From contig DAHUXM010000021.1 of NCBI GenBank assembly GCA_027307165.1, positions 1 to 64,000 of the forward strand: a DNA stretch of 64,000 bases. The letters are read 5' to 3'. Positions 1 through 64,000 of this stretch are shown here, in pieces. Made by a program: the position numbers and the translations under genes. The notes beneath the pieces are model-generated. The model was given only the letters and a program-made list of their open reading frames with translations, was not told the DNA's origin and did not search any database. Origin of the DNA: Gemmatimonadota bacterium. GTDB lineage: Bacteria > Gemmatimonadota > Gemmatimonadetes > Gemmatimonadales > Gemmatimonadaceae. Positions within the stretch are counted from its first letter, which is position 1. Every line of letters starts with the position of its first letter.

Positions 1-429
1 TCCTTCATCGCCACCCTGTGTCCGCTCCGGGAGAAGCTGCGCCGCTGCTACGACAGTGAGCTGAACGCATTCGGGCTCTCGCGCGCGCTCGCCGCGCCGC
101 TCGTGCGAATCTGGGAGAACGATGGTCTGCGCCAGAATGCGCTGGCCGAGCAGATGGATATCGAAGGACCTAGCCTCGTCCGTCTGCTGGACCAGCTGAG
201 TGCCAGTGGTCTCGTAGTTCGACGACCCGATCCGGACGATCAGCGTGCCAGGACTCTGCACCTCACCGCTGCGGGCGTGGAACTCGCCGGCCGCATCATG
301 CCGGTGGTGGAACGATTGCGCCGGCAGCTTCTCGCTGGTGCCTCCGACGCCGATCTCGAGACCTGCCAGCGAGTGTTCACCAGCTTTCTCTCCGCGTGTG
401 AGCGCGACGGCGCGGATGTAACAAAGTGA
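1..429 (+). CDS. MarR-family transcriptional regulator (5' truncated by window)
   Basis: The reading frame is open from base 1 to the TGA at 427-429, so the start lies upstream of the window; a GTG at 103 is inside the domain and is not the real start. The visible part (about 142 residues) contains the winged-helix core, with recognition-helix and wing text such as EGPSLVRLLDQLSASGLV followed by RRPDPDDQRARTLHLTAAG, which is the typical MarR DxR wing signature. MarR proteins are dimeric repressors released by small phenolic or drug-like ligands. It lies directly upstream of an RND efflux operon on the same strand, so local repression of that pump is the likely role (inference). Confidence 0.85.
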   Translation, partial: SFIATLCPLREKLRRCYDSELNAFGLSRALAAPLVRIWENDGLRQNALAEQMDIEGPSLVRLLDQLSASGLVVRRPDPDDQRARTLHLTAAGVELAGRIMPVVERLRRQLLAGASDADLETCQRVFTSFLSACERDGADVTK

Positions 430-585
430 CGCGCTGTGTGAACAGCAGGTCGTCACGCGGGTTCGTGCGCGCGTCTGGTACGCAACTCGCAGCGACCGGC
501 CCGCGCGTTCGGCGCAGCTGTTTGGTTGGTCACGCGCATGACATTTGTTTTTTCACTGATGGCTTCAAGATCCAAAAAATCACGT

Positions 586-1869
586 ATGTCACATATTCGT
601 AGCACGCGCTTTCTGTCGTCGTCGCGCTTCATGGCCGCCGGCGCCTGCGTTGCCTCTCTTCTCGTCGCCTGCTCCAAGTCCGGACCGCCGCCGACTCCGC
701 CTCCGTCGGAAGTGTCCGTGCTCACTGTGACGCCACGCACGGTCGAGGACAATCTCGAATTCACCGGTCAGGTGCGCGCGTACCGCAGCGTGCAGGTTCG
801 CGCTCAGGCGAGCGGCGTGATCATGGCGCGTCCATTCACCGAAGGCGCACAGGTGCACGTCGGCGAGGTGCTGTATCGCATCGATCCGACGACAGCCGAT
901 GCGGAGTGGCGCAGCGCCAAGGCGCGTCTCGCCTCGGCGGAGGCGACACTCGCGAATACCCAGACGATGGCATCACGCCTCCGCGCTCTTCTCCCCGGAA
1001 ATGCCGTCGCAAAGCAGGACGTCGACAACGCCGAAGCACAGGTGAAATCCGCCAGCGCTGCGGTCGATGACGCACGCGGCGGTGTCGATGCAGCTCGGAA
1101 GAACCTGAGTGAGACGACGGTTCGCGCGGAGATCAACGGCCGTATCGAGCGCACTCTGCTCGATGTCGGCGCGCGCGTGACAGGACCGGCGGATCTCCTC
1201 ACCACGATCGACGTGCTGGATCCGATCTACGTGACGTTCAGGCCCTCGACGGATCAGCAGGCGCAGTGGCGCAGCGATCCGGCGTATGCGCGCGCAATCG
1301 CCCCGGGTGGATCGGCTCGTGTGCAGGTCACACTTCCGGACGGAAGCGCCTTCCCGACGGAAGGACGCGTCGGTTACATCGACCCGGTGGTCGACCCGCA
1401 AACGGGAACGCAGGAATACCGCGCCGAGTTCGCGAATCCGCGCCGCATCATGCTTCCGGGTCAGTTCGTGCACGTTGCACTGCGCGGGTTGACCCGCACG
1501 AATGCGATAGTGATTCCGCAGCGCGCGGTGCTGCAGCAGATGGGACGCCAGATAGTGTACGTGGTTGGAGCGGACAACAAGGTCGCGACGCGTGAAGTGA
1601 AGGCGACGACATGGACAGGCAACGACTGGCTGATCGAAACCGGACTCGCTGCAGGTGATCGCGTAGTCGTTGACGGCGTACAGAAGATCGGCCCGGGCGC
1701 GCCCGTACATCCGACGCCGTACGTCGACTCCACGAAGACCGCGAAGGCCGACTCGACCGCGGCACCCGGTGCGGCGGCAAGGGCTGCCGCAAGCGCGACG
1801 CCGGCTGCAACGCCGGCTGCAACGAAGACGACGACAGCGAGCGCACGGGTCAAGGACTCAGCGCGATGA
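586..1869 (+). CDS. RND efflux periplasmic adaptor (membrane fusion protein, AcrA/MexA type)
   Basis: This is the periplasmic adaptor that links an inner-membrane RND pump to an outer-membrane channel. The N-terminus has a lipoprotein signal with lipobox LLVAC, so it is probably lipid-anchored to the inner membrane. It continues with the barrel-sandwich (biotinyl-lipoyl-like) segment, an alpha-helical hairpin rich in Ala/Lys/Glu, and the beta-barrel region with LPGQFVHVAL. The C-terminal 50 residues are a low-complexity Ala/Thr/Pro tail that includes a 12-base tandem duplication near 1802-1825. The start is uncertain: an upstream TTG (526) and ATGs (538, 559) are in frame; I prefer ATG 586 because it gives a compact signal peptide. 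It overlaps the next gene by ATGA. Confidence 0.9.
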   Translation: MSHIRSTRFLSSSRFMAAGACVASLLVACSKSGPPPTPPPSEVSVLTVTPRTVEDNLEFTGQVRAYRSVQVRAQASGVIMARPFTEGAQVHVGEVLYRIDPTTADAEWRSAKARLASAEATLANTQTMASRLRALLPGNAVAKQDVDNAEAQVKSASAAVDDARGGVDAARKNLSETTVRAEINGRIERTLLDVGARVTGPADLLTTIDVLDPIYVTFRPSTDQQAQWRSDPAYARAIAPGGSARVQVTLPDGSAFPTEGRVGYIDPVVDPQTGTQEYRAEFANPRRIMLPGQFVHVALRGLTRTNAIVIPQRAVLQQMGRQIVYVVGADNKVATREVKATTWTGNDWLIETGLAAGDRVVVDGVQKIGPGAPVHPTPYVDSTKTAKADSTAAPGAAARAAASATPAATPAATKTTTASARVKDSAR

Positions 1870-4800
1870 GCGCCGTCAAGCCTGATCCTGCGGGAAATCC
1901 GCAGGACGAGAAGACTCCGCAGTATTTCTTCGTACAACGGCCGGTCCTGGCCGGTGTGATCTCCATCGTCATCGCACTGCTCGGCGTTCTCGCAATGCTG
2001 TCGCTGCCGGTGAACCGTTATCCACAGATCACACCGCCCAGCGTTCGCGTTACGGCGGTCTATCCCGGCGCGAGCGCGGAGGACGTCGCCAACTCCGTCG
2101 CAGCTCCGATCGAGCAACAGTTGTCGGGTCTCGACGGCCTGCTGTATTACAAGTCGTCCAATGCGAGCGACGGTTCGATGAACCTCGCACTCACGTTCGA
2201 CATTTCGCGTGACCAGGATCTGGCCGCGGTCGACGTGCAGAATGCGATCAATCTCGCACTGCCGCAACTGCCGGCGTCCGTACGACAGCTCGGCGTTACC
2301 ATCACCAAGGCTAATCCGGACATCCTGCTCGTCGCGGCGCTCAGCTCCAAGGACCCGCGTTACGACGCCTCGTATCTGAGCAACTACTCAAAGCTTTATC
2401 TCGAGGATGAGATCAAGCGCGTGCCCGGTGTCGGCTCGGCGATGACATTCGGCGGTCTCGACTTCGCGATGCTGCTTAGCCTGAATCCGGAAAAGATGGC
2501 GCAGCTCGGCATCACGGTGGACGATGTATCGGCGGCGGTGCAGGCGCAGAATTCCACCAAGCCGGCAGGCCGTCTGGGTCGGGAGCCGGCGCCGTCGGGC
2601 ACGGAACTGACTTTGCCTGTGACGACCGCTGGGCGGCTTACGACGCCCGCGGAATTCGCGAACATAATAGTACGGGCGCGACCGGACGGATCGATCGTGC
2701 ACCTCGGCGATATCGCCAACGTGCATCTCGGCTCGCAGGGTTACGACGCAGCAGGACGGCTCAACGGCGCGCAGACGGCGCTCATGGTGGTATATGCGCG
2801 TCCCGGCGCGAACAACCTGGACGTGAAGAACGCCGTCGCGGCGCGATTGAAGGAGCTGTCGAAGAACATGCCGGCAGGCGTCGAAGCAAAGATCCCGGTC
2901 GATACGACGCCGTTCATCACCGAGTCGATCAAGGAAGTGGTCATCACGCTCGCGGAGGCAATGGTACTCGTCACGCTCGTCGTGTTCATCTTCCTGCAGA
3001 GCTGGCGTGCAACGCTCATTCCGGTGCTTGCGGTGCCGGTGAGTATCATCGGAACGTTTCTCGGCTTGCAGTTTCTTGGATTCACGATCAACACGCTCAC
3101 GTTGTTCGCGATGGTGCTGGCGATAGGAATCGTGGTCGACGATGCGATCGTCGTCATCGAGAACGTCGAGCGAATCATGGCCGCGGAGCACGTCTCGGCG
3201 CGCGTTGCGGCGAACAAGGCGATGCATCAGGTGAGCGGAGCGCTGGTGGCGATCGTCCTGGTGCTGTGTTCCGTGTTCATCCCGGTTGCGCTGGTGGGCG
3301 GCATCACTGGCACGATGTACAAGCAGTTCGCGATCACCATCGTGATCTCCGTCGTGCTCTCGGGCTTCGTCGCGCTCACGCTTACGCCGGCACTGTGTGG
3401 CGTGCTACTCAGGAAGCCGCCCGAAGAAACCGACAACCGGCTCTACAACTGGTTCAATCACGGCTTCGGCAAGATGACGACGAGGTACGTCGGCGCGGCC
3501 GGCCGCATCATCGATCGGCCCGGTCTCTGGCTCGGCGTCTTCGTCGCGCTTGTGCTTGGACTGGTTGTGTTGTGGAAGGTTGTGCCTGGCAGCTTTTTGC
3601 CGAGTGAGGACAAGGGATATTTCGCAATAGCTGTGCAACTTCCCGATGCTGCGTCGCTGCAACGCACCACTGCGACGGTCAAGCAGATCGAGGACATGCT
3701 GCACAAGGAGCCAGCCGTTCGGAACGTGGTGGTGCTCGTTGGACTCGACCTTCTATCACAATCGACTCAGACGAACGCCGCGACGATGTTCGTGAGTCTC
3801 AAACCATGGGCCGAGCGCGGTGCGTCGGACGGCGTGGACGCCGTCCTGCAACGCGTGAATGGCCGCTTGTTCGGCATGAAGAACGCGATCGCGTTCGGAT
3901 TCAATCTGCCGGAGATTCCGGGACTCGGCACGACCGCTGGCCTTGAGTTGAACCTGCAGGAGCGCACCGGGACCGATTACAACGCGTTCGCGAACAGCGT
4001 GCGGAGTTTCATGGCCGATCTCCAGAAGGTGCCATCGCTGCAGAATCCCAACGTCAACATACGGACCGATGTACCGCAGGTGTACGTCCACGTCGACGAG
4101 GCTGCGGCCGAGTCGCGCGGAGTGACCAGCGCGAGCATCTTCTCGACGCTCCAGACGATGTTGTCGAACCTGTACATCAACGATTTCAACCTCTACGGCC
4201 GGACGTATCGCGTTCAGGCCGAAGCACAGACGCAGTTCAGGCAGAGGCCCGAAGACATAGGGCGATTCTACGTGCGCAGCGCGAGTGGCGAGATGGTCCC
4301 GCTGTCGGCACTCACGACCACGGAAATGCGCGGCGCTCCAGCGCTGCTCACGCGATTCAACGGATTCCCGTCTGCGACCATAACGGCTGCCGTGGCGCCC
4401 GGTCACAGCTCCGGTGAAGGACTCGACGCTGTGGAGAAGCTGATCGCGGACAAGTACGCGGCACAGGGAGTTGGCTACGCGTACAGCGGCGAATCATATC
4501 AGGAACGTGCGTCATCGGGGCAGGCTGGACTGGTGCTCGCGCTGGCGCTGGTGCTGGTGTTTCTAGTTCTTGCCGCGCAGTACGAGAGCTGGTCGATTCC
4601 GTTTGCGGTCATTCTCGCGTTGCCGTTCGGCGTGCTCGGCGCGTACCTCGGGATATTCGCGCGCGGACTTTCCAGCGACATCTATTTCCAGGTAGCCCTG
4701 CTCGCAGTGCTCGGACTCGCGGCGAAGAACGCCATCCTCATCGTGGAGTTTGCGACAGAGCTCAGGCGATCCGGAATGTCCATCCGCGAGGCGGCGCTGG

Positions 4801-5087
4801 AGGCGGCGCGCGAGCGATTCCGTCCAATTCTCATGACTTCGTTTGCATTCATCCTCGGCGTTGCGCCGCTCGTCGTCGCGGGCGGTGCCGGCGCGGCAAG
4901 CCGGCATTCACTGGGTACTGGCGTGTTCGCCGGAATGCTCGTCGCAACGACTGTCGGTGTCTTCTTCATTCCGCTGTTCTTCGCTGTGATCGAGAAGCGG
5001 ATCAATCGACGCGAGCTTGCGACCGGGCATGACGTGCCTCCCGGCGGCGGCACAGCGGCGTCCGGCCATCCGGTACACAAGCAGTGA
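1866..5087 (+). CDS. RND multidrug efflux permease (HAE1 family, AcrB/MexB type)
   Basis: This 1073-residue protein has the usual length for proton-driven HAE1 pumps. It exports hydrophobic drugs, dyes and similar compounds from the inner-membrane leaflet and periplasm. Visible hallmarks are the first transmembrane helix after FFVQRPVLAGVIS, the TM4 proton-relay pair in GIVVDDAIVVIENVER, the TM10 lysine in LAAKNAILIVEFA, and two large porter/docking domains. The ATG overlaps the adaptor stop (ATGA), and its own stop overlaps the next start (GTGA), so the three pump genes are translationally coupled. The exact substrate cannot be read from the sequence. Confidence 0.95.
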   Translation: MSAVKPDPAGNPQDEKTPQYFFVQRPVLAGVISIVIALLGVLAMLSLPVNRYPQITPPSVRVTAVYPGASAEDVANSVAAPIEQQLSGLDGLLYYKSSNASDGSMNLALTFDISRDQDLAAVDVQNAINLALPQLPASVRQLGVTITKANPDILLVAALSSKDPRYDASYLSNYSKLYLEDEIKRVPGVGSAMTFGGLDFAMLLSLNPEKMAQLGITVDDVSAAVQAQNSTKPAGRLGREPAPSGTELTLPVTTAGRLTTPAEFANIIVRARPDGSIVHLGDIANVHLGSQGYDAAGRLNGAQTALMVVYARPGANNLDVKNAVAARLKELSKNMPAGVEAKIPVDTTPFITESIKEVVITLAEAMVLVTLVVFIFLQSWRATLIPVLAVPVSIIGTFLGLQFLGFTINTLTLFAMVLAIGIVVDDAIVVIENVERIMAAEHVSARVAANKAMHQVSGALVAIVLVLCSVFIPVALVGGITGTMYKQFAITIVISVVLSGFVALTLTPALCGVLLRKPPEETDNRLYNWFNHGFGKMTTRYVGAAGRIIDRPGLWLGVFVALVLGLVVLWKVVPGSFLPSEDKGYFAIAVQLPDAASLQRTTATVKQIEDMLHKEPAVRNVVVLVGLDLLSQSTQTNAATMFVSLKPWAERGASDGVDAVLQRVNGRLFGMKNAIAFGFNLPEIPGLGTTAGLELNLQERTGTDYNAFANSVRSFMADLQKVPSLQNPNVNIRTDVPQVYVHVDEAAAESRGVTSASIFSTLQTMLSNLYINDFNLYGRTYRVQAEAQTQFRQRPEDIGRFYVRSASGEMVPLSALTTTEMRGAPALLTRFNGFPSATITAAVAPGHSSGEGLDAVEKLIADKYAAQGVGYAYSGESYQERASSGQAGLVLALALVLVFLVLAAQYESWSIPFAVILALPFGVLGAYLGIFARGLSSDIYFQVALLAVLGLAAKNAILIVEFATELRRSGMSIREAALEAARERFRPILMTSFAFILGVAPLVVAGGAGAASRHSLGTGVFAGMLVATTVGVFFIPLFFAVIEKRINRRELATGHDVPPGGGTAASGHPVHKQ

Positions 5088-6631
5088 TATCCATCAATCA
5101 GGTGCCGCGCATAGTCAGCGCGTTCGCGGGAGCGACGGCGGTGTGGCTGCTCGCCGCGTGCGCCGTCGGCCCGTCAACTGCGGTTACGGCCGCGACACCA
5201 TCAGTCGCACAGACGAGCGATCAGGCGGTGACGCCAGCCGCTCGCACGTTCTTCGATTCTCTTGCGTCGGCGAGAGCGGCAGATTCCATTTCTCCCGCTC
5301 CGCAATCCGTGGTGAGTCAGGGTCAGCCGCAGCAGCCGCCGATCGGCGCCCCCACGACGCTGCGGCTCGATCCTGCGCACAACCTCACGTGGCTCGAGAT
5401 CGTGCGCGACAGCACACTCGCGTCGCTCATCCGGACGGCCGTCAACAACAACCGCGACCTGCGCGTCGCTCAGGCTCGCATTCGCGAGTACCGCGCACTT
5501 CACGGGGCTGCGGTTGGACCATTCTTTCCGCAGATAACGGCGAACGGGGCGGCGAGTCGAAACAAAATCGCGCTGGCTGGCGGCTCGCCGATCAAGTACG
5601 ACGCGATCAGCGCGACCGCGAACGTTGCGTGGGAGCTGGACTTCTGGGGGCGGATCCGTCGCGGTGCCCAGGCGGCGAACTTCGACCTGCTCAGCCACGA
5701 GGAGGACGCGCGCGCGACCGAGCTCACGCTCGTCAGTGATGTCGCGACGGAGTACCTGCAACTGCGCGAGCTGGACGAGAGCATGCGCATCGCCGAGGCG
5801 ACGAGGGCGGCGGGGCAGGCGGTGCTGGAGCTTGCGCGTCGCAGATTCGCGCAGGGCCAGATATCCGAGCTGGATGTGCGCCAGTTCGAAGCGCAGGTCG
5901 CCGATCCGGCAGCGCGCCTCGCACAATTCGCATTGCAGAGGCGCCAGCAGGAGAATGCTCTGTCCCTGCTGCTCGGCCAGCCGCCGGGCTCGATTCCGCG
6001 CGGCGGTCCGCTGCAGGACGTGATTCAGGCCGTTGCAGTTCCCGATTCGCTTCCGGGCGCATTGATCGCGCGGCGCCCGGACGTGATGCGGGCGCAGCGA
6101 GACATGCAGGCGTCGCTCGCACGAATCGGCGTCGCGGAAGCGAACAGACTTCCCACGATCATGGTCGGCGGAGATTACGGCTCGCAACGGCCGGAGGTGA
6201 ACAAGCTCTTCACGCGGCCAGGTGAGATTTACACGCTGCAAGCCGGTCTGTCGTTCCCCCTGTTCACCGGTGGTCGCCTGCTCAACGAGGAGCGTGCGGC
6301 GCGTGCACGCGCGGACGAGAGCAAGGCGCAGTATCAGCAGACCGTGCTCACCGCGCTGCGTGAAGCCAGCGATGCGCTTGCCGGCGTCCGGTTGGGCCGC
6401 GATCAGCTTGTGGCGCAGCAGACGCAGGCGCGTGCGTTGACGATCGCAGCGTCGATCGCCGAGCGGAGATATGCGAGCGGCGTGTCGAGCTATCTCGAAG
6501 TGCTGAACGCCGAGCAGAGCCTGTTCAACGCGCAGCTGAATCTGGTCGCGGTGGAGCAGCAGTATCTCACTGCAACGGTGCAGTTGTACAAGGCGTTGGG
6601 CGGAAGCTGGGACGGGGTGGGAATCCGGTGA
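5084..6631 (+). CDS. Outer-membrane efflux channel lipoprotein (OprM/NodT family)
   Basis: This is the TolC-like trimeric exit duct of the tripartite pump. The 515-residue product begins with a signal peptide ending in lipobox LLAAC, as in OprM-type lipoproteins. It then has the two OEP repeats, recognisable from NRDLRVAQARIREYRA, VAWELDFWGRIRRG and the second repeat around FPLFTGGRL and RRYASGVSSYLEVLNAEQS. An unusual 70-residue Ser/Ala/Gln-rich linker precedes the first repeat. The GTG start overlaps the permease stop by four bases. It completes the marR-adaptor-permease-channel cluster. Confidence 0.93.
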   Translation: MISINQVPRIVSAFAGATAVWLLAACAVGPSTAVTAATPSVAQTSDQAVTPAARTFFDSLASARAADSISPAPQSVVSQGQPQQPPIGAPTTLRLDPAHNLTWLEIVRDSTLASLIRTAVNNNRDLRVAQARIREYRALHGAAVGPFFPQITANGAASRNKIALAGGSPIKYDAISATANVAWELDFWGRIRRGAQAANFDLLSHEEDARATELTLVSDVATEYLQLRELDESMRIAEATRAAGQAVLELARRRFAQGQISELDVRQFEAQVADPAARLAQFALQRRQQENALSLLLGQPPGSIPRGGPLQDVIQAVAVPDSLPGALIARRPDVMRAQRDMQASLARIGVAEANRLPTIMVGGDYGSQRPEVNKLFTRPGEIYTLQAGLSFPLFTGGRLLNEERAARARADESKAQYQQTVLTALREASDALAGVRLGRDQLVAQQTQARALTIAASIAERRYASGVSSYLEVLNAEQSLFNAQLNLVAVEQQYLTATVQLYKALGGSWDGVGIR

Positions 6632-6658
6632 CGCGCGGATGCATCCGCGCCTCGCGCC

Positions 6659-8347
6659 CTACAGGGCGGCCACACCCTTCACCGGTACGTTCGTCGTAAG
6701 CTCCGGCTGCGGATCTTCGCGCAGCTCGGCGAGGTACTCGTGCACGAACTTGACCGCCATCGAGCCCTCGCCGACCGCTGCTGCCACGCGCTTTGCAGAG
6801 CCGAGGCGCACGTCGCCAGCCGCAAATACACCGGCCTGACTCGTCTCCAGCAGGAATGGCTGCCGCTTGCGCGTCCAGCCCGGCGTGTTGGCGAGCTGGC
6901 GGCCGGTGCAGACGAATCCCTTGGGATCGGTGTCGACCTGCGCGGGTAGCCAGTCGGTACGCGGAATCGCCCCGATGAGCGTGAAGACAGCAGGCGTGTC
7001 GATCGTGCGCCGCTCGCCTGTCGTCGTGTTTTCGACAACAACGCTCTCGAGACGCGTGTCGCCATGCAGCTCGCGAACCTGAGTGGTGTAGAGCACGTCG
7101 ATGTTTGGTGCGGCTTCGATGCGATCGATGAGATAGCTCGACATGGTCTGTCGCATGCTGTCGCGGCGTACGAGCATCGTCACGTTCTGCGTGTGCTGTG
7201 CGAGGTACACCGCTGCCTGGCCGGCTGAGTTGCCAGCGCCGACGATCACGACGTCGGCGCCGCCGCACGCATCCAGTTCCGTCTTCGTCGCCACGTAGTA
7301 GATGCCGATTCCCTCGAAGCGCTCGCGATCGGGAACGTCGAGCTTGCGATAGTCCGCGCCCGTTGCGATCAGAACGCAGCGCGCCGACGCGGTTTCACCG
7401 TCGTCCATGCGCACAGTGAGGTGCGATCCTTCATCTTCGAGCGCGGTTACGGGCGCCGGCGTGGACAGGCGCGCACCGAATTTCTGCGCCTGCAGTGTCG
7501 CGGCCCTTGTGAGATCGGCGCCCGTAATTCCCATGGGAAAGCCGAGGTAATTCTCGATCGCGTTGGACGCGCCCGCCTGGCCGCCCGGGGAGTCGGCGTC
7601 GAGTAACAGCGTGGTGAGCCCTTCGGACGAACCGTACACCGCAGCTGCGAGTCCGGCGGGGCCAGCGCCCACTATCACCAGATCGTAGACTTCGGTTCCG
7701 ATCGCGCGCTTGAGCCCGACAGCCTGTGCCAGGTCGCGCGTCGATGGATTGCGCAGCACCGGTTGGCCGGTGCACACCACCACGGGGAGCGCCTCATCGT
7801 CGACGCCGAAGTGGCGCAACAACTCGGCCGCGCCGGGATCGGTATCGACGTCGAGCCATCTCATCGGTACCTGATTGCGCGAGAGAAACTCGCGAATGCG
7901 GTACGTATCGCGCGAATTTCTCGACCCGATCACGCGGACTCCCTCGAATCCGGACTCGAGCAGCTGTTCTCTGCGCGCAATGAACGCCTGCAGAATGACA
8001 TCGCCCATTCCGGGATCTTCAGCAATCAGGCGGCGGATATCGGCCGGTGCGACTTCGAGTACGTCGGTCTCACCCCGCGCCACTGCGCTCACGACGGTGA
8101 CGCGTCGCGTGAGGATGTCGATGTCGCCGGTGAATTCACCCGGCTCATGCACCACGATCGTTCGCGGCTCGTCGCCCGAGTGATCGAGAATCTCGACCGC
8201 GCCCGACAGAACCACGAAGAAAGTCGCCGGGCTCACTCCGGCCTGAAACAGCGTATCGTTGTGATGGAAGTGACGCCGCTTCGCGTACTTCGACAGTGTT
8301 TCTATCTGTCGCTCGGTCAGGCTGGGGAATGCAACGTTTGAAGTCAC
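6659..8347 (-). CDS. cNMP-binding-domain thioredoxin-reductase-like FAD protein lacking the redox CxxC
   Basis: The 562-residue protein has three parts. Residues 1-130 form a cyclic-nucleotide-binding-like fold (SGAVEILDHSGDEPRT, EFTGDIDILT). Residues 135-210 resemble a thioredoxin/glutaredoxin fold. Residues 220-545 match low-molecular-weight thioredoxin reductase, with FAD motif GAGPAGLAAA at 227 and NADPH motif GAGNSAGQ at 370. The usual active-site CATC is replaced by YYVATKTEL at 350, and the thioredoxin-like part shows SRNS where a CxxC would be. It therefore cannot act as a classical dithiol reductase, although relatives with this architecture are common. A perfect palindrome lies just upstream at 8360-8375. 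The substrate is unknown. Confidence 0.85.
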   Translation of the reverse strand: MTSNVAFPSLTERQIETLSKYAKRRHFHHNDTLFQAGVSPATFFVVLSGAVEILDHSGDEPRTIVVHEPGEFTGDIDILTRRVTVVSAVARGETDVLEVAPADIRRLIAEDPGMGDVILQAFIARREQLLESGFEGVRVIGSRNSRDTYRIREFLSRNQVPMRWLDVDTDPGAAELLRHFGVDDEALPVVVCTGQPVLRNPSTRDLAQAVGLKRAIGTEVYDLVIVGAGPAGLAAAVYGSSEGLTTLLLDADSPGGQAGASNAIENYLGFPMGITGADLTRAATLQAQKFGARLSTPAPVTALEDEGSHLTVRMDDGETASARCVLIATGADYRKLDVPDRERFEGIGIYYVATKTELDACGGADVVIVGAGNSAGQAAVYLAQHTQNVTMLVRRDSMRQTMSSYLIDRIEAAPNIDVLYTTQVRELHGDTRLESVVVENTTTGERRTIDTPAVFTLIGAIPRTDWLPAQVDTDPKGFVCTGRQLANTPGWTRKRQPFLLETSQAGVFAAGDVRLGSAKRVAAAVGEGSMAVKFVHEYLAELREDPQPELTTNVPVKGVAAL

Positions 8348-8359
8348 GGTTTTCGGGTC

Positions 8360-8375
8360 TCGAACAATTGTTCGA
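8360..8375. promoter_or_regulatory. Perfect 16-bp palindrome TCGAACAATTGTTCGA
   Basis: The palindrome lies 13 bases upstream of the start of the flavoprotein gene, in the intergenic gap shared with the cupin gene. Its core is GAAC-N4-GTTC, the layout of Gram-positive-type SOS boxes, and a second imperfect copy occurs at 46785-46800. Which repressor binds it, if any, is not visible. Confidence 0.45.
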
Positions 8376-8538
8376 CAGGGTCAGGAGGGGATGGAGGGGA
8401 TTGGCTCACGGGTGCCGGATGGGGGCGCCCAAAACGATCTGCACGGATAGCTTCATGCCGTAACAGTATGATACACGGCCGGTCAACGACGAGCTGCCAC
8501 CGGTGCGTTGCATCGGCCCGCACCCTATCAACGTTCTC

Positions 8539-8895
8539 ATGAACATCGAGCAACAATTCGCGGACCTGCACGACCTCTGGTCACCCCGAGTGATCGGCCG
8601 CGTCAACGATCAGTACGTCAAGATCGCGAAGCTCAAGGGCGAGTTCACATGGCACAAACACGACGATGAGGATGAGATGTTCCTCGTCGTGAAGGGTCGG
8701 CTGAGGATCCAGTTCGAGGACGGTGACGTCGAGCTCGGATCGGGTGATTTCCACATCGTCCCGAAAGGTGTCAGGCACAATCCAGTCGCGGACGAGGAGT
8801 GCTGGATAATGCTGATCGAAACCGTGACGACCAAACACACGGGAGACGTGGTATCTCCACTGACCAGAACGATCGAGCAACAGCTGGGGCAGTAG
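8539..8895 (+). CDS. Small cupin-domain protein
   Basis: This is a 118-residue single-domain cupin. The metal-binding pattern is clear: WHKHDDEDEMFLVVKGRL carries the HxH and Glu ligands of motif 1, and VPKGVRHNP carries the motif-2 His. Related short cupins bind a divalent metal and act as sugar isomerases, dioxygenases or sensors; the substrate here cannot be assigned. ATG 8539 is preferred over an upstream in-frame ATG at 8503 because the family begins close to the MNIEQQFADLHD segment. The gene converges on the dioxygenase gene that ends at 8944. Confidence 0.85.
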   Translation: MNIEQQFADLHDLWSPRVIGRVNDQYVKIAKLKGEFTWHKHDDEDEMFLVVKGRLRIQFEDGDVELGSGDFHIVPKGVRHNPVADEECWIMLIETVTTKHTGDVVSPLTRTIEQQLGQ

Positions 8896-8943
8896 GCTCG
8901 ATCGCGGCAATCAGCATGACTTGCCGCCGTCAGGGTTACCGCT

Positions 8944-9885
8944 CTACGGTGCGACCGTCAGCGGCGGCAATTCGGATTCGATCTTCGTGCGCTCCGGCTC
9001 GAGCCACGGCGGGAGCACCAGCGTCTCGCCCAGCGATTCCGCGCTCTCATCGATCGTGAAGCCGGGTCCGTCGGTCGCGACTTCGAACAGCACGCCGCCC
9101 GGCTCCAGAAAGTAGACCGAGTGGAACCAGAAGCGGTCGATGACTTCCGTCGGGCGACGGTGTGCTGCTTCCACTCGCGCGCGCACTGCGAGCTGTGCAG
9201 CGTCGTCGGCAACTCGCCACGCAACGTGATGGATTCCGCCAACGCCCCAGCGGCCGCGCGTCCCGTCGCGAATCTCACGAATGTCGAGATGCCTCCCCGA
9301 TCCACCGTCACCGACTCCATAACGGTGCCATCCATCCTCCACGCCCATCGCGCGAAAGCCGAGCACATTGACGAGGAAATTTTCGGTCAGTGCAAGATCG
9401 CGCTCACACAATCGAACCGCCTGCAATCCACGGATCTGATGCTCCGCTGGGACGGGACTACGATCCCACGCGGCGAACGCGCGCGCGTCGTCGGTCGCAA
9501 CAAGCGCGACGGGTTGTCCGAAGGGATCGCGAATGGCAAGTGTGCGCTCCGAGTGACGCACTGATTCGGCTTCGATCGTGACGCCGAAATCACTGAGTCT
9601 GGCACGCCAGTACGGCACGCTCGCCGAAGGTATCGCGAGCGAAAACTCCATCGCGAGCCCGATGCCGTCCTGGACCGGTGGCGAGTCGGCCCACGGAAAG
9701 AAGGTGAGATCGGTACCGGGATTGCCGTCGGCGTCCGCGTAGAAGAGATGGTACGTGTCCGGCACATCCTGATTGACCGTCTTTTTCACGAGCCTCATGC
9801 CGAGTACGTGCGTGTAGAAGTCCAGGTTCGCCTGCGCGTTGCCGGTGATGGCCGTGACGTGATGGATTCCGCTGATCTCGCTCAT
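8944..9885 (-). CDS. Ring-cleaving dioxygenase, two-domain VOC/glyoxalase family (MhqO/PcpA type)
   Basis: The 313-residue protein has two vicinal-oxygen-chelate modules. The first begins GIHHVTAITGNAQANLDFY and the second contains GGIHHVAWRV, with a distal metal-ligand Glu in GVLFEVATDG. The two His and one Glu form the iron site of extradiol-type hydroquinone or catechol dioxygenases. Bacillus MhqO-like relatives detoxify quinones and hydroquinones. No aromatic pathway genes surround it, so a protective role against quinones is more likely than a catabolic one (inference). Confidence 0.87.
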   Translation of the reverse strand: MSEISGIHHVTAITGNAQANLDFYTHVLGMRLVKKTVNQDVPDTYHLFYADADGNPGTDLTFFPWADSPPVQDGIGLAMEFSLAIPSASVPYWRARLSDFGVTIEAESVRHSERTLAIRDPFGQPVALVATDDARAFAAWDRSPVPAEHQIRGLQAVRLCERDLALTENFLVNVLGFRAMGVEDGWHRYGVGDGGSGRHLDIREIRDGTRGRWGVGGIHHVAWRVADDAAQLAVRARVEAAHRRPTEVIDRFWFHSVYFLEPGGVLFEVATDGPGFTIDESAESLGETLVLPPWLEPERTKIESELPPLTVAP

Positions 9886-9894
9886 CAGGGGAAC

Positions 9895-10539
9895 TTAACG
9901 CGCCCCTCCAGTGCCTGGCGGAGCCACTCGCGGGACCGCAATGGTCGTTCGTCCGTCGCTCTGCTCGAGGCGCGCGCCCTGGCCGCCGAGCAGGCGCTCC
10001 GCCAACAGCAGGCTCACACTCACCGATCGGGACGCGCCGCAACATGAAGTGATGCGTATCTCATCCGCGGTGGCGGATGCGTCGATTGTGACTGTGCTGC
10101 CGGGTATGGCATAACGAATGTCGTCGGCCAGCGTAAGGCGGATTGCATCGCGGAGCTGAGTGAACGCGCCGATCGTGCTGGGCAGGCCGGGCGCAATGTT
10201 CACGATTAGCGATACATCAGCGCGTGACGCCTGCGCCAGGAGCTCCGGCTGAAGCGCTCGCAAAATCTCACCGATTCGCACCACGTCGCGCCGCGCGGTC
10301 GCGACCGCCTGGTCGGCGCTTGCGATGTCACGAAGCGCGTGTAGCTCCTCGGCGATATTGTCGAGAGCGGCGGCGGCATCGCGAAGCATCTCCTCCTGGT
10401 TGTCGTTGAGCTCGCCGAACTGCGCGGTAAGGAGAATGTGGATCGGTATGCGCGCGTCGTCGAGCGAGCGCTCGGCGGATGTGGCCGCTGTTGCAAGCGC
10501 GGACGTGTAGTCGGCGTCGGATGATATTGGTGTGGTCAT
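9895..10539 (-). CDS. Degenerate histidine-kinase-like protein (pseudokinase) at end of kdp operon
   Basis: The product is 214 residues. It resembles a DHp plus ATPase core in spacing (IPIHILLTAQFGELNDNQEEM, then DAIRLTLADDIRYAIPGSTV). Residues 28-32 read DARIP where kinases have HELRTP, so the phospho-accepting His is missing, and the N-box Asn and glycine-rich lid are not recognisable. It overlaps the KdpD N-terminal gene by ATGA and is therefore co-translated with it. It may be a non-catalytic partner of the split KdpD (inference). A decayed remnant is possible, but the frame is intact. Confidence 0.6.
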   Translation of the reverse strand: MTTPISSDADYTSALATAATSAERSLDDARIPIHILLTAQFGELNDNQEEMLRDAAAALDNIAEELHALRDIASADQAVATARRDVVRIGEILRALQPELLAQASRADVSLIVNIAPGLPSTIGAFTQLRDAIRLTLADDIRYAIPGSTVTIDASATADEIRITSCCGASRSVSVSLLLAERLLGGQGARLEQSDGRTTIAVPRVAPPGTGGAR

Positions 10540-11744
10540 GATGACGAAGGGGTGGTAGGACGTTCGTTGAAAGCCGCGACGAGAACGTCGAGGTCCTGAG
10601 TGTTGTTGATGAGCTTGTCGATCACCGAGCCACGGCGGATGTGATCCAGAAAGCTTCGGCGGGACTGACCGACGATTGCCAGTGTCACGCTCTTCTCGCG
10701 GGCAAACTGGCAGATGGCAGCGGCAACGTCGGTGCCTTCGAGCTTCACGATTTCAGCACCCATGCTCTGCGCAGCCTGAATGTTCTCCACCAGCCGCCGC
10801 TGAAGTGCGGAATCGATTCGGTCGCTTCGCTCGCTCGGAGTCTGCACGTACACGCAATACCAGTCGGAGTTGAGACGGCCGGCGATGCGGCTGGCCTTGC
10901 GAAGCAGCATCTGCGTGTATGGCGGGTTGCTCGACATCGCGACGAGAATGCGATCCGCAGTACGGCCGCCATGGCTGTTGTTCCGCGCGGACGGTAGACC
11001 CCTTGCCGCGATTCCCTCGCGAATACGGTCCACGCTGCTCGCCACTTCGCGCAGTGCAAGCTCGCGCAACGTAGTGAGATTCTCCTCTGTAAAGAAATTT
11101 GTGAGTGCGGACTGAATCTTCTCGGGCGCGTAGATCTTGCCTTCCAACAATCGCTGCCGGAGGTCCTCGGCGCTTATGTCCAGATTGACGACCTGATCCG
11201 CCTTGGCGAGCACCCAGTCCGGCACCGTTTCACGTACCGTTACGCCGAGTGTCTGCTGGACAATGTCGTTCAGTGACTCGACATGTTGTATGTTCACCGC
11301 GCTTATGACGCTTATGCCGGCGTCGAGTATGTCCTCGACGTCCTGCCACCGCTTGGTGTGTCTACCCCCGGGCACGTTCGTGTGGGCGAGCTCATCGACC
11401 AGTGCGACCGCGGGCGCCCGCGCGATCACCGCATCGACGTCCATTTCTTCGAGTACGACGCCTCGATACTCGACGCGGCGGCGCGGAATCACTTCGAGAT
11501 TGGCAAGTTGCGCTTCGGTCTCGGCGCGCCCGTGCGGCTCGACGAACGCGGCTACGACGTCGATGCCGCGCGCGCGGAGCGCGTTACCCTCCTGCAGCAT
11601 TCGGTAGGTCTTGCCGACGCCGGCGAACGACCCGATGTACACCTTGAGCTTCCCGTGCTCGCGGCTCTCGAGCAGGCGCAGAAAGTCGCTCGACCCGAGT
11701 GTTGCATCGGTGTTGGTTCCGTCGGTGTTACCTGAGGCAGTCAT
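10536..11744 (-). CDS. kdpD: KdpD N-terminal sensor half (KdpD domain plus universal-stress domain), separate gene
   Basis: The 402-residue protein matches only the cytoplasmic N-terminal half of KdpD. It has the KdpD domain with Walker A GSFAGVGKT at 38-46 and conserved DELAHTNVPGGRHTKRWQDV, followed by a universal-stress-like domain around residues 262-390 (ILVAMSSNP, LAIVGQSRRS). In E. coli this half is fused to four membrane helices and a kinase core. Here that half is a separate gene at 18655-19680 on the opposite strand. In other bacteria this region binds ATP, or c-di-AMP in the stress-like domain. It is nine bases downstream of the barrel gene and overlaps the pseudokinase gene. Confidence 0.88.
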   Translation of the reverse strand: MTASGNTDGTNTDATLGSSDFLRLLESREHGKLKVYIGSFAGVGKTYRMLQEGNALRARGIDVVAAFVEPHGRAETEAQLANLEVIPRRRVEYRGVVLEEMDVDAVIARAPAVALVDELAHTNVPGGRHTKRWQDVEDILDAGISVISAVNIQHVESLNDIVQQTLGVTVRETVPDWVLAKADQVVNLDISAEDLRQRLLEGKIYAPEKIQSALTNFFTEENLTTLRELALREVASSVDRIREGIAARGLPSARNNSHGGRTADRILVAMSSNPPYTQMLLRKASRIAGRLNSDWYCVYVQTPSERSDRIDSALQRRLVENIQAAQSMGAEIVKLEGTDVAAAICQFAREKSVTLAIVGQSRRSFLDHIRRGSVIDKLINNTQDLDVLVAAFNERPTTPSSS

Positions 11745-11753
11745 CCCGATCCC

Positions 11754-13136
11754 TCACATCTTTACGAGAAGCGCCAGATTGACGCGGCTTTCCGTCTTGC
11801 GAAGATCAGGGGACCAACCCTGAACGAGAGAGCCCGGCGGCCCCGTATTTCCGGCCGGCGGGGTAACCCCGCCGGATCCGCTGAAGTACGGCACGTTTGC
11901 CGCGCGGTGGTCGAGCTCGATCCGGAAAGTCGTGAACTCATCCGGCATGAAATCCAGCGTCGCCGACGCATCCCACGCCCTGAACTTATCGCCGGGATTC
12001 TCGGTGAAATACGGAGTTCCTGAAAAAGCAGTTGCTCCGTTTATCGGGGGCATGAGTACGAGATACCGGCCGGGATTGTTCATCGCTCCGCCGCCCAGTG
12101 TAACGCCGATAGAGTTGTCGGCGAACCACGTTCTGTTGTAGAACATGACACCGACGAAATTCTGGGCAGGGCCGCCTGCACCTGACGATGCGCACTGGAC
12201 GCCGCCCCCACTCTCGCATCCCGCATCGACCGTAAGCGAGAACGCAGCTCTGTCGAATTGTCTCGTCGGCCGGTCGTAGTATTTCACCTGCAGGCTGTTG
12301 TCGGTGTGAACGCGCATTCGCTTCGGAATGCCGAGCCAGTCGTGTCCGTAGTAGCTGTTGGAGTGAATCGACACGGCGCCAGTTGGACGCCACAGTACCT
12401 GAAGTCCGGCACCCGGTGTACCGTTGAACATTCCGTACGACTGCCAGCCGTTTACGAGCCACGGCTCGATCTTGAGCCTGTCGCTGACGAATATCTGCAG
12501 CCGCACGCCGTTGAAGAACCAGGGTGTATTCGATGACACGTAGGACGGCTGGTAAGCCCAGTTGTCGTAGTTGTAATAACTGAACAGACCCACGTACGAC
12601 ATGAAGATACCTGCATCCAGATTGACACCGTTCAGCTTGTTCCAGTGGTAGCCGCCGTACGCCTCGGAAAGGTAGCGGTATGCGTTGGCCAGATCCCACT
12701 GACCGCGTGCCGGGCTGACGTCGTTGCGCGGAGTCATGGTGGAGTACATGCCGAACTGCGTCATCAGCCGTCCACGCGCGTGACCACAGTGAAAGTCTCC
12801 TCCGACACCCAGTTGCTGTACCTGAAATTCGCCTGTACGCCCGCTTTCCGATGTGCCTGAGAGTGTATGGTCCCTGGGCTTGTTGAAGTCGCCGATGTAG
12901 CTCACATCGGCGCGAAACTCACCTGTGAATGCTTTGGTGTCCAGCACCGATACGTGCTGCCGGCTGTTGCCATTCAGCCAGGTGAAATCTGCGAATCCGA
13001 ACGGCGCTGGCGTGCTGTCCGTCCCGCAGATGGATGTCGCGGAGACGGTTGAATCCTGCGCGCGAGCGGTTGCTGCGGGAATGGCGCTGAGTAGGAAGAG
13101 TGTGACAAGTCCCGGTTGGCGGAATGCAAGTTTCAT
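11754..13136 (-). CDS. Outer-membrane beta-barrel, BBP2/OmpL-like porin in the kdp operon
   Basis: The 460-residue protein has a signal peptide (MKLAFRQPGLVTLFLLSAIP, then ATARAQ) followed by alternating aromatic beta-strands and a C-terminal strand ending VNLALLVKM. The FTWLNGNSRQ segment near the mature N-terminus and the strand pattern resemble the putative beta-barrel porin-2 family. It lies 32 bases after kdpC with a GGAG ribosome site seven bases before ATG, and nine bases before kdpD-N. Location inside the operon suggests it passes potassium or its counter-ion across the outer membrane during starvation (inference). Confidence 0.8.
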   Translation of the reverse strand: MKLAFRQPGLVTLFLLSAIPAATARAQDSTVSATSICGTDSTPAPFGFADFTWLNGNSRQHVSVLDTKAFTGEFRADVSYIGDFNKPRDHTLSGTSESGRTGEFQVQQLGVGGDFHCGHARGRLMTQFGMYSTMTPRNDVSPARGQWDLANAYRYLSEAYGGYHWNKLNGVNLDAGIFMSYVGLFSYYNYDNWAYQPSYVSSNTPWFFNGVRLQIFVSDRLKIEPWLVNGWQSYGMFNGTPGAGLQVLWRPTGAVSIHSNSYYGHDWLGIPKRMRVHTDNSLQVKYYDRPTRQFDRAAFSLTVDAGCESGGGVQCASSGAGGPAQNFVGVMFYNRTWFADNSIGVTLGGGAMNNPGRYLVLMPPINGATAFSGTPYFTENPGDKFRAWDASATLDFMPDEFTTFRIELDHRAANVPYFSGSGGVTPPAGNTGPPGSLVQGWSPDLRKTESRVNLALLVKM

Positions 13137-13168
13137 TGCGGTGCTCCAAGCCTGTCGTTATGTGGTGG

Positions 13169-13753
13169 TCAGTGGTGAGCGAACGCGGAGTCGAGCGCCA
13201 GATTGAGTGACAGCACATTTACGCGTGGCTCGCCGAGTATCCACAGCTGACGCGCCTGTACATGCGCGGCTAGGATTGCAGCGACCGTGGCAGAGTCCGC
13301 ATTGCGTGCACGAGCCACGCGCGCAACCTGAATTGCGGCGCTCGCAGGCGATATGTCCGGATCCAGGCCAGACGCGGAAGAGGTGACCAGATCTGCCGGA
13401 ATGCTGCCGCGATGCGCGCCATCCCGAGCGACGACAGAGTCGATTGCACCCGCGATCATCGTGTCGGCAAGCTTTCTGTCCGTCGGCCCCCTGTTCGTTC
13501 CGCCGCTCGCCAGAGGATCGTAGCCCGATCCCGCTGCCGAAGGACGCGAATGGAAGTAGCGCGACTCGGAGAACTGCTGGCCGATCAGTCGGCTTCCAAT
13601 CGCTCGGCCGTCTCTTGTCACGAGAGACCCGTTTGCCTGTCGCGGAAATAGGAGCTGCGCAATACCCGTCACGACAAGCGGATATGCCAGTCCTGTGACG
13701 ATCATCAGCACGATCGTCATCGATATTGCAGGCCAGAGGTGGCGCCGGATCAT
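13169..13753 (-). CDS. kdpC: KdpC, small subunit of potassium-transporting ATPase
   Basis: The 194-residue product has the usual KdpC length. A single N-terminal membrane helix ([20 protein letters not shown]) is followed by a periplasmic domain with the family signatures [20 protein letters not shown] and [13 protein letters not shown]. KdpC stabilises the KdpFABC complex and is proposed to act as a catalytic chaperone raising ATP affinity. The ATG overlaps the kdpB stop by four bases. Confidence 0.96.
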
Positions 13754-15801
13754 GAGACGGCCTTCGCGAGAACGAGCAGCATATCGATTGCCTTGATGCC
13801 AACGAACGGAAGGATGATGCCACCCGCTCCGTAGATCAGCAGGTTACGCCGCAGGATGAGGGCCGCTGCTGCGGGCCGGTATTTCACGCCGCGCAACGCC
13901 AGCGGAATCAATGCCACGATGATCAGTGCATTGAAGATCACGGCGCTGAGGATTGCCGACTGCGGCGAGTGCAGGCGCATTATGTTGAGCGCGCCGAGCA
14001 CCGGGAACGTCGCCAGGAACATAGCTGGTATGATCGCGAAGTATTTCGCGACGTCGTTCGCAATCGAGAACGTCGTGAGCGAACCGCGCGTCATCAGCAG
14101 TTGCTTGCCGATCTCGACGATCTCGATCAGCTTGGTCGGGTTGGAATCGAGGTCGATCATGTTGCCGGCCTCGCGTGCCGCCTGAGTACCGGTATTCATC
14201 GCGACGCCCACATCTGCCTGCGCAAGCGCCGGAGCGTCGTTGGTGCCATCGCCCGTCATGGCGACGAGTCGTCCGCCCTTCTGCTCTCTCCGGATCAGCT
14301 CGAGCTTGTCCTCCGGTTTAGCCTCGGCGAGAAAGTCGTCCACACCCGCCTCGCGTGCGATCGCCGCGGCCGTGAGTGGGTTGTCGCCCGTGATCATCAC
14401 CGTGCGGATCCCCATCGCGCGCAGGCGGTCGAAGCGCTCCTTCATTCCACCCTTTACGATGTCCTTGAGATAGATGGCGCCAAGTACGCGGGGCGATGCC
14501 CCGTTGCGCTCGGTCACCACCAGCGGTGTCCCGCCTTCGCGTGCAATTCGCTCGACGATGTCACCGATGTCACGGGGCATCACGCCGCCGGCCTCGGTCA
14601 CGTATCGCGCAACTGCATCCGATGCGCCCTTGCGCAGCTCGCCGTCCGGCACGTCCACGCCACTCATGCGCGTCGCGGCGGAGAAGGGAACGAAAGTCAT
14701 GTGCAGCTGCGGGCCGACGTCGCGCCCGCGCAGGCCAAATCGCTCCTTTGCGAGGACGACGATGCTGCGTCCTTCCGGGGTCTCATCCGGAAGGGATGCG
14801 AGCTGCGCGCGATCGGCCAGATACTCGAGCGCCACGCCTGATACGGGATAGAGCTCGACCGCCTGTCGATTTCCCAGTGTGATCGTCCCCGTCTTGTCCA
14901 GAAGAAGCGTGTCGACGTCTCCTGCGGCTTCCACCGATCGCCCGCTCATTGCGATCACATTGTGCTGAACCAGACGATCCATTCCGGCGATGCCGATGGA
15001 GGAGAGCAGGCCGCCTATAGTGGTGGGAATGAGGCATACGAGAAGCGCGACGAGCACGGGGACGCTCACCGATACTCCGCTGTAGCTCGCGAACGGCGCC
15101 AGCGTCACGACTGCCATGAGAAAGACTATCGTCAATCCGGAGAGCAGCATCGTGAGCGCGATCTCGTTCGGTGTCTTTTGCCGCGACGCGCCCTCGACCA
15201 GCGCAATCATGCGGTCCATGAACGTCTCGCCCGGGTTTGCCGTGATGCGAATCACCAGATAGTCGGAAAGCACGCGCGTTCCGCCCGTCACGGCCGACCT
15301 GTCTCCGCCGGATTCGCGGATCACCGGCGCCGACTCGCCAGTGATCGCCGACTCGTCGACAGAAGCAACCCCGTCGATCACCTCGCCGTCGCCCGGAACG
15401 ACGTCGCCCGGCAGGCAGAGCACTGCGTCTCCCTTCCGCAGATCCTCGGCGGAAACAAGTTCGATCCCGTCACGATTCGCGGGATTCCTGAGCCTCCGGG
15501 CCTGGGTTTCATGGCGCGAGCGACGCAGGGAGTCGGCCTGGGCCTTGCCGCGCCCCTCTGCCATCGCTTCGGCGAAGTTTGCGAACAGTACCGTGAACCA
15601 GAGCCATATCGCCAATTGAGCGTTGAAGCCCACGTTGGCGGGGTCCCGCGCAACGGCGACGGTGGTGAGTATGCTGCCGATGAATACGACGAACATCACG
15701 GGATTCCGCACCATGTGGCGCGGATGCAGCTTGCGGAACGCATCTACCACTGCTGCGCGCGCGATGGTCGGGTCGAGCAGGGTTCGTCTGGTCGCAGCCA
15801 T
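13750..15801 (-). CDS. kdpB: KdpB, P-type ATPase catalytic subunit
   Basis: This is the 683-residue energy-coupling subunit of KdpFABC. Clear motifs are TGESAPV (A-domain loop), the phosphorylation site [11 protein letters not shown] near residue 305, and the hinge [20 protein letters not shown] followed by the conserved [15 protein letters not shown]. The gene starts within the stop of kdpA (TGATG) and overlaps kdpC by ATGA. The TGES serine that is inhibited by phosphorylation in E. coli is present, so the same control is possible. Confidence 0.98.
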
Positions 15802-17525
15802 CAGAAGACCCTCCCGGCGTGCATGAGGAAGTGCTCGACGATCGGCCCCAGCGACAATACCGGGAAGAACGTCAGTGCGCCCACAATGAGGATGACGCCG
15901 ATCAGCAGCAATACGAAGAGGGGCGTGTCCACGGGGAAGCTGCCCGCGGATTCGCCGATGATCTTCCGCTCGGACAGAAAACCCGCAAGCGCAAGAACAG
16001 GCACGATCAGCACGAACCGCCCCAACAGCATCGCTATTCCAAGCGTCGTGTTATAAAAATAGGTCGAGCTGGTCAGTCCTGCGAACGCGCTCCCGTTGTT
16101 TGCGAACGTCGATGTGAATGCATAGAGGATTTCGCTCAGGCCATGCGGGCCGGTGTTACCGCGCCCTGCGAGCCCTGCGGGAAGCACGGTTGCGATGGCG
16201 GTCATCCCGAGCACGATGATCGGCGCCGCGAGCACGTACAGCATCACCATGCGCAACTCGCGGCTCTGGATCTTCTTCCCGAGATATTCCGGTGTGCGTC
16301 CCACCATCAGACCGGCGATGAACACCGTCAGGATCACCATGTTGAGCATTCCGTACAGACCGGCGCCAACGCCACCGAAGATGAGCTCACCGAGCTGCAT
16401 GTTGACGATGGGCACCAATCCTCCGAGTGGAGTGAACGAATCGTTCATCGCATTGACGGCGCCACACGACGCATCGGTAGTGACAGTCGCGTACAGCGCC
16501 GACGCTGCAATACCGAAACGCACTTCCTTGCCTTCCATGTTTCCGCCGGACTGGGCCATTCGGCCGGATGCAGCATGCACGTCGACGCCTTCCGCGGCAT
16601 GCATCGGATTGCCAGCTGCTTCGAATCTGTACGTGACCGCTGCACCGCCGATGAACATGATGAACATGGCGGTCCAGAGCGCCCATCCATGTTTCTGGTG
16701 CCGCACCGCACGACCGAACCAGTAGGTGGCTCCCGCAGGCACGATGAAGATCGCCACCATCTGCAGGAAGTTCGTCCACGGCGTCGGGTTCTCGAACGGG
16801 TGCGCCGCGTTTGCGTTGAAGAAGCCGCCGCCGTTGGTGCCGAGTTGCTTGATTGCTTCCTGACTCGCCACCGGTCCCATCGCCAGCACCTGCTTTGCCC
16901 CCTCGATGGTTCCGACAGTCAGGTAGGGCTTGAGATTCTGTAGTACGCCCTGCTGCACGAACAGGAGCGCCAGGACGATCGCGCCGGGAATGAAGATATA
17001 GATCACGCCGCGAACCAGATCCGTCCAGAAGTTCCCGAGACGACCCGCTGACCGATTGGCGATGCCGCGCACGAGCGCCGCCGCAACGCACATTCCCACC
17101 GCCGCAGATGCAAAATTGTGAAAGGCGAGCTGCATCATCTGCGACAGGTAGGACATCGTCGTCTCACCGGCGTACGATTGCCAGTTCGTGTTGGTGGTGA
17201 ACGATGCGGCAGTCTCGAATGCCTGGCGGTCCACGATGCCGGGCAAGTGTTGCGGATCAAGGGGGAGATGCCCCTGCGCCCTCAACGCGGCGTAAGTCGC
17301 CAGCATCGATACTGCGCTGAACAGCAGCATGGCAATGAGATAGTCCAGCCAGTGCTGGTTCTCGCTCGGGTCGATCCCGCACACACGGTAGATCACTCGC
17401 TCGGCGCGTCCGAGATAGTGCAGTGATCCGTCGTACACGCGCGTGATATAGATCCCGATCGGCTTCGTGACGAGGAGCACCACGATGCTGAATGCGAGTA
17501 TCTGAGCCCACCCGATCCACGTCAT
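15801..17525 (-). CDS. kdpA: KdpA, potassium-selective channel-like subunit
   Basis: The 574-residue protein starts at MTWIGWAQ; a longer in-frame extension exists but would swallow kdpF. The superfamily-of-K-transporters selectivity loops are visible, for example [43 protein letters not shown] and [10 protein letters not shown], one per repeated membrane-pore-membrane unit. KdpA selects potassium with very high affinity and hands it to KdpB. Its ATG overlaps the kdpF stop (TGATG), which fixes the start. Confidence 0.97.
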
Positions 17526-17614
17526 CAGAATCTGTCCGGACGGAGCAGCGTATAGAACAGGTAGCAGACGAGCACGATGCTTACGATCGCGGCTACTATC
17601 GAATCGGCGGTCAC
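17525..17614 (-). CDS. kdpF: KdpF, 29-residue stabilising peptide
   Basis: Reading the minus strand gives a 29-codon frame with a GTG start. It has one membrane helix (SIVAAIVSIVLVCYLFYTLL) and ends in RPDRF, matching the characteristic LLRPE/D-[KR]-F tail of KdpF. Its stop overlaps the kdpA ATG, and its GTG overlaps the stop of the 38-residue gene upstream. A CCGGAG ribosome-site-like sequence lies about seven bases upstream. KdpF inserts between KdpA and KdpB and stabilises the complex. Confidence 0.9.
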   Translation of the reverse strand: MTADSIVAAIVSIVLVCYLFYTLLRPDRF

Positions 17615-17727
17615 GAGTCGCTCCGGTCAGCAACTGCGTCGCGTCCCAGCGCCCGGCAGCCATATCCGAATGCGATCATCAACGCGAAGAAGATCAACGT
17701 CGTTGCTACATAGATTGCGTCGGTCAT
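17611..17727 (-). CDS. 38-residue single-pass membrane protein leading the kdp operon
   Basis: On the minus strand an ATG opens 38 codons encoding a short N-terminus, one hydrophobic helix (IYVATTLIFFALMIAFGYGC) and a charged tail ending VADRSDS. The TGA shares bases with the GTG of kdpF (GTGA), which implies translational coupling and makes a chance frame unlikely. I do not recognise a named family. Position and size suggest an accessory peptide of the Kdp complex or a regulatory small protein (inference). Confidence 0.65.
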   Translation of the reverse strand: MTDAIYVATTLIFFALMIAFGYGCRALGRDAVADRSDS

Positions 17728-17842
17728 GATGGTGTCTGCCAACCTCTGCTCGGTTCTCGTTCGGTCCGAAAACGGCTCGGACAACTTCACTCAGGACGTT
17801 ACGCGAGATGCCGTGCAGGGCGCACAATGACGCGGGACCGCG

Positions 17843-17872
17843 GTACAAAGATTGTACAAAGGCGGTGCAAGG
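17843..17872. promoter_or_regulatory. Three direct repeats phased at 11 bp: candidate KdpE operator
   Basis: GTACAAAG occurs at 17843-17850 and again at 17854-17861, and a diverged copy GTGCAAGG follows at 17865-17872, giving exact 11-bp phasing. The array lies in the divergent gap between the kdp structural operon and kdpE. OmpR/PhoB-class regulators such as KdpE bind tandem half-sites one helical turn apart. A 6-bp inverted repeat (GTCCGA/TCGGAC) lies nearby at about 17762-17780. Confidence 0.5.
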
Positions 17873-17940
17873 CATGACTCGTGCGACCGCGTCTGGCCGG
17901 CCCGGTAGCGGCGGAGCGCCAATGCTGTAGACTTCACGTT

Positions 17941-18630
17941 GTGCCGCGCTCCGCCGTGATCATCGAGGATGACCCTCCCATTCGACGCGTGCTGCGCCAC
18001 GCGCTGGAATCCGACTTCGACCGGGTACTCGAAGCCGGTACCGCCGCCGCGGGCATCGATCTCGTGGCCTCGGAGCAACCCGCGCTCGTCGTGCTCGACC
18101 TGGGTCTGCCGGATGCGGAAGGGGTGGAGGTTTGCCGAGAGCTGCGCGCGTGGTGTGTCGCACCGATCCTCATACTGTCTGCGCGACATTCCGAGTCAGA
18201 GAAGGTGACGCTGCTCGACGCAGGCGCCGATGACTACATCACGAAGCCGTTCAGCACCGTGGAGCTACAGGCCCGCGTGCGCGCGCTGCTGCGACGGGCG
18301 AGCGTAGGCAATGCGCCGTCGCTGCGCATCGAGTTCGGGCCGTACGTCATGGATCTCGCAGGACGGACTCTACGGCGAGATGGCGAGATAGTTCACCTTA
18401 CTCCCATCGAATGGGAGTTGCTACGCACGCTCGCAGTGAACGCCGGGCGCACGCTCACTCACACTCAGCTCTTCGGAGCCGTCTGGGCGGGGCGACGCTA
18501 CGGCGACGCGCAGCAATACCTGCGAACGCACATCGCCAACCTGCGACGCAAGATAGAAGACGATGTGCTCGACCCGCGCTACGTGGTGACCGAGCCCGGG
18601 ATCGGATACCGCTTTGCGGGGACGTCGTGA
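17941..18630 (+). CDS. kdpE: KdpE, OmpR-family response regulator
   Basis: The 229-residue protein has a receiver domain with the acidic pair in VIIEDD, phospho-acceptor Asp in LVVLDLGLPDAEG and the switch Lys in DDYITKPF. It ends in a winged-helix DNA-binding domain (LTPIEWELLRTLAVNAGRTL and YLRTHIANLRRKIEDD). The frame is open further upstream to 17881, but GTG 17941 gives the normal family start. It sits divergently from the kdp operon and is followed after 24 bases by the kinase half of KdpD. It should activate kdpFABC on phosphorylation. Confidence 0.93.
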   Translation: MPRSAVIIEDDPPIRRVLRHALESDFDRVLEAGTAAAGIDLVASEQPALVVLDLGLPDAEGVEVCRELRAWCVAPILILSARHSESEKVTLLDAGADDYITKPFSTVELQARVRALLRRASVGNAPSLRIEFGPYVMDLAGRTLRRDGEIVHLTPIEWELLRTLAVNAGRTLTHTQLFGAVWAGRRYGDAQQYLRTHIANLRRKIEDDVLDPRYVVTEPGIGYRFAGTS

Positions 18631-18654
18631 CGGGAACGTCATGATGGCAACGCC

Positions 18655-19680
18655 ATGAATCGTCGTGCAATGGTGATGTGGCCAGTGTGGACGCTTGCGC
18701 TCGTTGCGGTCACATTGCTGTTGCTCAGCTTCCGCGCCGATCTCGACAAGGCCCACGTCATCCTCGTCTTTCTCCTCGTCATACTGGGTGCGAGCGCCGC
18801 CGGAGGACGGGCGCTCGGCGTGGTATTGTCGCTCGTCGCGTTTGTAATCTTCGATCTGGTGTTTCTGCCGCCGTACGGTACGCTGGTCGTCCGGAATCCG
18901 CTCGACTGGCTCGCGCTCGTAGCGTTCCTCGTCACCAGCCTCGTGGCCGCGCAGCTGCTGTACATGGCGCGAGCGCAGCGCGCCGCGGTCGAGCGGGAGA
19001 TGGCTGCGCGCGAGGGCGAGCGGCTCAAGGATGCGCTGCTCGCTGCAGTCTCCCACGATCTCAGGACGCCTCTCACATCGATCAAGGGCCTCGCGCACGA
19101 GCTATCGCAGGATGGAGACGAACGTGCGGCGATAATCGAAGAGGAAGCCGACCGGTTGAATCGCCTCGTTACCGACCTGCTCGACGCCGCCCGCATGAGT
19201 GCAGGGAATTTTCCCGTTGCTCCCCAGCCGAACGCGCTCGACGACCTGCTCGGCGTCGTCGTGCGACAGTTTGCCGGACGGGCGGACAGGAATCGCCTTG
19301 AAGTCTCTCTGGATCGTCCGGATGAACTCGTCATTGGCATGTTCGATTTTGTGCAGACGCTGAGAATCGTGACGAACCTGGTCGAGAACGCTCTCAAGTA
19401 TTCGCCAGTGGACGCGCACGTGCAGCTGTCCGGCGGCGCGGAGGGCGGGCGAATGGTGGTCCGCATTTCCGACCGCGGGCCTGGCGTGGCCGAGCACGGA
19501 GAGTCACGCGCGCTCGACACGGCATACGGCGACACGCGCAGCGTTTCTGCCGGGCTCGGACTTTCGATCGCGCGCGGTCTCGCTGCCGCACAACACGGCA
19601 GCGTGGATTACGAAGCACGCGCGGGCGGCGGAAGTGTGTTCACTCTCTTCCTGCCGCTCGCGGAGCCGGACGCACCCTAG
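18655..19680 (+). CDS. kdpD: KdpD C-terminal half: membrane (DUF4118) histidine kinase without the N-terminal sensor
   Basis: The 341-residue protein begins directly with the four-helix membrane domain of KdpD (roughly residues 8-105). It continues with the DHp helix carrying His134 in AVSHDLRTPLTSIKG, and a HATPase domain with NLVENALKYSP, DRGPGV and a GLGLSIARG lid. The KdpD and universal-stress domains that normally precede the membrane region are absent; they are encoded at 10536-11744. This is therefore a split KdpD. It follows kdpE in the same operon and should phosphorylate it. Confidence 0.92.
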   Translation: MNRRAMVMWPVWTLALVAVTLLLLSFRADLDKAHVILVFLLVILGASAAGGRALGVVLSLVAFVIFDLVFLPPYGTLVVRNPLDWLALVAFLVTSLVAAQLLYMARAQRAAVEREMAAREGERLKDALLAAVSHDLRTPLTSIKGLAHELSQDGDERAAIIEEEADRLNRLVTDLLDAARMSAGNFPVAPQPNALDDLLGVVVRQFAGRADRNRLEVSLDRPDELVIGMFDFVQTLRIVTNLVENALKYSPVDAHVQLSGGAEGGRMVVRISDRGPGVAEHGESRALDTAYGDTRSVSAGLGLSIARGLAAAQHGSVDYEARAGGGSVFTLFLPLAEPDAP

Positions 19681-19691
19681 CTGCTGTGTAG

Positions 19692-21272
19692 CTACTGTTG
19701 GCGGCGAGGGCCGGAACTGCCGTCGCCGTGCAGTATGCCCTCTCGCACCATTACTGCCTTCGCAGAGGCGTTCGGCGTCTCGGCAACTCTCACACGTCCG
19801 TTGGCGCCGTCACGCACTGCGCGCAGGCCGGCGAGCGCAAGCACGGCGTCGACCGGCATCGGCTCGCGTCCATCGATGTATCGCCGTCGGAATTCGTCGA
19901 ACGACTTGCCGCCACTCGCGCGACTGACTTCCGACCACCAGTTGCTGCTCGTGAAGCCCTTGCCGTGCTTGTAGGTGGTATTGTACAGAGTCCGCATCAC
20001 GGTATCGAGCGAGTTCGCGTTGTTGCTCGCATCGCGGATCATGATGTCGAGGAGAAAGCCTGCGAGGCCGCCCTTTGGATAGTAGATGCCGGCCATGCTG
20101 TTGGTGGGATCCACCCACACCGACAGCGAGGCATCACTCAATGACACGGCGCCCGCGTGGTCGGTCGCCATGATGTAGGCGGCCATCGCGTTGTAGAATC
20201 CGGCGCTGTCAGTGATTCCGCCGCGCACCAGTGCAACGTTAGCGTAGTAATCAGTTATTCCTTCGCTCACCCAGAGCCACCTGGTCGGCTGCGCGTCGCT
20301 ATAGCGGTACGGCACCATGTCCGCCGGCCGGAGGCGCTTCACGTTCCACGAGTGGAAGAATTCGTGCGAGAACAGGCTTGCAGGAGTCTCTTCGAGACGG
20401 GCAAGCGGTATCTCGTCCATCTGAGAATTCTGGTGCTCCAGTCCGCCCGCGTTGACGATGGTGTCGGCCACGAAGAAGATCGTGTAGTTCCTGAATTCAA
20501 CATCGCGGAACACCGCCATCTCGGCCGGGACGAATCTGTCCACCCATCCGAGAAAGCGTGTGCGGCGCGCGGGTGTCATTACGGAATCCGGATACATCGC
20601 AAGCCTGATCCAGTGATTCTGAACGTTGGTGCTGTCGATGGCAAAGCGACCCACGAAGAACGGCATGTCGACGAGATCGTGATACCGTGTGGCCGAAAAG
20701 GTGTTTGGTTGAGTCGACGGTGTCATCCCGGTTGCGACACGCCATGACGGCTCGGTATGAACGGTCACGCTCGCGCCCCATTCGAGGCTGCGACCTGCGG
20801 GATACATGAACAGATTGGTTCCGTTGAAGAACGAGAAATTCGGTTTCGTCCACGCAACCGCCCGATCGATCGTGTCGGCCAGATATTTGAACGATACCCG
20901 GATCTCGCCCGGCGCCCTGGGGATGATCTCCCACGTCTGGTAGTCGAGCATGTGCCACTCCAGTGGCGAGCCGTTCGACTCCGCGGTGAAGTCCGACACT
21001 CGGCGCGCGAACCAGAGCAACGTGTAGTGGCCGGGCGACCACGCTGGAAGCGTGAGCACCACCGGCTTGGTGCTGGCGGTTCGGAACGTCATGGCGACAC
21101 CGAGCTTGCGGCTTCCAACTGATGCCGAATCGGCGGTGACGTCGTAGTGAACCGCGGAGATTGGCGCGGAGACCAGGCTTACCTGTGACTGAAGCGTCGT
21201 CGCAGGAATTGCGGCAAGCGTACAGGCAGCGGTGGCAGCGAGGCTGCGCGCTGTGGCGCGAAGCAGGAACAC
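19692..21272 (-). CDS. M61-family (glycyl aminopeptidase-like) metallopeptidase, exported
   Basis: The protein is 526 residues when started at GTG 21272, which has a perfect GGAGG ribosome site five bases upstream and gives a clean signal peptide (MFLLRATARSLAATAACTLA). The zinc site HEFFHSWNVKR is at 303-307, followed by the WVSEGITDYYANV segment that supplies the third ligand. M61 enzymes usually carry a C-terminal PDZ domain; here only a short Arg/Gly tail follows the helical domain, so the PDZ seems lost or very reduced. It is predicted to be periplasmic and ends convergently with kdpD. Confidence 0.85.
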   Translation of the reverse strand: MFLLRATARSLAATAACTLAAIPATTLQSQVSLVSAPISAVHYDVTADSASVGSRKLGVAMTFRTASTKPVVLTLPAWSPGHYTLLWFARRVSDFTAESNGSPLEWHMLDYQTWEIIPRAPGEIRVSFKYLADTIDRAVAWTKPNFSFFNGTNLFMYPAGRSLEWGASVTVHTEPSWRVATGMTPSTQPNTFSATRYHDLVDMPFFVGRFAIDSTNVQNHWIRLAMYPDSVMTPARRTRFLGWVDRFVPAEMAVFRDVEFRNYTIFFVADTIVNAGGLEHQNSQMDEIPLARLEETPASLFSHEFFHSWNVKRLRPADMVPYRYSDAQPTRWLWVSEGITDYYANVALVRGGITDSAGFYNAMAAYIMATDHAGAVSLSDASLSVWVDPTNSMAGIYYPKGGLAGFLLDIMIRDASNNANSLDTVMRTLYNTTYKHGKGFTSSNWWSEVSRASGGKSFDEFRRRYIDGREPMPVDAVLALAGLRAVRDGANGRVRVAETPNASAKAVMVREGILHGDGSSGPRRQQ

Positions 21273-21473
21273 GTATCCTCCGGGACAAAACGCGATGTTT
21301 GCGCGACTGGTAGCAGGCGCCTGCATAATATGCAGCCGGTGCGGGGGCTTCGCCGGCGCATCGACCAATCGCGCGATTGCCGACCAGAGGGCGCAGAAAC
21401 TGCTCTCAAATAAGGTGAGCCAATGCGAGCCTGAACATCTCGCACTGGCAAGTCTTGCCCAAAGGAGTGCATC

Positions 21474-21674
21474 ATGTTCGATCCATACCCACGGCACGGC
21501 CATCGCACGCCGCAACAGATCGCCGAGGACACCGAAGGCATGTTCGAGCCGACGCGTCCATACCGGCGCGGGGACGAGCACGACGGCGGCAACGGTTCCA
21601 TGCACCGCGCTGCGAACAGCCCGGGCACCGCCGCCGAATCCAACCGACACCGGGGCGCATCCGAGCCGCGCTAG
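21474..21674 (+). CDS. Small hydrophilic protein, 66 residues, unknown
   Basis: An ATG is preceded by AAAGGAG with good spacing (bases 21461-21467), one of the best ribosome sites in this region. The product is charged and Gly/His/Arg-rich (MFDPYPRHGHRTPQQIAEDT then EGMFEPTRPYRRGDEHDGG) with no membrane helix or known motif, and is probably disordered. It lies alone between two minus-strand genes. I do not recognise a family; a chance frame cannot be excluded. Confidence 0.45.
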   Translation: MFDPYPRHGHRTPQQIAEDTEGMFEPTRPYRRGDEHDGGNGSMHRAANSPGTAAESNRHRGASEPR

Positions 21675-21680
21675 CGGAAA

Positions 21681-23057
21681 CTACATTCCGCTGGGATAGG
21701 TCTCCGGCTCGTCAGCAGAGACGCGCACGGGCATGTGCAGTGGGTCCACCGCACGAGTCTCATCGATGAAAAGCAGAGCATCGTATCTGCGAGGAACGAT
21801 AGTCGGTACATAGTTGCCGTAACGTTCCGCACGCGGATCGTACACCACGCCGATCGCACGATTATCCAGCGGCGCATCGAGCCCTTCAATGCCGCCGTCG
21901 TCGCTGCCGTCGAAGACAAATAGTGCGTCCCGGCCGTCTGTCCCGAGATGAACGAGATCCTCGACACTTCCGGCTCGTGCGTTCGGTACCTCCATCCTGC
22001 GCATCGGTGCACCCCACTCGCGGCCTGCGATGACGGTTCCGTGATGGGTTGCGAAGCCAGCCAGCACGACTCCTTCCGACTCGTGACTCTGTCGCACCAG
22101 CTGACCCACGTTCACCATGCCGGCGCGCGCCATGTCGGTGAAGCGGGCGTCGCCGACGTGCGTGTTGTGTTCCCATACGATTGCCTTGGCGCGGTCGCCG
22201 TGGTGACGCATCAGCCGATCCAGCGTATCGACCATGTGGTGATCGCGCACGTTCCACGACGTCGGTCCGCCGCGAACCATGGTCCTGTAATACAACTCCG
22301 CTCCGCGCGTTACGATCGCGTTCTGTTCCGCATTGAAATAGGCCTCGCGCCCGTCTTCGCTGAACTCGGGCGCTCTGGATCGTAGCTCACGCAATACACG
22401 AACGGTCTCGTCCTGACAGGACATCGGAACCAGCGCGGTCGCGCGCGCGTACTCCTGTACATCCTCGTTGAACGGTTCGAAGCAGTCGTACGCATTCCTC
22501 GCCATGCGCGCGAATTCGGGATCGACGCCTTCGAGATAATCGACCACCGCCGCCATTGATTCCCACAGCGAGTACACATCCAGGCCATAGAATCCCGTCT
22601 TCTGCTCGTCCGGCAGGCCTCGATTGTGCTCGTGCAGCCATTCCGCGAGTGCGACGATTTCGCGATTGGCCCACATCCACGTCGGCCATCGGTCGAACGC
22701 ATGCAGGACCTCCGCCGCACTCGCTCCCGAGTTCTGGTATCCCTTGACGAAGCGATTCACTCTATAGCAGTCCGGCCAGTCGCCCTCGACTCCTATGAAC
22801 GAGAACTGCTTCTCGATGATGAGCCGCTTGGACAGCTTGGTTCTCCACGTGTAGAACTCGCTGGTGCCGTGCGATGCCTCGCCGAGCAGGACGTATCGCG
22901 CTTCCCCGATTGCGTCGATCAACGGATCGAGATCATCCGGATTGGCCAGGGGCAGCGCTGCATCGCCAAGGGATTTGGTGAGCCCGCGCGCCCGGAAATC
23001 GGATTTGTGCACCGTAGGTGAGATCATCGGAGGCAGGGACGGAGCGTATTCACCCAC
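21681..23057 (-). CDS. Erythromycin-esterase-family protein
   Basis: The 458-residue protein shows the family core: LLGEASHGTSEFYTWRTKL near the N-terminus with the catalytic-site Glu and His, FIGVEGDWPDCYRVNRFV, a GFYGLDVYSLWESM segment and the HHGDRAKAIVWEHNTHVGDA segment. True macrolide esterases belong to this family, but many chromosomal members act on unknown esters or lactones, so resistance should not be assumed. The start is GTG 23057 or ATG 23027; neither has a strong ribosome site. Confidence 0.88.
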   Translation of the reverse strand: MGEYAPSLPPMISPTVHKSDFRARGLTKSLGDAALPLANPDDLDPLIDAIGEARYVLLGEASHGTSEFYTWRTKLSKRLIIEKQFSFIGVEGDWPDCYRVNRFVKGYQNSGASAAEVLHAFDRWPTWMWANREIVALAEWLHEHNRGLPDEQKTGFYGLDVYSLWESMAAVVDYLEGVDPEFARMARNAYDCFEPFNEDVQEYARATALVPMSCQDETVRVLRELRSRAPEFSEDGREAYFNAEQNAIVTRGAELYYRTMVRGGPTSWNVRDHHMVDTLDRLMRHHGDRAKAIVWEHNTHVGDARFTDMARAGMVNVGQLVRQSHESEGVVLAGFATHHGTVIAGREWGAPMRRMEVPNARAGSVEDLVHLGTDGRDALFVFDGSDDGGIEGLDAPLDNRAIGVVYDPRAERYGNYVPTIVPRRYDALLFIDETRAVDPLHMPVRVSADEPETYPSGM

Positions 23058-23191
23058 GGTGGAACCGGGGCGATATCGGCCTGTATGAAACTCTGTACCG
23101 CACTACATCACTTTCCTCGCATGAAGCGTGCAAGGGCAGGGTAGGCGACCGGTACGGTTCGCGTTCGTTCATCCCTCCACTCAAGGCTCAA

Positions 23192-23464
23192 ATGGCAACT
23201 GCAGGAATAATCGCCTTTGTGGTTCTTCTGATCGCGGTCCCGATATTTCTCGTAAATCGGGACATAGTCGCCCGGCGAACCCGGCACCGGCGCCATCGAA
23301 GCGCGTCACCGCTCCCATTCCTCTTCTTTCCGGCCAGAGATGAGAGCGATGTGCCGCCTCCTATACCGGCGTGGAATGGGCGGGCCGGCGGACTGCCGGC
23401 GTCGCGGCGCGCTCCTGTGCAGCCGGAGCCGCTTCTACCTGCTAATCGGTCGCTGGCGCCTTGA
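23192..23464 (+). CDS. Hypothetical small membrane protein, 90 residues
   Basis: ATG 23192 opens a frame with one N-terminal membrane helix (AGIIAFVVLLIAVPIFLV), a strongly basic stretch and a Pro/Arg-rich cytoplasmic tail. An AAGG element lies seven bases upstream. It overlaps the 3' end of the convergent thioesterase gene by 23 bases. No family is recognised. Confidence 0.4.
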   Translation: MATAGIIAFVVLLIAVPIFLVNRDIVARRTRHRRHRSASPLPFLFFPARDESDVPPPIPAWNGRAGGLPASRRAPVQPEPLLPANRSLAP

Positions 23465-23870
23465 CTATGGCTATCGTGCAGCGCGCCACGCAGACGGTAC
23501 GATCCTCCTCGTCAGCGATCCTGATCGACCACACCTGAGTCGTACGTCCAACATGAACCGGCTCGGCGACCGCCCGAACCGTGCCCTCTCGCTTGGAGCG
23601 AATGTGGTTTGCGTTGATTTCGACGCCGACGGCGGCGAACTGCGTCGGATCTATGTTCGCGAACGCACCGAGTGACGCGGTCGTCTCGGCCAGAGCGACA
23701 GATGCGCCGCCGTGGAGCAGGCCAAACGGCTGTCTGGTCCGGTCATCCACGGGCATCGTCGCAACGACACGCGTCGGCGTAAGCTCCAGTACCTCTATCC
23801 CAACCGCGTCCGGAAGTCCGCGGGTCCTCAGCGCGCGAAGCCAGGCGAGTCGGTCTGTTTGTTCAGGCAT
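23442..23870 (-). CDS. PaaI-type hotdog-fold thioesterase
   Basis: The 142-residue protein, started at MPEQTDRL, carries the signature QPFGLLHGGASVALAETTAS, in which HGG and the following Glu form the active site of PaaI/YbdB-like acyl-CoA thioesterases. It hydrolyses phenylacetyl-, benzoyl- or acyl-CoA type esters; the substrate cannot be deduced from context. A longer in-frame start (23921) adds an unlikely 17-residue extension. Confidence 0.85.
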   Translation of the reverse strand: MPEQTDRLAWLRALRTRGLPDAVGIEVLELTPTRVVATMPVDDRTRQPFGLLHGGASVALAETTASLGAFANIDPTQFAAVGVEINANHIRSKREGTVRAVAEPVHVGRTTQVWSIRIADEEDRTVCVARCTIAIVKAPATD

Positions 23871-23997
23871 GGTGAAAGCTACAACACCGGGTACGACGAG
23901 GTTTGGGACCGGAATTCGCACACGGGTCGAAGCGCTGACTTGTGCGACATTCAGGCGCCCACGGGGTAAGAGGAAGGGCGATTTGGAAGGAGGATAC

Positions 23998-24543
23998 GTG
24001 CAGCAAGGAATCTCGAAAATCGGCAGGTACGCCGCTCCGGCGTTTTGCGCACTCGCGCTCGGCGCGTGTTTTCATCCAGCCCCGCAGGAAGCCGCGGTTC
24101 CCTCGGGGAGCTACGGAGGTACCGTCGTTGCCTATCCCGTCGGCGGGTACGGGTACGACCCGTATGCCGGCTATTATGGCTACGGTTACGCGCCGTATGG
24201 GTTGCCGTACGGCTATGGCTACCCAGCCTACGTGTATGTGCGGCCGCCGGTCATCGTGACTCCTCCGGTATATCGCCGTCGCTCGCCCAATGGCAGTTTC
24301 CCGGGCCCCGGTCAATACGGGCTGCATCCGTGGAACGGCAACCCCAGAGTGGGCCAGCTGAGACCGCCGGCGAACGGCACGCCCGCGCTTCCGCCGAGCA
24401 CGGGACGCATTGCCCATCCAAGGCCCGTAGCGCCACCGCCGCCGCGGCCAACGGTCAACCAGAGGCCAGCGGCGCCTCCGCAGCGCATCGCGGTCCCCAG
24501 GCCCGCTCCACGCCCGCAGGAACGGTCCCAGCGCGGGCACTAG
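23998..24543 (+). CDS. Gly/Tyr- and Pro-rich lipoprotein
   Basis: GTG 23998 is preceded by AAGGAGG six bases upstream, which fixes the start. The 181-residue product has a lipoprotein signal with lipobox ALGAC. A Gly/Tyr repeat region follows (GGYGYDPYAGYYGYGYAPYG), and then a Pro/Arg/Gln-rich tail. The composition suggests an extended, surface-associated, non-enzymatic protein. No family function is known to me. A 24-bp perfect inverted repeat follows 20 bases after the stop. Confidence 0.75.
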   Translation: MQQGISKIGRYAAPAFCALALGACFHPAPQEAAVPSGSYGGTVVAYPVGGYGYDPYAGYYGYGYAPYGLPYGYGYPAYVYVRPPVIVTPPVYRRRSPNGSFPGPGQYGLHPWNGNPRVGQLRPPANGTPALPPSTGRIAHPRPVAPPPPRPTVNQRPAAPPQRIAVPRPAPRPQERSQRGH

Positions 24544-24563
24544 CGGAATTCCGCGGAAGCCGA

Positions 24564-24621
24564 GGCCTGAATCGAAATCGGCATCCCAGCCACGGCCGGG
24601 ATGCCGATTTCGATTCAGGCC
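24564..24621. terminator. 24-bp perfect inverted repeat, terminator-like
   Basis: Arms at 24564-24587 and 24598-24621 are exactly complementary, with a 10-base loop. It lies 20 bases after the lipoprotein stop and 6 bases beyond the end of the small minus-strand gene, so it could end transcription from both sides. There is no T-run on the plus side, so it may instead protect 3' ends. Confidence 0.65.
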
Positions 24622-24626
24622 ATCTG

Positions 24627-24743
24627 TCAGCGCCTCGAAGCGAGAGCGCTCAAGTAGGTGGCGGCCCAGGCCGCGAAGGCGACGATCAGCAGAAAGGGGA
24701 GCATGACCACGTCGCGGAGCTGATTGTGCTGGTGCGGGTGCAT
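24627..24743 (-). CDS. 38-residue membrane peptide with His-rich N-terminus
   Basis: On the minus strand an ATG opens 38 codons: MHPHQHNQLRD, then one hydrophobic helix (VVMLPFLLIVAFAAWAATYL) and a basic end. A GAGAG element lies four bases upstream. It is flanked by a strong inverted repeat downstream. No family is recognised; coding status rests on the clean helix and position only. Confidence 0.4.
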   Translation of the reverse strand: MHPHQHNQLRDVVMLPFLLIVAFAAWAATYLSALASRR

Positions 24744-24807
24744 GATCTCTCGAAAGGGGGTCTCACCCCAAGTATCGGAATCCCACCGCAAAACCATCAC
24801 CATCGGT

Positions 24808-25491
24808 TCACTGTCCGCGCTTGAGAGCCGCCAGGCTTGCGTAGACTCGGTCGGGATATGAATTCATCTCCCCGGTTCCATTGTTGTAGGCCGCCAGCGC
24901 GCGATCGTTGTCGCCGTGATGGCTCCTGAGGAATTCTCCGAAGATGTGCGCGCCGAAGCAGATGTTGACGCGTGGGTTGTGCAGCGACTTGGGCGTCATC
25001 TTGCCGCAACGCGACTCGTATTCTCTCCACGAGTCACGCTCCGGGAGCACCTGCATGAGACCTATCGCGCCAGCATGACTCGTCGCGCGTGGATTGAACT
25101 CCGATTCGGCGTACGCAATGGCAACCAGCAACTTGGGATTCACCCGCGCCTGTTCACCATATGTCTGAAATTCGCGCGCCCATTCAACTGCAGTCACTGA
25201 ATCGACGTGCTTGCGCGTCAGCATGCCCGCAAGCGTATCGCGCCGCAACTCGAGGCCGCGTTGCAGCATCGTCGGTGCAAATACGATCACTGGTGACATG
25301 GGAAGCGGCCTGACCGGAACGTGCGGAGCGACGTTCGCGATGAGCACGCCGCACGCAAGCAGCATCACCGGATAACTCACCGGCTTTGCATTGCGCAGCC
25401 TGCGTTTGATTGCGCTCGGCCGAGGGCCAGGGGTCCACGCGTCGGCAGAGTGAGGCAGCACCGACAACGGACCGCAGACGACCGGAATCAC
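24808..25491 (-). CDS. Lytic murein transglycosylase, SLT domain
   Basis: The 227-residue protein has an N-terminal membrane anchor (SYPVMLLACGVLIANVA) and a C-terminal SLT goose-lysozyme-like domain. The catalytic Glu is in AYAESEFNPRA, followed by AIGLMQVLP and RALAAYNNGTGE, which are the three family motifs. It cleaves peptidoglycan glycan strands in the periplasm with 1,6-anhydro product formation. The first 35 residues before the anchor are unusually long, so a downstream start is possible. Confidence 0.88.
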   Translation of the reverse strand: MIPVVCGPLSVLPHSADAWTPGPRPSAIKRRLRNAKPVSYPVMLLACGVLIANVAPHVPVRPLPMSPVIVFAPTMLQRGLELRRDTLAGMLTRKHVDSVTAVEWAREFQTYGEQARVNPKLLVAIAYAESEFNPRATSHAGAIGLMQVLPERDSWREYESRCGKMTPKSLHNPRVNICFGAHIFGEFLRSHHGDNDRALAAYNNGTGEMNSYPDRVYASLAALKRGQ

Positions 25492-25947
25492 AAGCAGCTG
25501 TTGCTCAGAGAGCGTCGCAGCACGAATGTGGTGCTGACAACTTCAACAATGTGTATCGACATCTGTGCACCCCGGGTTCAAGATCCGTGGACTTGCGAAG
25601 GAGCTTCCGCACGCAATCTAATGCGAGATTGTGTGCATCGTCTGTGCATTTCATACACATGCACAACCGATCTCTAACGCGGAATGCGTGCCACTACAAA
25701 ACTGTCGAGAACATGCGAATTGTCATTTCGTCGATGCTGATATTTGCGACATAATTCCCTAAAAAAAGACCACTTTGGGACACTACTGGATAACATCGCG
25801 TTAGTGGCTCACGAGGCACATGTTGCACCGTCGCATCATAAGAGCTGCTCTCCGGCTCACGACCCCATATCATGCATCGTGCCACAACGGCATGCGCGCA
25901 CGATTGGGCATGCCGGCGCAGGATGCCGCCATTGCCACCTGGCGCGG
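25492..25947. other. Gene-free, AT-richer interval
   Basis: This 456-base stretch has no convincing gene on either strand. Its first 280 bases are visibly lower in GC than the surroundings (near half), with repeated TGTGCAT elements around 25632-25660 and an A-run at 25761-25767. It may hold the promoter of the lytic transglycosylase gene or be decayed foreign DNA. Confidence 0.5.
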
Positions 25948-26658
25948 CTAATGACGTCTGCCCAGCGGCGTATTACGAAGCAGAAATCGTTTTATGTCCG
26001 GCGTGAATTCTTCGGACAAGTTACCTGTGGCGTAACTCAGCACGCCGGCAAGCGACAACATCATGGCGTGATGCGGGCTGTGCATGCGACGTGGCTCCCA
26101 GCTGTTCACAGCGAATCCAGTCACGACTGCGGCGGCGGCGCGCGACCACGCGATTCTGTGACTTCCGTCGTCGGTGCGCACGAAGAGTGTTTTGTGCAAC
26201 GCATCTTCGGTGCGTGCAGTGAAGCCGTTCCGCGTGGACCGCTCGAAACGCGGATCCTCGTGCAACAACGCGCCCACGCCGAACTCGACAGTGTGGCGAA
26301 CGACTCCGCCGCCGTACGCAGCAGCATCGCGTCGAGCATAACCGCTGATCCCGGTGCCCCATTCTCTGGGAGTCCGGCGCCATTGCGCGATCCCGGCAGC
26401 GTACGACGCGCCGAGTACAGTGCGAATGGAAAACGTCCTGTCAGAATAGAAGTCTGCTTTCTGCGCGAAGGTCATCGGACGCAGTGGTGCAGCGCTGTCG
26501 GTCGCTGCAGTGTCTGCGACGGTGCACGGAACGTTGCACTGGACGGCACGCACGGCGCCGGAATCGGCGTTGGTTGGATTTTGTGCGCGGACTCGCGACG
26601 TCGGTATCGCGAGACTGAATCCAACCAATAGCAGGACGCGGAGGGCGCGCGGGGGCAT
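25948..26658 (-). CDS. Exported hypothetical protein, 236 residues
   Basis: A signal peptide (ALRVLLLVGFSLAIPTSRVR then AQ) is followed by a Cys-containing linker and a domain with alternating small and aromatic residues, such as GASYAAGIAQWRRTPREWG, VEFGVGALLHEDPRFERS and MMLSLAGVLSYATGNLSEEF. I do not recognise a family with confidence. The Gly/Ala pattern would fit a membrane-associated or envelope protein. It lies between the gene-free interval and the M48 peptidase gene on the same strand. Confidence 0.65.
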   Translation of the reverse strand: MPPRALRVLLLVGFSLAIPTSRVRAQNPTNADSGAVRAVQCNVPCTVADTAATDSAAPLRPMTFAQKADFYSDRTFSIRTVLGASYAAGIAQWRRTPREWGTGISGYARRDAAAYGGGVVRHTVEFGVGALLHEDPRFERSTRNGFTARTEDALHKTLFVRTDDGSHRIAWSRAAAAVVTGFAVNSWEPRRMHSPHHAMMLSLAGVLSYATGNLSEEFTPDIKRFLLRNTPLGRRH

Positions 26659-26695
26659 CCATCAAAGGTAGCTACCCGCGCGCCACCCATCGAAC

Positions 26696-27508
26696 CTACT
26701 GCTTGCTTGGAGGTGCCGGGGGCAGTTGCGCCAGCCGGGCTTTCATCGACTGAAAGGCGCGGGAATCGGTTTGCAGCTTCGCGAGTTCCGCTGGCGGAAC
26801 GTTGGCGAGCATGCGTTGAATGTCAGCTATGCGGTCCTGGGTTCCGGGGTGATCCGAGAACCATGCCGCCGTCGTGCCGGAGCTCCCCTGCGACTGCTCC
26901 TCGGCCAGCAGCTTCTTGAAGAAGCTCAACATTCCGGCGGGACTGATCCCGGCCCGCATGACGTTCTGGAAGCCGCCGTTGTCCGCCTGCACCTCGTCCT
27001 CTCTGCTGAACTTCGCGAACACGGCCGTACCGCCGATGTTGATCGCTGTCGCGGCCGCCTGACTGTTGCACACGTTGGTGAGTGTGCACGCGATCGCGAG
27101 ACCGACATTCGCGCCTTGCTGCTGTTGCATCTGCTTCACGGAATGACGCAACACGACGTGCTCGATCTCGTGTCCCAATACGCCGGCGAGCTCGTCCATC
27201 GTGCTCGCATGCGCGAGAACGCCGCGATTCACGTAGACGAATCCGCCGGGCAGTGCAAAGGCATTCACCACGTCCGTGTTGACCACGGCAAAATGCCAGT
27301 CGAGATCCGCGCGGGATGTGCGCTTCGCGATCTCATTGCCGAGATCGTTGACGTACGCATCCACCTGCGGATCCTGCAGCATCGGAAGCTGTGTGGAGAT
27401 CTGCTGAGCCTCCTGCTGCCCCATCTGGACTTCCTGCTGCGTGGACACCGCGCACCCTGCGAGGAGCGCGGCGCCTGCGAGTGAAACAGCCAATGAAGTG
27501 GTTCGCAT
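26696..27508 (-). CDS. M48-family metallopeptidase lipoprotein (BepA/LoiP-like)
   Basis: Started at MRTTSLAVSLAG, the 270-residue protein has lipobox LLAGC and the zinc motif HEIEH at 113-117 within LAGVLGHEIEHVVLRH. The EDEVQADNGG segment supplies the third ligand. Such periplasmic or outer-membrane lipoprotein peptidases degrade misassembled outer-membrane proteins. A longer frame reaches 27589, but the chosen ATG gives a normal lipoprotein signal. The C-terminus is Gln/Pro-rich. Confidence 0.88.
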   Translation of the reverse strand: MRTTSLAVSLAGAALLAGCAVSTQQEVQMGQQEAQQISTQLPMLQDPQVDAYVNDLGNEIAKRTSRADLDWHFAVVNTDVVNAFALPGGFVYVNRGVLAHASTMDELAGVLGHEIEHVVLRHSVKQMQQQQGANVGLAIACTLTNVCNSQAAATAINIGGTAVFAKFSREDEVQADNGGFQNVMRAGISPAGMLSFFKKLLAEEQSQGSSGTTAAWFSDHPGTQDRIADIQRMLANVPPAELAKLQTDSRAFQSMKARLAQLPPAPPSKQ

Positions 27509-27672
27509 TGTGATCCCGGGGTGATGCATCGTGCCCTCGCAAAGTGAGTTGTTGCTCCGTAGGCATCGGAAAGGCACGAACCGGACCACTCTGGCGGGTA
27601 CGCGCGGCGTTGCCCGGCAGGGTTCTCGCAGATAAGTTGGCAGCGGACGGCGTCGAACCGGAGGGTAACCGA

Positions 27673-28335
27673 ATGCAGACGACCGCTGTGGATCTCGTCA
27701 CTGTGTCGCGGGAGTGTGGTGCTGGAGGGAGCGATTTCGCGCTCGCTCTGGGTGCTGAATTGGGCTGGCCGGTGCTGGACGGAAATCTCCCCGAGCGCGT
27801 TGCCGCCAGACTACACATGCAGTGTGCCGCAGTCCGGCAACGGGACGAGCAGCCGCCGGGCCTGTTCGCCAGGATCGCCTCGACGTTGCTCATTTCACCT
27901 CCGGAAGCCCCGATGCAGATCGAGACCAGCGACCTGCTGATGCCGGATTCCATCGCGCAGGCCGCTCATGCCGAAATCGTGGAGGCCGCAGCTCATCCGC
28001 CGGCCATAATCGTCGGGCACGGCGCGCAGATGATCCTCCGGGAGCGACCGGGCACGATCCACGTCCGGCTGGTCGGAACGCCGGAATCCCGTGTCGAGCG
28101 ACTCGTCGCGCGCGACGGAGGGACGCCGGAGGAAGCCGCGGCCAACGCGCGACGCATCAACGGTCAGCGCCAGGCGTACGTCCAGCGGTATTATCATGAG
28201 GACTGGGCCGACCCGCTGCTCTTCGACGTTCAGTTCAACACCGCTCGTGTGACGATCGCGCAGGCAGTAAGGTGCCTCACGTCGATCATTGCCGCGCGCA
28301 GTCACGCAAATCCGGTACACGCCTTGAGCAGCTGA
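27673..28335 (+). CDS. Cytidylate-kinase-like family protein
   Basis: The 220-residue protein begins after GGAGGG located nine bases upstream of ATG 27673. The N-terminal TVSRECGAGGSDFALALGAE resembles the modified P-loop of the cytidylate-kinase-like family (as opposed to Cmk proper). IIVGHGAQMILRE and the helical RRINGQRQAYVQRYYHEDW segment also fit. These proteins are predicted nucleotide kinases of unknown substrate. It is followed 21 bases later by ridA on the same strand. Confidence 0.8.
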   Translation: MQTTAVDLVTVSRECGAGGSDFALALGAELGWPVLDGNLPERVAARLHMQCAAVRQRDEQPPGLFARIASTLLISPPEAPMQIETSDLLMPDSIAQAAHAEIVEAAAHPPAIIVGHGAQMILRERPGTIHVRLVGTPESRVERLVARDGGTPEEAAANARRINGQRQAYVQRYYHEDWADPLLFDVQFNTARVTIAQAVRCLTSIIAARSHANPVHALSS

Positions 28336-28356
28336 CACTCTCCAACCACGAGTCAC

Positions 28357-28758
28357 ATGAGATTCATCTCCACGCCCGACGCGCCGATACCCGCCGGACA
28401 CTATTCACAGGGAGTCGTGCACGGTGGTCTTGTGTTCGTAGCCGGCCAGCTGCCGATCGACCCCAGGGATCCGTCGCGTGAGCCGGGTCCGATTGAAGAC
28501 CAGACCGCGCAGGCGCTCGCCAACGTTCGCGCGATTCTGAGCGCAGCTGGCACGAGCCTCGATCGTGTCGTGCAGATGACGGTCTATGTTTCCGACGTAT
28601 CGCTGTGGGGAAAGGTGAACGCGGTCTACTCGCGTGTGATGGGCAATCACCGCCCAGCGCGCGCAATCGTGCCAAGCGGCGAGCTGCGACACGGAATGCT
28701 CATCGAGATTCAGGCGATCGCTGCGGTCGAAGCGACGGGTCCGGAGGCAGCCGCGTGA
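28357..28758 (+). CDS. RidA-family enamine/imine deaminase
   Basis: The 133-residue protein has the Rid signature: GVVHGGLVFVAGQLPIDP near the N-terminus and HRPARAIVPSGELRHGMLIE with the active-site Arg. RidA hydrolyses reactive 2-aminoacrylate or 2-aminocrotonate released by PLP dehydratases. Its stop overlaps the start of the threonine dehydratase gene (GTGA), which couples the detoxifier to the source of the toxic enamine. Confidence 0.9.
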   Translation: MRFISTPDAPIPAGHYSQGVVHGGLVFVAGQLPIDPRDPSREPGPIEDQTAQALANVRAILSAAGTSLDRVVQMTVYVSDVSLWGKVNAVYSRVMGNHRPARAIVPSGELRHGMLIEIQAIAAVEATGPEAAA

Positions 28759-29729
28759 GCGACGCGACGCTCATCTCTCGCGCGGATGTCGATGCAGCGG
28801 CAGGGAGACTGCAGGGGCAGGCGGTTCACACTCCGATAATTACGGCACTTGATCTGGCCGAGCGACTTGGAGTTGCGTGCGGTGTGAAGGCCGAATCGTT
28901 TCAGCGTACCGGCTCGTTCAAGTTCCGCGGCGCCTACAACTACATCGCGACAATGATCCCGGCGGATCGGTCGCGCGGGGTAATCGCACCATCGTCGGGA
29001 AATCACGGGCAGGCCGTTGCATGCGTTGCGGCCATATTCGGAATTTCGGCAACTATCGTGATGCCGACTACGGTAACGCCGATCAAGCGCGCCGGCGTCG
29101 AGCGATGGGGGGCGACGACAGTGCTCGCCGGCACTACGACGGACGATCGCATGTCCGCCGCGCAAGATCTCGCCCGCACTACGGGGGCGGCGATCGTTCC
29201 GCCATACGATGACCTCCGGATCATCGCGGGGCAGGCGACTTGCGGCCTCGAGATACTCGCCGACGAGCCGGACGCCATGACTTTCGTCGTACCCGTCGGC
29301 GGCGGTGGATTGAGCGGAGGGATCGCGACGATCGTCAAGCTGATGCGCCCCGCTGCGCGAGTCATAGTCGTCGAGCCCGAAGGTGCGGCGAAGCTCTCGG
29401 CCGCATGGCGCGCCGGATCCCCCGTGCCGATCGATCGCGCGCGTAGCGCTGCGGACGGATTGCTGGCGGTGAAGATCGGCACGCTCAACTTCGCGCATCT
29501 GCACCGTTACGCCGACGAGATCATCACGGTGACCGAAGACGAGATCGCAGAAGCCGCCGCCTATCTATTTCGCGAACTGAAGCTCGTCGCGGAGCCCAGC
29601 GGTGCGACTGCACTCGCCGCTCTGCTCGCAGAGAAGGTGAAGCCGAGCGGCGAGACGATCGCAGTACTGAGCGGCGGGAACGTCTCGATGGATGCGCTGC
29701 GCGAGTTTACCGCAAATCATTCCGCATAA
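28755..29729 (+). CDS. Threonine/serine dehydratase (PLP fold type II)
   Basis: The 324-residue enzyme starts at a GTG that overlaps the ridA stop. The Schiff-base Lys56 lies in TGSFKFRGAYN, the substrate loop is SSGNHGQAVA, and the phosphate cradle is VGGGGLSGG. It converts threonine or serine to 2-oxobutyrate or pyruvate with ammonia. The regulatory ACT domain of biosynthetic IlvA is absent, so it resembles catabolic TdcB, or a serine racemase/dehydratase. Confidence 0.9.
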   Translation: MSDATLISRADVDAAAGRLQGQAVHTPIITALDLAERLGVACGVKAESFQRTGSFKFRGAYNYIATMIPADRSRGVIAPSSGNHGQAVACVAAIFGISATIVMPTTVTPIKRAGVERWGATTVLAGTTTDDRMSAAQDLARTTGAAIVPPYDDLRIIAGQATCGLEILADEPDAMTFVVPVGGGGLSGGIATIVKLMRPAARVIVVEPEGAAKLSAAWRAGSPVPIDRARSAADGLLAVKIGTLNFAHLHRYADEIITVTEDEIAEAAAYLFRELKLVAEPSGATALAALLAEKVKPSGETIAVLSGGNVSMDALREFTANHSA

Positions 29730-29743
29730 GCAGTCGGCAGTTC

Positions 29744-30229
29744 TTACGCCGCGCTAACTCGCGGCCGCGGAGTTCCGTTGTCGGTCCATGACACGAGCAG
29801 CCGCCGAATCGTTCCGCGGGCCGTATCCTGCGTGACGCCAGCTGCGCGCAACGCCGTCGTAGCCGGATCGTCGTGCACCGAAATGATCGCGAGCAACAGG
29901 TGCTCCGTTCCGACCCGGCGGTGACCGAGCATCGCTGCTTCCTCCTCGGCGCGCCGCACGATCATGTCGAGCGAAGCCGGCCTGACCGGAAATCTGCGGA
30001 GGCGCAGATTCGCTTCGCGATCGCTGGCAATCTGATCGGCACTGTCCAGCAACTCGTCCATATTCACGTCGAGCGCGGTGAGCACACCCCGCGCGAGTGA
30101 CGGTCCGCATCCTTCAATGGCCCGCAGGAGCTCCATACTTGCCAACGCCGACGGGCGCCGCCTCAACGCAATCCTGGCAACCCCCAGCGTATCCTCAGCC
30201 CGGTCCGTAAAGCCACTCTTCCACGACAT
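29744..30229 (-). CDS. Stand-alone Clp N-terminal (R) domain protein
   Basis: The 161-residue protein contains two Clp_N-like helical repeats: FTDRAEDTLGVARIALRRRP early, and EEEAAMLGHRRVGTEHLLLA with AALRAAGVT later. There is no AAA+ ATPase module. Free-standing Clp_N proteins can act as adaptors or decoys for ClpA/ClpC-type unfoldases. The pairing with Clp is inferred. It ends convergently with the dehydratase gene. Confidence 0.75.
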   Translation of the reverse strand: MSWKSGFTDRAEDTLGVARIALRRRPSALASMELLRAIEGCGPSLARGVLTALDVNMDELLDSADQIASDREANLRLRRFPVRPASLDMIVRRAEEEAAMLGHRRVGTEHLLLAIISVHDDPATTALRAAGVTQDTARGTIRRLLVSWTDNGTPRPRVSAA

Positions 30230-30337
30230 GACGCACCTCCATATCCTTGTCCGCTCCGCAATGGCGGGCTCTCATCACATGTGTCACGCCCTCGCGACAG
30301 ACGGTTTGCGCGGAACCGCGGCTGATCGCGGACCGGC

Positions 30338-30365
30338 GCCGAGGTTGACGCCGAGGTTGACGCCG
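30338..30365. repeat. Two tandem copies of a 12-bp unit
   Basis: GCCGAGGTTGAC is repeated twice in tandem and followed by the first four bases of a third copy. It lies in the gap upstream of the ABC permease gene. No function is evident. Confidence 0.5.
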
Positions 30366-30406
30366 TAGGAGGCCGAGGGGTATTCTCCCGCTCCACCAGA
30401 GCCGCC

Positions 30407-32146
30407 ATGCTTCAGCCCCTACCCATTCCCACGCAGGCGAACGCAGCCGATCGACGGGGCGGGGTGCGTCCAACACCCTGGTGGCTGGACCTGCTGCTGG
30501 TGCTGTTCGTGGCAGCCATCGCGTTCGGGATCGCGCGCGCCGCGGCGCGCTGGAGCTCGCCACTCTCGCCCAACGTGCGAATCGATACGTCGATCTCGCT
30601 GCTCCCGATGTACGCGGGACTGTCCACGTTGCGCATGGCCGTGGCGTACGTGGTGTCGCTCGTGTTCAGCCTCGTCTATGCACGCGCCGCCGCCGCGAGC
30701 AGGACCGCCGAACGCATCATGCTCCCGGTGCTGGACATACTTCAGAGCATTCCGATTCTGTCGTTCATGCCGGGGGTCGTGCTTGGCCTCGCTGCCGCTT
30801 TCCCGGGGCGCACGCTGGGGCTCGAGCTTGCCGCGATCCTGCTCATCTTCACCAGCCAGGCGTGGAACCTCGCCTTCAGTTTTCATCAGTCGCTCACGAC
30901 GATTCCGCGCGAGCTCAACGAAGCCGCCGACGTGTATCGACTGGGCCTCTGGCGCCGGTTCACGCGGCTGGAGCTGCCGTTCGGCGCAATCGCGCTGATC
31001 CAGAACAGCATGATGAGCTGGGCGGGAGGCTGGTTCTTTCTCATGGCGTCGGAGCAATTCGTGCTCGGCACCAACAACCTCCGTCTACCGGGTCTGGGCT
31101 CGTACCTCGCGGCAGCCTCGGAGGCGCGCGACACGCGTGCGATCATATGGGGAATCGTCGCCCTCGTTACGGTGATCGTAGCGCTGGATCAGATACTCTG
31201 GCGCCCGCTGGTTGCGTGGTCGGACAAGTTCAAGTTCGAGCAGTCCGGCGGTGACGCGTCGGAATCGTGGATGCTGGATCTTCTGCGCAACTCCTCGCTC
31301 GTTGCGTGGCTGCACGATCATACGGTAGCTCCGATAGAGAAGTCGCTGGATCGGCCCCGTGAGGCGCGCACGCGCTCCATGCCGATAGTTCCGCGATGGA
31401 TGCGTGTGCTCGCGGGATTGCTCCTCGGGCTGGCGGCGGTAGCGATCGTCATCTGGGGCGGTTTCGCCGCGTTTCACGCGGTGTCGGGTCTGAGCGGAAA
31501 AACATGGTGGACCATACTGGTCGCTACACTCGCGACCTTTGGTCGCACGCTCGCAGCGTTGATCATCGCGACGGCGTGGACGGTGCCATTCGGTGTCGCC
31601 GTCGGGATGAGCCCCAAATGGTCACGCAGGTTGCAGCCCGTGGTGCAGGTCATCGCGTCGATCCCGGCAACTGCACTGTTCTCCGTTCTTCTGCTCATAC
31701 TGCTGTCACTTCCGGGCGGCCTCAACATTGCCGCCATCGCCCTGATGGTGCTGGGTACACAGTGGTATGTTCTGTTCAACGTGATTGCCGGAGCAATGGC
31801 GATCCCGTCCGATCTCAAGGAAGCGGCTGGTGTATACGGGCTCAAGGGCTGGCGTCGATGGAAGTTGCTGATCATACCGGCGATCTTTCCATACCTGGTC
31901 ACCGGGTTGATCACCGCGACCGGCGGCGCGTGGAATGCGAGCATCGTTTCCGAGTACGTGATATTTGCGGGCCACAAGATAAGCACTGTCGGATTGGGAG
32001 CGTTGATCGCGGAAGCCGCTGACGCACAGAACTTTCCGCTCCTTCTGGCTTCCACGCTCGTGATGGCGGCGGTCGTGATACTCGGGAATAGACTCGTGTG
32101 GCGCAGGTTGTACCGCATCGCACAATCGCGTTATCGTCTGGAATGA
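30407..32146 (+). CDS. ABC transporter permease, duplicated (two fused permease domains, anion/NitT-TauT type)
   Basis: The 579-residue protein holds two binding-protein-dependent permease domains in one chain. The first has the EAA loop ELNEAADVYRLGLWRRF and the second has DLKEAAGVYGLKGWRRWK; the halves are joined by a cytoplasmic linker around residue 290. This matches the duplicated permease component of anion transporters (nitrate, sulfonate, taurine or bicarbonate like). It is followed 10 bases later by its ATPase gene. No solute-binding protein is adjacent. Confidence 0.88.
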   Translation: MLQPLPIPTQANAADRRGGVRPTPWWLDLLLVLFVAAIAFGIARAAARWSSPLSPNVRIDTSISLLPMYAGLSTLRMAVAYVVSLVFSLVYARAAAASRTAERIMLPVLDILQSIPILSFMPGVVLGLAAAFPGRTLGLELAAILLIFTSQAWNLAFSFHQSLTTIPRELNEAADVYRLGLWRRFTRLELPFGAIALIQNSMMSWAGGWFFLMASEQFVLGTNNLRLPGLGSYLAAASEARDTRAIIWGIVALVTVIVALDQILWRPLVAWSDKFKFEQSGGDASESWMLDLLRNSSLVAWLHDHTVAPIEKSLDRPREARTRSMPIVPRWMRVLAGLLLGLAAVAIVIWGGFAAFHAVSGLSGKTWWTILVATLATFGRTLAALIIATAWTVPFGVAVGMSPKWSRRLQPVVQVIASIPATALFSVLLLILLSLPGGLNIAAIALMVLGTQWYVLFNVIAGAMAIPSDLKEAAGVYGLKGWRRWKLLIIPAIFPYLVTGLITATGGAWNASIVSEYVIFAGHKISTVGLGALIAEAADAQNFPLLLASTLVMAAVVILGNRLVWRRLYRIAQSRYRLE

Positions 32147-32156
32147 GGCAAGCAGC

Positions 32157-33572
32157 ATGACAACGGCCATATCTGCACCACCGGCGAACGAGCGCGGCGC
32201 GGTAATACTCGAAGCGCGCGCGGTGGACAAGTATTACGGCGACGACCGCACACCCGTGCTGGATCACGTCAGCGTTGCGTTGCACGCTGGCGAATTCGTC
32301 GCGCTGCTCGGCCCATCCGGATCCGGCAAATCGACGTTGCTGCGTTTGCTGTCCGGACTGATGCCGCCGTCGTCGGGACGCGTTCTGTCGCACGGTGAGG
32401 ATCTCACCGGAATCAATCCGAACGTTGCGATCGTGTTCCAGAGTTTCGCGTTGTTTCCATGGCTCACCGTTCTGCAGAACGTGGAGCTCGGTCTGCTCGC
32501 GGCTGGGGTTCCGTCCGACCAACGCCGCGAACGCGCGATTGCCGCGATCGACCTCATCGGGCTCGACGGTTACGAGGAAGCGTTCCCGAAAGAACTTTCC
32601 GGCGGCATGAAGCAGCGCGTCGGTTTCGCTCGCGCGCTCGTCGTGCAACCGGAAGTGCTTTTCATGGACGAGCCGTTTTCCGCTCTCGACGTCTTGACGG
32701 GTGAGACGCTGCGGGCCGAGCTGCAGGAGCTGTGGAGCTCTCGCTCGATGCCCACCAAGGCGGTCCTGCTCGTCACGCACAACATCGAGGAAGCAGTGAC
32801 ACTCGCCGATCGAATTCTCGTGTTCGGCGCAAATCCGGGGCACATCCGGATCGAGCTGCCGGGATTACCGGCGCACGAGCGAGCGCATCACGGTCCCGCA
32901 CGGCAGCATCTTGTCGACGCGATCTATCGCGTGATGACAAACCCGGGTGAGGACGCATCGAAGCTCGTCGGCCGCCCGAGTACTCCTACACGTGCCGAGC
33001 GCCCGCGGCGCTATCAGGTGCTGCCCGACGTCGGGATCGACGATCTCACAGGATTCGTGCAGTACCTGTCGACGATGGGCGGCCGTGCAAACGTGCACGA
33101 TCTCGCGCGCGATCTTCAGCTCCGCAGCGACGACGTGCTCGCAATAGTCGAAGCCAGCGACCTGCTCGGCTTTGCCGACCTCCAGGATCGCGCAGTCGTC
33201 ATCACACAACCGGGAATCGAATTTGCCGACGCCGATCTCGACATCGAGAAGGCGATGTTCCGGCGCTATGCCCTGGCTCACGTGTCGCTGCTGCGACACA
33301 TAGTGCGCGAGCTCGACGCGTCTCCGTCAGGCACGCTCGACTCGGACCGCCTCATGGAGGAGCTGGAAGAAGCCTTCTCCGGCGGCGAGGCACGCCGTCA
33401 GTTCGAGACGGTCGTCGACTGGGGTCGATACGCCGAGTTGTTCTCCTACGACGACGCAAGCGGCGAGCTGCGGCTGGATCCGGAGACCGGAGTTAGCGCT
33501 GCCGATGCACTACGTGAAGCGATGACCGCAGGCGGTTCCGCGACCTGGTCCGTGGACGGGGAGGAGAGCTAG
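32157..33572 (+). CDS. ABC transporter ATPase with C-terminal AAA-associated domain (NitT/TauT type)
   Basis: Residues 1-250 form a standard ABC ATPase with Walker A GPSGSGKSTLL, signature LSGGMKQRVGFARAL and Walker B EVLFMDEPFSALDVLTGE. The C-terminal 200 residues match the AAA-associated domain found in nitrate/sulfonate ATPases, which often senses a ligand. The gene sits directly after the fused permease gene. Together they make a complete importer core lacking only a binding protein, which may be encoded elsewhere. Confidence 0.9.
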   Translation: MTTAISAPPANERGAVILEARAVDKYYGDDRTPVLDHVSVALHAGEFVALLGPSGSGKSTLLRLLSGLMPPSSGRVLSHGEDLTGINPNVAIVFQSFALFPWLTVLQNVELGLLAAGVPSDQRRERAIAAIDLIGLDGYEEAFPKELSGGMKQRVGFARALVVQPEVLFMDEPFSALDVLTGETLRAELQELWSSRSMPTKAVLLVTHNIEEAVTLADRILVFGANPGHIRIELPGLPAHERAHHGPARQHLVDAIYRVMTNPGEDASKLVGRPSTPTRAERPRRYQVLPDVGIDDLTGFVQYLSTMGGRANVHDLARDLQLRSDDVLAIVEASDLLGFADLQDRAVVITQPGIEFADADLDIEKAMFRRYALAHVSLLRHIVRELDASPSGTLDSDRLMEELEEAFSGGEARRQFETVVDWGRYAELFSYDDASGELRLDPETGVSAADALREAMTAGGSATWSVDGEES

Positions 33573-33600
33573 ACGGATGTGGTGAGAGCTGCTGAAAAGG

Positions 33601-33630
33601 TCGTCATTCCCGCATTCGCGGGAATGACGA
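33601..33630. terminator. 13-bp inverted repeat, REP-like bidirectional terminator
   Basis: Arms 33601-33613 and 33618-33630 pair perfectly around a 4-base loop. The stem text TCGTCATTCCCGC is the widespread REP-like hairpin found between convergent genes. It separates the ABC operon from the minus-strand hypothetical gene. Confidence 0.65.
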
Positions 33631-33646
33631 TACGGCGGTGCGCCGC

Positions 33647-34123
33647 CTACTTCCTTATCGCCCCACACACCGCCGCGTACGCCTTTCCGGCACTGCTTCC
33701 AGGCGGCCGTTTGGCCCAGTCGATCTGCACCAGCTGGGAATCCGGCGTATCGTAGCCAGCGACTGGCTTCCCGTTGACGTCATATGTTTGCGCCGAGACG
33801 GGCTTTATTCCCTGCGTGGTGCAGTCGATCATCTTACGATCGACCATCGTGCGATAGGCGTGCCTGGTTCCGATCATCTGGTTCGTCGCGTACTGCCAAC
33901 GGAGTCGAACGCGATACGTGCCGTCGGGCGCGCGCTTCGTCTGGGTTGTGTCGAGCGCGACTCTGACCGTGGCGTCGTTATAGACGCTGCGCCATGCGCC
34001 GGATGGACCCGAGCTGCTGGTCCTGGTCTTCGTCGTCCTGTGCCGCGGCGCCTTCTGGGCGCCGGCAGAAACGGCCAATACTGCCACGGCGAGCAGCGCC
34101 GGAATGAGTTTGCTATGCACCAA
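33647..34123 (-). CDS. Exported hypothetical protein, 158 residues (possibly surface-adhesin-E-like)
   Basis: A signal peptide (MVHSKLIPALLAVAVLAVSA, then GAQ) precedes a basic Ser/Thr linker and a compact beta-rich domain. WRSVYNDATVRVALDT, YRVRLRWQY, RKMIDCTTQGIKPV and the C-terminal GKAYAAVC place two cysteines that may form a disulfide. The layout is reminiscent of small exported adhesin-E-like domains, but the match is weak. It is followed six bases later by the amine oxidase gene. Confidence 0.6.
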   Translation of the reverse strand: MVHSKLIPALLAVAVLAVSAGAQKAPRHRTTKTRTSSSGPSGAWRSVYNDATVRVALDTTQTKRAPDGTYRVRLRWQYATNQMIGTRHAYRTMVDRKMIDCTTQGIKPVSAQTYDVNGKPVAGYDTPDSQLVQIDWAKRPPGSSAGKAYAAVCGAIRK

Positions 34124-34129
34124 CTGACC

Positions 34130-35503
34130 TCACTGGTTTGGAATGGGTTCTTGCCCCAAAGCCTGGAGCACTCCTTGTGCCGCTCGCAATCCGGTGGCCA
34201 GCGCGCCTTCGACAGTGCCGCTGCGACCTTCCGTGTTCGTGGCCTCTCCAGAGAAGAATACTGTCTGTTCGACGGGCCTCGAAAGTTTCCTCGCTGATCC
34301 GCTGCCGCCGACGACCGCGTAGCTGTAGGCACCGCGCGAGAACGGATCGTGCTCCCAGTTATGCATCCAGCTTCCGGTCACCAGACCGGCCAGCCGCTCA
34401 TATGTCGTACCGAGGTGCGCCGCCAGATCGTGCAGCGCGATTCGCTCGATTTCCGCGTCCGGCATGGCGCACAAGGCCGCCGCCGGCGGGCCGCCGACCC
34501 ACCCTACGAGAATCGGTGCGCGCACCGGAAACTGGGTCCACCAGACGGGAAAATCAGCCCCGGGGCTGTGCAGGAAGCTGAGCGACATCAGCCCGCTTCC
34601 ACCGTGCTCGGGAGCGTTCCGTAGCCCCATTTCCCAGAAGCGCTCACGGAATGCGAAAACCGTTCGGAGCACGCTACCCATTGCGAGGCCATCCACCGCA
34701 TTCGTCACTGCCGGAATTTCGGGCTCGAACGCGATTGCGCCCGGCGCCGGCGGCACGGCCTGCAACACACCGATGGGCACAGTGACTATCACCGTGCGTC
34801 CCGACACCGCGCGGAGCTCGCCCGCGGCGTTCTGGCAGCTCACGACGACGTTTCCGCGCTCCCACTCGACTCTGGTCACCACGGTATTGAGCTCGATCGC
34901 ATCATAGACGTCACGCGCGAGCCACGCAGACACGCGATCGTAACCATCCACCACGCGCCCCGTCCGTTCATCCTCGGGGCTCTCGGCAGGGTCGCCACCC
35001 TTGGCGAGCCAGCGCTCGCTCACGAGTGATATGTCGGCAGCGTGGAACCCCTGCACGAATTCGATCGCACTGATCCGCGCACGGGCGTCTTTTGGCTTGC
35101 GCTTCCGTGCCGCTCGTTCCGCGAGATAATCCCTGAAGCTCCGGTCCGGCGTACGATGCTCGTCCAGCTTCCCGAGCACCTTTTCAATCCGCTTCCAGAA
35201 ATCGACCTGCCTGAAAGTTCCTTCGCGCGCTTGCCAGTGCTCGCCCACGACATCGAATGCTGTCAACCCTGCGGCGTCGATTATCGTATCAGTGTTGGGA
35301 GTGGCGCCGTGTAAAAATTCGGCACCAAGCTCGATCGGAACTACCACTGAAGGGTCGCGGTATGTGAAGATTCGGCCACCGACGCGGCCGCGCGCCTCCA
35401 GGACGATGACGCTACGCCCGTTTGCGCGCAGCTCCTTTGCCGCGGCGAGGCCAGCCGCACCCGCTCCGATTATTATCGCGTCGACCACGTCAGCCTGATC
35501 CAT
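34130..35503 (-). CDS. Flavin monoamine oxidase family protein
   Basis: The 457-residue protein, started at MDQADVVDAIIIG, opens with the dinucleotide motif GAGAAGLAAAKEL and VLEARGRVGGRIFTY. It ends with the FAD-binding segment VFFSGEATNTEGRSGTVEGA, which defines the family. Members oxidise primary amines, polyamines or amino acids. No signal peptide is seen, so it is cytoplasmic. ATG 35503 is preferred because a longer start would overlap the divergent SCO1 gene. Confidence 0.88.
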   Translation of the reverse strand: MDQADVVDAIIIGAGAAGLAAAKELRANGRSVIVLEARGRVGGRIFTYRDPSVVVPIELGAEFLHGATPNTDTIIDAAGLTAFDVVGEHWQAREGTFRQVDFWKRIEKVLGKLDEHRTPDRSFRDYLAERAARKRKPKDARARISAIEFVQGFHAADISLVSERWLAKGGDPAESPEDERTGRVVDGYDRVSAWLARDVYDAIELNTVVTRVEWERGNVVVSCQNAAGELRAVSGRTVIVTVPIGVLQAVPPAPGAIAFEPEIPAVTNAVDGLAMGSVLRTVFAFRERFWEMGLRNAPEHGGSGLMSLSFLHSPGADFPVWWTQFPVRAPILVGWVGGPPAAALCAMPDAEIERIALHDLAAHLGTTYERLAGLVTGSWMHNWEHDPFSRGAYSYAVVGGSGSARKLSRPVEQTVFFSGEATNTEGRSGTVEGALATGLRAAQGVLQALGQEPIPNQ

Positions 35504-35533
35504 TCGGACTGAATTATACACGGCAATTTGCAT

Positions 35534-36145
35534 ATGCAACGTTTCGTACCCCGATCACTGTCAAGAAATGCCGCGGCACTGCTTGCCGCGAGCTGTTTCG
35601 TCATGCTCGCTGCCGGCTGCAGGCCTGCGTCCTTTCACGGCACTGCCTACGAGCCGCCCGAAACCGCGCCGTCGGTCGTGCTGCAACGGGCCAACGGCGC
35701 CAAATTCTCGCTGGCAGACCAGCACGGCTCCGTCGTGCTGCTGTACTTTGGCTACACGCACTGCCCCGACGTTTGCCCGACGACGCTCTCCGACTGGAAG
35801 CGCGTCAAGGAAGGCCTCGGCCGCGATGCATCGCGCGTTCGTTTTGTCTTTATCTCGGTAGATCCCGATCGCGACGATCCTGTCACATTGCAACATTTCG
35901 TGTCACGCTTCGACCCGGGCTTCATCGGCGCAACCGCCGATTCTGCGACACTCGCCGCAATCGAGCACTCCTTCCACGTAAATTCATCACGAGAGGAATC
36001 CACATCCGCCGGCGGCTACTCGGTGACCCATCCGTCGCAGACATTCGTGGTGGACAAGCGCGGCAATCTCCGCCTTCTCTACTCATTCGGAATGCAGACG
36101 AGCGACATGGTATCCGATATTCGTCAGCTGCTGCGTGGCGCATGA
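35534..36145 (+). CDS. SCO1/SenC-type copper chaperone lipoprotein
   Basis: The 203-residue protein has lipobox LAAGC and a thioredoxin fold with copper-binding Cys77 and Cys81 in YTHCPDVCPTTLSDW. The third ligand His is in GGYSVTHPSQTFVVD. SCO proteins deliver copper to the CuA site of cytochrome oxidase or reduce its cysteines. The stop overlaps the PCuAC start (ATGA), so the two copper-delivery proteins are co-translated. Confidence 0.93.
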   Translation: MQRFVPRSLSRNAAALLAASCFVMLAAGCRPASFHGTAYEPPETAPSVVLQRANGAKFSLADQHGSVVLLYFGYTHCPDVCPTTLSDWKRVKEGLGRDASRVRFVFISVDPDRDDPVTLQHFVSRFDPGFIGATADSATLAAIEHSFHVNSSREESTSAGGYSVTHPSQTFVVDKRGNLRLLYSFGMQTSDMVSDIRQLLRGA

Positions 36146-36588
36146 GGGTGGCTCTCGTGCGGACGTTTGCATTGATGTCCATGCTCGCCGCGCTCGCCGC
36201 ATGCCATCGCGACGCACCATTGTCGGCGACGACGTTCGAGCTCCATGATGCATGGGTCCGCGCCACGCCCGATTCAGGCTCGACGACGGCGGGTTACATC
36301 CGATTCGTCAACGGCACTGCGGATACGGTCTGGGTATCGCGCTTCTCATCCGACGATGCAGCCACGGTCGAGCTGCACCAATCATCCGACGTCGCGGGCG
36401 AGATGCACATGGCGATGCTCGATTCACTAGCCGTCGCGCCGAATCACAGCGTAACGATGCGTCCGGGCGGCTATCATCTGATGCTGATCGGCGCAACGCA
36501 CGCACTCGTGCCGGGTTCGATGGTGCGAATCGTGATGCATCTCTCGAACGGCGCCGTCGTTTCCACGTCCGCGAGAGTGAAGAGCTGA
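36142..36588 (+). CDS. PCuAC-type periplasmic copper chaperone
   Basis: The 148-residue protein has a lipoprotein-like signal (lipobox LAAC) and the Met/His copper pattern: VELHQSSDVAGEMHMAML followed at family spacing by PGGYHLMLIG. PCuAC binds Cu(I)/Cu(II) and works with SCO1 to build CuA. The ATG overlaps the SCO1 stop. Confidence 0.92.
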   Translation: MRVALVRTFALMSMLAALAACHRDAPLSATTFELHDAWVRATPDSGSTTAGYIRFVNGTADTVWVSRFSSDDAATVELHQSSDVAGEMHMAMLDSLAVAPNHSVTMRPGGYHLMLIGATHALVPGSMVRIVMHLSNGAVVSTSARVKS

Positions 36589-36608
36589 GCTGATTCCCGA
36601 GTGAATTC

Positions 36609-36645
36609 CTGACGCGCCGAGTGCACCGTCAGGGATGCGCGTCAG
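36609..36645. terminator. 9-bp hairpin between convergent copper and kup genes
   Basis: Arms CTGACGCGC (36609-36617) and GCGCGTCAG (36637-36645) are complementary with a 19-base loop, and overlap the kup stop. No T-run is present, so terminator function is tentative. Confidence 0.4.
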
Positions 36646-38552
36646 ATCTCCAGCTGCGCGCCGAGCTCCACCACCCGATTCGGCGGAAGGCCAAAGAACG
36701 CTGTAGCTGGCAGTGAATTTCGCGCCATGAATGCGTACAGCTTCTTGCGCCATCGGGCCAGCTTCGTGCTTCCGATCGGAAGCAGCTGTTCGCGGCCGAG
36801 ATAGTAGGTCGTCTCCATGCGCTGCGCACGCACCCCGAATGCGCGAGCGGAGGCAAGCAGCCGTTGTGCATCCGGCGCTTCCATGAACCCGTACTGCGCA
36901 ACCACGCGCCAGAAACCGAGCGGAAGCTTGGTCACGGTCATTCGCTCGGCGTCGTTCACCTCAGGTATCTCCTTCACCTGTATCGTGAGCAGAATCACCT
37001 CTTCGTGCAGCACCTTGTTGTGCTTGAGATGATGCAACAGCACCATCGGCGCACCGCTCGAGTCGGCGGTCATGAAGACCGCCGTGCCCGGGACGCGCAC
37101 GACGTGAGTCTCGGCCAGGCTCTTCAATAGTGCATCGAGCGGAAGGCTCGCGTTACGCAGCAGCGTGCGCGTGATCCTGCGACCGGAATGCCACGTCGTC
37201 ATCAGCGTGAAGATCGCGCCGGCGATGGCGAGCGGTACCCAGCCACCGGATTCGATCTTGACCATGTTCGAGGCTGCGAACCCGAGATCGATGATAAGGA
37301 AGAAGGCGGCGAAGGAGATGTACTGCCACGGCTTCCAGTTCCACTTCATCTGTGCGAGCTGAGTGAACAACAGCGTCGTGATCACCATCGTGCCCGTCAC
37401 GGCGATGCCGTACGCCGCACTCAGTGCTGCGGACGACCCGAAGCCCAGCACCATGATCACGCAACCGATCATGAGCGCGTTGTTCACTTCCGGGACGTAG
37501 ATCTGACCCGCTTCCTCGCCGGAGGTGTGGACGACGTTGAAACGCGGGCTGTATCCGAGCTGCACGCACTGGTGCGTGAGCGAGAACGCACCCGTGATGA
37601 GCGCCTGCGATGCAATGACGGCGGCGATGGTTGCGAGCGCGATCAGCGGATACAGCATCGCGTGCGGCGCGAGTGCGAAGAATGGATTCTCCACGCTCGG
37701 CGGGTTCTCCAGTACGATGGCGCCCTGACCGAAATAGTTCAGCGCCAGAGACGGAAGTACCAGTGCGAACCATGCGATACGGATCGAACGGCGCCCGAAG
37801 TGCCCCAGGTCGGCGTACAGCGCTTCCGCCCCGGTGACAGCGAGCACGACCGCGCCGAGCAGGAGGAACGCTGTACGTCCGTCGTTCAGAAACAGCTGCA
37901 CACCGTACATCGGGCTTATCGCGAGGAGGATGTGCGGGTGCTGCATGATCGAGTAGGCGCCAAGTACACCGATCGTGCCGAACCATAGCAGCATCACCGG
38001 ACCGAACACCCATCCGATATTGGCGGTCCCGTGTCTCTGGACCAGGAACAGCAGAACGAGGATGACTACCGAGAGCGGGACGACGAGATGGCTGAGCGTC
38101 GGTGTGACTACTTCGAGTCCCTCGACCGCGCTCAGCACGGTGATCGCTGGGGTGATCACGCCGTCGCCGTAGAGCAGGGCAGCGCCGATCAGCCCCGTCA
38201 TGACGAGAATGACGCGCCATCGTTTGGATAATCGCTCGCGCTGCTGCAGGATCAGCGCGAGCAGGGCAAGGATTCCGCCTTCACCGCGATTGTCGGCGCG
38301 CATGATGAAGACGATGTACTTGACGCTCACGGTGAGGATGAGCGCCCACAATATCAGCGAGACGACGCCGTACACATTGTCCGGCGTCCGTGCGAGTCCG
38401 TATTCCGCGCGAAACGACTCGCGGAACGCATACAGCGGACTGGTACCGATGTCGCCGAAGACGACGCCGAGTGCGAGCAGCGAAAGCTTGCCGAGTCTGC
38501 GGCCGGTCGGCTCTTCTAAAGGTGGCCGTTCCGAGATTGCCGGGGCCGACAC
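36642..38552 (-). CDS. kup: Kup-type potassium transporter
   Basis: The 636-residue protein is a KUP/HAK potassium-proton symporter. It has twelve predicted membrane helices starting LSLLALGVVFGDIGTSPLYA, the signature GDGVITPAITVLSAVEGLE, and a C-terminal cytoplasmic domain of about 200 residues. It gives constitutive, moderate-affinity potassium uptake and complements the inducible Kdp system in this window. The start is GTG 38552, whose first G is also the last base of a short upstream frame's stop codon. The 5' leader is highly structured. Confidence 0.95.
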   Translation of the reverse strand: MSAPAISERPPLEEPTGRRLGKLSLLALGVVFGDIGTSPLYAFRESFRAEYGLARTPDNVYGVVSLILWALILTVSVKYIVFIMRADNRGEGGILALLALILQQRERLSKRWRVILVMTGLIGAALLYGDGVITPAITVLSAVEGLEVVTPTLSHLVVPLSVVILVLLFLVQRHGTANIGWVFGPVMLLWFGTIGVLGAYSIMQHPHILLAISPMYGVQLFLNDGRTAFLLLGAVVLAVTGAEALYADLGHFGRRSIRIAWFALVLPSLALNYFGQGAIVLENPPSVENPFFALAPHAMLYPLIALATIAAVIASQALITGAFSLTHQCVQLGYSPRFNVVHTSGEEAGQIYVPEVNNALMIGCVIMVLGFGSSAALSAAYGIAVTGTMVITTLLFTQLAQMKWNWKPWQYISFAAFFLIIDLGFAASNMVKIESGGWVPLAIAGAIFTLMTTWHSGRRITRTLLRNASLPLDALLKSLAETHVVRVPGTAVFMTADSSGAPMVLLHHLKHNKVLHEEVILLTIQVKEIPEVNDAERMTVTKLPLGFWRVVAQYGFMEAPDAQRLLASARAFGVRAQRMETTYYLGREQLLPIGSTKLARWRKKLYAFMARNSLPATAFFGLPPNRVVELGAQLEI

Positions 38553-38631
38553 TAGGCCGCGATCCTCACGGCCAGCGATCGGTCACAGAATATAGATAGA
38601 GCTCGTGTGAGCGGAGAGTGCATAACTAACT

Positions 38632-38657
38632 AAAAGGAAGCCGGCTACTCTGCCGGC
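38632..38657 (-). terminator. Intrinsic terminator inside the kup leader
   Basis: Read on the minus strand, GCCGGC-AGAGTA-GCCGGC forms a 6-bp all-GC hairpin followed at once by TTCCTTTT. It lies about 80 bases upstream of the kup start, downstream of three further hairpins, so it would stop kup transcription unless antitermination occurs. Confidence 0.6.
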
Positions 38658-38790
38658 CATAGCTGCCCTGGCAACCGCCAGCGCAACCGGAGAAACATAT
38701 AGCAAGCGGCCGGCCGATTGGCCGTTCCGCGTGAATCGGGTGCAACCTACTCAGTTTCGGCACAGAGAGGTGCCCCTGCGTACCAATTCG
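38658..38790 (-). promoter_or_regulatory. Candidate structured leader RNA (riboswitch/attenuator) of kup
   Basis: Three compact hairpins precede the intrinsic terminator. They are 38668-38681 (5-bp stem, 4-base loop), 38706-38730 (4 plus 5 bp with a small internal loop, 4-base loop) and 38759-38774 (5-bp stem, 6-base loop). Serial hairpins plus terminator ahead of a potassium transporter is the architecture of ion- or c-di-AMP-responsive riboswitches. I could not fit the known c-di-AMP (ydaO) consensus, so the class is unknown. Confidence 0.4.
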
Positions 38791-38795
38791 TCCCT

Positions 38796-38810
38796 CTTTA
38801 TGACATAAAG
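38796..38810. promoter_or_regulatory. 15-bp palindrome CTTTATG-A-CATAAAG, candidate operator
   Basis: The palindrome is perfect (7-1-7) and ends four bases before the -35 element at 38814, between divergent kup and the DUF4173-like gene. It is placed to control one or both promoters. The binding regulator is unknown. Confidence 0.5.
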
Positions 38811-38813
38811 TAC

Positions 38814-38841
38814 TTGACTATATCGTGGACTCTACTAGAAT
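38814..38841 (+). promoter_or_regulatory. Sigma-70-type promoter for the DUF4173-like gene
   Basis: TTGACT (38814-38819), a 16-base spacer and TAGAAT (38836-38841) closely match the -35/-10 consensus. The region is locally AT-rich in an otherwise GC-rich window. Transcription would start near 38848, about 36 bases before the first ATG. Confidence 0.6.
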
Positions 38842-38883
38842 ATTGAAATATGGCCGGCGCGGACCGCGGCCGGTCGTCAAATC

Positions 38884-40395
38884 ATGCCGCACGCAGTCGG
38901 CGGGTCACCCATCACAGTCACCATGCGAATCGGACTTCTCTGGACCTTCGCCGCCATCGCCGGAGCACTCGGCGCCATCCTCCTGTTCGATGCGCTTCCA
39001 GGAATCAACTGGGGCCTCTGGGTCGGCGCTGCAGTCGCAGGGCTCCTGATCTATCGCCGACCGGACCGGCGGACTCTTCGCGTCATGGCCACGCCACTCG
39101 GCTTTGGCGTCATTCTCGCTGCAGGGGCCGCGGTAACGACGACGCCGATTCTGCGCGTCGCGATAGTTGCCATCGTGGCGTCACTCATGGCGCTCGCAGT
39201 GGTGCTGGCGAGCGAACACGCGGCTGCACTCGACTATGGGCCCCTCGAGATCATAACGGCTCCGTTTCGCGCTCTCTCGCGCACCGCACGCGGCGTGATC
39301 TCATCGGTTGCCGTCACCTTCGATTCGATCGGCTCGGCGCACGAACGGCCTGCACTGCGCGGCGCTGTGATAGCGGCGCCGGTCGTGCTGGTGTTGATGC
39401 TCCTGTTCGCGAGCGCGGATCCCGTTCTGGCACGAGGCCGCGATGCCATTTACGGCGTATTCAGCGACTGGGGTGACATGCCACGCATCGTGTTCGGAGT
39501 GCTGCTCGGGTTGTTCGTACTGGGAGCATACGCGGCGACACGCGCGGCAGGGTCGTCGTTCGCATCCGCGGCACTGCTGCCATCCACTGGCGTCGAGCGG
39601 ATCGGATTGACGGAGCGGCGAATAGTACTCGCTGCTGCAGCGACGGTGTCGTGGCTGTTCGTGCTGTTGCAGCTGAGTTACCTCTTCGGCGCGTCACCCG
39701 CAATCGCCGGCTCGGGCGTGACGTTCGCGGAGTACGCCCATCGCGGATTCGGCGAGCTTACGGTGGCCGCGACAATAGCCGCGCTCCTGATAATTGCGGC
39801 GCACGACAACGTGAGAGCGGTGCACGGAAGTGAGACCGGGAAAGCGATCACGTGGCCTTCGCTGGCACTCCTCGCAGCGGTCGTCTGCATCCTCGTCTCT
39901 GCGTTCCATCGCATCATGCTGTACGAGGACGCGTACGGCTACACGACGACGCGCGTGTACGTGCAGGCGTACATGCTCCTGGCGCTCGCGATTCTGTTCG
40001 TCCTGGCGTGGCACGTGTGGCGCAAGTTCGATGTGCGCGCACTTGCGCGGCAGATAATGACGGTCGCGCTCGCGACGCTGACATTTCTCGTCTTCTGGAA
40101 TGGCGACGAATGGGTTGCCCAGGCCAACCTCGCCCGGTATGCACATACCGGCAAGCTCGACGTTCAGTACCTCACTGGCGGCCTTTCACTGGATGCGTAT
40201 CCCGCTCTGGTCCAGGCGCTTCCCCGCGTGACGGAGCCTGAGCGCGCGCAGCTTTCGCTGGCCCTCGCGCGGGAATATGCGCGCAGATCCGAGCTGCGCG
40301 GTACGAAAGCGTGGTATGAGTGGAACCTGCGACGGGAGAGGGCTCGCAGCTTCGTCGTGGTCACACATCCCGCGAATATTCCGCCGTCGTTATAG
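38884..40395 (+). CDS. DUF4153/DUF4173-family integral membrane protein
   Basis: The 503-residue protein has about 10-12 membrane helices. The central segment LFVLLQLSYLFGA with GVTFAEYAHRGFGEL and the later AFHRIMLYEDAYGYTTTRVY match the DUF4173 family. The C-terminal 80 residues are soluble. Function is unknown; relatives are often near two-component systems. ATG 38923 is an alternative start. A strong promoter and a palindrome precede it. Confidence 0.75.
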   Translation: MPHAVGGSPITVTMRIGLLWTFAAIAGALGAILLFDALPGINWGLWVGAAVAGLLIYRRPDRRTLRVMATPLGFGVILAAGAAVTTTPILRVAIVAIVASLMALAVVLASEHAAALDYGPLEIITAPFRALSRTARGVISSVAVTFDSIGSAHERPALRGAVIAAPVVLVLMLLFASADPVLARGRDAIYGVFSDWGDMPRIVFGVLLGLFVLGAYAATRAAGSSFASAALLPSTGVERIGLTERRIVLAAAATVSWLFVLLQLSYLFGASPAIAGSGVTFAEYAHRGFGELTVAATIAALLIIAAHDNVRAVHGSETGKAITWPSLALLAAVVCILVSAFHRIMLYEDAYGYTTTRVYVQAYMLLALAILFVLAWHVWRKFDVRALARQIMTVALATLTFLVFWNGDEWVAQANLARYAHTGKLDVQYLTGGLSLDAYPALVQALPRVTEPERAQLSLALAREYARRSELRGTKAWYEWNLRRERARSFVVVTHPANIPPSL

Positions 40396-40417
40396 CTTTC
40401 GGTCTGGAGGAGTTCAG

Positions 40418-41215
40418 ATGCCAGACCAGATAGCCGAACAGCCACCCGAGACACTCGAAGGGTGGTACGTTCTGCACCAGATATACCGAATCGACCGGGA
40501 GCGGAACACGCCCGCCGGCACCGCAGAGAGCGACGTTTTCGGCCCCGCGAACGAGCAGGGCCAGGGATGGAGCGAAGCCGTCGCGCTCATCGGCTCGACG
40601 TCGGATGTGATGTTCATCCACTGCCGGCCGACGCTCGACGCGATCGGCGATGTCCAGCGTGAGCTGGCTCGGCAACCGTGGATGCGGCGGCTTGTCCCGA
40701 CCTACTCATTTCTCAGCGTTACGGAGGCCGGTCTCTATCACATGACGGCGAAGATCGCCGACGAGGCGATTGCGCGCGGCGGAACAGTTGGTGATGCCGA
40801 TTACGTTGCCGCAGTCAAGGCGAAAGCGGAAACCGAGCGAACCAACCCGTACGTCCAGCGGCGGCTTTATCCGCAGCGTCCCGATACGATGCCGTATGTG
40901 TCGTTCTATCCGATGTCCAAGCGCAGAGACGTCGGTCAGAACTGGTATTCGCTCCCGATCGCGGAGCGAAGCCGGTTGATGCACGAGCACGGACTGAGCG
41001 GACGGCGTTACGCCGGTCGTGTGCAGCAGGTCATCACGGGAGCGATCGGCTTCGACGCGTGGGAGTGGGGAGTGACGCTGTTTGCCGGCGATCCGCTCGA
41101 CTTCAAGAAGATCGTATCGGACATGCGCTTCGACGTCGCGAGCGCGGAGTATGCGGAGTTCGGGCCGTTCTATGTTGGCAAGGTCGGCGCGCTCGCCGAG
41201 GTGCTGGGCGGGTAG
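40418..41215 (+). CDS. chdC: Coproheme decarboxylase ChdC/HemQ
   Basis: The 265-residue protein belongs to the chlorite-dismutase fold. It starts at ATG 40418 after a GGAGGAG ribosome site. MPYVSFYPMSKRRDV carries the catalytic Tyr region and LMHEHGLSGRRYAG carries the heme-proximal His region. It decarboxylates two propionates of coproheme to give protoheme using peroxide. Its presence indicates the coproporphyrin-dependent heme route and fits the heme operon at 57298-64000. Confidence 0.92.
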   Translation: MPDQIAEQPPETLEGWYVLHQIYRIDRERNTPAGTAESDVFGPANEQGQGWSEAVALIGSTSDVMFIHCRPTLDAIGDVQRELARQPWMRRLVPTYSFLSVTEAGLYHMTAKIADEAIARGGTVGDADYVAAVKAKAETERTNPYVQRRLYPQRPDTMPYVSFYPMSKRRDVGQNWYSLPIAERSRLMHEHGLSGRRYAGRVQQVITGAIGFDAWEWGVTLFAGDPLDFKKIVSDMRFDVASAEYAEFGPFYVGKVGALAEVLGG

Positions 41216-41271
41216 CCGCCCGGGGAGGCTTCGACTAGCTTTAAAGATTGTACCGTGGAGCGATCTGCGGA

Positions 41272-41345
41272 CGGGATGTGGCGCAGCCCGGTAGCGCACC
41301 TGAATGGGGTTCAGGGGGTCGCAGGTTCAAATCCTGTCATCCCGA
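41272..41345 (+). tRNA. tRNA-Pro (anticodon GGG)
   Basis: The cloverleaf is complete: acceptor stem CGGGATG/CATCCCG, anticodon stem CCTGA/TCAGG with loop ATGGGGT giving anticodon GGG, and T-loop TTCAAAT. The discriminator is A, and the 3' CCA is not encoded. Part of its sequence is duplicated at 45337-45395. Confidence 0.95.
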
Positions 41346-41790
41346 TGTTGTAAACAATTGAAATGCAAGAAGTTAGGAGCCAGCACAGCCCCATTCATAT
41401 TCCGATCTGAATGGGGCTGCTGTACAATGGGCCATAGATTCGTGATGCCGGGCCACGGAGGCGCGTCTCAGGCAGCTATCGGATTGAGGTCTGTCGCCGG
41501 GTGGATGGATCGCGCATAGCTTCGCGCAGCGATCTGCCGAGCTCCGTGCAGAAGGACGCTCTCGTCTTGGAGCAGGCAGCGATGATTGTGTCGTCCCGAT
41601 CGGTTCGACGCGAAAATCCATAGATCGGTGGCTGGCAGGCGAGAGCGCCACCCGGCGCTGATCAGGCAAGCAGGTCAGGCCGGTCTGGCGCCGAAACGAT
41701 TTATAGCGCTGTAAGAGGGCTGTCAGGCACGCGTGCTATTGTGCGGCGTAGTCAGCATCTGGCTCCGAAACCCGCACCGTCCCACTTATC
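41346..41790. other. Gene-free interval after tRNA-Pro with a 12-bp hairpin
   Basis: No convincing coding sequence is seen. Arms 41386-41397 and 41408-41419 form a perfect 12-bp stem with a 10-base loop 40 bases after the tRNA, probably ending the tRNA transcript although no T-run follows. The rest (41420-41790) shows nothing I can assign and may carry the promoter of the receptor gene. Confidence 0.55.
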
Positions 41791-44238
41791 GTGCCTCGAT
41801 CGAAATCGCACTACCTGTATGGCTCTGTCGTCCTGCTCGTTCTCCCATTCGCCGGCGTCGGCGCCCAGTCGTCATCCCCTCTTAGACACATCCATGGCCG
41901 TGTCGTGCACGCCGCCACAGGCACGGCGATCGGTTCGGCGACCGTTGACTTAACGAACGTCGCCACTGGTGCTTCCGCCGGCCACGTCGCCAGTGGATCC
42001 GACGGCACCTTCACCTTTTCTCGCGTTTCGCTCGGCCAGTACCGCGTGAAGGTCCGTGCGCTCGGGTTTGCGTCGAAGACGCTGCCGGCCGTCACGCTCA
42101 GCGCGGGGCATCCCGACCTTGACGTCGGCGCCGTCGCGCTGACGGCGGTCGCCGTTGCGCTTCAGGCCCAATCGGTCACGGCGCAACGGGACGAGGTACA
42201 ACTCCAGCCGGATCGGACCACTTACGTCGTGCGCGACATGCCGACGACGAAGGGCGGCACGGCGCTTGATGTGTTACGCAACGTGCCGTCGGTCGACGTC
42301 GACATCGACAATAACGTAAGCCTCCGCGGCAATTCGGGTGTCGTGGTCCAGATCAACGGGCGGCCGAGCGCTCTCAAAGGCTCGCAGCTCGGCAACTTCC
42401 TGGAGCAGTTGCCGGCCGACGCGATCGATCACGTCGAGATAATCCCGAACCCGTCGGCGCGCGAAGACGCGGATGGAGTGGCCGGCATCATCAACATCGT
42501 GCTGCGGCAGACGCCCGACGCCGGAACGAATGGCGGAGTGACAGTTGGCGGCGGAACGACCGGGCACGTCGATGCCGGCGCCAACGGCGGTCTGCAGCGC
42601 GGGCCGTTATCGGCGTACGGCAGCTACTCGCTCGTGCGCGACAGCAGACCGCGCTACGACGACATCTTTCGCCAGAACTTGTTCGCGAGACCGCTCAGCT
42701 ATTTGCAGGAAAACGGAACGCGCACGCAGATTCCGCTCGTCCATACCGTCACCGGCAACGCGACCTATGCACCAACCGCCCACGACGAGCTTTCGATCGA
42801 CGGGCTATACAGTCAACGTCGCGAGTGGGAAACGCAGAGCATCGCGTATCAAACTCTCGACACGACGTTCGCCGTCACCAACCTCACCGATCGCCATTCT
42901 CGCGACGTCAATCACGAGGGTAGTGCCGACGCGGCGCTCAACTACAAGCACCGGTTTGCGGCCAAGGGGCACACGCTCACGAGCGAGCTTCGGTTCGAAG
43001 AACATTTTGAGGGCGGGCCCACGGACATTCTCGACCAGGGCCTTTGGCCAGTGAGTGCTCCGGCAAGGACGACGTTGCAGCAGACGCGCACAGTGTGGAC
43101 CCACTCGAGCACCACGTCGTTCAAGGCCGATTACGTGCGCCCGCTGAATGACGTCTTGCGCCTCGAAACCGGCTACAAGGGCGATCTGGAGCGCATTCGC
43201 ACAACGCAAGCGGTACAGAACTACGACGCGGGGCTGTCGGCGATGCTCACCGATACCACACAGACCAGCGATTTCGCGTACGATGAGCTGGTGCAGGATG
43301 CATACGGCGTTCTCGATGGACACATCGGACGCATACAGTTTCAAGCTGGTGTCCGCGCCGAGCACGCGGGCACGACGTTCGATCTGCGCACGCGTGACCA
43401 GCGATTCAGGAATCCATACAACAGCCTGTTTCCGAGCGGACTCGTCTCGTTCGCCATCGACGATGCGGACCAGCTCAAGGTGTCGTACTCGACCCGGATC
43501 AGACGGCCCGACGATCCGGATCTGCTCGATCCGACACCGCACGCGCTCGACGCGCTCAACATCTCAGTCGGCAATCCGCATCTCCGACCAGAATACATTC
43601 GCGCCTTCGAGCTGGGCTACCAGCGGATCAGCGACCGAGTCACCGTGCAGGTCACGCCCTTCTACCGGCACTCGTTCGATGCGGTGACCGACATTCGCAC
43701 GGTCGATACGACTGGCGTCACCACGCAAACCCGAGCCAACATCGGCACGACGGACTCCTACGGCACCGATGCAACCGTGGCCCTCGGGAGCGGCGGGCGG
43801 TTGAGCGGATTCGTTGGCGGGTCGGCGTATCACCAGAAGAGCAACGCCGGCAATCTCGACCCGCTTCTCTCCGCAAGCACGTTTGGTTGGAGCGTGCGCA
43901 CGAACGCCGCGCTGCACGTGTCACGCGCCATCGATGCGCAGGCCCTCGTGACCTACGCTGGACGGAGGACGGTCGTCCAAGGTTGGAACGCCGCCCGCAT
44001 GCGCGCTAGCTTCGGTTTCCGTGACAAACTGATCGCGGATCGCCTGAGCATCACCACCCGCATCATCGACCCATTCAGCACAACCCGCGAGCGTTCAGCC
44101 ACGCTCGATCCGGCGTTCACCCAGATCAACAAGCGGTTGCGCCCCAGCCGCGCCCTGCAGGTGAGCGCCACGTGGATGTTCGGCCGACAAAACAGGAGGG
44201 ATGACAGTCAGATCGATCTGTCGGCCAGCGGTACCTAG
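41791..44238 (+). CDS. Outer-membrane beta-barrel receptor (TonB-dependent-receptor-like, carboxypeptidase-regulatory N-domain)
   Basis: The 815-residue protein has a signal peptide and an Ig-like regulatory domain (IHGRVVHAATGTAIGSATVD). A plug follows (TALDVLRNVPSVDVDIDNNV, ADAIDHVEIIPNPSAREDAD, GIINIVLRQ), then a large C-terminal barrel. The plug matches TonB-receptor-like proteins of the outer-membrane beta-barrel family 3. No clear N-terminal TonB box was located. It probably takes up a metal complex or organic ligand. The GTG start at 41791 is uncertain. It is paired with a YncE-like gene. Confidence 0.85.
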   Translation: MPRSKSHYLYGSVVLLVLPFAGVGAQSSSPLRHIHGRVVHAATGTAIGSATVDLTNVATGASAGHVASGSDGTFTFSRVSLGQYRVKVRALGFASKTLPAVTLSAGHPDLDVGAVALTAVAVALQAQSVTAQRDEVQLQPDRTTYVVRDMPTTKGGTALDVLRNVPSVDVDIDNNVSLRGNSGVVVQINGRPSALKGSQLGNFLEQLPADAIDHVEIIPNPSAREDADGVAGIINIVLRQTPDAGTNGGVTVGGGTTGHVDAGANGGLQRGPLSAYGSYSLVRDSRPRYDDIFRQNLFARPLSYLQENGTRTQIPLVHTVTGNATYAPTAHDELSIDGLYSQRREWETQSIAYQTLDTTFAVTNLTDRHSRDVNHEGSADAALNYKHRFAAKGHTLTSELRFEEHFEGGPTDILDQGLWPVSAPARTTLQQTRTVWTHSSTTSFKADYVRPLNDVLRLETGYKGDLERIRTTQAVQNYDAGLSAMLTDTTQTSDFAYDELVQDAYGVLDGHIGRIQFQAGVRAEHAGTTFDLRTRDQRFRNPYNSLFPSGLVSFAIDDADQLKVSYSTRIRRPDDPDLLDPTPHALDALNISVGNPHLRPEYIRAFELGYQRISDRVTVQVTPFYRHSFDAVTDIRTVDTTGVTTQTRANIGTTDSYGTDATVALGSGGRLSGFVGGSAYHQKSNAGNLDPLLSASTFGWSVRTNAALHVSRAIDAQALVTYAGRRTVVQGWNAARMRASFGFRDKLIADRLSITTRIIDPFSTTRERSATLDPAFTQINKRLRPSRALQVSATWMFGRQNRRDDSQIDLSASGT

Positions 44239-44383
44239 TGGCCGCGTCGTGACGCGGGAATGGCGTAGCCACGGGTGGCCAGGCAGACCAAAGTGCGCCG
44301 GGCGGACCAATCACGCCCCCTGCTGTAACCTTCCTGTCAGATTGGAGCGCTAGCTTCATCATCGACCTTTTCCGGAACTCACC

Positions 44384-45325
44384 ATGTTCGGTATCCGCTC
44401 GCTTTTCGCTGCTGTTGCGCCTGTCTTCCTCGTCAGCACTGCTGCGATGGCGCAGACGTCCCATTATCACGTCGTGAAGACAATCGAGATCGGCGCTGCG
44501 CGCGCCGACTACATCATCATCGATCCTGTCGGCCGCCGGCTCTACGGGCTCGGCGACAAGGTAATAGACGTCGATAACGACTCTATCGTCGGGACGGTCG
44601 AAGGAGGCGGCGGTGGCTACGCGATCGACCACGAGGACAACCGCGGCCTGGTGCGCAACGGCACTCTCTTCGATCTCAAGACCCTCGCTGTCACCGGACA
44701 CCTCGACATCAAGGGCGACGGGAGCCGCTACGATCCCGTCACTCACCGTGCGTTCGTCTGGGAGGGCAAGGACGGCTGGGTGGTCGACATGCGCAACGGC
44801 ACGCTGGTGTCGAAGACGATGATCGGCGACGGCCTCGAGTCGGCGGCGGCAGACGGGCACGGGAAGCTGTATGCCGCGATCGAGGAAAAGGGTGGGCTCG
44901 AGCAGTTCGATACGCGAACACTCAAGATCGAGAAGACGTGGGACGTCTCCGGCTGCGGCCGCGCGCAGGGCCTCACGATGGACACAAAGACGCGTCGCAT
45001 CTTCATGGCATGCGATACCGACGTCGTAGTGCTGAACGCCGACAACGGAAGCGTCGTGTCGCGCGTCCGCGTCCCGAGCCGCGCCGACATGAACTGCTTC
45101 GATCCGACGACCAAGCTGGTGTTCAATCCGAATCGCGCCGACAGCACGTTGTCGGTGATCCACGAGGATTCGCCGTCCAAATTCACCGTCGTCGAGAAGG
45201 TTCCCGAGGGCGGAGCGGCGCGCACCTGTGCGGTCGATGAGAAGACGCACAAGGTGTACGTGTTCTACTATCAAGGAAATCCACGGCAGGGCGGCAAGCT
45301 GCTCGCGTCCGTGCTCGCGCCGTGA
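44384..45325 (+). CDS. YncE-like exported beta-propeller protein
   Basis: The 313-residue protein has a signal peptide (FAAVAPVFLVSTAAMAQ) followed by YVTN/WD-like propeller blades, for example ADYIIIDPVGRRLYGLGDKV, GKLYAAIEEKGGLEQFDTRT and RAQGLTMDTKTRRIFMACDT. It resembles YncE, the periplasmic protein encoded beside the TonB receptor yncD in enterobacteria. Function is unknown; a role in ligand handling for the adjacent receptor is plausible (inference). Its end lies 11 bases before the tRNA remnant. Confidence 0.8.
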   Translation: MFGIRSLFAAVAPVFLVSTAAMAQTSHYHVVKTIEIGAARADYIIIDPVGRRLYGLGDKVIDVDNDSIVGTVEGGGGGYAIDHEDNRGLVRNGTLFDLKTLAVTGHLDIKGDGSRYDPVTHRAFVWEGKDGWVVDMRNGTLVSKTMIGDGLESAAADGHGKLYAAIEEKGGLEQFDTRTLKIEKTWDVSGCGRAQGLTMDTKTRRIFMACDTDVVVLNADNGSVVSRVRVPSRADMNCFDPTTKLVFNPNRADSTLSVIHEDSPSKFTVVEKVPEGGAARTCAVDEKTHKVYVFYYQGNPRQGGKLLASVLAP

Positions 45326-45336
45326 CGCGCTGCCGC

Positions 45337-45395
45337 CGCACTTGAATCAAATTCCGGCGATCGTAGTTTCAAATCCTGTGATCGCGACGTCGTAA
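45337..45395 (+). repeat. Degenerate copy of tRNA-Pro 3' region (59 bp, ungapped)
   Basis: Aligned without gaps to 41295-41353, 45 of 59 bases are identical. The copy covers the anticodon arm, T-arm, 3' acceptor and eight bases beyond the tRNA. The exact 12-mer TTCAAATCCTGT is shared. The 5' half and pairing are lost, so it is a tRNA pseudogene or attachment-site-like scar, not a working tRNA. Confidence 0.7.
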
Positions 45396-45400
45396 TTCAG

Positions 45401-45434
45401 AGCCTCGTCAACGCACATCGTTGACGGGGCTTTG
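45401..45434 (+). terminator. 13-bp hairpin after the tRNA remnant
   Basis: Arms 45401-45413 and 45419-45431 pair with one G-U wobble around a 5-base loop and are followed by TTTGAAT. It probably ends the yncE-like transcript. The hairpin after the true tRNA has a similar AGCC.../...GGGGCT frame. Confidence 0.6.
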
Positions 45435-45513
45435 AATCGTCAGGGACCGATTGGCAGCCATCTCGGCCCGACGAATCGTGTAATCCCGGAACGAGCCACC
45501 CGGAGCCTGAATC

Positions 45514-45987
45514 TTGCCTGACGCACTTCAAGACGCATTTCAAATTCGCCCTGTGCGGCGCTCGGATCTGGCCCGCTGGCTGCCGCTCTGGGATGGATAC
45601 AACGCCTTCTACGGACGCAGTGGCCAGACTGCGCTCGACCCGGAGATCACTCGCGTAACGTGGGAGCGATTCTTCGATGACAGTGAGCCGGTGCATGCCA
45701 TGGTTGCGGAGAGCCGCGATACGCTGGTCGGGCTTGTCCACTACCTTTTCCATCGCAGCACGATCATGATCGGAACGAACTGCTATCTGGCCGATCTCTT
45801 CACCATCGAAGCCGCGCGCGGCAGGGGAGTGGGACGTGCTCTGATCGAAGCGGTGTATGACCGTGCGGCGAACGCAGGATGCACGCGGGTGTACTGGCAA
45901 ACGCACGAGACGAATCTGACGGCGATGAAATTGTATGACGGAGTCGCCGAGCGATCGGGGTTCGTCGTTTACAGGAAGGCGTTGTGA
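45514..45987 (+). CDS. GNAT-family N-acetyltransferase
   Basis: The 157-residue protein shows the GNAT acetyl-CoA motif in DLFTIEAARGRGVGRALIEA and the C-terminal FVVYRKAL strand. The TTG start at 45514 has GGAG about nine bases upstream. The acceptor substrate is unknown. Four bases of its end overlap an upstream extension of the next frame, but that gene's real start is at 46044. Confidence 0.85.
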   Translation: MPDALQDAFQIRPVRRSDLARWLPLWDGYNAFYGRSGQTALDPEITRVTWERFFDDSEPVHAMVAESRDTLVGLVHYLFHRSTIMIGTNCYLADLFTIEAARGRGVGRALIEAVYDRAANAGCTRVYWQTHETNLTAMKLYDGVAERSGFVVYRKAL

Positions 45988-46043
45988 AGTGCGGTAACGT
46001 GCATGCTCGCCATCTGTCAAACCATCAACGAGGAGAAAATTTG

Positions 46044-46673
46044 ATGAAAGGTTACATCTCCGGTGCAGCGATCGCGGCTTTGCTCGCAGTCGCCATCGCG
46101 CCCGTGACCAATGCGCAACAGGCTCCGCCGCCGCCGGCGACCGAAGTTGGCGCCGCGCTGCTTGCGATTCCGAATCTGCCGGCGAAATCCGGTGCCAGGC
46201 TGACGGTGAGTACTCCCGCATTCGCGCAAGGCGACGACATTCCGTTCGAGAACACATCGTACCGCGGGAACGTCTTTCCCGGTCTCAAGTGGTCCGCCGG
46301 ACCGGCTGGCACAAAATCATACGCGGTGATAATGCAGGACGGCGATGCAATGTCGCGCGGCGCGCCGATTCTGCACTGGACGATGGTGAACATCCCGTCG
46401 ACGATGACGCAACTCGATGCAGCGATGAGCGAGCCGCCTGCCGGCGCGCAGTACGGTCCCAACATCCGCGGCCCGGCGCACGCATACATGGGTCCGCACA
46501 CGCCTCCCGGACCGAAGCATCGCTATCACCTGCAGGTCTTCGCACTCGACACGTCGCTTCCGGCTGAATCGCTCGCGACCTATGCGGATCTCACCGCGGC
46601 GATGAAGGACCACGTGCTCGCGAGCGGTGAAGTGATTGGTCTCGGTCAGGCGCCGCCGGCAACGACACCATAA
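46044..46673 (+). CDS. YbhB/YbcL-type PEBP (Raf-kinase-inhibitor-like) protein, exported
   Basis: ATG 46044 follows a GAGGAG ribosome site. The 209-residue protein has a signal peptide (GAAIAALLAVAIAPVTNAQQ) and PEBP motifs: MQDGDAMSRGAPILHWTMVN and the NIRGPAHAYMGPHTPPGPKH segment with RYHLQVFALD. The family binds anionic ligands or phospholipid head groups; its bacterial role is unclear. Confidence 0.85.
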   Translation: MKGYISGAAIAALLAVAIAPVTNAQQAPPPPATEVGAALLAIPNLPAKSGARLTVSTPAFAQGDDIPFENTSYRGNVFPGLKWSAGPAGTKSYAVIMQDGDAMSRGAPILHWTMVNIPSTMTQLDAAMSEPPAGAQYGPNIRGPAHAYMGPHTPPGPKHRYHLQVFALDTSLPAESLATYADLTAAMKDHVLASGEVIGLGQAPPATTP

Positions 46674-47056
46674 GGTCGGCGCGAACTACAGCCACCGCGC
46701 GAGGACAAGGTCGGCGCGGGACTGGTGCACTGCGTCAGGATGTCTCATGTTAGTCGCTGTCGCTGGTGAATCGGCTGTATAGAATTGAACAGTTGTTCGA
46801 TAAACCGACGACAGCGGCATTGCCGAGAAGAGAGTAAGCGTAGGGATGTGAGGCAGCCGGTTGCGTTTGGGGCTGATGACATGTCGATGAAAAGACGTGT
46901 CGGACCCGCGCGCGCCTCACCTGTTCAGCGCCAGCTCCTGAAAGCGTAGGTGACCTGCAAGATGAAGACGAAAGACCGCGTTCCAATCCGGTACAGCGCT
47001 GCGACAGGCTGCAGTGCTGCTCTCGCCTGTTCGGCGCCTAGGCGGTTGTTTCGGTC
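46674..47056. other. Intergenic region with palindrome 46785-46800
   Basis: No gene is convincing in this 383-base gap. It contains the near-palindrome TTGAACAGTTGTTCGA with core GAAC-N4-GTTC, similar to the perfect palindrome at 8360. A direct repeat AAGGTCGGCGCG lies near the left end. It probably carries the promoter of the hybrid kinase gene. Confidence 0.45.
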
Positions 47057-49507
47057 GTGATCGCGCCCCACGCCGCGATCGCTGCTCTTCAGACCGTCCT
47101 CCTGGACAGTCCTGGGCACTCGGTAACGCTTACCGGAGCGCCCGCGCTTGCGCTGATCCTGGCAGTGCTTGCCGCTGTCGCGGCATTCGTCATCCGATTC
47201 ATCAGGCTTCGCCGCCACGCCAGAGTTGCGACGAAGGCTAGGGGTGCCGCGGAAGCGGAGCTGCAGACGCTGTTTGCCGCGATGCAGGACGTGGTGTTCG
47301 TGGTCGATAGAGACGGAAGATATACACGCGTGCCATACACCAACGCGAACGCTCTCTACCGTCCCGCTCCCGAGATTGTCGGCCGGCATGTGAGCGATGT
47401 GCTTCCCGCGGACGCAGCGACAACCATCTCCAACGTGTCGGCACAGGTCGTCGATACACAACGAACGGTTCAGACCGAATTCAGGATCCAGCCGGAGGGC
47501 AGAGTGGTCTGGTTCGCGGCCACTGCGTCGCCCTTCGATGGACGCGCAGTGCTCTGGGTTGCGCGCGACATCACGGAGATGAAAGTCGCGCGCGATGCTC
47601 TTGCACACAGCGAGCGTCGCTACCGTCTGCTGTTCGACCGGAATCCCTGCGCGATGTGGGTGTACGATTACGACACGCGAAAGATTGCTGACGTCAACGA
47701 CGCAGCAGTGGCTCAGTACGGCTACAGCCGAGACGAATTCGCACGGATGACGCTGGAAGATCTGCGCCCTCCAGATGATGTCCCGCAGTTGTCACACCTG
47801 CTCGCCGAAATGCCGAGCGACGAGCCCCGCGTTCACACTGTCAAGCACAGGAAGAAGGACGGCACTGTAATCGACGTCGAAGCGCGTGGTCATCCACTCG
47901 GGGTCCCCGACCGGCGTCTGCGACTGGTGGTCATCACCGACATTACGGAACGGCTTGCCGCCGAGCGCGTCGTGCTCGAGGCGGAGGAACGAGCAACGGC
48001 AACCAGTCTGATGCTGCAGACTCTGATCGATGCGGCTCCGCAGGCGATGATCGTGCTGGACGCGGACTGGAATGTCACGCGCTGGAACGATGCTGCGGAG
48101 GTGATGTTCGGCTGGAGTGCAAGCGAAGTCATCGGCGGCCCGGTGCCTTTCATTCCTGCCGGCCAGCGCGATCGCATCGACGTATGGCGCGAAACCCTTG
48201 TGCACGGCGGTACCGAGAAGCCGATAGAAGCGGTGCGAATACGGAAGGACGGCCGCCATGTCGATGTCATGCTGGCGGTCGCGCCGTTGCTGGATGCCGA
48301 GGAACGGCCGTCTGCATTCATCGCCGTGTACATGGATATCACAGAGCGCAAACAGCTCGGAGAGCAGCTCCGGCAGTCGCAGAAGATGGAGGCGATCGGT
48401 ACGCTCGCTGGCGGCGTGGCACACGACTTCAACAACATCCTCACCGTCATATCCTCGTACGCTGCCATGCTGATAGCGGACGATCGGTATCCCGAGATTC
48501 GTCCGGACATCGAGGAGATAAGCAGCGCGGCGCGACGCGCAACCGGCCTCACGCGCCAGCTGCTCACGTTCAGCCGGAAGGCGATAGTTCAGTTGCAGAC
48601 GGTAGACATCAACGGCACCGTCGATGAGATGCAGCCGATGCTGCGGCGGCTGCTGATGGAGCACATAGAGTTGATCGTCAAGCCGAGCGGTGTCGCAAGC
48701 AATGTGATTGCGGACGTGAGTCAACTCGAGCAGATACTGCTCAATCTCACGGTCAATGCTGCGGACGCCATGCCCGAAGGCGGAAGCCTCGTGATCGAGA
48801 CACACAACGTCTGGCTGGATGACGCGTACGCGGAGATGCACACCAACGTCGCACCCGGTCCCTACGTGTTGCTTGCAGTGACCGACTCCGGCATAGGAAT
48901 GGACGCCGATACCCTTCGGAAGATCTTCGAGCCCTTCTTCACCACCAAGGAAATCGGCCGCGGCACTGGGCTCGGCCTTGCCACCGTCTATGCAATCGTC
49001 AAGCAGCTCGGCGGCCACATCTGGGTGTACAGTGAGCCGCACCAGGGTGCCACGTTCAAGATCTATGTCCCGCGCGACATGGCGTCCGCGCCGGCGGAAG
49101 TTGCGCCGGTGCACCAGCTGTATTCGGCTGTGAGTGGCACCGTTCTTCTCGTCGAGGATGACAGCGCGGTCCGCCGCGCGGCGCGACGGATGCTGGAAAA
49201 GGTGGGGTTCAGCGTCATCGAAGCGCAGGACGGGGAGGAGGGACTGTCGGTCGCCTCCGGTTACGACGGCGAGATCACCGTCGTCGTGACGGACCTCATG
49301 ATGCCGAAGATGAACGGCGGCGATTTCGCGCGCGCGCTGGCAGCGAGCAGACCAGGATCGCGCATCGTATTCACCTCGGGTTATACAGATGACGCAGTTC
49401 TGCGCAAGCGACTCGTTGCATCCACCCACTCGTTCGTCCAGAAGCCGTTCACCGGCGATCAACTCGTTCGGACCATAACGTCGGTACTTGCTGAGCCTGC
49501 AGCCTAG
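47057..49507 (+). CDS. Hybrid PAS sensor histidine kinase with C-terminal receiver
   Basis: The 816-residue protein has one N-terminal membrane helix ([17 protein letters not shown]) and three PAS modules ending near ITEM, ITER and ITER. The DHp is of the HDFNN class ([17 protein letters not shown]), the HATPase has [14 protein letters not shown] and [12 protein letters not shown], and the receiver carries Asp in [18 protein letters not shown]-type hybrid kinases usually signal to unlinked regulators. No partner regulator gene is adjacent. The start is GTG. Confidence 0.92.
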
Positions 49508-49630
49508 GCAGTCATCCGCAGGCGCAATTCTCGTCGCTGCCGGTATCACGCTGCCGTGCGCGGCAACGCGCAACGTCCACGACTCGTCCGGGCACGATGG
49601 CCATCGGTGAACTGATTAAGATATTTGTGT

Positions 49631-50005
49631 ATGGGATCTGCGGCGGGGTGCGACGGAACGAATCCAGGTGCGCGGCCCCGGGTCCGTGGCGTCAGCACGG
49701 ACGGACAGACGCGTTGCGCGCACTATCACAGCGAGCTCGACATCGTCGCGATCAAGCTTCGTTGCTGCTCCGAATATTACGCGTGCAAGTACTGCCATGA
49801 CGCGCTGGCCGATCACGGACTGGTGCCTTGGCCGCGCGAGTTATTCGATACGCGGGCAGTCATGTGCGGTGCATGCGGCACCGAGCTGACGATCGCCATG
49901 TATCTTGCGTGCAAGAGCCGCTGCCCTGCCTGCTCGGCGCCGTTCAACCCCGGATGCAGCAGGCACCATCATTTCTATTTTTCGGTCACGGAGCCAACTG
50001 CCTGA
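49631..50005 (+). CDS. CHY zinc-finger protein
   Basis: The 124-residue protein contains the CHY pattern: CAHYHSELDIVAIKLRCC, YYACKYCHDALADH, CGACGTELTIAMYLACKSRC and PACSAPFNPGCSRHHHFYF. These Cys and His residues should bind about three zinc ions. Bacterial CHY proteins have no settled function. ATG 49631 is preferred to the TTG six bases upstream. Confidence 0.88.
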   Translation: MGSAAGCDGTNPGARPRVRGVSTDGQTRCAHYHSELDIVAIKLRCCSEYYACKYCHDALADHGLVPWPRELFDTRAVMCGACGTELTIAMYLACKSRCPACSAPFNPGCSRHHHFYFSVTEPTA

Positions 50006-50083
50006 GCTCGCCTCACGGTGGCGCGGATGATGCGGCAGCGCGCCCGTACGCCACAACTTCCGACACTCACTCACACGCACCCA

Positions 50084-50683
50084 ATGTCAAAAGTTCGCCT
50101 CGCAGTCATCTATTACAGCACGTACGGCACCAACCATCAGATGGCGGAGATCGCCACTGAAGCGGCAAGGGCGGCGGGGGCGGAGGTACGTCTCCTCAAG
50201 GTCGCCGAGACCGCGCCGGAGACCACCGTGATGGGGCAGCCTGCCTGGAAGGCGCAGGCCGAGCGGACCGCGCACATTCCTTCGCCAACGAACGCGGATC
50301 TGGAATGGGCCAACGCATTTCTCTTCAGCGCGCCAACGCGCTACGGGGTTTCGGCCAGTCAACTGCGCGCGTTCATCGACACGTTGGGGCCGCTCTGGCT
50401 GGCTGGGAAGCTGTCCAACAAGGCTGTGTCGGCGATGTCCAGCGCGCAGAACCCGCACGGCGGCCAGGAATCCACGATCCTGGGGCTCTACACGACCATG
50501 ATGCACTGGGGAGCGATCATCGTCACGCCGGGCTACACTGACCCCATTTTCTACAAGGCCGGTGGAAATCCGTATGGAGTCAGCGTGACGGCCAACGGCG
50601 AGCCGATCAACGATGACGTGAAGGAGGCGATCCGCGTTCAGGCTCGCCGACTGGTCACCTTCGCCGAAAAGATCGCGAGCTGA
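50084..50683 (+). CDS. wrbA: WrbA-type NAD(P)H:quinone oxidoreductase
   Basis: The 199-residue flavodoxin-fold protein has the FMN phosphate loop in [13 protein letters not shown], the [18 protein letters not shown] segment, and [18 protein letters not shown], which is typical for WrbA. It reduces quinones by two electrons and protects against oxidative stress. ATG 50084 is the family start; an in-frame upstream extension is not conserved in type. Confidence 0.92.
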
Positions 50684-50846
50684 TCCCGTGGAGTGCACCG
50701 GGCGGCCGGCAGCGCCGGGCCGCCCGGTGCCGTTTGGCCGGCCCCAACCCTGGCGAACCGGAGCTTGACCGTTTAACATACTGGTGAGTTTATTACCCGC
50801 CGGCGCGCACTGGGCCGGCCTTGTTTCGCCAGGACGCTGAACGCAA

Positions 50847-51515
50847 ATGGCCGTCACTAAATCGTTGCGATGGGAGCGCCGTCCCGACACGCGGCCGCAG
50901 GAGCTGCTCGACGCTGCGATCGTCGTCTTCGCAGAGCGCGGCTATCGCAACACGCGCATCGACGACGTCGCCGAAGCGGCCGGAGTCACGAAGGGCGCGG
51001 TATATCACTACTTCGCAACCAAGGAAGATCTGCTGCTGCGCGCGATCGAGCACTATCATGACCGCGCCTTCGGACAGATCGACCAGGTGCTGCGTCACGC
51101 GCGCGGCCCTGCATCGGCGCGCATACGGCTGATGATGCGGAAGGCGTTCGGCGGCGCCGATCCCACGGGGCGAAAGATGACGCTCGCGCTGATCCTGCAG
51201 AGCGCACGGCACGACCTGCCGGAAGCGCACCGCCAGTGGTTGCGGGGCGGACCGATCAAGGGCTGGCGTCTGCTTGCCTCATTGATCGAGGAGGGAAAGC
51301 GCACTGGCGAGTTTCGCGCCGACGCCGACGCGGAGGTCGCAGCGCGCGTGACGATCTCCGGGCTCATCACCCAGATCGTCTGGCAACCTCTCGCGGTCGA
51401 TGTGCCTGAGCTGCTGATCGACGACGACAGGCTCATCGATTCGGCTGTGGAGCTGCTGCTGCACAGTCTCTGGCCCGCCCTGGTCGTCAACACTACAGAC
51501 ACCAAAGAGAACTGA
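50847..51515 (+). CDS. TetR-family transcriptional regulator
   Basis: The 222-residue protein has the N-terminal TetR helix-turn-helix: ELLDAAIVVFAERGYRNTRI, then DDVAEAAGVTKGAVYHYFATKEDL. The ligand-binding C-terminal region follows. It lies upstream of a DHA2-type exporter on the same strand, so it is probably the local repressor of that pump. Confidence 0.92.
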   Translation: MAVTKSLRWERRPDTRPQELLDAAIVVFAERGYRNTRIDDVAEAAGVTKGAVYHYFATKEDLLLRAIEHYHDRAFGQIDQVLRHARGPASARIRLMMRKAFGGADPTGRKMTLALILQSARHDLPEAHRQWLRGGPIKGWRLLASLIEEGKRTGEFRADADAEVAARVTISGLITQIVWQPLAVDVPELLIDDDRLIDSAVELLLHSLWPALVVNTTDTKEN

Positions 51516-51622
51516 TTTGAATAGCACAGTCCGCGATGGCGCTGTCCGCGCCATCGCTCTGTTTTGCGTCATTGCATACTCGAAAGTATGGGACGGCTGC
51601 GGCTACCAGCGGACGTCGATCC

Positions 51623-53254
51623 ATGGCTGATGCGGTCCGCATAGTCGAGCTTACCGCCGACGAGGAACCGACGGCGGTGCTTGAGCCGATCATCAGTGAG
51701 TACGAGCCGAGGAAGGGCGCCGAGCATCGGTACGTCATCGCGTTCGCCGTCGTGCTTGCCGCGATGATGCAGGTGATCGACAGCTCGATCGTCAACGTCG
51801 CGCTGCCGGACATGATGGGCAACCTCGGCGCGAGCCTCGACGACATCGCGTGGGTGTCCACCGGATATCTGCTCGCGAGCGTGATCGTCATTCCGCTGAC
51901 GGGCTTTCTTGGCGATCTGCTCGGACGCAAGCGCTACTTTGTGGGGTCCATCGTGCTGTTCACCGCGTCGAGCTTTTTCTGCGGCGCGTCGCATTCGCTT
52001 GGCGCGCTCGTCATGTGGCGCATCATTCAGGGAATCGGCGGCGGTGCGCTGATGACAGTTTCGCAGGCGGTGCTGTTCGAGTCCTTTCCGCTGGAAGAGG
52101 CGGGAATGGCGATGGCGCTCTTCGGACTTGGCGTTATGGTTGGTCCGACGATCGGGCCCACACTCGGCGGCTGGCTCACCGACAATTACGGCTGGCCGTG
52201 GATCTTCTACGTCAACATACCAGTCGGCATTCTCGCCGCGGTGATGATTGCTGGATACGTCCACGATCCCGCGCACCAGAAGCGGCCGCACGCGATCGAC
52301 TATCTCGGAATCGCGCTGCTGATCGTGAGCGTGGGATCGCTGCAGTACGTGCTGGAGCATGGCGAGCGCGAGGACTGGTTTGCGTCCCACTTCATCGCGT
52401 GGCTGACGGTGACGGGCGTCGTTGGCGGCGTGCTGCTCATCTGGCGTGAGCTGAAGACCGAGCATCCGGTGATCGATTTCCGCGTGCTGAAACACCGGCA
52501 GATGTGGGTCGGCACCCTGCTCGGCGTGGTCATGGGAATCGGGTTGTACGCGATGTCGTTCACGCTACCAGTGTTCATGCAGGGGAATCTGGCCATGACG
52601 GCGGAGCAGACAGGATGGATCCTGATGCCCGGCGCGCTCGCGACGGCAGTGTCGATGGGCGTGGTGGGACGTGTCACGAACAAGTTCGATCCGCGACTGC
52701 TGATCACAGCCGGTGCGCTGACGTTCGCGCTCGCGGCGTGGAAGCTGTCACTGATTACAGGTGCGAGCGGCGCAGGGGATTTCTTCTGGCCGCTGATTCT
52801 GCGCGGAGTAGGACTGGGCCTGATGTTCGTCCCGCTCACGACTATCACGCTCGCAGAGCTCTCGCCGACGGAGCTCGCGCAGGGAACGGGGTTGTACAAC
52901 TTCTTCCGCCAGCTTGGCGGCTCGTTCGGCATTGCCGCCATCTCGACGCTGCTGATTCGGTATACGGCGCAGAATCGTGCGAATCTCGTGTCGCACGTAT
53001 CGGCGCTCAATCCCGTCAGCATGGCGCGCATCGAGATGATGACACGCGGCCTGATGGCGAAGGGTGCGGACTTCTGGACTGCGCAGAAGCAGGCGCTGGC
53101 ACTGATCGACCATCAGCTCATGGCGCAGGCAAGTGTGCTGGCCTACGCCAAGATCTATGAGCTGAGTGCCGCGCTGATACTGTTGCTCATTCCGCTGCTG
53201 CTCCTCGTGCGGAAGACCAGGGGCGCCGCGGGCGCGCATGCGATACTGGAATGA
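51623..53254 (+). CDS. DHA2-family MFS multidrug exporter (EmrB/QacA type)
   Basis: The 543-residue protein (ATG 51623) has 14 predicted helices. The first is AFAVVLAAMMQVIDSSIVNV with the DHA2 motif, and the motif-A loop is GDLLGRKRYF. The LGVMVGPTIGPTLGGWLTDN segment matches the antiporter motif C. It exports lipophilic compounds by proton antiport. No EmrA-type adaptor gene lies beside it. An upstream in-frame extension starting at 51536 is less likely. Confidence 0.9.
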   Translation: MADAVRIVELTADEEPTAVLEPIISEYEPRKGAEHRYVIAFAVVLAAMMQVIDSSIVNVALPDMMGNLGASLDDIAWVSTGYLLASVIVIPLTGFLGDLLGRKRYFVGSIVLFTASSFFCGASHSLGALVMWRIIQGIGGGALMTVSQAVLFESFPLEEAGMAMALFGLGVMVGPTIGPTLGGWLTDNYGWPWIFYVNIPVGILAAVMIAGYVHDPAHQKRPHAIDYLGIALLIVSVGSLQYVLEHGEREDWFASHFIAWLTVTGVVGGVLLIWRELKTEHPVIDFRVLKHRQMWVGTLLGVVMGIGLYAMSFTLPVFMQGNLAMTAEQTGWILMPGALATAVSMGVVGRVTNKFDPRLLITAGALTFALAAWKLSLITGASGAGDFFWPLILRGVGLGLMFVPLTTITLAELSPTELAQGTGLYNFFRQLGGSFGIAAISTLLIRYTAQNRANLVSHVSALNPVSMARIEMMTRGLMAKGADFWTAQKQALALIDHQLMAQASVLAYAKIYELSAALILLLIPLLLLVRKTRGAAGAHAILE

Positions 53255-53335
53255 CCTCCAGCGATTGTCAAAGACGCTGAAAATATTGATCACCTTTTTC
53301 TGACACTCCCGCTGCTGGTATGACGCCGTCGGCGC

Positions 53336-54559
53336 ATGCATTCTTCGATGATGACCGGCAAGGCGATGATTCTGGTTCTGTCTGCTGCTGGCGCGCTGGC
53401 GCTGGCCCGGGGCGCGGGCAATCCGGTTATGGATCGCGGTGGCACATTCGTCACTCTGCTCGGACGCGACACGGTAGTCGTCGAGAGCTTCACGCGCATC
53501 GGTAACAAGCTCGACGGCAATCTGGTCGTGCGCGTTCCGGGAACGGTTCTGATTCACTACGTCGTGGATCTCGCTGCCGACGGAACTCCATCGCGCTCCG
53601 TGGTGGACGTGACTCCAATGGGGACGTCCGAGGTCGCGAAGAGACGCGTGACGATAGACTACGCGCGCGACTCTGTCGTGGTCGACGTCGACTCGGCGGG
53701 GCATCACAGCAGGGGACATGCGGCGCTGAAACAGCCGTCGTACCCGCAGCTGATGACGGGATTCGGTCCGTCATATGGACTGTATGCCTCGCCCGTGCTG
53801 TACGAACTGTATGCGCCCCTTGCACGCGCGGCAGTCGGTGACACGCTGCGGCTTACCACGATCGATATCGTTCATGGGCGGACGTTCAAGCGTGTGTTCG
53901 TGAAGCGATCGCCGAGAGAGCTGGATGCGGACTTCTTCGGCATCGCCGCGACGCATCTTACGCTGGATGGCGCCGGACGCATCACCGCCGGCGACGCGAG
54001 CGAAACAACCGAACAGACGCAGATGACGCGTACCGCATTTGTCGACGTGGCTCCGATCGCACGGCGATTCGCGGCTGAGGACCACGCCGGAAAGGGCGTC
54101 GGCGCAGTATCGCCGGAGGTGGTGGCGCGCGCGAGGCTCGGCGGGGCGCCCGTGGTGGTCACGTACAGCAGTCCACGCCGGCGCGATCGCGTGCTGCTCG
54201 GCAAGGTAATCCCATACGGCAGCGTGTGGCGCACCGGCGCCAACGCGGCGACGACGCTGTTCTTCGACAATGATCTTGACATCGGCGGAAAGAGGATACC
54301 TGCGGGCGTGTACAGTCTGTGGACGCTACCCAGGAGCGATGGGAGCGTCGAACTGATCGTCAACTCGCAACACGGCCAGTGGGGAACGGACTACGACGCA
54401 TCGCACGACGTCGCTCACATCCCCATGTCGGTTGCGACAGTGCCGTCGCCGCAGGAGGACTTCGCTATCGCCGTCGCCGACGGTACACCGGGACGGCTGC
54501 GGATCAGCTGGGGTAAGTTCATCTGGAGCGTGCCCGTTTCGGTAGCGAAGAAGCAGTAG
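53336..54559 (+). CDS. Exported DUF2911 protein with a long N-terminal domain
   Basis: The 407-residue protein begins with a hydrophobic signal segment (AMILVLSAAGALALARGAGN). Residues 30-250 form an uncharacterised beta-rich domain. The C-terminal part, from about 255, matches DUF2911: VVVTYSSPRRRDRVLLGKVI, VWRTGANAATTLFF and GVYSLWTLP. DUF2911 proteins are exported and of unknown function. It ends convergently with the response regulator gene. Confidence 0.82.
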   Translation: MHSSMMTGKAMILVLSAAGALALARGAGNPVMDRGGTFVTLLGRDTVVVESFTRIGNKLDGNLVVRVPGTVLIHYVVDLAADGTPSRSVVDVTPMGTSEVAKRRVTIDYARDSVVVDVDSAGHHSRGHAALKQPSYPQLMTGFGPSYGLYASPVLYELYAPLARAAVGDTLRLTTIDIVHGRTFKRVFVKRSPRELDADFFGIAATHLTLDGAGRITAGDASETTEQTQMTRTAFVDVAPIARRFAAEDHAGKGVGAVSPEVVARARLGGAPVVVTYSSPRRRDRVLLGKVIPYGSVWRTGANAATTLFFDNDLDIGGKRIPAGVYSLWTLPRSDGSVELIVNSQHGQWGTDYDASHDVAHIPMSVATVPSPQEDFAIAVADGTPGRLRISWGKFIWSVPVSVAKKQ

Positions 54560-54571
54560 CGATGTGACAGC

Positions 54572-55303
54572 TCAGGGCGCGAATCTGTAGCCCGCCTTGC
54601 GCGCGGTCAGAATGTGGCGCGGTTCCGCGGGATCGGACTCGAGCTTGTGACGCAGCCGCGCGACATGCTGATCGACGGTGCGTGACGTGAGGCCTGGTAC
54701 GTAGTGCCAGACCTCATCCATTACGTGCTCGCGTGAAATGATCGCACCGTCGGCCCGGACCAGAAAGACAAGCAGCTCGTATTCGCGAGGCGTCAGTTCC
54801 ACGACGGTTCCAGCGCGAGTCACGGTGCGCGTCTTGAGGTCGATCGTAACATCACCGAACTGAATAACGCCCGTGGATGAAGCATCGTTTACTGCGGGCG
54901 ACGTGCGCGGCTCGATGCGACGCAGCATCGCTTCCGCACGCGCAAGCAGCTCGAGAACACCGACAGGCTTCACGACGTAGTCGTCCGCGCCGCTTCGGAA
55001 ACCCTGCACCTTGTCGACTTCGGCATCGCGTGCCGACAGGATCAGTACGGCCGCCGTCCCGCCGTTCGCCCGAAAGCGGCGCAATACTTCGAATCCGTTG
55101 ATTTTCGGCAGCATGAGATCGAGAATCACGAGATCCGGGGTGTGCTCACCGAGCCACTCCAGCGCCAGCTCTCCGTCCGCTGCCCAGTGCACGTTGTATC
55201 CTTCGAATTCGAAGCTGGTGCGCAGTCCGAGGGCGAGTGTTTCGCTGTCCTCTATTATGAGCACCGCGTGGGCGTGATGATTGTTCGCTTGAGATTCTGT
55301 CAT
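54572..55303 (-). CDS. OmpR-family response regulator
   Basis: The 243-residue protein starts at MTESQANNHH. The receiver has LIIEDSE, the acceptor Asp in LVILDLMLPKING and the Lys in DDYVVKPVG. The DNA-binding domain has LTPREYELLVFLVRADGAII and SRTVDQHVARLRHKLESD. It follows its kinase gene after five bases, forming a two-component pair. Confidence 0.92.
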   Translation of the reverse strand: MTESQANNHHAHAVLIIEDSETLALGLRTSFEFEGYNVHWAADGELALEWLGEHTPDLVILDLMLPKINGFEVLRRFRANGGTAAVLILSARDAEVDKVQGFRSGADDYVVKPVGVLELLARAEAMLRRIEPRTSPAVNDASSTGVIQFGDVTIDLKTRTVTRAGTVVELTPREYELLVFLVRADGAIISREHVMDEVWHYVPGLTSRTVDQHVARLRHKLESDPAEPRHILTARKAGYRFAP

Positions 55304-55308
55304 TGTGT

Positions 55309-56931
55309 CTACTCCGCAGTCCAGCGTGGTAGAAATACGGAGATCCGCGCGCCGGTATCTGCGCCCTGCTGGATCTCCACGCGCCCGTGCATCTGCAGGA
55401 TCAGTTCGCGCGCAATCGTCAGGCCAATGCCGGTGCCAGCGGTCGCGTCTTCCGGAGAGTCCAGCCGGGTGAACGCTTCCCACACGCGTTCGCGATCCTT
55501 GGCCGGAATTCCGGGGCCGGAATCCTCGACCCAGATCTGCACGTCCTGCGCGTCCGCGCGTATCCCGATGCGAATGGTCTGACCGTTCGGGCCGTACTTG
55601 ACGGCGTTATCGATGAGATTTACCAGCACCTGCTTGAGTGAGCCAGCGTTGCACGCCGCGATGGCGGGAACGGCATCGATCTCGATCTTCATGGAGCGCG
55701 CTGCCGCAAGCTGCTCGCAGAGTTCAGCGGAACTTGCGACGACGTCCGAAACGTCGACGGGGCCGAGCGCGATCTGCGGCCGCGTGGTGCGCACTACGGC
55801 GAGTACGTTGTCGGTGAGACGAATGAGCCGCTGCGTCTCCGTTTCGATTACCTCGATCGCCTTGTCATGCTCGTCCTGATTGCGGGCCCGCTTGAGTCGG
55901 AGAATCTGTACGAACAGCAGGATGTGTTGCAGCGGCGTCCGCAGCTCGTGCGAGATGTTCGCGAGAAACATCTCCCGCGATTCCACGAGCCTGAACTCCC
56001 TGCGCATCATCGCGAGCGTCGCGACAGCGAGCACGATGCTGCCGATGAGCAGCAGGAACGAACCCGGGAGCCGTGAGCCAGGGACGCCTCCGAGTACCAG
56101 TCTGCCGGCCACCTTCGGGCGGAGGCCGACCGTGACAACTATCCCACTGATCTGCGGCACTGTATCGGTGCCAGTTGCACGCACGGGGACGCTGCGCGAC
56201 GGCGCCGAGTAAAGAGTGCGTCCGCGACTGTCCGCGACGACGATGCTCAGGATGGAATCCGTCGGCATGCCTTCCGTAAGAAACGGCGGAACTATGCGCG
56301 CGACACGATGGACCAGCGCGTAGTCCCAGACATCATACGTCGCGTAACACGAGCGATAGCCGTATACCGCTCGTACGCGGCCCGCACCGTCGCGAACCGG
56401 CGTGAAGGCAATCGCTTCGGGGAAGTCGGGCGAGTCGACGAAGAGATATCCAAAGTGCCAGGACGCTATCTCAGGGGTAACTGCAAGTTTGGGAATGGAA
56501 TCGCGGATCAGCCGCATGGCGGCCGGAATCGGTGTACCACCGACGATGGTCAACGCGCGCGAGGGAAGATCCATCCTGAAGCGATAGATCTCCCACCGCG
56601 GGGACCGCGCACACGCTTCGCCCGTATCGGGAATCGCGGGAATGATCGTCGGCGGTGGGAGTGGCCCCGTCCACGGGTCGTCGGGGCCGAGCTTGACAAA
56701 GGCCTGCATTACCGTGCGCTCGCGTGCCATCAGGTAGATGCGAGTCACGTACAGATAACTGGCGAAATGCGCGTACGCGGCGAGCGTGCGTTGCGCGGCC
56801 TCACGCTGCGCGCGTGCGGATCGGATCGCGTCTCGGAGCGAGAGCGCAGCCCCCCCAACGATCATCGCAAGTGTCACCCCCACGAGAATCGTCCGGATCT
56901 TCTTCAGTTTTGGCCGGGCGGTTACAAACAT
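55309..56931 (-). CDS. Membrane sensor histidine kinase
   Basis: The 540-residue protein has an N-terminal membrane helix (ILVGVTLAMIVGGAALSL), a 240-residue extracytoplasmic sensor domain and a second helix (FLLLIGSIVLAVATLAMM). A DHp with NISHELRTPLQHILLFVQI and an ATPase domain with NLIDNAVKYGPNGQ, DSGPGIPAKD and TGIGLTIARELI follow. The sensor domain type is not recognised. It is the partner of the regulator at 54572-55303. Confidence 0.92.
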   Translation of the reverse strand: MFVTARPKLKKIRTILVGVTLAMIVGGAALSLRDAIRSARAQREAAQRTLAAYAHFASYLYVTRIYLMARERTVMQAFVKLGPDDPWTGPLPPPTIIPAIPDTGEACARSPRWEIYRFRMDLPSRALTIVGGTPIPAAMRLIRDSIPKLAVTPEIASWHFGYLFVDSPDFPEAIAFTPVRDGAGRVRAVYGYRSCYATYDVWDYALVHRVARIVPPFLTEGMPTDSILSIVVADSRGRTLYSAPSRSVPVRATGTDTVPQISGIVVTVGLRPKVAGRLVLGGVPGSRLPGSFLLLIGSIVLAVATLAMMRREFRLVESREMFLANISHELRTPLQHILLFVQILRLKRARNQDEHDKAIEVIETETQRLIRLTDNVLAVVRTTRPQIALGPVDVSDVVASSAELCEQLAAARSMKIEIDAVPAIAACNAGSLKQVLVNLIDNAVKYGPNGQTIRIGIRADAQDVQIWVEDSGPGIPAKDRERVWEAFTRLDSPEDATAGTGIGLTIARELILQMHGRVEIQQGADTGARISVFLPRWTAE

Positions 56932-56953
56932 GAGCGCGATCCCGTTGGATCAA

Positions 56954-57172
56954 TCAAGATACCACGCCTTGCTGTCCCCGCCCACTCGGCGATTGTATAC
57001 GAATGATTCCGCACTGTTGCGGGGTGTGCCGAACGGCGGATGCGCCCGATAAGAGAAACCCGAGTGCGTACGCGCTGAACCCGTCGACGATTGCCAGTAC
57101 GCAGCCGGTTCGCACGGCAGTGGCCAGCTCACCGCGGCGCGTTGATGGAAGCTCCAATGACGCCGTTGACAT
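56954..57172 (-). CDS. Possible small protein, 72 residues
   Basis: Between the kinase gene and hemL, a minus-strand ATG opens 72 codons with a modest hydrophobic stretch (GCVLAIVDGFSAYALGFLLS) and a basic tail. A GGAG lies 13 bases upstream, which is too far for a good ribosome site. No family is recognised, so it may be chance. The rest of this 366-base gap shows nothing assignable. Confidence 0.25.
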   Translation of the reverse strand: MSTASLELPSTRRGELATAVRTGCVLAIVDGFSAYALGFLLSGASAVRHTPQQCGIIRIQSPSGRGQQGVVS

Positions 57173-57297
57173 CGTTGCGACGTTCTCCTGTGTGCGACGC
57201 TGCAGGCACGAAACAGCGGCGCTGCGCACAAGCCCAGTGCTGTGAGGGAACGGTGATGAAACTTTTGTGAAGTGCCCGCGTTGCGCAGGCGCCGAGC

Positions 57298-58605
57298 TCA
57301 GGCGAGACTGCGGAACGCCTGCGCTGCTGCCTTGATGGTGTGGTCCGTCTCCGCCTGGCCGTGCTGTGTGGAAACGAACCATGACTCGAATGCCGATGGC
57401 GGTGGTGAGACACCAAGCTCGAGCAGCGTGTGAAAGAAGGTCGAATAGCGACGCGTGTCGGACGCGCGCGCCTGCATGTAGTCGGTGACCGGCCGGTCCG
57501 AGAAGAACGGCGTCAGCATCGTACCCATGTGCGGTACCTGAAGGCTCACGCCTGCGGCTGCAGCCTCGCGCGCGAGACCCCTGGCGAGTGCGGTCGTGGC
57601 GTCCGCCGCACGCTGCCAGACGCCGGGTCTGGCCAGTTCGCGAAGAACTGCGACTCCCGCCGCCATCACGACCGGATTGCCTGCGAGCGTTCCAGCCTGA
57701 TAGACCGGCCCGTCGGGCGCAATCTGGCGCATCAGCCCGGGACGACCGCCGTACGCGCCGACAGGGAGGCCGCCGCCGATCACCTTGCCCAGCGTGGTAA
57801 GGTCCGGTGAAATGCCGAACAGCGTCTGAGCGCCGCCGGGATGTACCCGAAAGCCTGTCATTACTTCATCGAAGATGAGTACCGCGTCATACGCCGTTGT
57901 TTGCCAACGCAGAGCTTCGAGGAAGCCAGGAACTGGCAGCACAACTCCCATGTTGCCGGCGATCGGCTCGACGATGACAGCAGCGACCTTGTGACCGTAC
58001 TCGGCGAACGCATTGCGTACCGCTTCGACGTCATTATACGGTAGCACCATCGTGTCGCGGGTTGCCGCAGCGGTAACTCCGGGTGAATCCGGAAGTCCGA
58101 GTGTCGCGACGCCCGATCCTGCACGCACGAGGACCGAATCGGCGTGACCGTGATAATTGCCGTCGAACTTTATGATGAGATCGCGCCCCGTCGCGGCGCG
58201 GGCGAGCCGGATGGCGCTCATGACGGCTTCCGTGCCGGACGTCACGAATCGCATTACCTGCATCGACGGCATGAACTGCTGAATCGCCTGTGCGAGATCG
58301 ATCTCATGTGTGCTCGGCGCGCCGAAGCTCGTACCCTGCGCGGCAGTCTCTACGATCGCGTCCAGTACAACCTGCGGCGCGTGACCGAGAATGTGCGGAC
58401 CATAGGCGAGCAGGTAGTCCACCAGGCGATTGCCATCGGCATCGGTGACGTATGCGCCCTTGCCGCTCACGATGAAGCGCGGAGAACCACCGACGCCATT
58501 GAACGCACGTACCGGCGAGCTGACTCCACCCGGAAAGTACCGTCTGGCGACATCATAGAGTCGCGTGGATTCCGAGGTATCTGGCGTCGTGTCGATCGAT
58601 GTCAT
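57298..58605 (-). CDS. hemL: Glutamate-1-semialdehyde 2,1-aminomutase
   Basis: The 435-residue PLP enzyme converts glutamate-1-semialdehyde to 5-aminolevulinate. It shows [43 protein letters not shown] and the PLP Lys in [16 protein letters not shown]. Its ATG overlaps the hemY stop (ATGA) with GGAAG upstream. It is the last gene of the heme operon. The C5 pathway also needs hemA, which is not in the window. Confidence 0.95.
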
Positions 58606-59687
58606 GCCGCTTCCTCTATTTGTCGTGCTGCAAGATATGTTACCGCCGATTCGCCGGCACACTCGCCCGAATGGATGCAATCGGGGATTCCGATCCCATG
58701 AAAGGTAGATCCGGCGATGAAAATTCCCGGCACCGCTGCAAGCGCGTCGCCAAGTGCCGACACGTTCCTGTCGTGGTCGGGCGGATACACGGGGATCCCA
58801 GCGGGCCACTCGTACACCCGCGTAAACAGCGGCGGGGCAGTGACGCCCAGCGTCGAGGCGACTTCCGCGCGAACGAGTGAGACGGCATCGAGTCCGCAGC
58901 CGCGAACGTACCCGCGCACAAGAACAATCCCGCGCGGCGCATGAGTCGGGTTCTTGGAAGAGGTCCAGGTGCAGGCACTGACTGCGGACGACGGTTCCAT
59001 CACGAGATAGCCGGTGCCCGCAAGCGAGGACTGAACGTCGTCGGCATCCCACGCCATGGTCACGGTGGTCGTTGCTGGATACGCGACTTCTTCCAGCGTC
59101 TTCGCCGCCGGAACTGCAAGCGATGACAACAACGTCATGGCTGCACGTGCCGGAACTGCAACGATCGTGGCGTCTGCGAGCAGCGATGTGCCGTCCGCAA
59201 AGTGCGTGATCCATCTTTCATCATCGGTACGCTGGATCGACTCGGCGACTGCATTCGTGCGCACCGTTACGTCACTCAGCGCAGCGCAGGCAACGTCAAC
59301 CAGCTCGCGCACCCCCTCCCGGAACGTCAGCAACTCACCGTGGAAGGTCGTGGGCGATTTGCAGAGCTCGCCGTCCCGACTCTCGTAGGTCGGAAGGTTG
59401 TCAGGATTCACGCGAATCACGCGCGCGCCGAGCGACAGAGCAGCGAAGAGGCTGGTAGCGCGCAGCTTGCTCCCGATGCATACGTCCGCCCCGCCATCGA
59501 CCACGCATCCATCCACAACGTCGCCCGCGATCTTGCCGCCGAGCCGTGCGGCGGCGTCGGCGAGCGTGATGCCGCAGGAGTCGTTCAGTGCGCGAATGCG
59601 CAACGCGGCGGCGATTCCTGCGATTCCAGCACCGATGACGAGAATCTCAGGCCTTGCATTTCGCTCGACGCTGTCGCTCACGTCCAT
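58602..59687 (-). CDS. hemY: HemY-type coproporphyrinogen/protoporphyrinogen oxidase (CgoX)
   Basis: The 361-residue flavoprotein has the dinucleotide motif [16 protein letters not shown], a conserved RLGGKIAG segment and the C-terminal FAD region [20 protein letters not shown]. At 361 residues it is shorter than typical 450-residue HemY, so parts of the substrate domain may be reduced. With ChdC present, the likely reaction is coproporphyrinogen III to coproporphyrin III. AGGA lies about eight bases before ATG 59687; it overlaps hemH by ten bases. Confidence 0.88.
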
Positions 59688-60643
59688 CCGGCGTCCTGGG
59701 CCCGGCGTGCGATTATGGATGCCAGCTGCTTCACGAATTGCGGATCGTCGTTCAGGGACGGAGGGCGTTCCAGGTGCATGCCCAGCTCGCGTGCAACGCG
59801 CTGTGCGTCGATGTCGATGTCGTAAAGGATCTCGACGTGGTCGCAGACGAACCCTACAGGGACACTGACGACGTTGCGTATACCGCGCGCGGCAAGCGCC
59901 GCGAGATGGTCGGGGTAGGTGGGACCCAGCCACGGCTCCGGGCTGCGGCCGGCGGACTGATAGCTCCACGACCACCTGTCCACCGGTATTCCCGCGCTCT
60001 GCGCAACGAGCTGCGCGGTTTCATGAACCTGTGCGTCGTACGGATCGCCGGCGCGAATGATCCGTTCGGGCAGACTGTGCGCACTGAAGATCACGTGCAC
60101 CGAATCGCGCTCTGCTTCGGGCCAGCGTGCGATGCCGGCGAGCACGCGGTCGGCGAGCGCGGCAATCAGGCCTGGTGCGGTGTGATAGCTATCGACGTGC
60201 GCGAAGTCGATGTTCGTGCGGTACATGGAAAGGGCATCGGCTATCTTCGCCTGATAACGCGCGATGCTCATGCCGCTGAAGTGCGGTGCGAGGACCATGC
60301 TGACAGCGCGGTCGATCCCATCGACGCTCATCCGGCCCACCGTTTCCTCGATCCACGGCGACCAGTGGCGCATTCCGACATACACGCGAAAGCGCTGCGG
60401 CATTCCGGTGGGATTGAGCGAGCGCTCGATTCCATCTGCCTGGCGTCGTGTCAGCTCGGCGATCGGGGAACGTCCGCCAATTGCTTCGTAGTTGCGCGTG
60501 ATCTCGGCGAGCACGGCCGGCGTTGTAGGGCGGCCGTCGCGTATGTCCGCCAGATAGCCGGGAATCTCGGCAAGCGACTCGGGCCCGCCGTACGCCATCA
60601 GCAGCACGCCAATCGGTGCAGTTTGGCCAGCGTCGCCGGGCAT
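59678..60643 (-). CDS. hemH: Ferrochelatase (coproporphyrin type, CpfC)
   Basis: The protein of about 321 residues has the family motifs LLMAYGGPESL, YVGMRHWSPWI, FSAHSLPERI and VSVPVGFVCDHVEILYDIDI. It inserts ferrous iron into the porphyrin; given ChdC, the substrate is probably coproporphyrin III. An in-frame TTG at 60652 overlapping the hemE stop (TTGA) is an alternative start; ATG 60643 is chosen. Confidence 0.93.
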   Translation of the reverse strand: MPGDAGQTAPIGVLLMAYGGPESLAEIPGYLADIRDGRPTTPAVLAEITRNYEAIGGRSPIAELTRRQADGIERSLNPTGMPQRFRVYVGMRHWSPWIEETVGRMSVDGIDRAVSMVLAPHFSGMSIARYQAKIADALSMYRTNIDFAHVDSYHTAPGLIAALADRVLAGIARWPEAERDSVHVIFSAHSLPERIIRAGDPYDAQVHETAQLVAQSAGIPVDRWSWSYQSAGRSPEPWLGPTYPDHLAALAARGIRNVVSVPVGFVCDHVEILYDIDIDAQRVARELGMHLERPPSLNDDPQFVKQLASIIARRAQDAGWT

Positions 60644-60648
60644 GCGAG

Positions 60649-61770
60649 TCAAGGGCAGTAACCTGGTGCAGTTGCCTCATGCACGTAGTCCACGAGTCTG
60701 CGCACGTTGTCGACCGGCGTCGAGGGAAGAATGCCGTGACCGAGATTGAAGATGTGCCCGGGCCTGGAGCCGGCTCGCATCAAGACGTCATCGATCTGGG
60801 CCTTCAACTCTCGCCACGGCGCAAGCAGCGCGATCGGGTCCAGGTTTCCCATGATCGAATACCTGTCACCCAGTCTCGCGCGTACCGAATCCAGCGGCGT
60901 GCGCCAGTCGATTCCCACCACGTCACCGCCGCACGCTGCCACGTCGTCGATGTACGCGCCGGTGCCGGTGCTGAAGTTGATTACCGGAACCCCGGCAGCA
61001 TGGACTGCACGGTAGAGCGCTGCGTTATGCGGCTGCACGTAGCGTGCATAATCATGTGGACTGAGCGCGCCTGCCCACGAGTCGAACACCTGCAGGAGGT
61101 CGGCGCCTGCACGCGCCTGCGCGACGAGGTAATCGGCAAGCACGGTAACGAGGCGGCGCATGAGCCGTCCCCACGCCGCCGGCTCCGCGTACATGAAGCT
61201 CTTCGCCAGATCGTAGCGTTGCGAGCTGCCACCCTCGATCGCGTAACACGCCAGTGTGAAAGGCGCACCAGCGAATCCAATGAGCGGGGTCGAGGCGGGG
61301 AGCGCTTCGCGCACGAGCCGAATTGCGCCAAGCGTACCACGCATCGTCTGCTCAGCCGGCGGAGTGCCGAGCATGTCGACGTCGCGCGACGCCCGAACCG
61401 GGTTGGCAATGCGCGGGCCGGCGCCTGCGACGAAGTCGAGGTCGAGCCCCATGCCGATGAGCGGCGGCAGGATGTCGGAGAAGATGATAGCAGCATCGAC
61501 GCCGAGTGCCTTGACGGGCTGCAAGGTGATCTCCGCCGCAGTTGCGGGATCGCCGATCGCTTCCAGCATGGTCTGGCGCGCGCGGATTGCGCGATACTCC
61601 GGCATGTACCGTCCGGCCTGCCGCATCAGCCACACGGGAGTGTGCGGCACAACCTCCCGACGGCATGCGCGAACGAGAACGGAGCCCGCTGCTACGCTCG
61701 CGGCGGGTACTTCGCCGTGCCCGGCCGGCATTGCATGCTGACGGGTGTTCGCCGGGCGCGTTGCTGCCAT
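60649..61770 (-). CDS. hemE: Uroporphyrinogen decarboxylase
   Basis: The 373-residue enzyme removes four acetate carboxyls of uroporphyrinogen III. Diagnostic motifs are WLMRQAGRYMPEYRAIR, IIFSDILPPLIGMGLDL and GFAGAPFTLACYAIEG. A 30-residue Ala-rich extension precedes the core. The ATG overlaps the hemB stop (TGATG). Confidence 0.95.
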   Translation of the reverse strand: MAATRPANTRQHAMPAGHGEVPAASVAAGSVLVRACRREVVPHTPVWLMRQAGRYMPEYRAIRARQTMLEAIGDPATAAEITLQPVKALGVDAAIIFSDILPPLIGMGLDLDFVAGAGPRIANPVRASRDVDMLGTPPAEQTMRGTLGAIRLVREALPASTPLIGFAGAPFTLACYAIEGGSSQRYDLAKSFMYAEPAAWGRLMRRLVTVLADYLVAQARAGADLLQVFDSWAGALSPHDYARYVQPHNAALYRAVHAAGVPVINFSTGTGAYIDDVAACGGDVVGIDWRTPLDSVRARLGDRYSIMGNLDPIALLAPWRELKAQIDDVLMRAGSRPGHIFNLGHGILPSTPVDNVRRLVDYVHEATAPGYCP

Positions 61771-62768
61771 CAATCCTTCAGCCACCGCGCGGCATCCTTG
61801 GCGTGATATGTAATGATCATTCCCGCGCCGGCGCGGCGCATCGATGTGAGTGATTCGAGCACGACAGCGCGCTCGTCGATCCATCCTGCCGCGGCCGCCG
61901 CCTTCACCATCGCGTATTCTCCACTCACGTTGTATGCGACGAGAGGCACGCCGGGATGCGCGGCGCTCACCGCGCTCACGATGTCGAGATAGGCCAGCGC
62001 AGGCTTCACCATCAGGAAATCCGCGCCTTCAGCAACGTCGAGCGCACTCTCCCGCAAAGCGATCCCGCGATTCGCGGGGTCCAGCTGATGCGTGCGCCGA
62101 TCGCTGAACGCCGGCGCACCACCTGCCGCGTCGCGGAACGGGCCGTAGTACGCGGATGAATACTTCACGGCGTAAGCCATGATCGCGACATTCGCATGGC
62201 CTGCATTGTCGAGCGCGACACGGATTGCGCCGACGGCGCCGTCGATCATCCCGCTCGGTGCGACGACGTCTGCGCCCGCCTGTGCGTGGGATACCGCAAT
62301 CCGTCGCAGGGACTCGAGCGTCTCGTCGTTGATGAGGTACTGCTGGTCGTCGAGGATCCCGCAGTGGCCATGCGACGTGTACTCGCACATGCACACGTCA
62401 GTGATGACGAGCAGATCGGGTGCGTGAGCCTTGAGAGCACGGATCGCGCGCTGAACGGCGCCGCCGGAGGCGTAACTCTCCTTCCCATGCGGATCCTTGC
62501 GGTCCGGTGCTGGTACGCCAAAAAGAATCACCGCGGGAACGCCGGCTGCGACGAGCTCGTCGGCGATCGCCGTTACACCATCGACGGACACCCGGTTGAT
62601 TCCATGCATCGACTCGATCGACTCGACGACGTTCTCGCCGTCAGTGACGAAGATCGGTGCGATGAGATGCTCCGGCCTCAGCAAAGTCTCGCGTACCATC
62701 CGCCGCATGGTTTCACTGCTGCGCAGCCGGCGGAGTCTCACGGTGGGGAATTGGCCGGCGTCGGTCAT
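61770..62768 (-). CDS. hemB: Delta-aminolevulinate dehydratase (porphobilinogen synthase)
   Basis: The 332-residue enzyme condenses two 5-aminolevulinates. It has the zinc-type cysteine cluster DVCMCEYTSHGHCG and both active-site lysines, in AYAVKYSSAYYGPFRD and FLMVKPALAYLDIV. ATG 62768 overlaps the hemD stop by four bases; its own stop overlaps hemE. Confidence 0.96.
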   Translation of the reverse strand: MTDAGQFPTVRLRRLRSSETMRRMVRETLLRPEHLIAPIFVTDGENVVESIESMHGINRVSVDGVTAIADELVAAGVPAVILFGVPAPDRKDPHGKESYASGGAVQRAIRALKAHAPDLLVITDVCMCEYTSHGHCGILDDQQYLINDETLESLRRIAVSHAQAGADVVAPSGMIDGAVGAIRVALDNAGHANVAIMAYAVKYSSAYYGPFRDAAGGAPAFSDRRTHQLDPANRGIALRESALDVAEGADFLMVKPALAYLDIVSAVSAAHPGVPLVAYNVSGEYAMVKAAAAAGWIDERAVVLESLTSMRRAGAGMIITYHAKDAARWLKD

Positions 62769-63547
62769 TGCATGCTTATTGGTGGCGCTTGCTGTGCATT
62801 GTCGTGCGGGGCCACGCCGAACATCCGCGATAGCGCGGTAACGACGCCATCGAGGGTATACACTCCCGCCACAGCCGATACCGGCAATCCCGCCTCTGTC
62901 GCCGCGTTCGCAGTAACGGGTCCGATGCAGACTATGCGCGGCGCGACAGACGTACCGAAGCACGCAACGAACGCGTGCACGGCTGACGGACTGGTAAAGG
63001 TTATCGCGTCGGCCTCCAGTACCCGGTTTCGCGTCTCATCCTGCACGGTGCGAGCGACGGTGTCGTACAGAATCACTTCCACGACTTCGGCGCCGCGCGC
63101 GCGCAGCGTGTCTGAAAGAACCGAGCGTGCGCCCGCGGCCCGCGGCCAGAGAATCTTCATTCCGTTCACGTCGCCGAGTGCATCTGCGAGCGACTCTGCG
63201 ACAAATTCAGGTGCAGTCACTGCCGAGGTCGCGCCGAGCGCGGCAACCGCTCGTGCAGTAGCGGGTCCAACTGCCGCGATCGCGGGATGCAAACGGAACG
63301 CGGTCTGATCGGCGGCGTCCAGTCGAGCCCAGAACATGCGCACGCCGTTAGCGCTCGTGAAGGCGATCCAGTCGAATTCGCCGACTGCGGCAGACGCAAG
63401 CGAATCATCGCGATGGATCGGATCGATGCCGATGAGTGGAACCACGAGCGGCTCGGCGCCGGCTCGTCGGAGCGCGGTCGTGAGTGGTCCATCTTCCATC
63501 TCGAAGCGCGTCACGACCACGCGGCGTCCAGTGAGCGGCGCCGTCAT
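62765..63547 (-). CDS. hemD: Uroporphyrinogen-III synthase
   Basis: The 260-residue protein has the two-lobed HemD layout: GRRVVVTRFE at the start, IAFTSANGVRMFW, IAAVGPATARAVAALG, and ADAITFTSPSAVHAF with PRIVCIGPVTANAATEAGL in the second lobe. It cyclises hydroxymethylbilane with D-ring inversion. The ATG overlaps the hemC stop (ATGA), which supports a native hemC end at 63544. Confidence 0.92.
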   Translation of the reverse strand: MTAPLTGRRVVVTRFEMEDGPLTTALRRAGAEPLVVPLIGIDPIHRDDSLASAAVGEFDWIAFTSANGVRMFWARLDAADQTAFRLHPAIAAVGPATARAVAALGATSAVTAPEFVAESLADALGDVNGMKILWPRAAGARSVLSDTLRARGAEVVEVILYDTVARTVQDETRNRVLEADAITFTSPSAVHAFVACFGTSVAPRIVCIGPVTANAATEAGLPVSAVAGVYTLDGVVTALSRMFGVAPHDNAQQAPPISMQ

Positions 63548-64000
63548 GACTGCATCGACCGTAACGATGAACTCAGTTCCTCGTCCACCGCATTGTGCAA
63601 TTCGACGTCGTCGATGCGCGTCAGGATGTCCAGAGCGATAGGATCGTCGGCGCGGCACTGCACCGCGAGAGCGCCCTGGCCCGCGGCGGGCGGCATCGTC
63701 CTGAGATCGAATATCTCGGTGATGTTCGCGCGTAGCTGCAACCGTTCGAGACCCGCGAGAGCAAGCAGCGCAGCGTCATAATCGCCCGCGAGTACCTTCG
63801 CGACGCGCGCGTCCACAGTGCCGCGAATCGGTTTTACCTCGAGATCGGGACGCAGCGCGAGAACTGCCGCGGCGCGTCGCGCGCTGGATGTGCCAACGAG
63901 CGAGCCCGGCGGAAGTTCGCTCAGTCTGAGAGGACGGGAGCATACGAGAGCTTCGCGCGGGTCGGCACGAACAGGCACCGCGGCGATCACGAGTCCGGCA
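63544..64000 (-). CDS. hemC: Porphobilinogen deaminase, 5' part outside window; C-terminal cofactor domain apparently missing
   Basis: The gene enters from beyond base 64000. The visible 151 residues match domains 2 and 1 of HemC: GLVIAAVPVRADPREALV, VGTSSARRAAAVLALRPDLE, IRGTVDARVAKVLAGDYDA and PPAAGQGALAVQCRADD. It stops at DEELSSSLRSMQS, aligning with the stretch just before the EGGC motif. The roughly 75-residue domain 3, with the dipyrromethane-cofactor Cys, is absent. Only two Cys are visible, neither at the cofactor position. The hemD overlap argues against a simple frameshift. Confidence 0.9.
   Translation of the reverse strand, partial: AGLVIAAVPVRADPREALVCSRPLRLSELPPGSLVGTSSARRAAAVLALRPDLEVKPIRGTVDARVAKVLAGDYDAALLALAGLERLQLRANITEIFDLRTMPPAAGQGALAVQCRADDPIALDILTRIDDVELHNAVDEELSSSLRSMQS

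Follow-up and report, generated by a model that had tools for sequence, protein, structure and literature searches.

The kup locus and its neighbours

The stretch of DNA analysed here (the window) comprises 64,000 nucleotides of a contig from a bacterium of the Gemmatimonadaceae (genome G000). On its minus strand, kup (36642..38552) begins with a GTG codon, the same start being aligned in the related genome G001, and encodes a full-length Kup K+ transporter, as Pfam detects both the K_trans (E 1e-187) and the K_trans_C domains; this confirms the identity that an earlier note, made from the letters alone, had given to the gene behind the leader described below. Divergently oriented on the plus strand is a gene encoding a DUF4153 protein (Pfam; 38884..40395), which is the neighbour in all four genomes of the genus (G000, G001, G002 and G003) and is followed in each of them by the same HemQ-like gene. 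On the strength of these shared neighbours, we consider the locus to be the same in all four. The DUF4153 gene has its own promoter-like site (TTGACT-16-TAGAAT), the -35 element of which adjoins a palindrome (CTTTATGACATAAAG; 38796..38810) with counterparts in G001 (CTTTATGCAGCAAAG) and G003 (CTTTGTATTGCAAAG, on the other strand). The palindrome is probably an operator, as yet putative, of this divergent gene, and we infer that it and the promoter-like site belong to the DUF4153 gene and account for the conservation of the intergenic DNA on the side away from kup. A search of the genus for a longer palindromic operator pattern returned no matches. In G003 (L003), a repeat-like insert (GGATTCCCGTATTCGCGGGAATGACG) separates the palindrome from the first hairpin of the leader.

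With regard to K+ uptake, KdpA is encoded in all four genomes of the genus and TrkH was found in none of them. No kup gene was detected in G003 (89% complete), and no kimA gene in G000, G002 or G001. Of the families searched, it seems that either Kup or KimA is the sole K+ importer besides Kdp in these organisms. A direct repeat, CTTTGTACAAT-CTTTGTACC, lies 5' of the kdp operon (window 17861-17842, minus strand), and repeats such as CTTTGTGAAATCTTTATG lie 5' of kimA in other genera of the family (L042, L045, L048 and L050). The resemblance of the former to the latter may possibly reflect a shared, putative KdpE-type site.

A structured and conserved leader

Upstream of kup, the minus strand carries a leader of four hairpins extending from about 38777 to 38639: H1 (38738..38777), H2 (38707..38730), H3 (38661..38688) and H4 (38639..38658). 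H4, the stem of which had been proposed to be that of an intrinsic terminator, is followed by TTCCTTTT and lies approximately 80 nt before the kup GTG at 38552. The compact minus-strand hairpins announced in the earlier note are thus present and now have coordinates. The 171-nt leader (38800-38630) folds with a predicted energy of -78.4 kcal/mol (z -3.5), a value that none of 200 shuffled sequences attained.

Strong homologues of the leader were found in the other three genomes of the genus searched, where it lies 5' of kup in G002 and G001, as it does in G000, and 5' of kimA in G003; the G003 and G001 copies are on metagenome-assembled contig PLEG01000121 (palsa_1236) and on PMEM01000006 (fen_1247), respectively. 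The other 56 relatives searched yielded short, weak DNA matches only, two of which (L005 and L008, to the same part of the query) were read as other, coding-looking sequence. Alignment delimits an 85-nt block (38620..38704, minus strand) ending with what we show below to be an old kimA start codon. Over this block, the three independent lineages (G000/G002, G001 and G003) are 74-78% identical, compared with 37-40% identity, near saturation, at the four-fold degenerate sites of the adjacent DUF4153 gene. At the level of sequence comparison, this establishes purifying selection on the block and supports the proposal of a conserved, structured cis-regulatory leader 5' of a K+ importer gene.

Searches with a covariance model built on the block (R1) covered the order (288 genomes) and the phylum (395 genomes). 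The model found exactly one copy in each of the four members of the genus and nothing with E < 0.01 in the other genomes; three matches outside the genus with E values of 0.02-0.06 were taken as chance. The conserved block was not seen in the kimA leaders of other genera, and no account of such a leader turned up in the papers searched. Among GTDB contigs, a pattern scan picked out two relatives already known and one Treponema contig (DPXI01000135.1; L075), which fits the 5' conserved pattern, most likely by chance. The element is a real, conserved and genus-restricted cis-regulatory leader of K+ uptake.

H3 and H4 both emerge unprompted from an RNAalifold prediction. H3 forms 11 of 12 pairs in G000, and all 12 are kept in G003 despite seven changes, an outcome matched by random changes in 0.04-0.4% of cases (p 0.0004-0.004); these changes include one double change from U-A to G-C, and a G-C pair stands in G003 where G000 has a G-G mismatch. 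In G001, H3 retains 9 of 12 pairs (two are broken and one is lost to a gap), and the minimum-energy fold uses another pairing. The H4 stem is nearly invariant across the four genomes. Sliding the pairing partners lowers the fraction of paired cells from 90.7% to 29-55%, while a shuffle control, applied to four sequences only, reveals no excess covariation. G000 and G003 have similar H1 hairpins (p 0.0015) that share the loop GCCGARACU, and no H1 was found in G001; the in-register conservation of H2 is not clear. H2 contains a TCGGCCG segment (38717-38711) which, as TCGG(C/T)CG, can form an alternative seven-pair helix with TGGCCGG of the H4 5' arm in all four genomes; this helix is favoured only in G001 and carries an energy penalty of 9-16 kcal/mol in each of the others.

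A former kimA leader

In G003, the block directly precedes kimA, of which 136 intact codons are present before the contig ends. The 136 residues match KimA (PDB 6s3k, E 5e-36), and their identity to KimA proteins of other genera reaches 87%. The kimA ATG sits 15 nt past H4 and is retained in G000, G002 and G001 (window 38623-38621), where it opens a short ORF. In the window, this ORF (MHSPLTRALSIFCDRSLAVRIAA*; 38552..38623, minus strand) matches the 5' end of kimA at 37 of 69 bases, and its G001 equivalent does so at 51 of 84, with none of 100000 shuffled sequences scoring as well. Since the KimA proteins of other genera have the same N-terminus, the short ORFs descend from kimA rather than kimA from them. 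Taken together, the kimA gene of G003, the shared ATG and the remnants indicate that the leader was that of kimA and was retained when kup came to follow it. We considered whether the block might instead encode an N-terminal extension of KimA, the upstream frame being open in G003, and rejected this explanation: the block contains a 1-nt gap in G001, stops interrupt the frame in G000, and the KimA proteins of other genera start at the same ATG, often with stop codons just upstream.

The leader and the remnant have evolved differently. Between G000 and G001, both of which are without kimA, the leaders are 75% identical, whereas the remnants agree at 30 of 69 positions, which is about the neutral expectation. 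Unless both losses of kimA are very recent, the leader has therefore outlived kimA under selection. The junctions between remnant and kup show a further regularity. In G000 and G002, the TAG of the remnant shares its last base with the kup GTG (TAGTG); G001 has a different junction, at which the TAA of the remnant shares its last base with a kup ATG (TAATG). Shuffled remnants give such a one-base overlap with a probability of about 0.02 at each junction. In all three genomes, an upstream ORF thus ends on the downstream start codon, as in translationally coupled gene pairs, although the upstream ORF is here the decayed start of kimA behind a conserved leader. The old kimA ATG has no Shine-Dalgarno sequence.

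Terminator and known riboswitch classes

The intrinsic terminator proposed in the earlier note proved weak and is not supported, nor is the transcription attenuation that would depend on it. A scan of the leader found one terminator-like site (0.5 +/- 0.8 in shuffled sequences), the numbers of such sites along the window are near chance (11 vs. 11.0 expected; 19 vs. 11.9), and each of the four genomes has a negative d'Aubenton-type terminator score. The H4 stem is kept and the U-tract is not: the tract following the stem varies (TCCTTTTAG, TCCTTTCAG) and decays to TCCCTTCTG in G003. An antiterminator switch based on the alternative helix, while possible, is disfavoured in three of the four genomes.

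The kimA and ktrAB genes of Bacillus subtilis are under the control of ydaO (PMC10284832). The present leader resembles the c-di-AMP riboswitch ydaO-yuaA (RF00379) as a structured element 5' of K+ importer genes, but it does not match the covariance model of that family, which was not found in the genus. The earlier note had been unable to match the ydaO consensus, and this was borne out: RF00379 has no match in the window at the gathering score and none at the leader with E values up to 5, and the Rfam search that the note had suggested as a check found no other family there at the same cutoff. Over the window, the leader (E up to 5) and 11 leader or kup loci taken together, the Rfam hits were tRNAs and one chance match only. 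The M-box and the other metal-ion riboswitches of Rfam are likewise leaders of ion-transporter genes; unlike them, the kup leader has no Rfam match. Within the Gemmatimonadaceae, the ydaO riboswitch occurs in two of 179 genomes, G013 and G140 (L072 and L073), neither of them in the genus; judged by eye, the canonical c-di-AMP riboswitch at L073 seems to lie 5' of a cation/proton antiporter gene. All four members of the genus encode a diadenylate cyclase (DAC) domain, from which it is probable that c-di-AMP is made in the genus.

Possible modes of action

The explanation that we favour, with a confidence somewhat better than even, is that the block is a cis-regulatory leader of kimA that was retained after the loss of kimA from this site and now governs kup. 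Its mechanism is probably control of translation entry at the RNA level, the most likely of those considered. The block would be transcribed, and H3 and H4 would shape ribosome entry at the old kimA ATG; the kimA remnant may then be translated, with ribosomes re-initiating at the kup start that it overlaps, a step suggested by the overlap itself. Expression of Kup would in this manner still depend on the kimA leader.

The block might instead act mainly as a promoter and at the DNA level, with TGCnATAnG serving as an extended -10 element and transcription starting at the base of H3, such that H3 and H4 only stabilise the 5' end of the mRNA and H1 and H2 lie outside the transcript. Consistent with this, TGC.ATA.GTTTCTCC is invariant across the four genomes and suitably spaced ahead of H3 in each, a conserved TGCnATAnGTTTCTCC can be read as a promoter element, and G001 dispenses with H1. 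Yet no -35 element is visible or conserved, a promoter scan finds none on the minus strand, and the -10 match is imperfect; moreover, the H3 changes in G003 preserve pairing, and G000 and G003 have both kept H1. We regard this explanation as rather unlikely, if worth serious consideration.

A metabolite- or ion-sensing riboswitch attenuating transcription at H4, as first proposed, appears improbable. The presence of K+ transporter genes behind the leader in all four genomes would suit it, as would the H1 loop common to G000 and G003 and the alternative helix, which all four can form and G001 favours; against it stand the non-conserved U-tract and negative terminator scores, the lack of an Rfam match, the missing H1 of G001 and the energetic cost of the alternative helix in three of the four genomes. 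We give equally little credence to the broader notion of a new riboswitch class, confined to the genus, that responds to K+ status, whether K+ itself or c-di-AMP by way of an unrelated aptamer, and that was kept while the transporter changed from KimA to Kup. That the block is a passive leftover of kimA devoid of any present role seems very improbable: kimA is indeed gone from this site in the window and its first codons have decayed, but the leader is better preserved between two kimA-less lineages than the near-neutral remnants are, and the stops of these remnants land on the kup starts.

Should a retained kimA leader indeed govern kup, one K+ importer gene would have given way to another behind a control leader that did not move, and nature would have run an experiment in which regulation stayed with the function rather than with the gene. 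Given that Kup or KimA is apparently the only K+ importer besides Kdp among the families searched, the leader would sit at a central point of ion homeostasis in these bacteria, and it provides a small and precise target for asking if K+ or c-di-AMP is sensed by an RNA so far unrecognised.

Follow-up and report, generated by a model that had tools for sequence, protein, structure and literature searches.

A hemC gene without the cofactor-bearing domain in the hem operon of a Gemmatimonadaceae genus

Introduction

A dipyrromethane covalently bound to a cysteine of domain 3 is a textbook feature of hydroxymethylbilane synthase (HMBS, HemC), the nearly universal enzyme building the backbone of heme, chlorophyll and B12, and this covalent dipyrromethane is believed to limit the chain to four units. 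The window, the 64,000-nucleotide stretch of Gemmatimonadaceae DNA analysed here, ends in a hemC gene whose product stops before that domain. The locus thus raises the question of whether such a protein can still make bilane and, if so, how the primer would be held. Passages of PMC3949521 and PMC7242693 describe the dipyrromethane on the domain-3 Cys of canonical HMBS, and the standard view, as outlined in a passage of PMC8561815, is that, during chain growth, the cofactor is drawn past the catalytic Asp by the Cys to which it is bound. According to an excerpt of PMC10577081, Cys261 of human HMBS is intolerant to change in a saturation map.

Results

The hem genes around the short hemC are arranged in the order hemA-hemC-hemD-hemB-hemE-hemH-oxidase-hemL, and the features located in the window are as follows.

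63544–64000, minus strand: 3' part of the short hemC; encodes HMBS domains 1 and 2 and lacks both domain 3 and the cofactor Cys
63544–63580, minus strand: C-terminal tail of hemC, roughly 11 codons and the stop codon; canonical HemC continues here into the cofactor loop EGGC
62765–63547, minus strand: hemD, uroporphyrinogen-III synthase, 260 aa; shares an ATGA with the end of hemC
61770–62768, minus strand: hemB, porphobilinogen synthase, 332 aa; sole hemB of the genome
60649–61731, minus strand: hemE, uroporphyrinogen decarboxylase; start codon chosen in this analysis
59678–60643, minus strand: hemH, ferrochelatase; start codon chosen in this analysis
58602–59687, minus strand: protoporphyrinogen/coproporphyrinogen oxidase-like protein of the amine-oxidase family; putative role, based on operon position
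57298–58605, minus strand: hemL, glutamate-1-semialdehyde aminomutase-like aminotransferase; start codon chosen in this analysis

Within the window, the hemC frame occupies 63544–63999 of the minus strand and ends in ...DVELHNAVDEELSSSLRSMQS followed by the stop codon, with DEELSSSLRSMQS as the terminal residues. The whole gene (G000:C25:63544-64266; L042:6545-7267) runs beyond the window end; counted from the chosen ATG, its product has 240 aa. Its TGA (63546–63544) overlaps the hemD ATG (63547–63545) as ATGA, which agrees with the first-pass annotation that hemD starts at once. The protein matches PF01379, the profile of domains 1 and 2, with 223 bits against a cut-off of 22.1 (profile positions 2–203 of 207), and the overall HemC profile TIGR00212 with 243 bits against a cut-off of 164 (positions 2–225 of 293). 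PF03900, the profile of domain 3, gives no match in this protein and none in a six-frame search of the whole genome (G000, 98.23% complete), in which PF01379 gives a single match; the gene is therefore the sole HemC of the genome. The annotation's statements that the cofactor-bearing domain is missing and that no domain-3 sequence follows downstream are thus borne out, and neither of the two things it had proposed to look for in the genome, a second full-length hemC or a free domain 3, was found.

The other members of the genus give the same picture. PF01379 is present in all four genomes of the genus (completeness 98, 99, 94 and 89%) and PF03900 in none of them. Each encodes a 240-aa HemC whose TGA overlaps or touches the hemD start; the other three proteins share 97, 70 and 78% identity with that of the window, and the sequence of the tail varies among the genus members. 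Since all four genomes give a 240-aa HemC with the same hemD junction, the absence of domain 3 is confirmed as genuine and is due neither to chance nor to sequencing error. A sequencing frameshift, named at the outset as what might overturn the observation, is very unlikely given this agreement of four genomes; together with the six-frame search without domain 3, the common ending led us to reject a frameshift or a missed downstream domain.

Of 118 genomes of the family that were surveyed, 91 contain PF01379 and 85 contain PF03900. A profile built from the short-form HemCs and the HemC of genome G029 (profile A2) was run on 395 genomes of the phylum. Among the matches listed, the five training HemCs (four of the genus plus G029) were followed by a protein of genome G110 (G110:C156) at 327 bits, and the next match scored 250 bits; among the matches listed in this phylum search, frames of less than 290 aa came from the genus alone. 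Part of the matches were listed both here and in an order-level search of 288 genomes with TIGR00212, so further short forms may exist outside the genus. The G110 protein is a fifth, more diverged short HemC likewise without domain 3, ending in ...ASVDGERSGHMSPAQT and a stop codon. In a tree set that included 42 HemCs with domain 3 and left out L077, the five short HemCs form one clade with a support of 100/100. The alignment of all five stops before or at the column of Cys242, a position occupied by Cys in 39/39 canonical rows.

Several further observations were made in the family survey. PF01379 is absent from 27 of the 118 genomes, several of which are 99–100% complete (genera g20, g24, g30 and others), and this suggests a repeated loss of the tetrapyrrole pathway, as judged from genome content. 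Genomes G039 and G043 each contain two PF01379 matches with domain 3 on both, and one of the G039 copies resembles a divergent group of genera g13/g20.

A separate protein carrying domain 3 was sought with a domain-3 profile made from 10 relatives (profile A3), which was searched in six genomes at E values up to 10. No convincing domain-3 match was found in the genomes of the genus at E up to 10. The six genomes gave 15 matches, including G110's resident HemC. Of the remaining 14, 11 were inspected (all but L098, L099 and L101), and none of these is a domain 3. They comprise a recurrent EGGC motif in a presumably L-serine dehydratase-like protein, a presumably TyrRS-like protein and unrelated proteins.

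The short HemCs retain the catalytic Asp and most contacts to the pyrrole chain. All five contain the catalytic Asp (Asp84 in E. coli) as well as R131 and R132 (E. coli numbering), two arginines that are described in a passage of PMC3945110 as required for cofactor binding. The same source lists, from simulations of E. coli HMBS, residues touching the growing pyrrole chain, and we took the chain contacts from its Table 1, 24 being chosen first and then all 30. Residues identical to E. coli number 23, 23, 23, 23 and 22 of the 24 in the short HemCs, compared with 20–23 (median 23) in canonical relatives (n=39). For all 30 contacts, the values are 24, 24, 24, 25 and 23 in the short forms and 23–27 (median 25) in the canonical ones (n=39). 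Two degenerate HemC-like proteins, L109 and L110, keep 11 and 5 of the 30. Specific replacements were also observed: N151, invariant in 39/39 canonical rows, has given way to T or A in each of the five short HemCs; T127 is changed to I in that of G110; and R232, again invariant in 39/39 canonical rows, is lost in four of the five. Mutation of R232 to His is reported as detrimental in a passage of PMC3945110. The AlphaFold2 model of the short HemC, computed with an alignment of 41 native sequences, adopts a compact two-domain fold with pLDDT 94.9 and pTM 0.90. Its best PDB matches in Foldseek are HMBS structures, including 4htg (TM 0.91) and 1ah5 (TM 0.83; both by query length).

We also compared evolutionary rates within the operon. 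The NG86 omega of hemC in six within-genus pairs is 0.081–0.159, and the same pairs give 0.060–0.088 for hemB, 0.059–0.141 for hemD and 0.136–0.171 for hemA, values that are rough since dS is at least 1.4 in 5/6 pairs and thus near saturation. The hemC values lie within the range of the neighbouring hem genes, which indicates purifying selection. Additionally, COX1, the subunit I of heme-copper oxidase, is present in 7/7 genomes tested, including the four of the genus; heme is therefore needed in these organisms.

A further change of the short HemCs concerns the active-site loop, which is remodelled and one residue shorter than in canonical HemC. Within E. coli positions 1–221, 14 positions are invariant in the five short HemCs and carry a residue that is rare in the 39 canonical rows. 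Seven of these 14 short-specific changes fall in loop 40–63, whereas only 6 of the 105 remaining invariant positions do (Fisher p 7.5e-5), and the same loop test in three other five-row clades gave 1/5, 3/11 and 0/1. In the E. coli simulations, as a passage of PMC3945110 describes them, K55 of the loop touches domain 3 at E239, Q243, E305, V306 and N308. We read the loop change as consistent with a lost domain 3, though not as proof. A joint loss of the loop Lys55 with domain 3 was considered as well and rejected as a specific signal, since Lys is not conserved at this position in canonical relatives of the phylum (E in 12, A in 12, D in 8 and T in 3 of 39).

Genome G110 provides a case in which a short and a canonical-type HemC coexist. 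Its contig C156 contains an 11,172-bp stretch (L082, about 742-11913) inserted between genes that are adjacent in the genus-mate G037, the flanks being the gene after glmS on one side and its G037 neighbour on the other. This island comprises a two-component pair (sensor kinase and response regulator) followed by hemA-C(short)-D-B-hemQ-like-E-H-PPO-L, in which a chlorite-dismutase-like gene, read as hemQ, lies between hemB and hemE. In the operon of the window, a HemQ-like gene is absent between hemB and hemE. Contig C156 carries the only full-length glmS of G110, which is 93% identical to that of G037 and 80% to that of G000, as well as the only hemB, located in the operon with the short HemC; on these grounds, we rejected the idea that the second HemC stems from contamination. 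At the canonical locus, G037 has CobA-HemD, HemC and HemB together; at the matching locus of G110, HemC alone is left, with hemB and CobA-HemD missing there. In this resident HemC the cofactor Cys is replaced by Gly (codon GGC vs TGC in G037) and the changes G173D and R176M occur, so that the short HemC is the sole HemC of G110 keeping R176 and G173. The simplest story would be that an operon with the short HemC entered G110 and that the resident genes then decayed. The resident HemC is still an open frame. As far as gene content and residues can tell, G110 offers the strongest hint that the short HemC may make bilane without canonical help.

Loss of the cofactor Cys is also found in proteins that keep domain 3. 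Among the 42 HemCs with domain 3 in the tree set, 39 have the Cys and three lack it, namely those of G029 and G195 and the resident one of G110. The G029 protein is the sole HemC of a 100%-complete genome and lies in a compact sulfite-reductase/siroheme operon (L046, G029:C10:18000-31000) with a sulfite/nitrite-reductase-like gene, hemA, a CbiX-HemC fusion, a CobA-HemD fusion, hemB and hemL. It shares about 39% identity with the window HemC and resembles the short forms in lacking the cofactor Cys, in keeping 20/24 chain contacts and in having a similar loop; unlike them, it retains the domain-3 fold (AlphaFold2 pLDDT 94.0; VIA-align Z 36 to 4htg over 285 residues). The free tree puts G029, which is on a long branch, elsewhere with weak support, and a single clade of G029 and the short forms is not rejected (AU p 0.548); the tree constrained in this way exceeds the free one by 1.36 lnL. 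The G029 form could be an intermediate in which the Cys was lost before the domain. In the G195 HemC (L104, G195:C23:1821-2684), the cofactor loop reads GIGGYSAPVG, with one residue deleted and Tyr at the Cys column; its other chain contacts are intact, and it is the only HemC found there, in a hemA-C-D-B cluster.

A different kind of variant occurs in family f5. Eight HemC-like frames of about 290–375 aa (L109, L110, L111, L112, L113, L114, L115 and L117, from G444, G341, G399, G339, G384, G409, G385 and G354, respectively) keep a domain-3-like end but have neither the catalytic motif VHSxKD nor a cofactor Cys. Each is the sole TIGR00212 match of its own genome, at 64–108 bits and below the cut-off. 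They are possibly pseudoenzymes or very divergent HMBS.

Discussion

The short HemC shares with canonical HemC (E. coli 1ah5 and 1pda, B. megaterium 4mlq, Arabidopsis 4htg) the fold of domains 1 and 2, the catalytic Asp, the place in a hem operon and residues K83, S81, R11, R131, R132, R149, R155 and R176. It differs in having neither domain 3 nor the cofactor Cys, in the change of N151 and the loss of R232 described above, and in its remodelled, shorter loop. On this sequence evidence, we think it probable that the short HemC is a working hydroxymethylbilane synthase of two catalytic domains that uses a dipyrromethane primer without a covalent anchor. In such an enzyme, the catalytic Asp (D84 in E. 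coli) would drive the head-to-tail joining of units along the conserved Arg/Lys/Ser track, and the bilane would then be handed to HemD, HemE and onward. The primer might be a free dipyrromethane that salt bridges retain in the pocket for repeated use, or porphobilinogen might serve as the first acceptor; the chain would have to move freely, without a Cys pulling it. A primer held by the pocket alone, or porphobilinogen as first acceptor, is favoured because the covalent anchor has been lost whereas R131, R132 and the Asp persist. Overall, we infer that the bilane is made by the short HemC, that no partner replaces domain 3, and that the primer is held in one of these modes. The loss of R232 in four and the change of N151 in all five short HemCs, the T127 change and the still open resident hemC frame in G110, the near saturation of dS in most pairs and a Cys regarded as essential (Cys242/Cys261) count against this explanation.

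The first-pass annotation had offered three readings, of which a genuine variant of this lineage is supported, an inactive copy is disfavoured, and a domain 3 supplied by another protein is unsupported by sequence. An inactive relic or an artefact, with a dead pathway or a misassembled gene, is extremely improbable: the genomes are drafts, and against this stand the four genomes agreeing in length and hemD junction, the single copy with an omega of about 0.08–0.16, the chain contacts mostly kept, and a fifth copy on an inserted island that apparently replaced the resident gene in G110. The mostly kept pocket of domains 1 and 2 and the presence of R131/R132 in all five could still accommodate a tethered primer, so a separate protein without detectable sequence similarity might carry the dipyrromethane covalently and supply domain 3 in trans. 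We consider this unlikely, given that the genus contains no PF03900 and no convincing A3 match (E up to 10), that the loop meeting domain 3 is remodelled and that R232 is lost in four of the five.

It is also rather unlikely that the short HemC has taken on a new function or a scaffold role while some other enzyme performs the step. The loss of the Cys and of R232, both known to matter, would fit such a change, and the frames of family f5 without catalytic Asp and Cys illustrate within the same phylum how HemC paralogues drift. Unlike those frames, however, the short HemC has preserved its catalytic Asp along with the majority of chain contacts; it is the sole HemC of the genus and lies within the hem operon, and in G110 it is the one copy with R176 and G173 intact. 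Very unlikely, finally, is an anchoring of the dipyrromethane on another Cys of domains 1–2, such as Cys204 (E. coli C205), which no other Cys matches in being shared by the five. A Cys at E. coli position 205 is present in all five short HemCs and in G029, but the same Cys occurs in 8/39 canonical relatives that also have Cys242, and the residue, which the alignment places in domain 1 on the strand just after the hinge, would probably not reach the cleft. C109 is found only in the four genus members, and Cys99, Cys109 and Cys204 are all weak candidates for a new anchor.

The short length alone is probably not new, since a domain-3-less HMBS seems to be catalogued already. The NCBIfam family NF002202 (PRK01066), named 'hydroxymethylbilane synthase', has 241 positions and appears to stop about 11 residues before the Cys; on the canonical HemC of G037 its match ends at position 232, with the Cys 20 residues beyond and only 9 positions left. 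Its members are, we assume, the ~241-aa HemC of Chlamydiae. The window HemC scores 108.5 bits against the cut-off of 251 and is thus not a member, and no HemC of four genomes tested passes this cut-off. In the open-licence PMC literature we found no report of a domain-3-less HMBS or discussion of how it works.

More broadly, and with somewhat less than even confidence, we propose from these sequences that bilane synthesis may need no covalently anchored primer: in this lineage, a two-domain HemC with a primer held by an arginine pocket alone, or with porphobilinogen as first acceptor, would suffice, and it would have displaced the canonical enzyme in G110, whose Cys was then lost. If this is true, the starter would not have to be bonded to the enzyme. 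A working two-domain enzyme would reveal what part of the machinery matters, would be a simpler model in which to study how chain length is controlled, and would bear on the evolution of the enzyme from a periplasmic-binding-protein-like fold. It would also carry a warning, in that genomes scored as without a valid HemC may still make heme.
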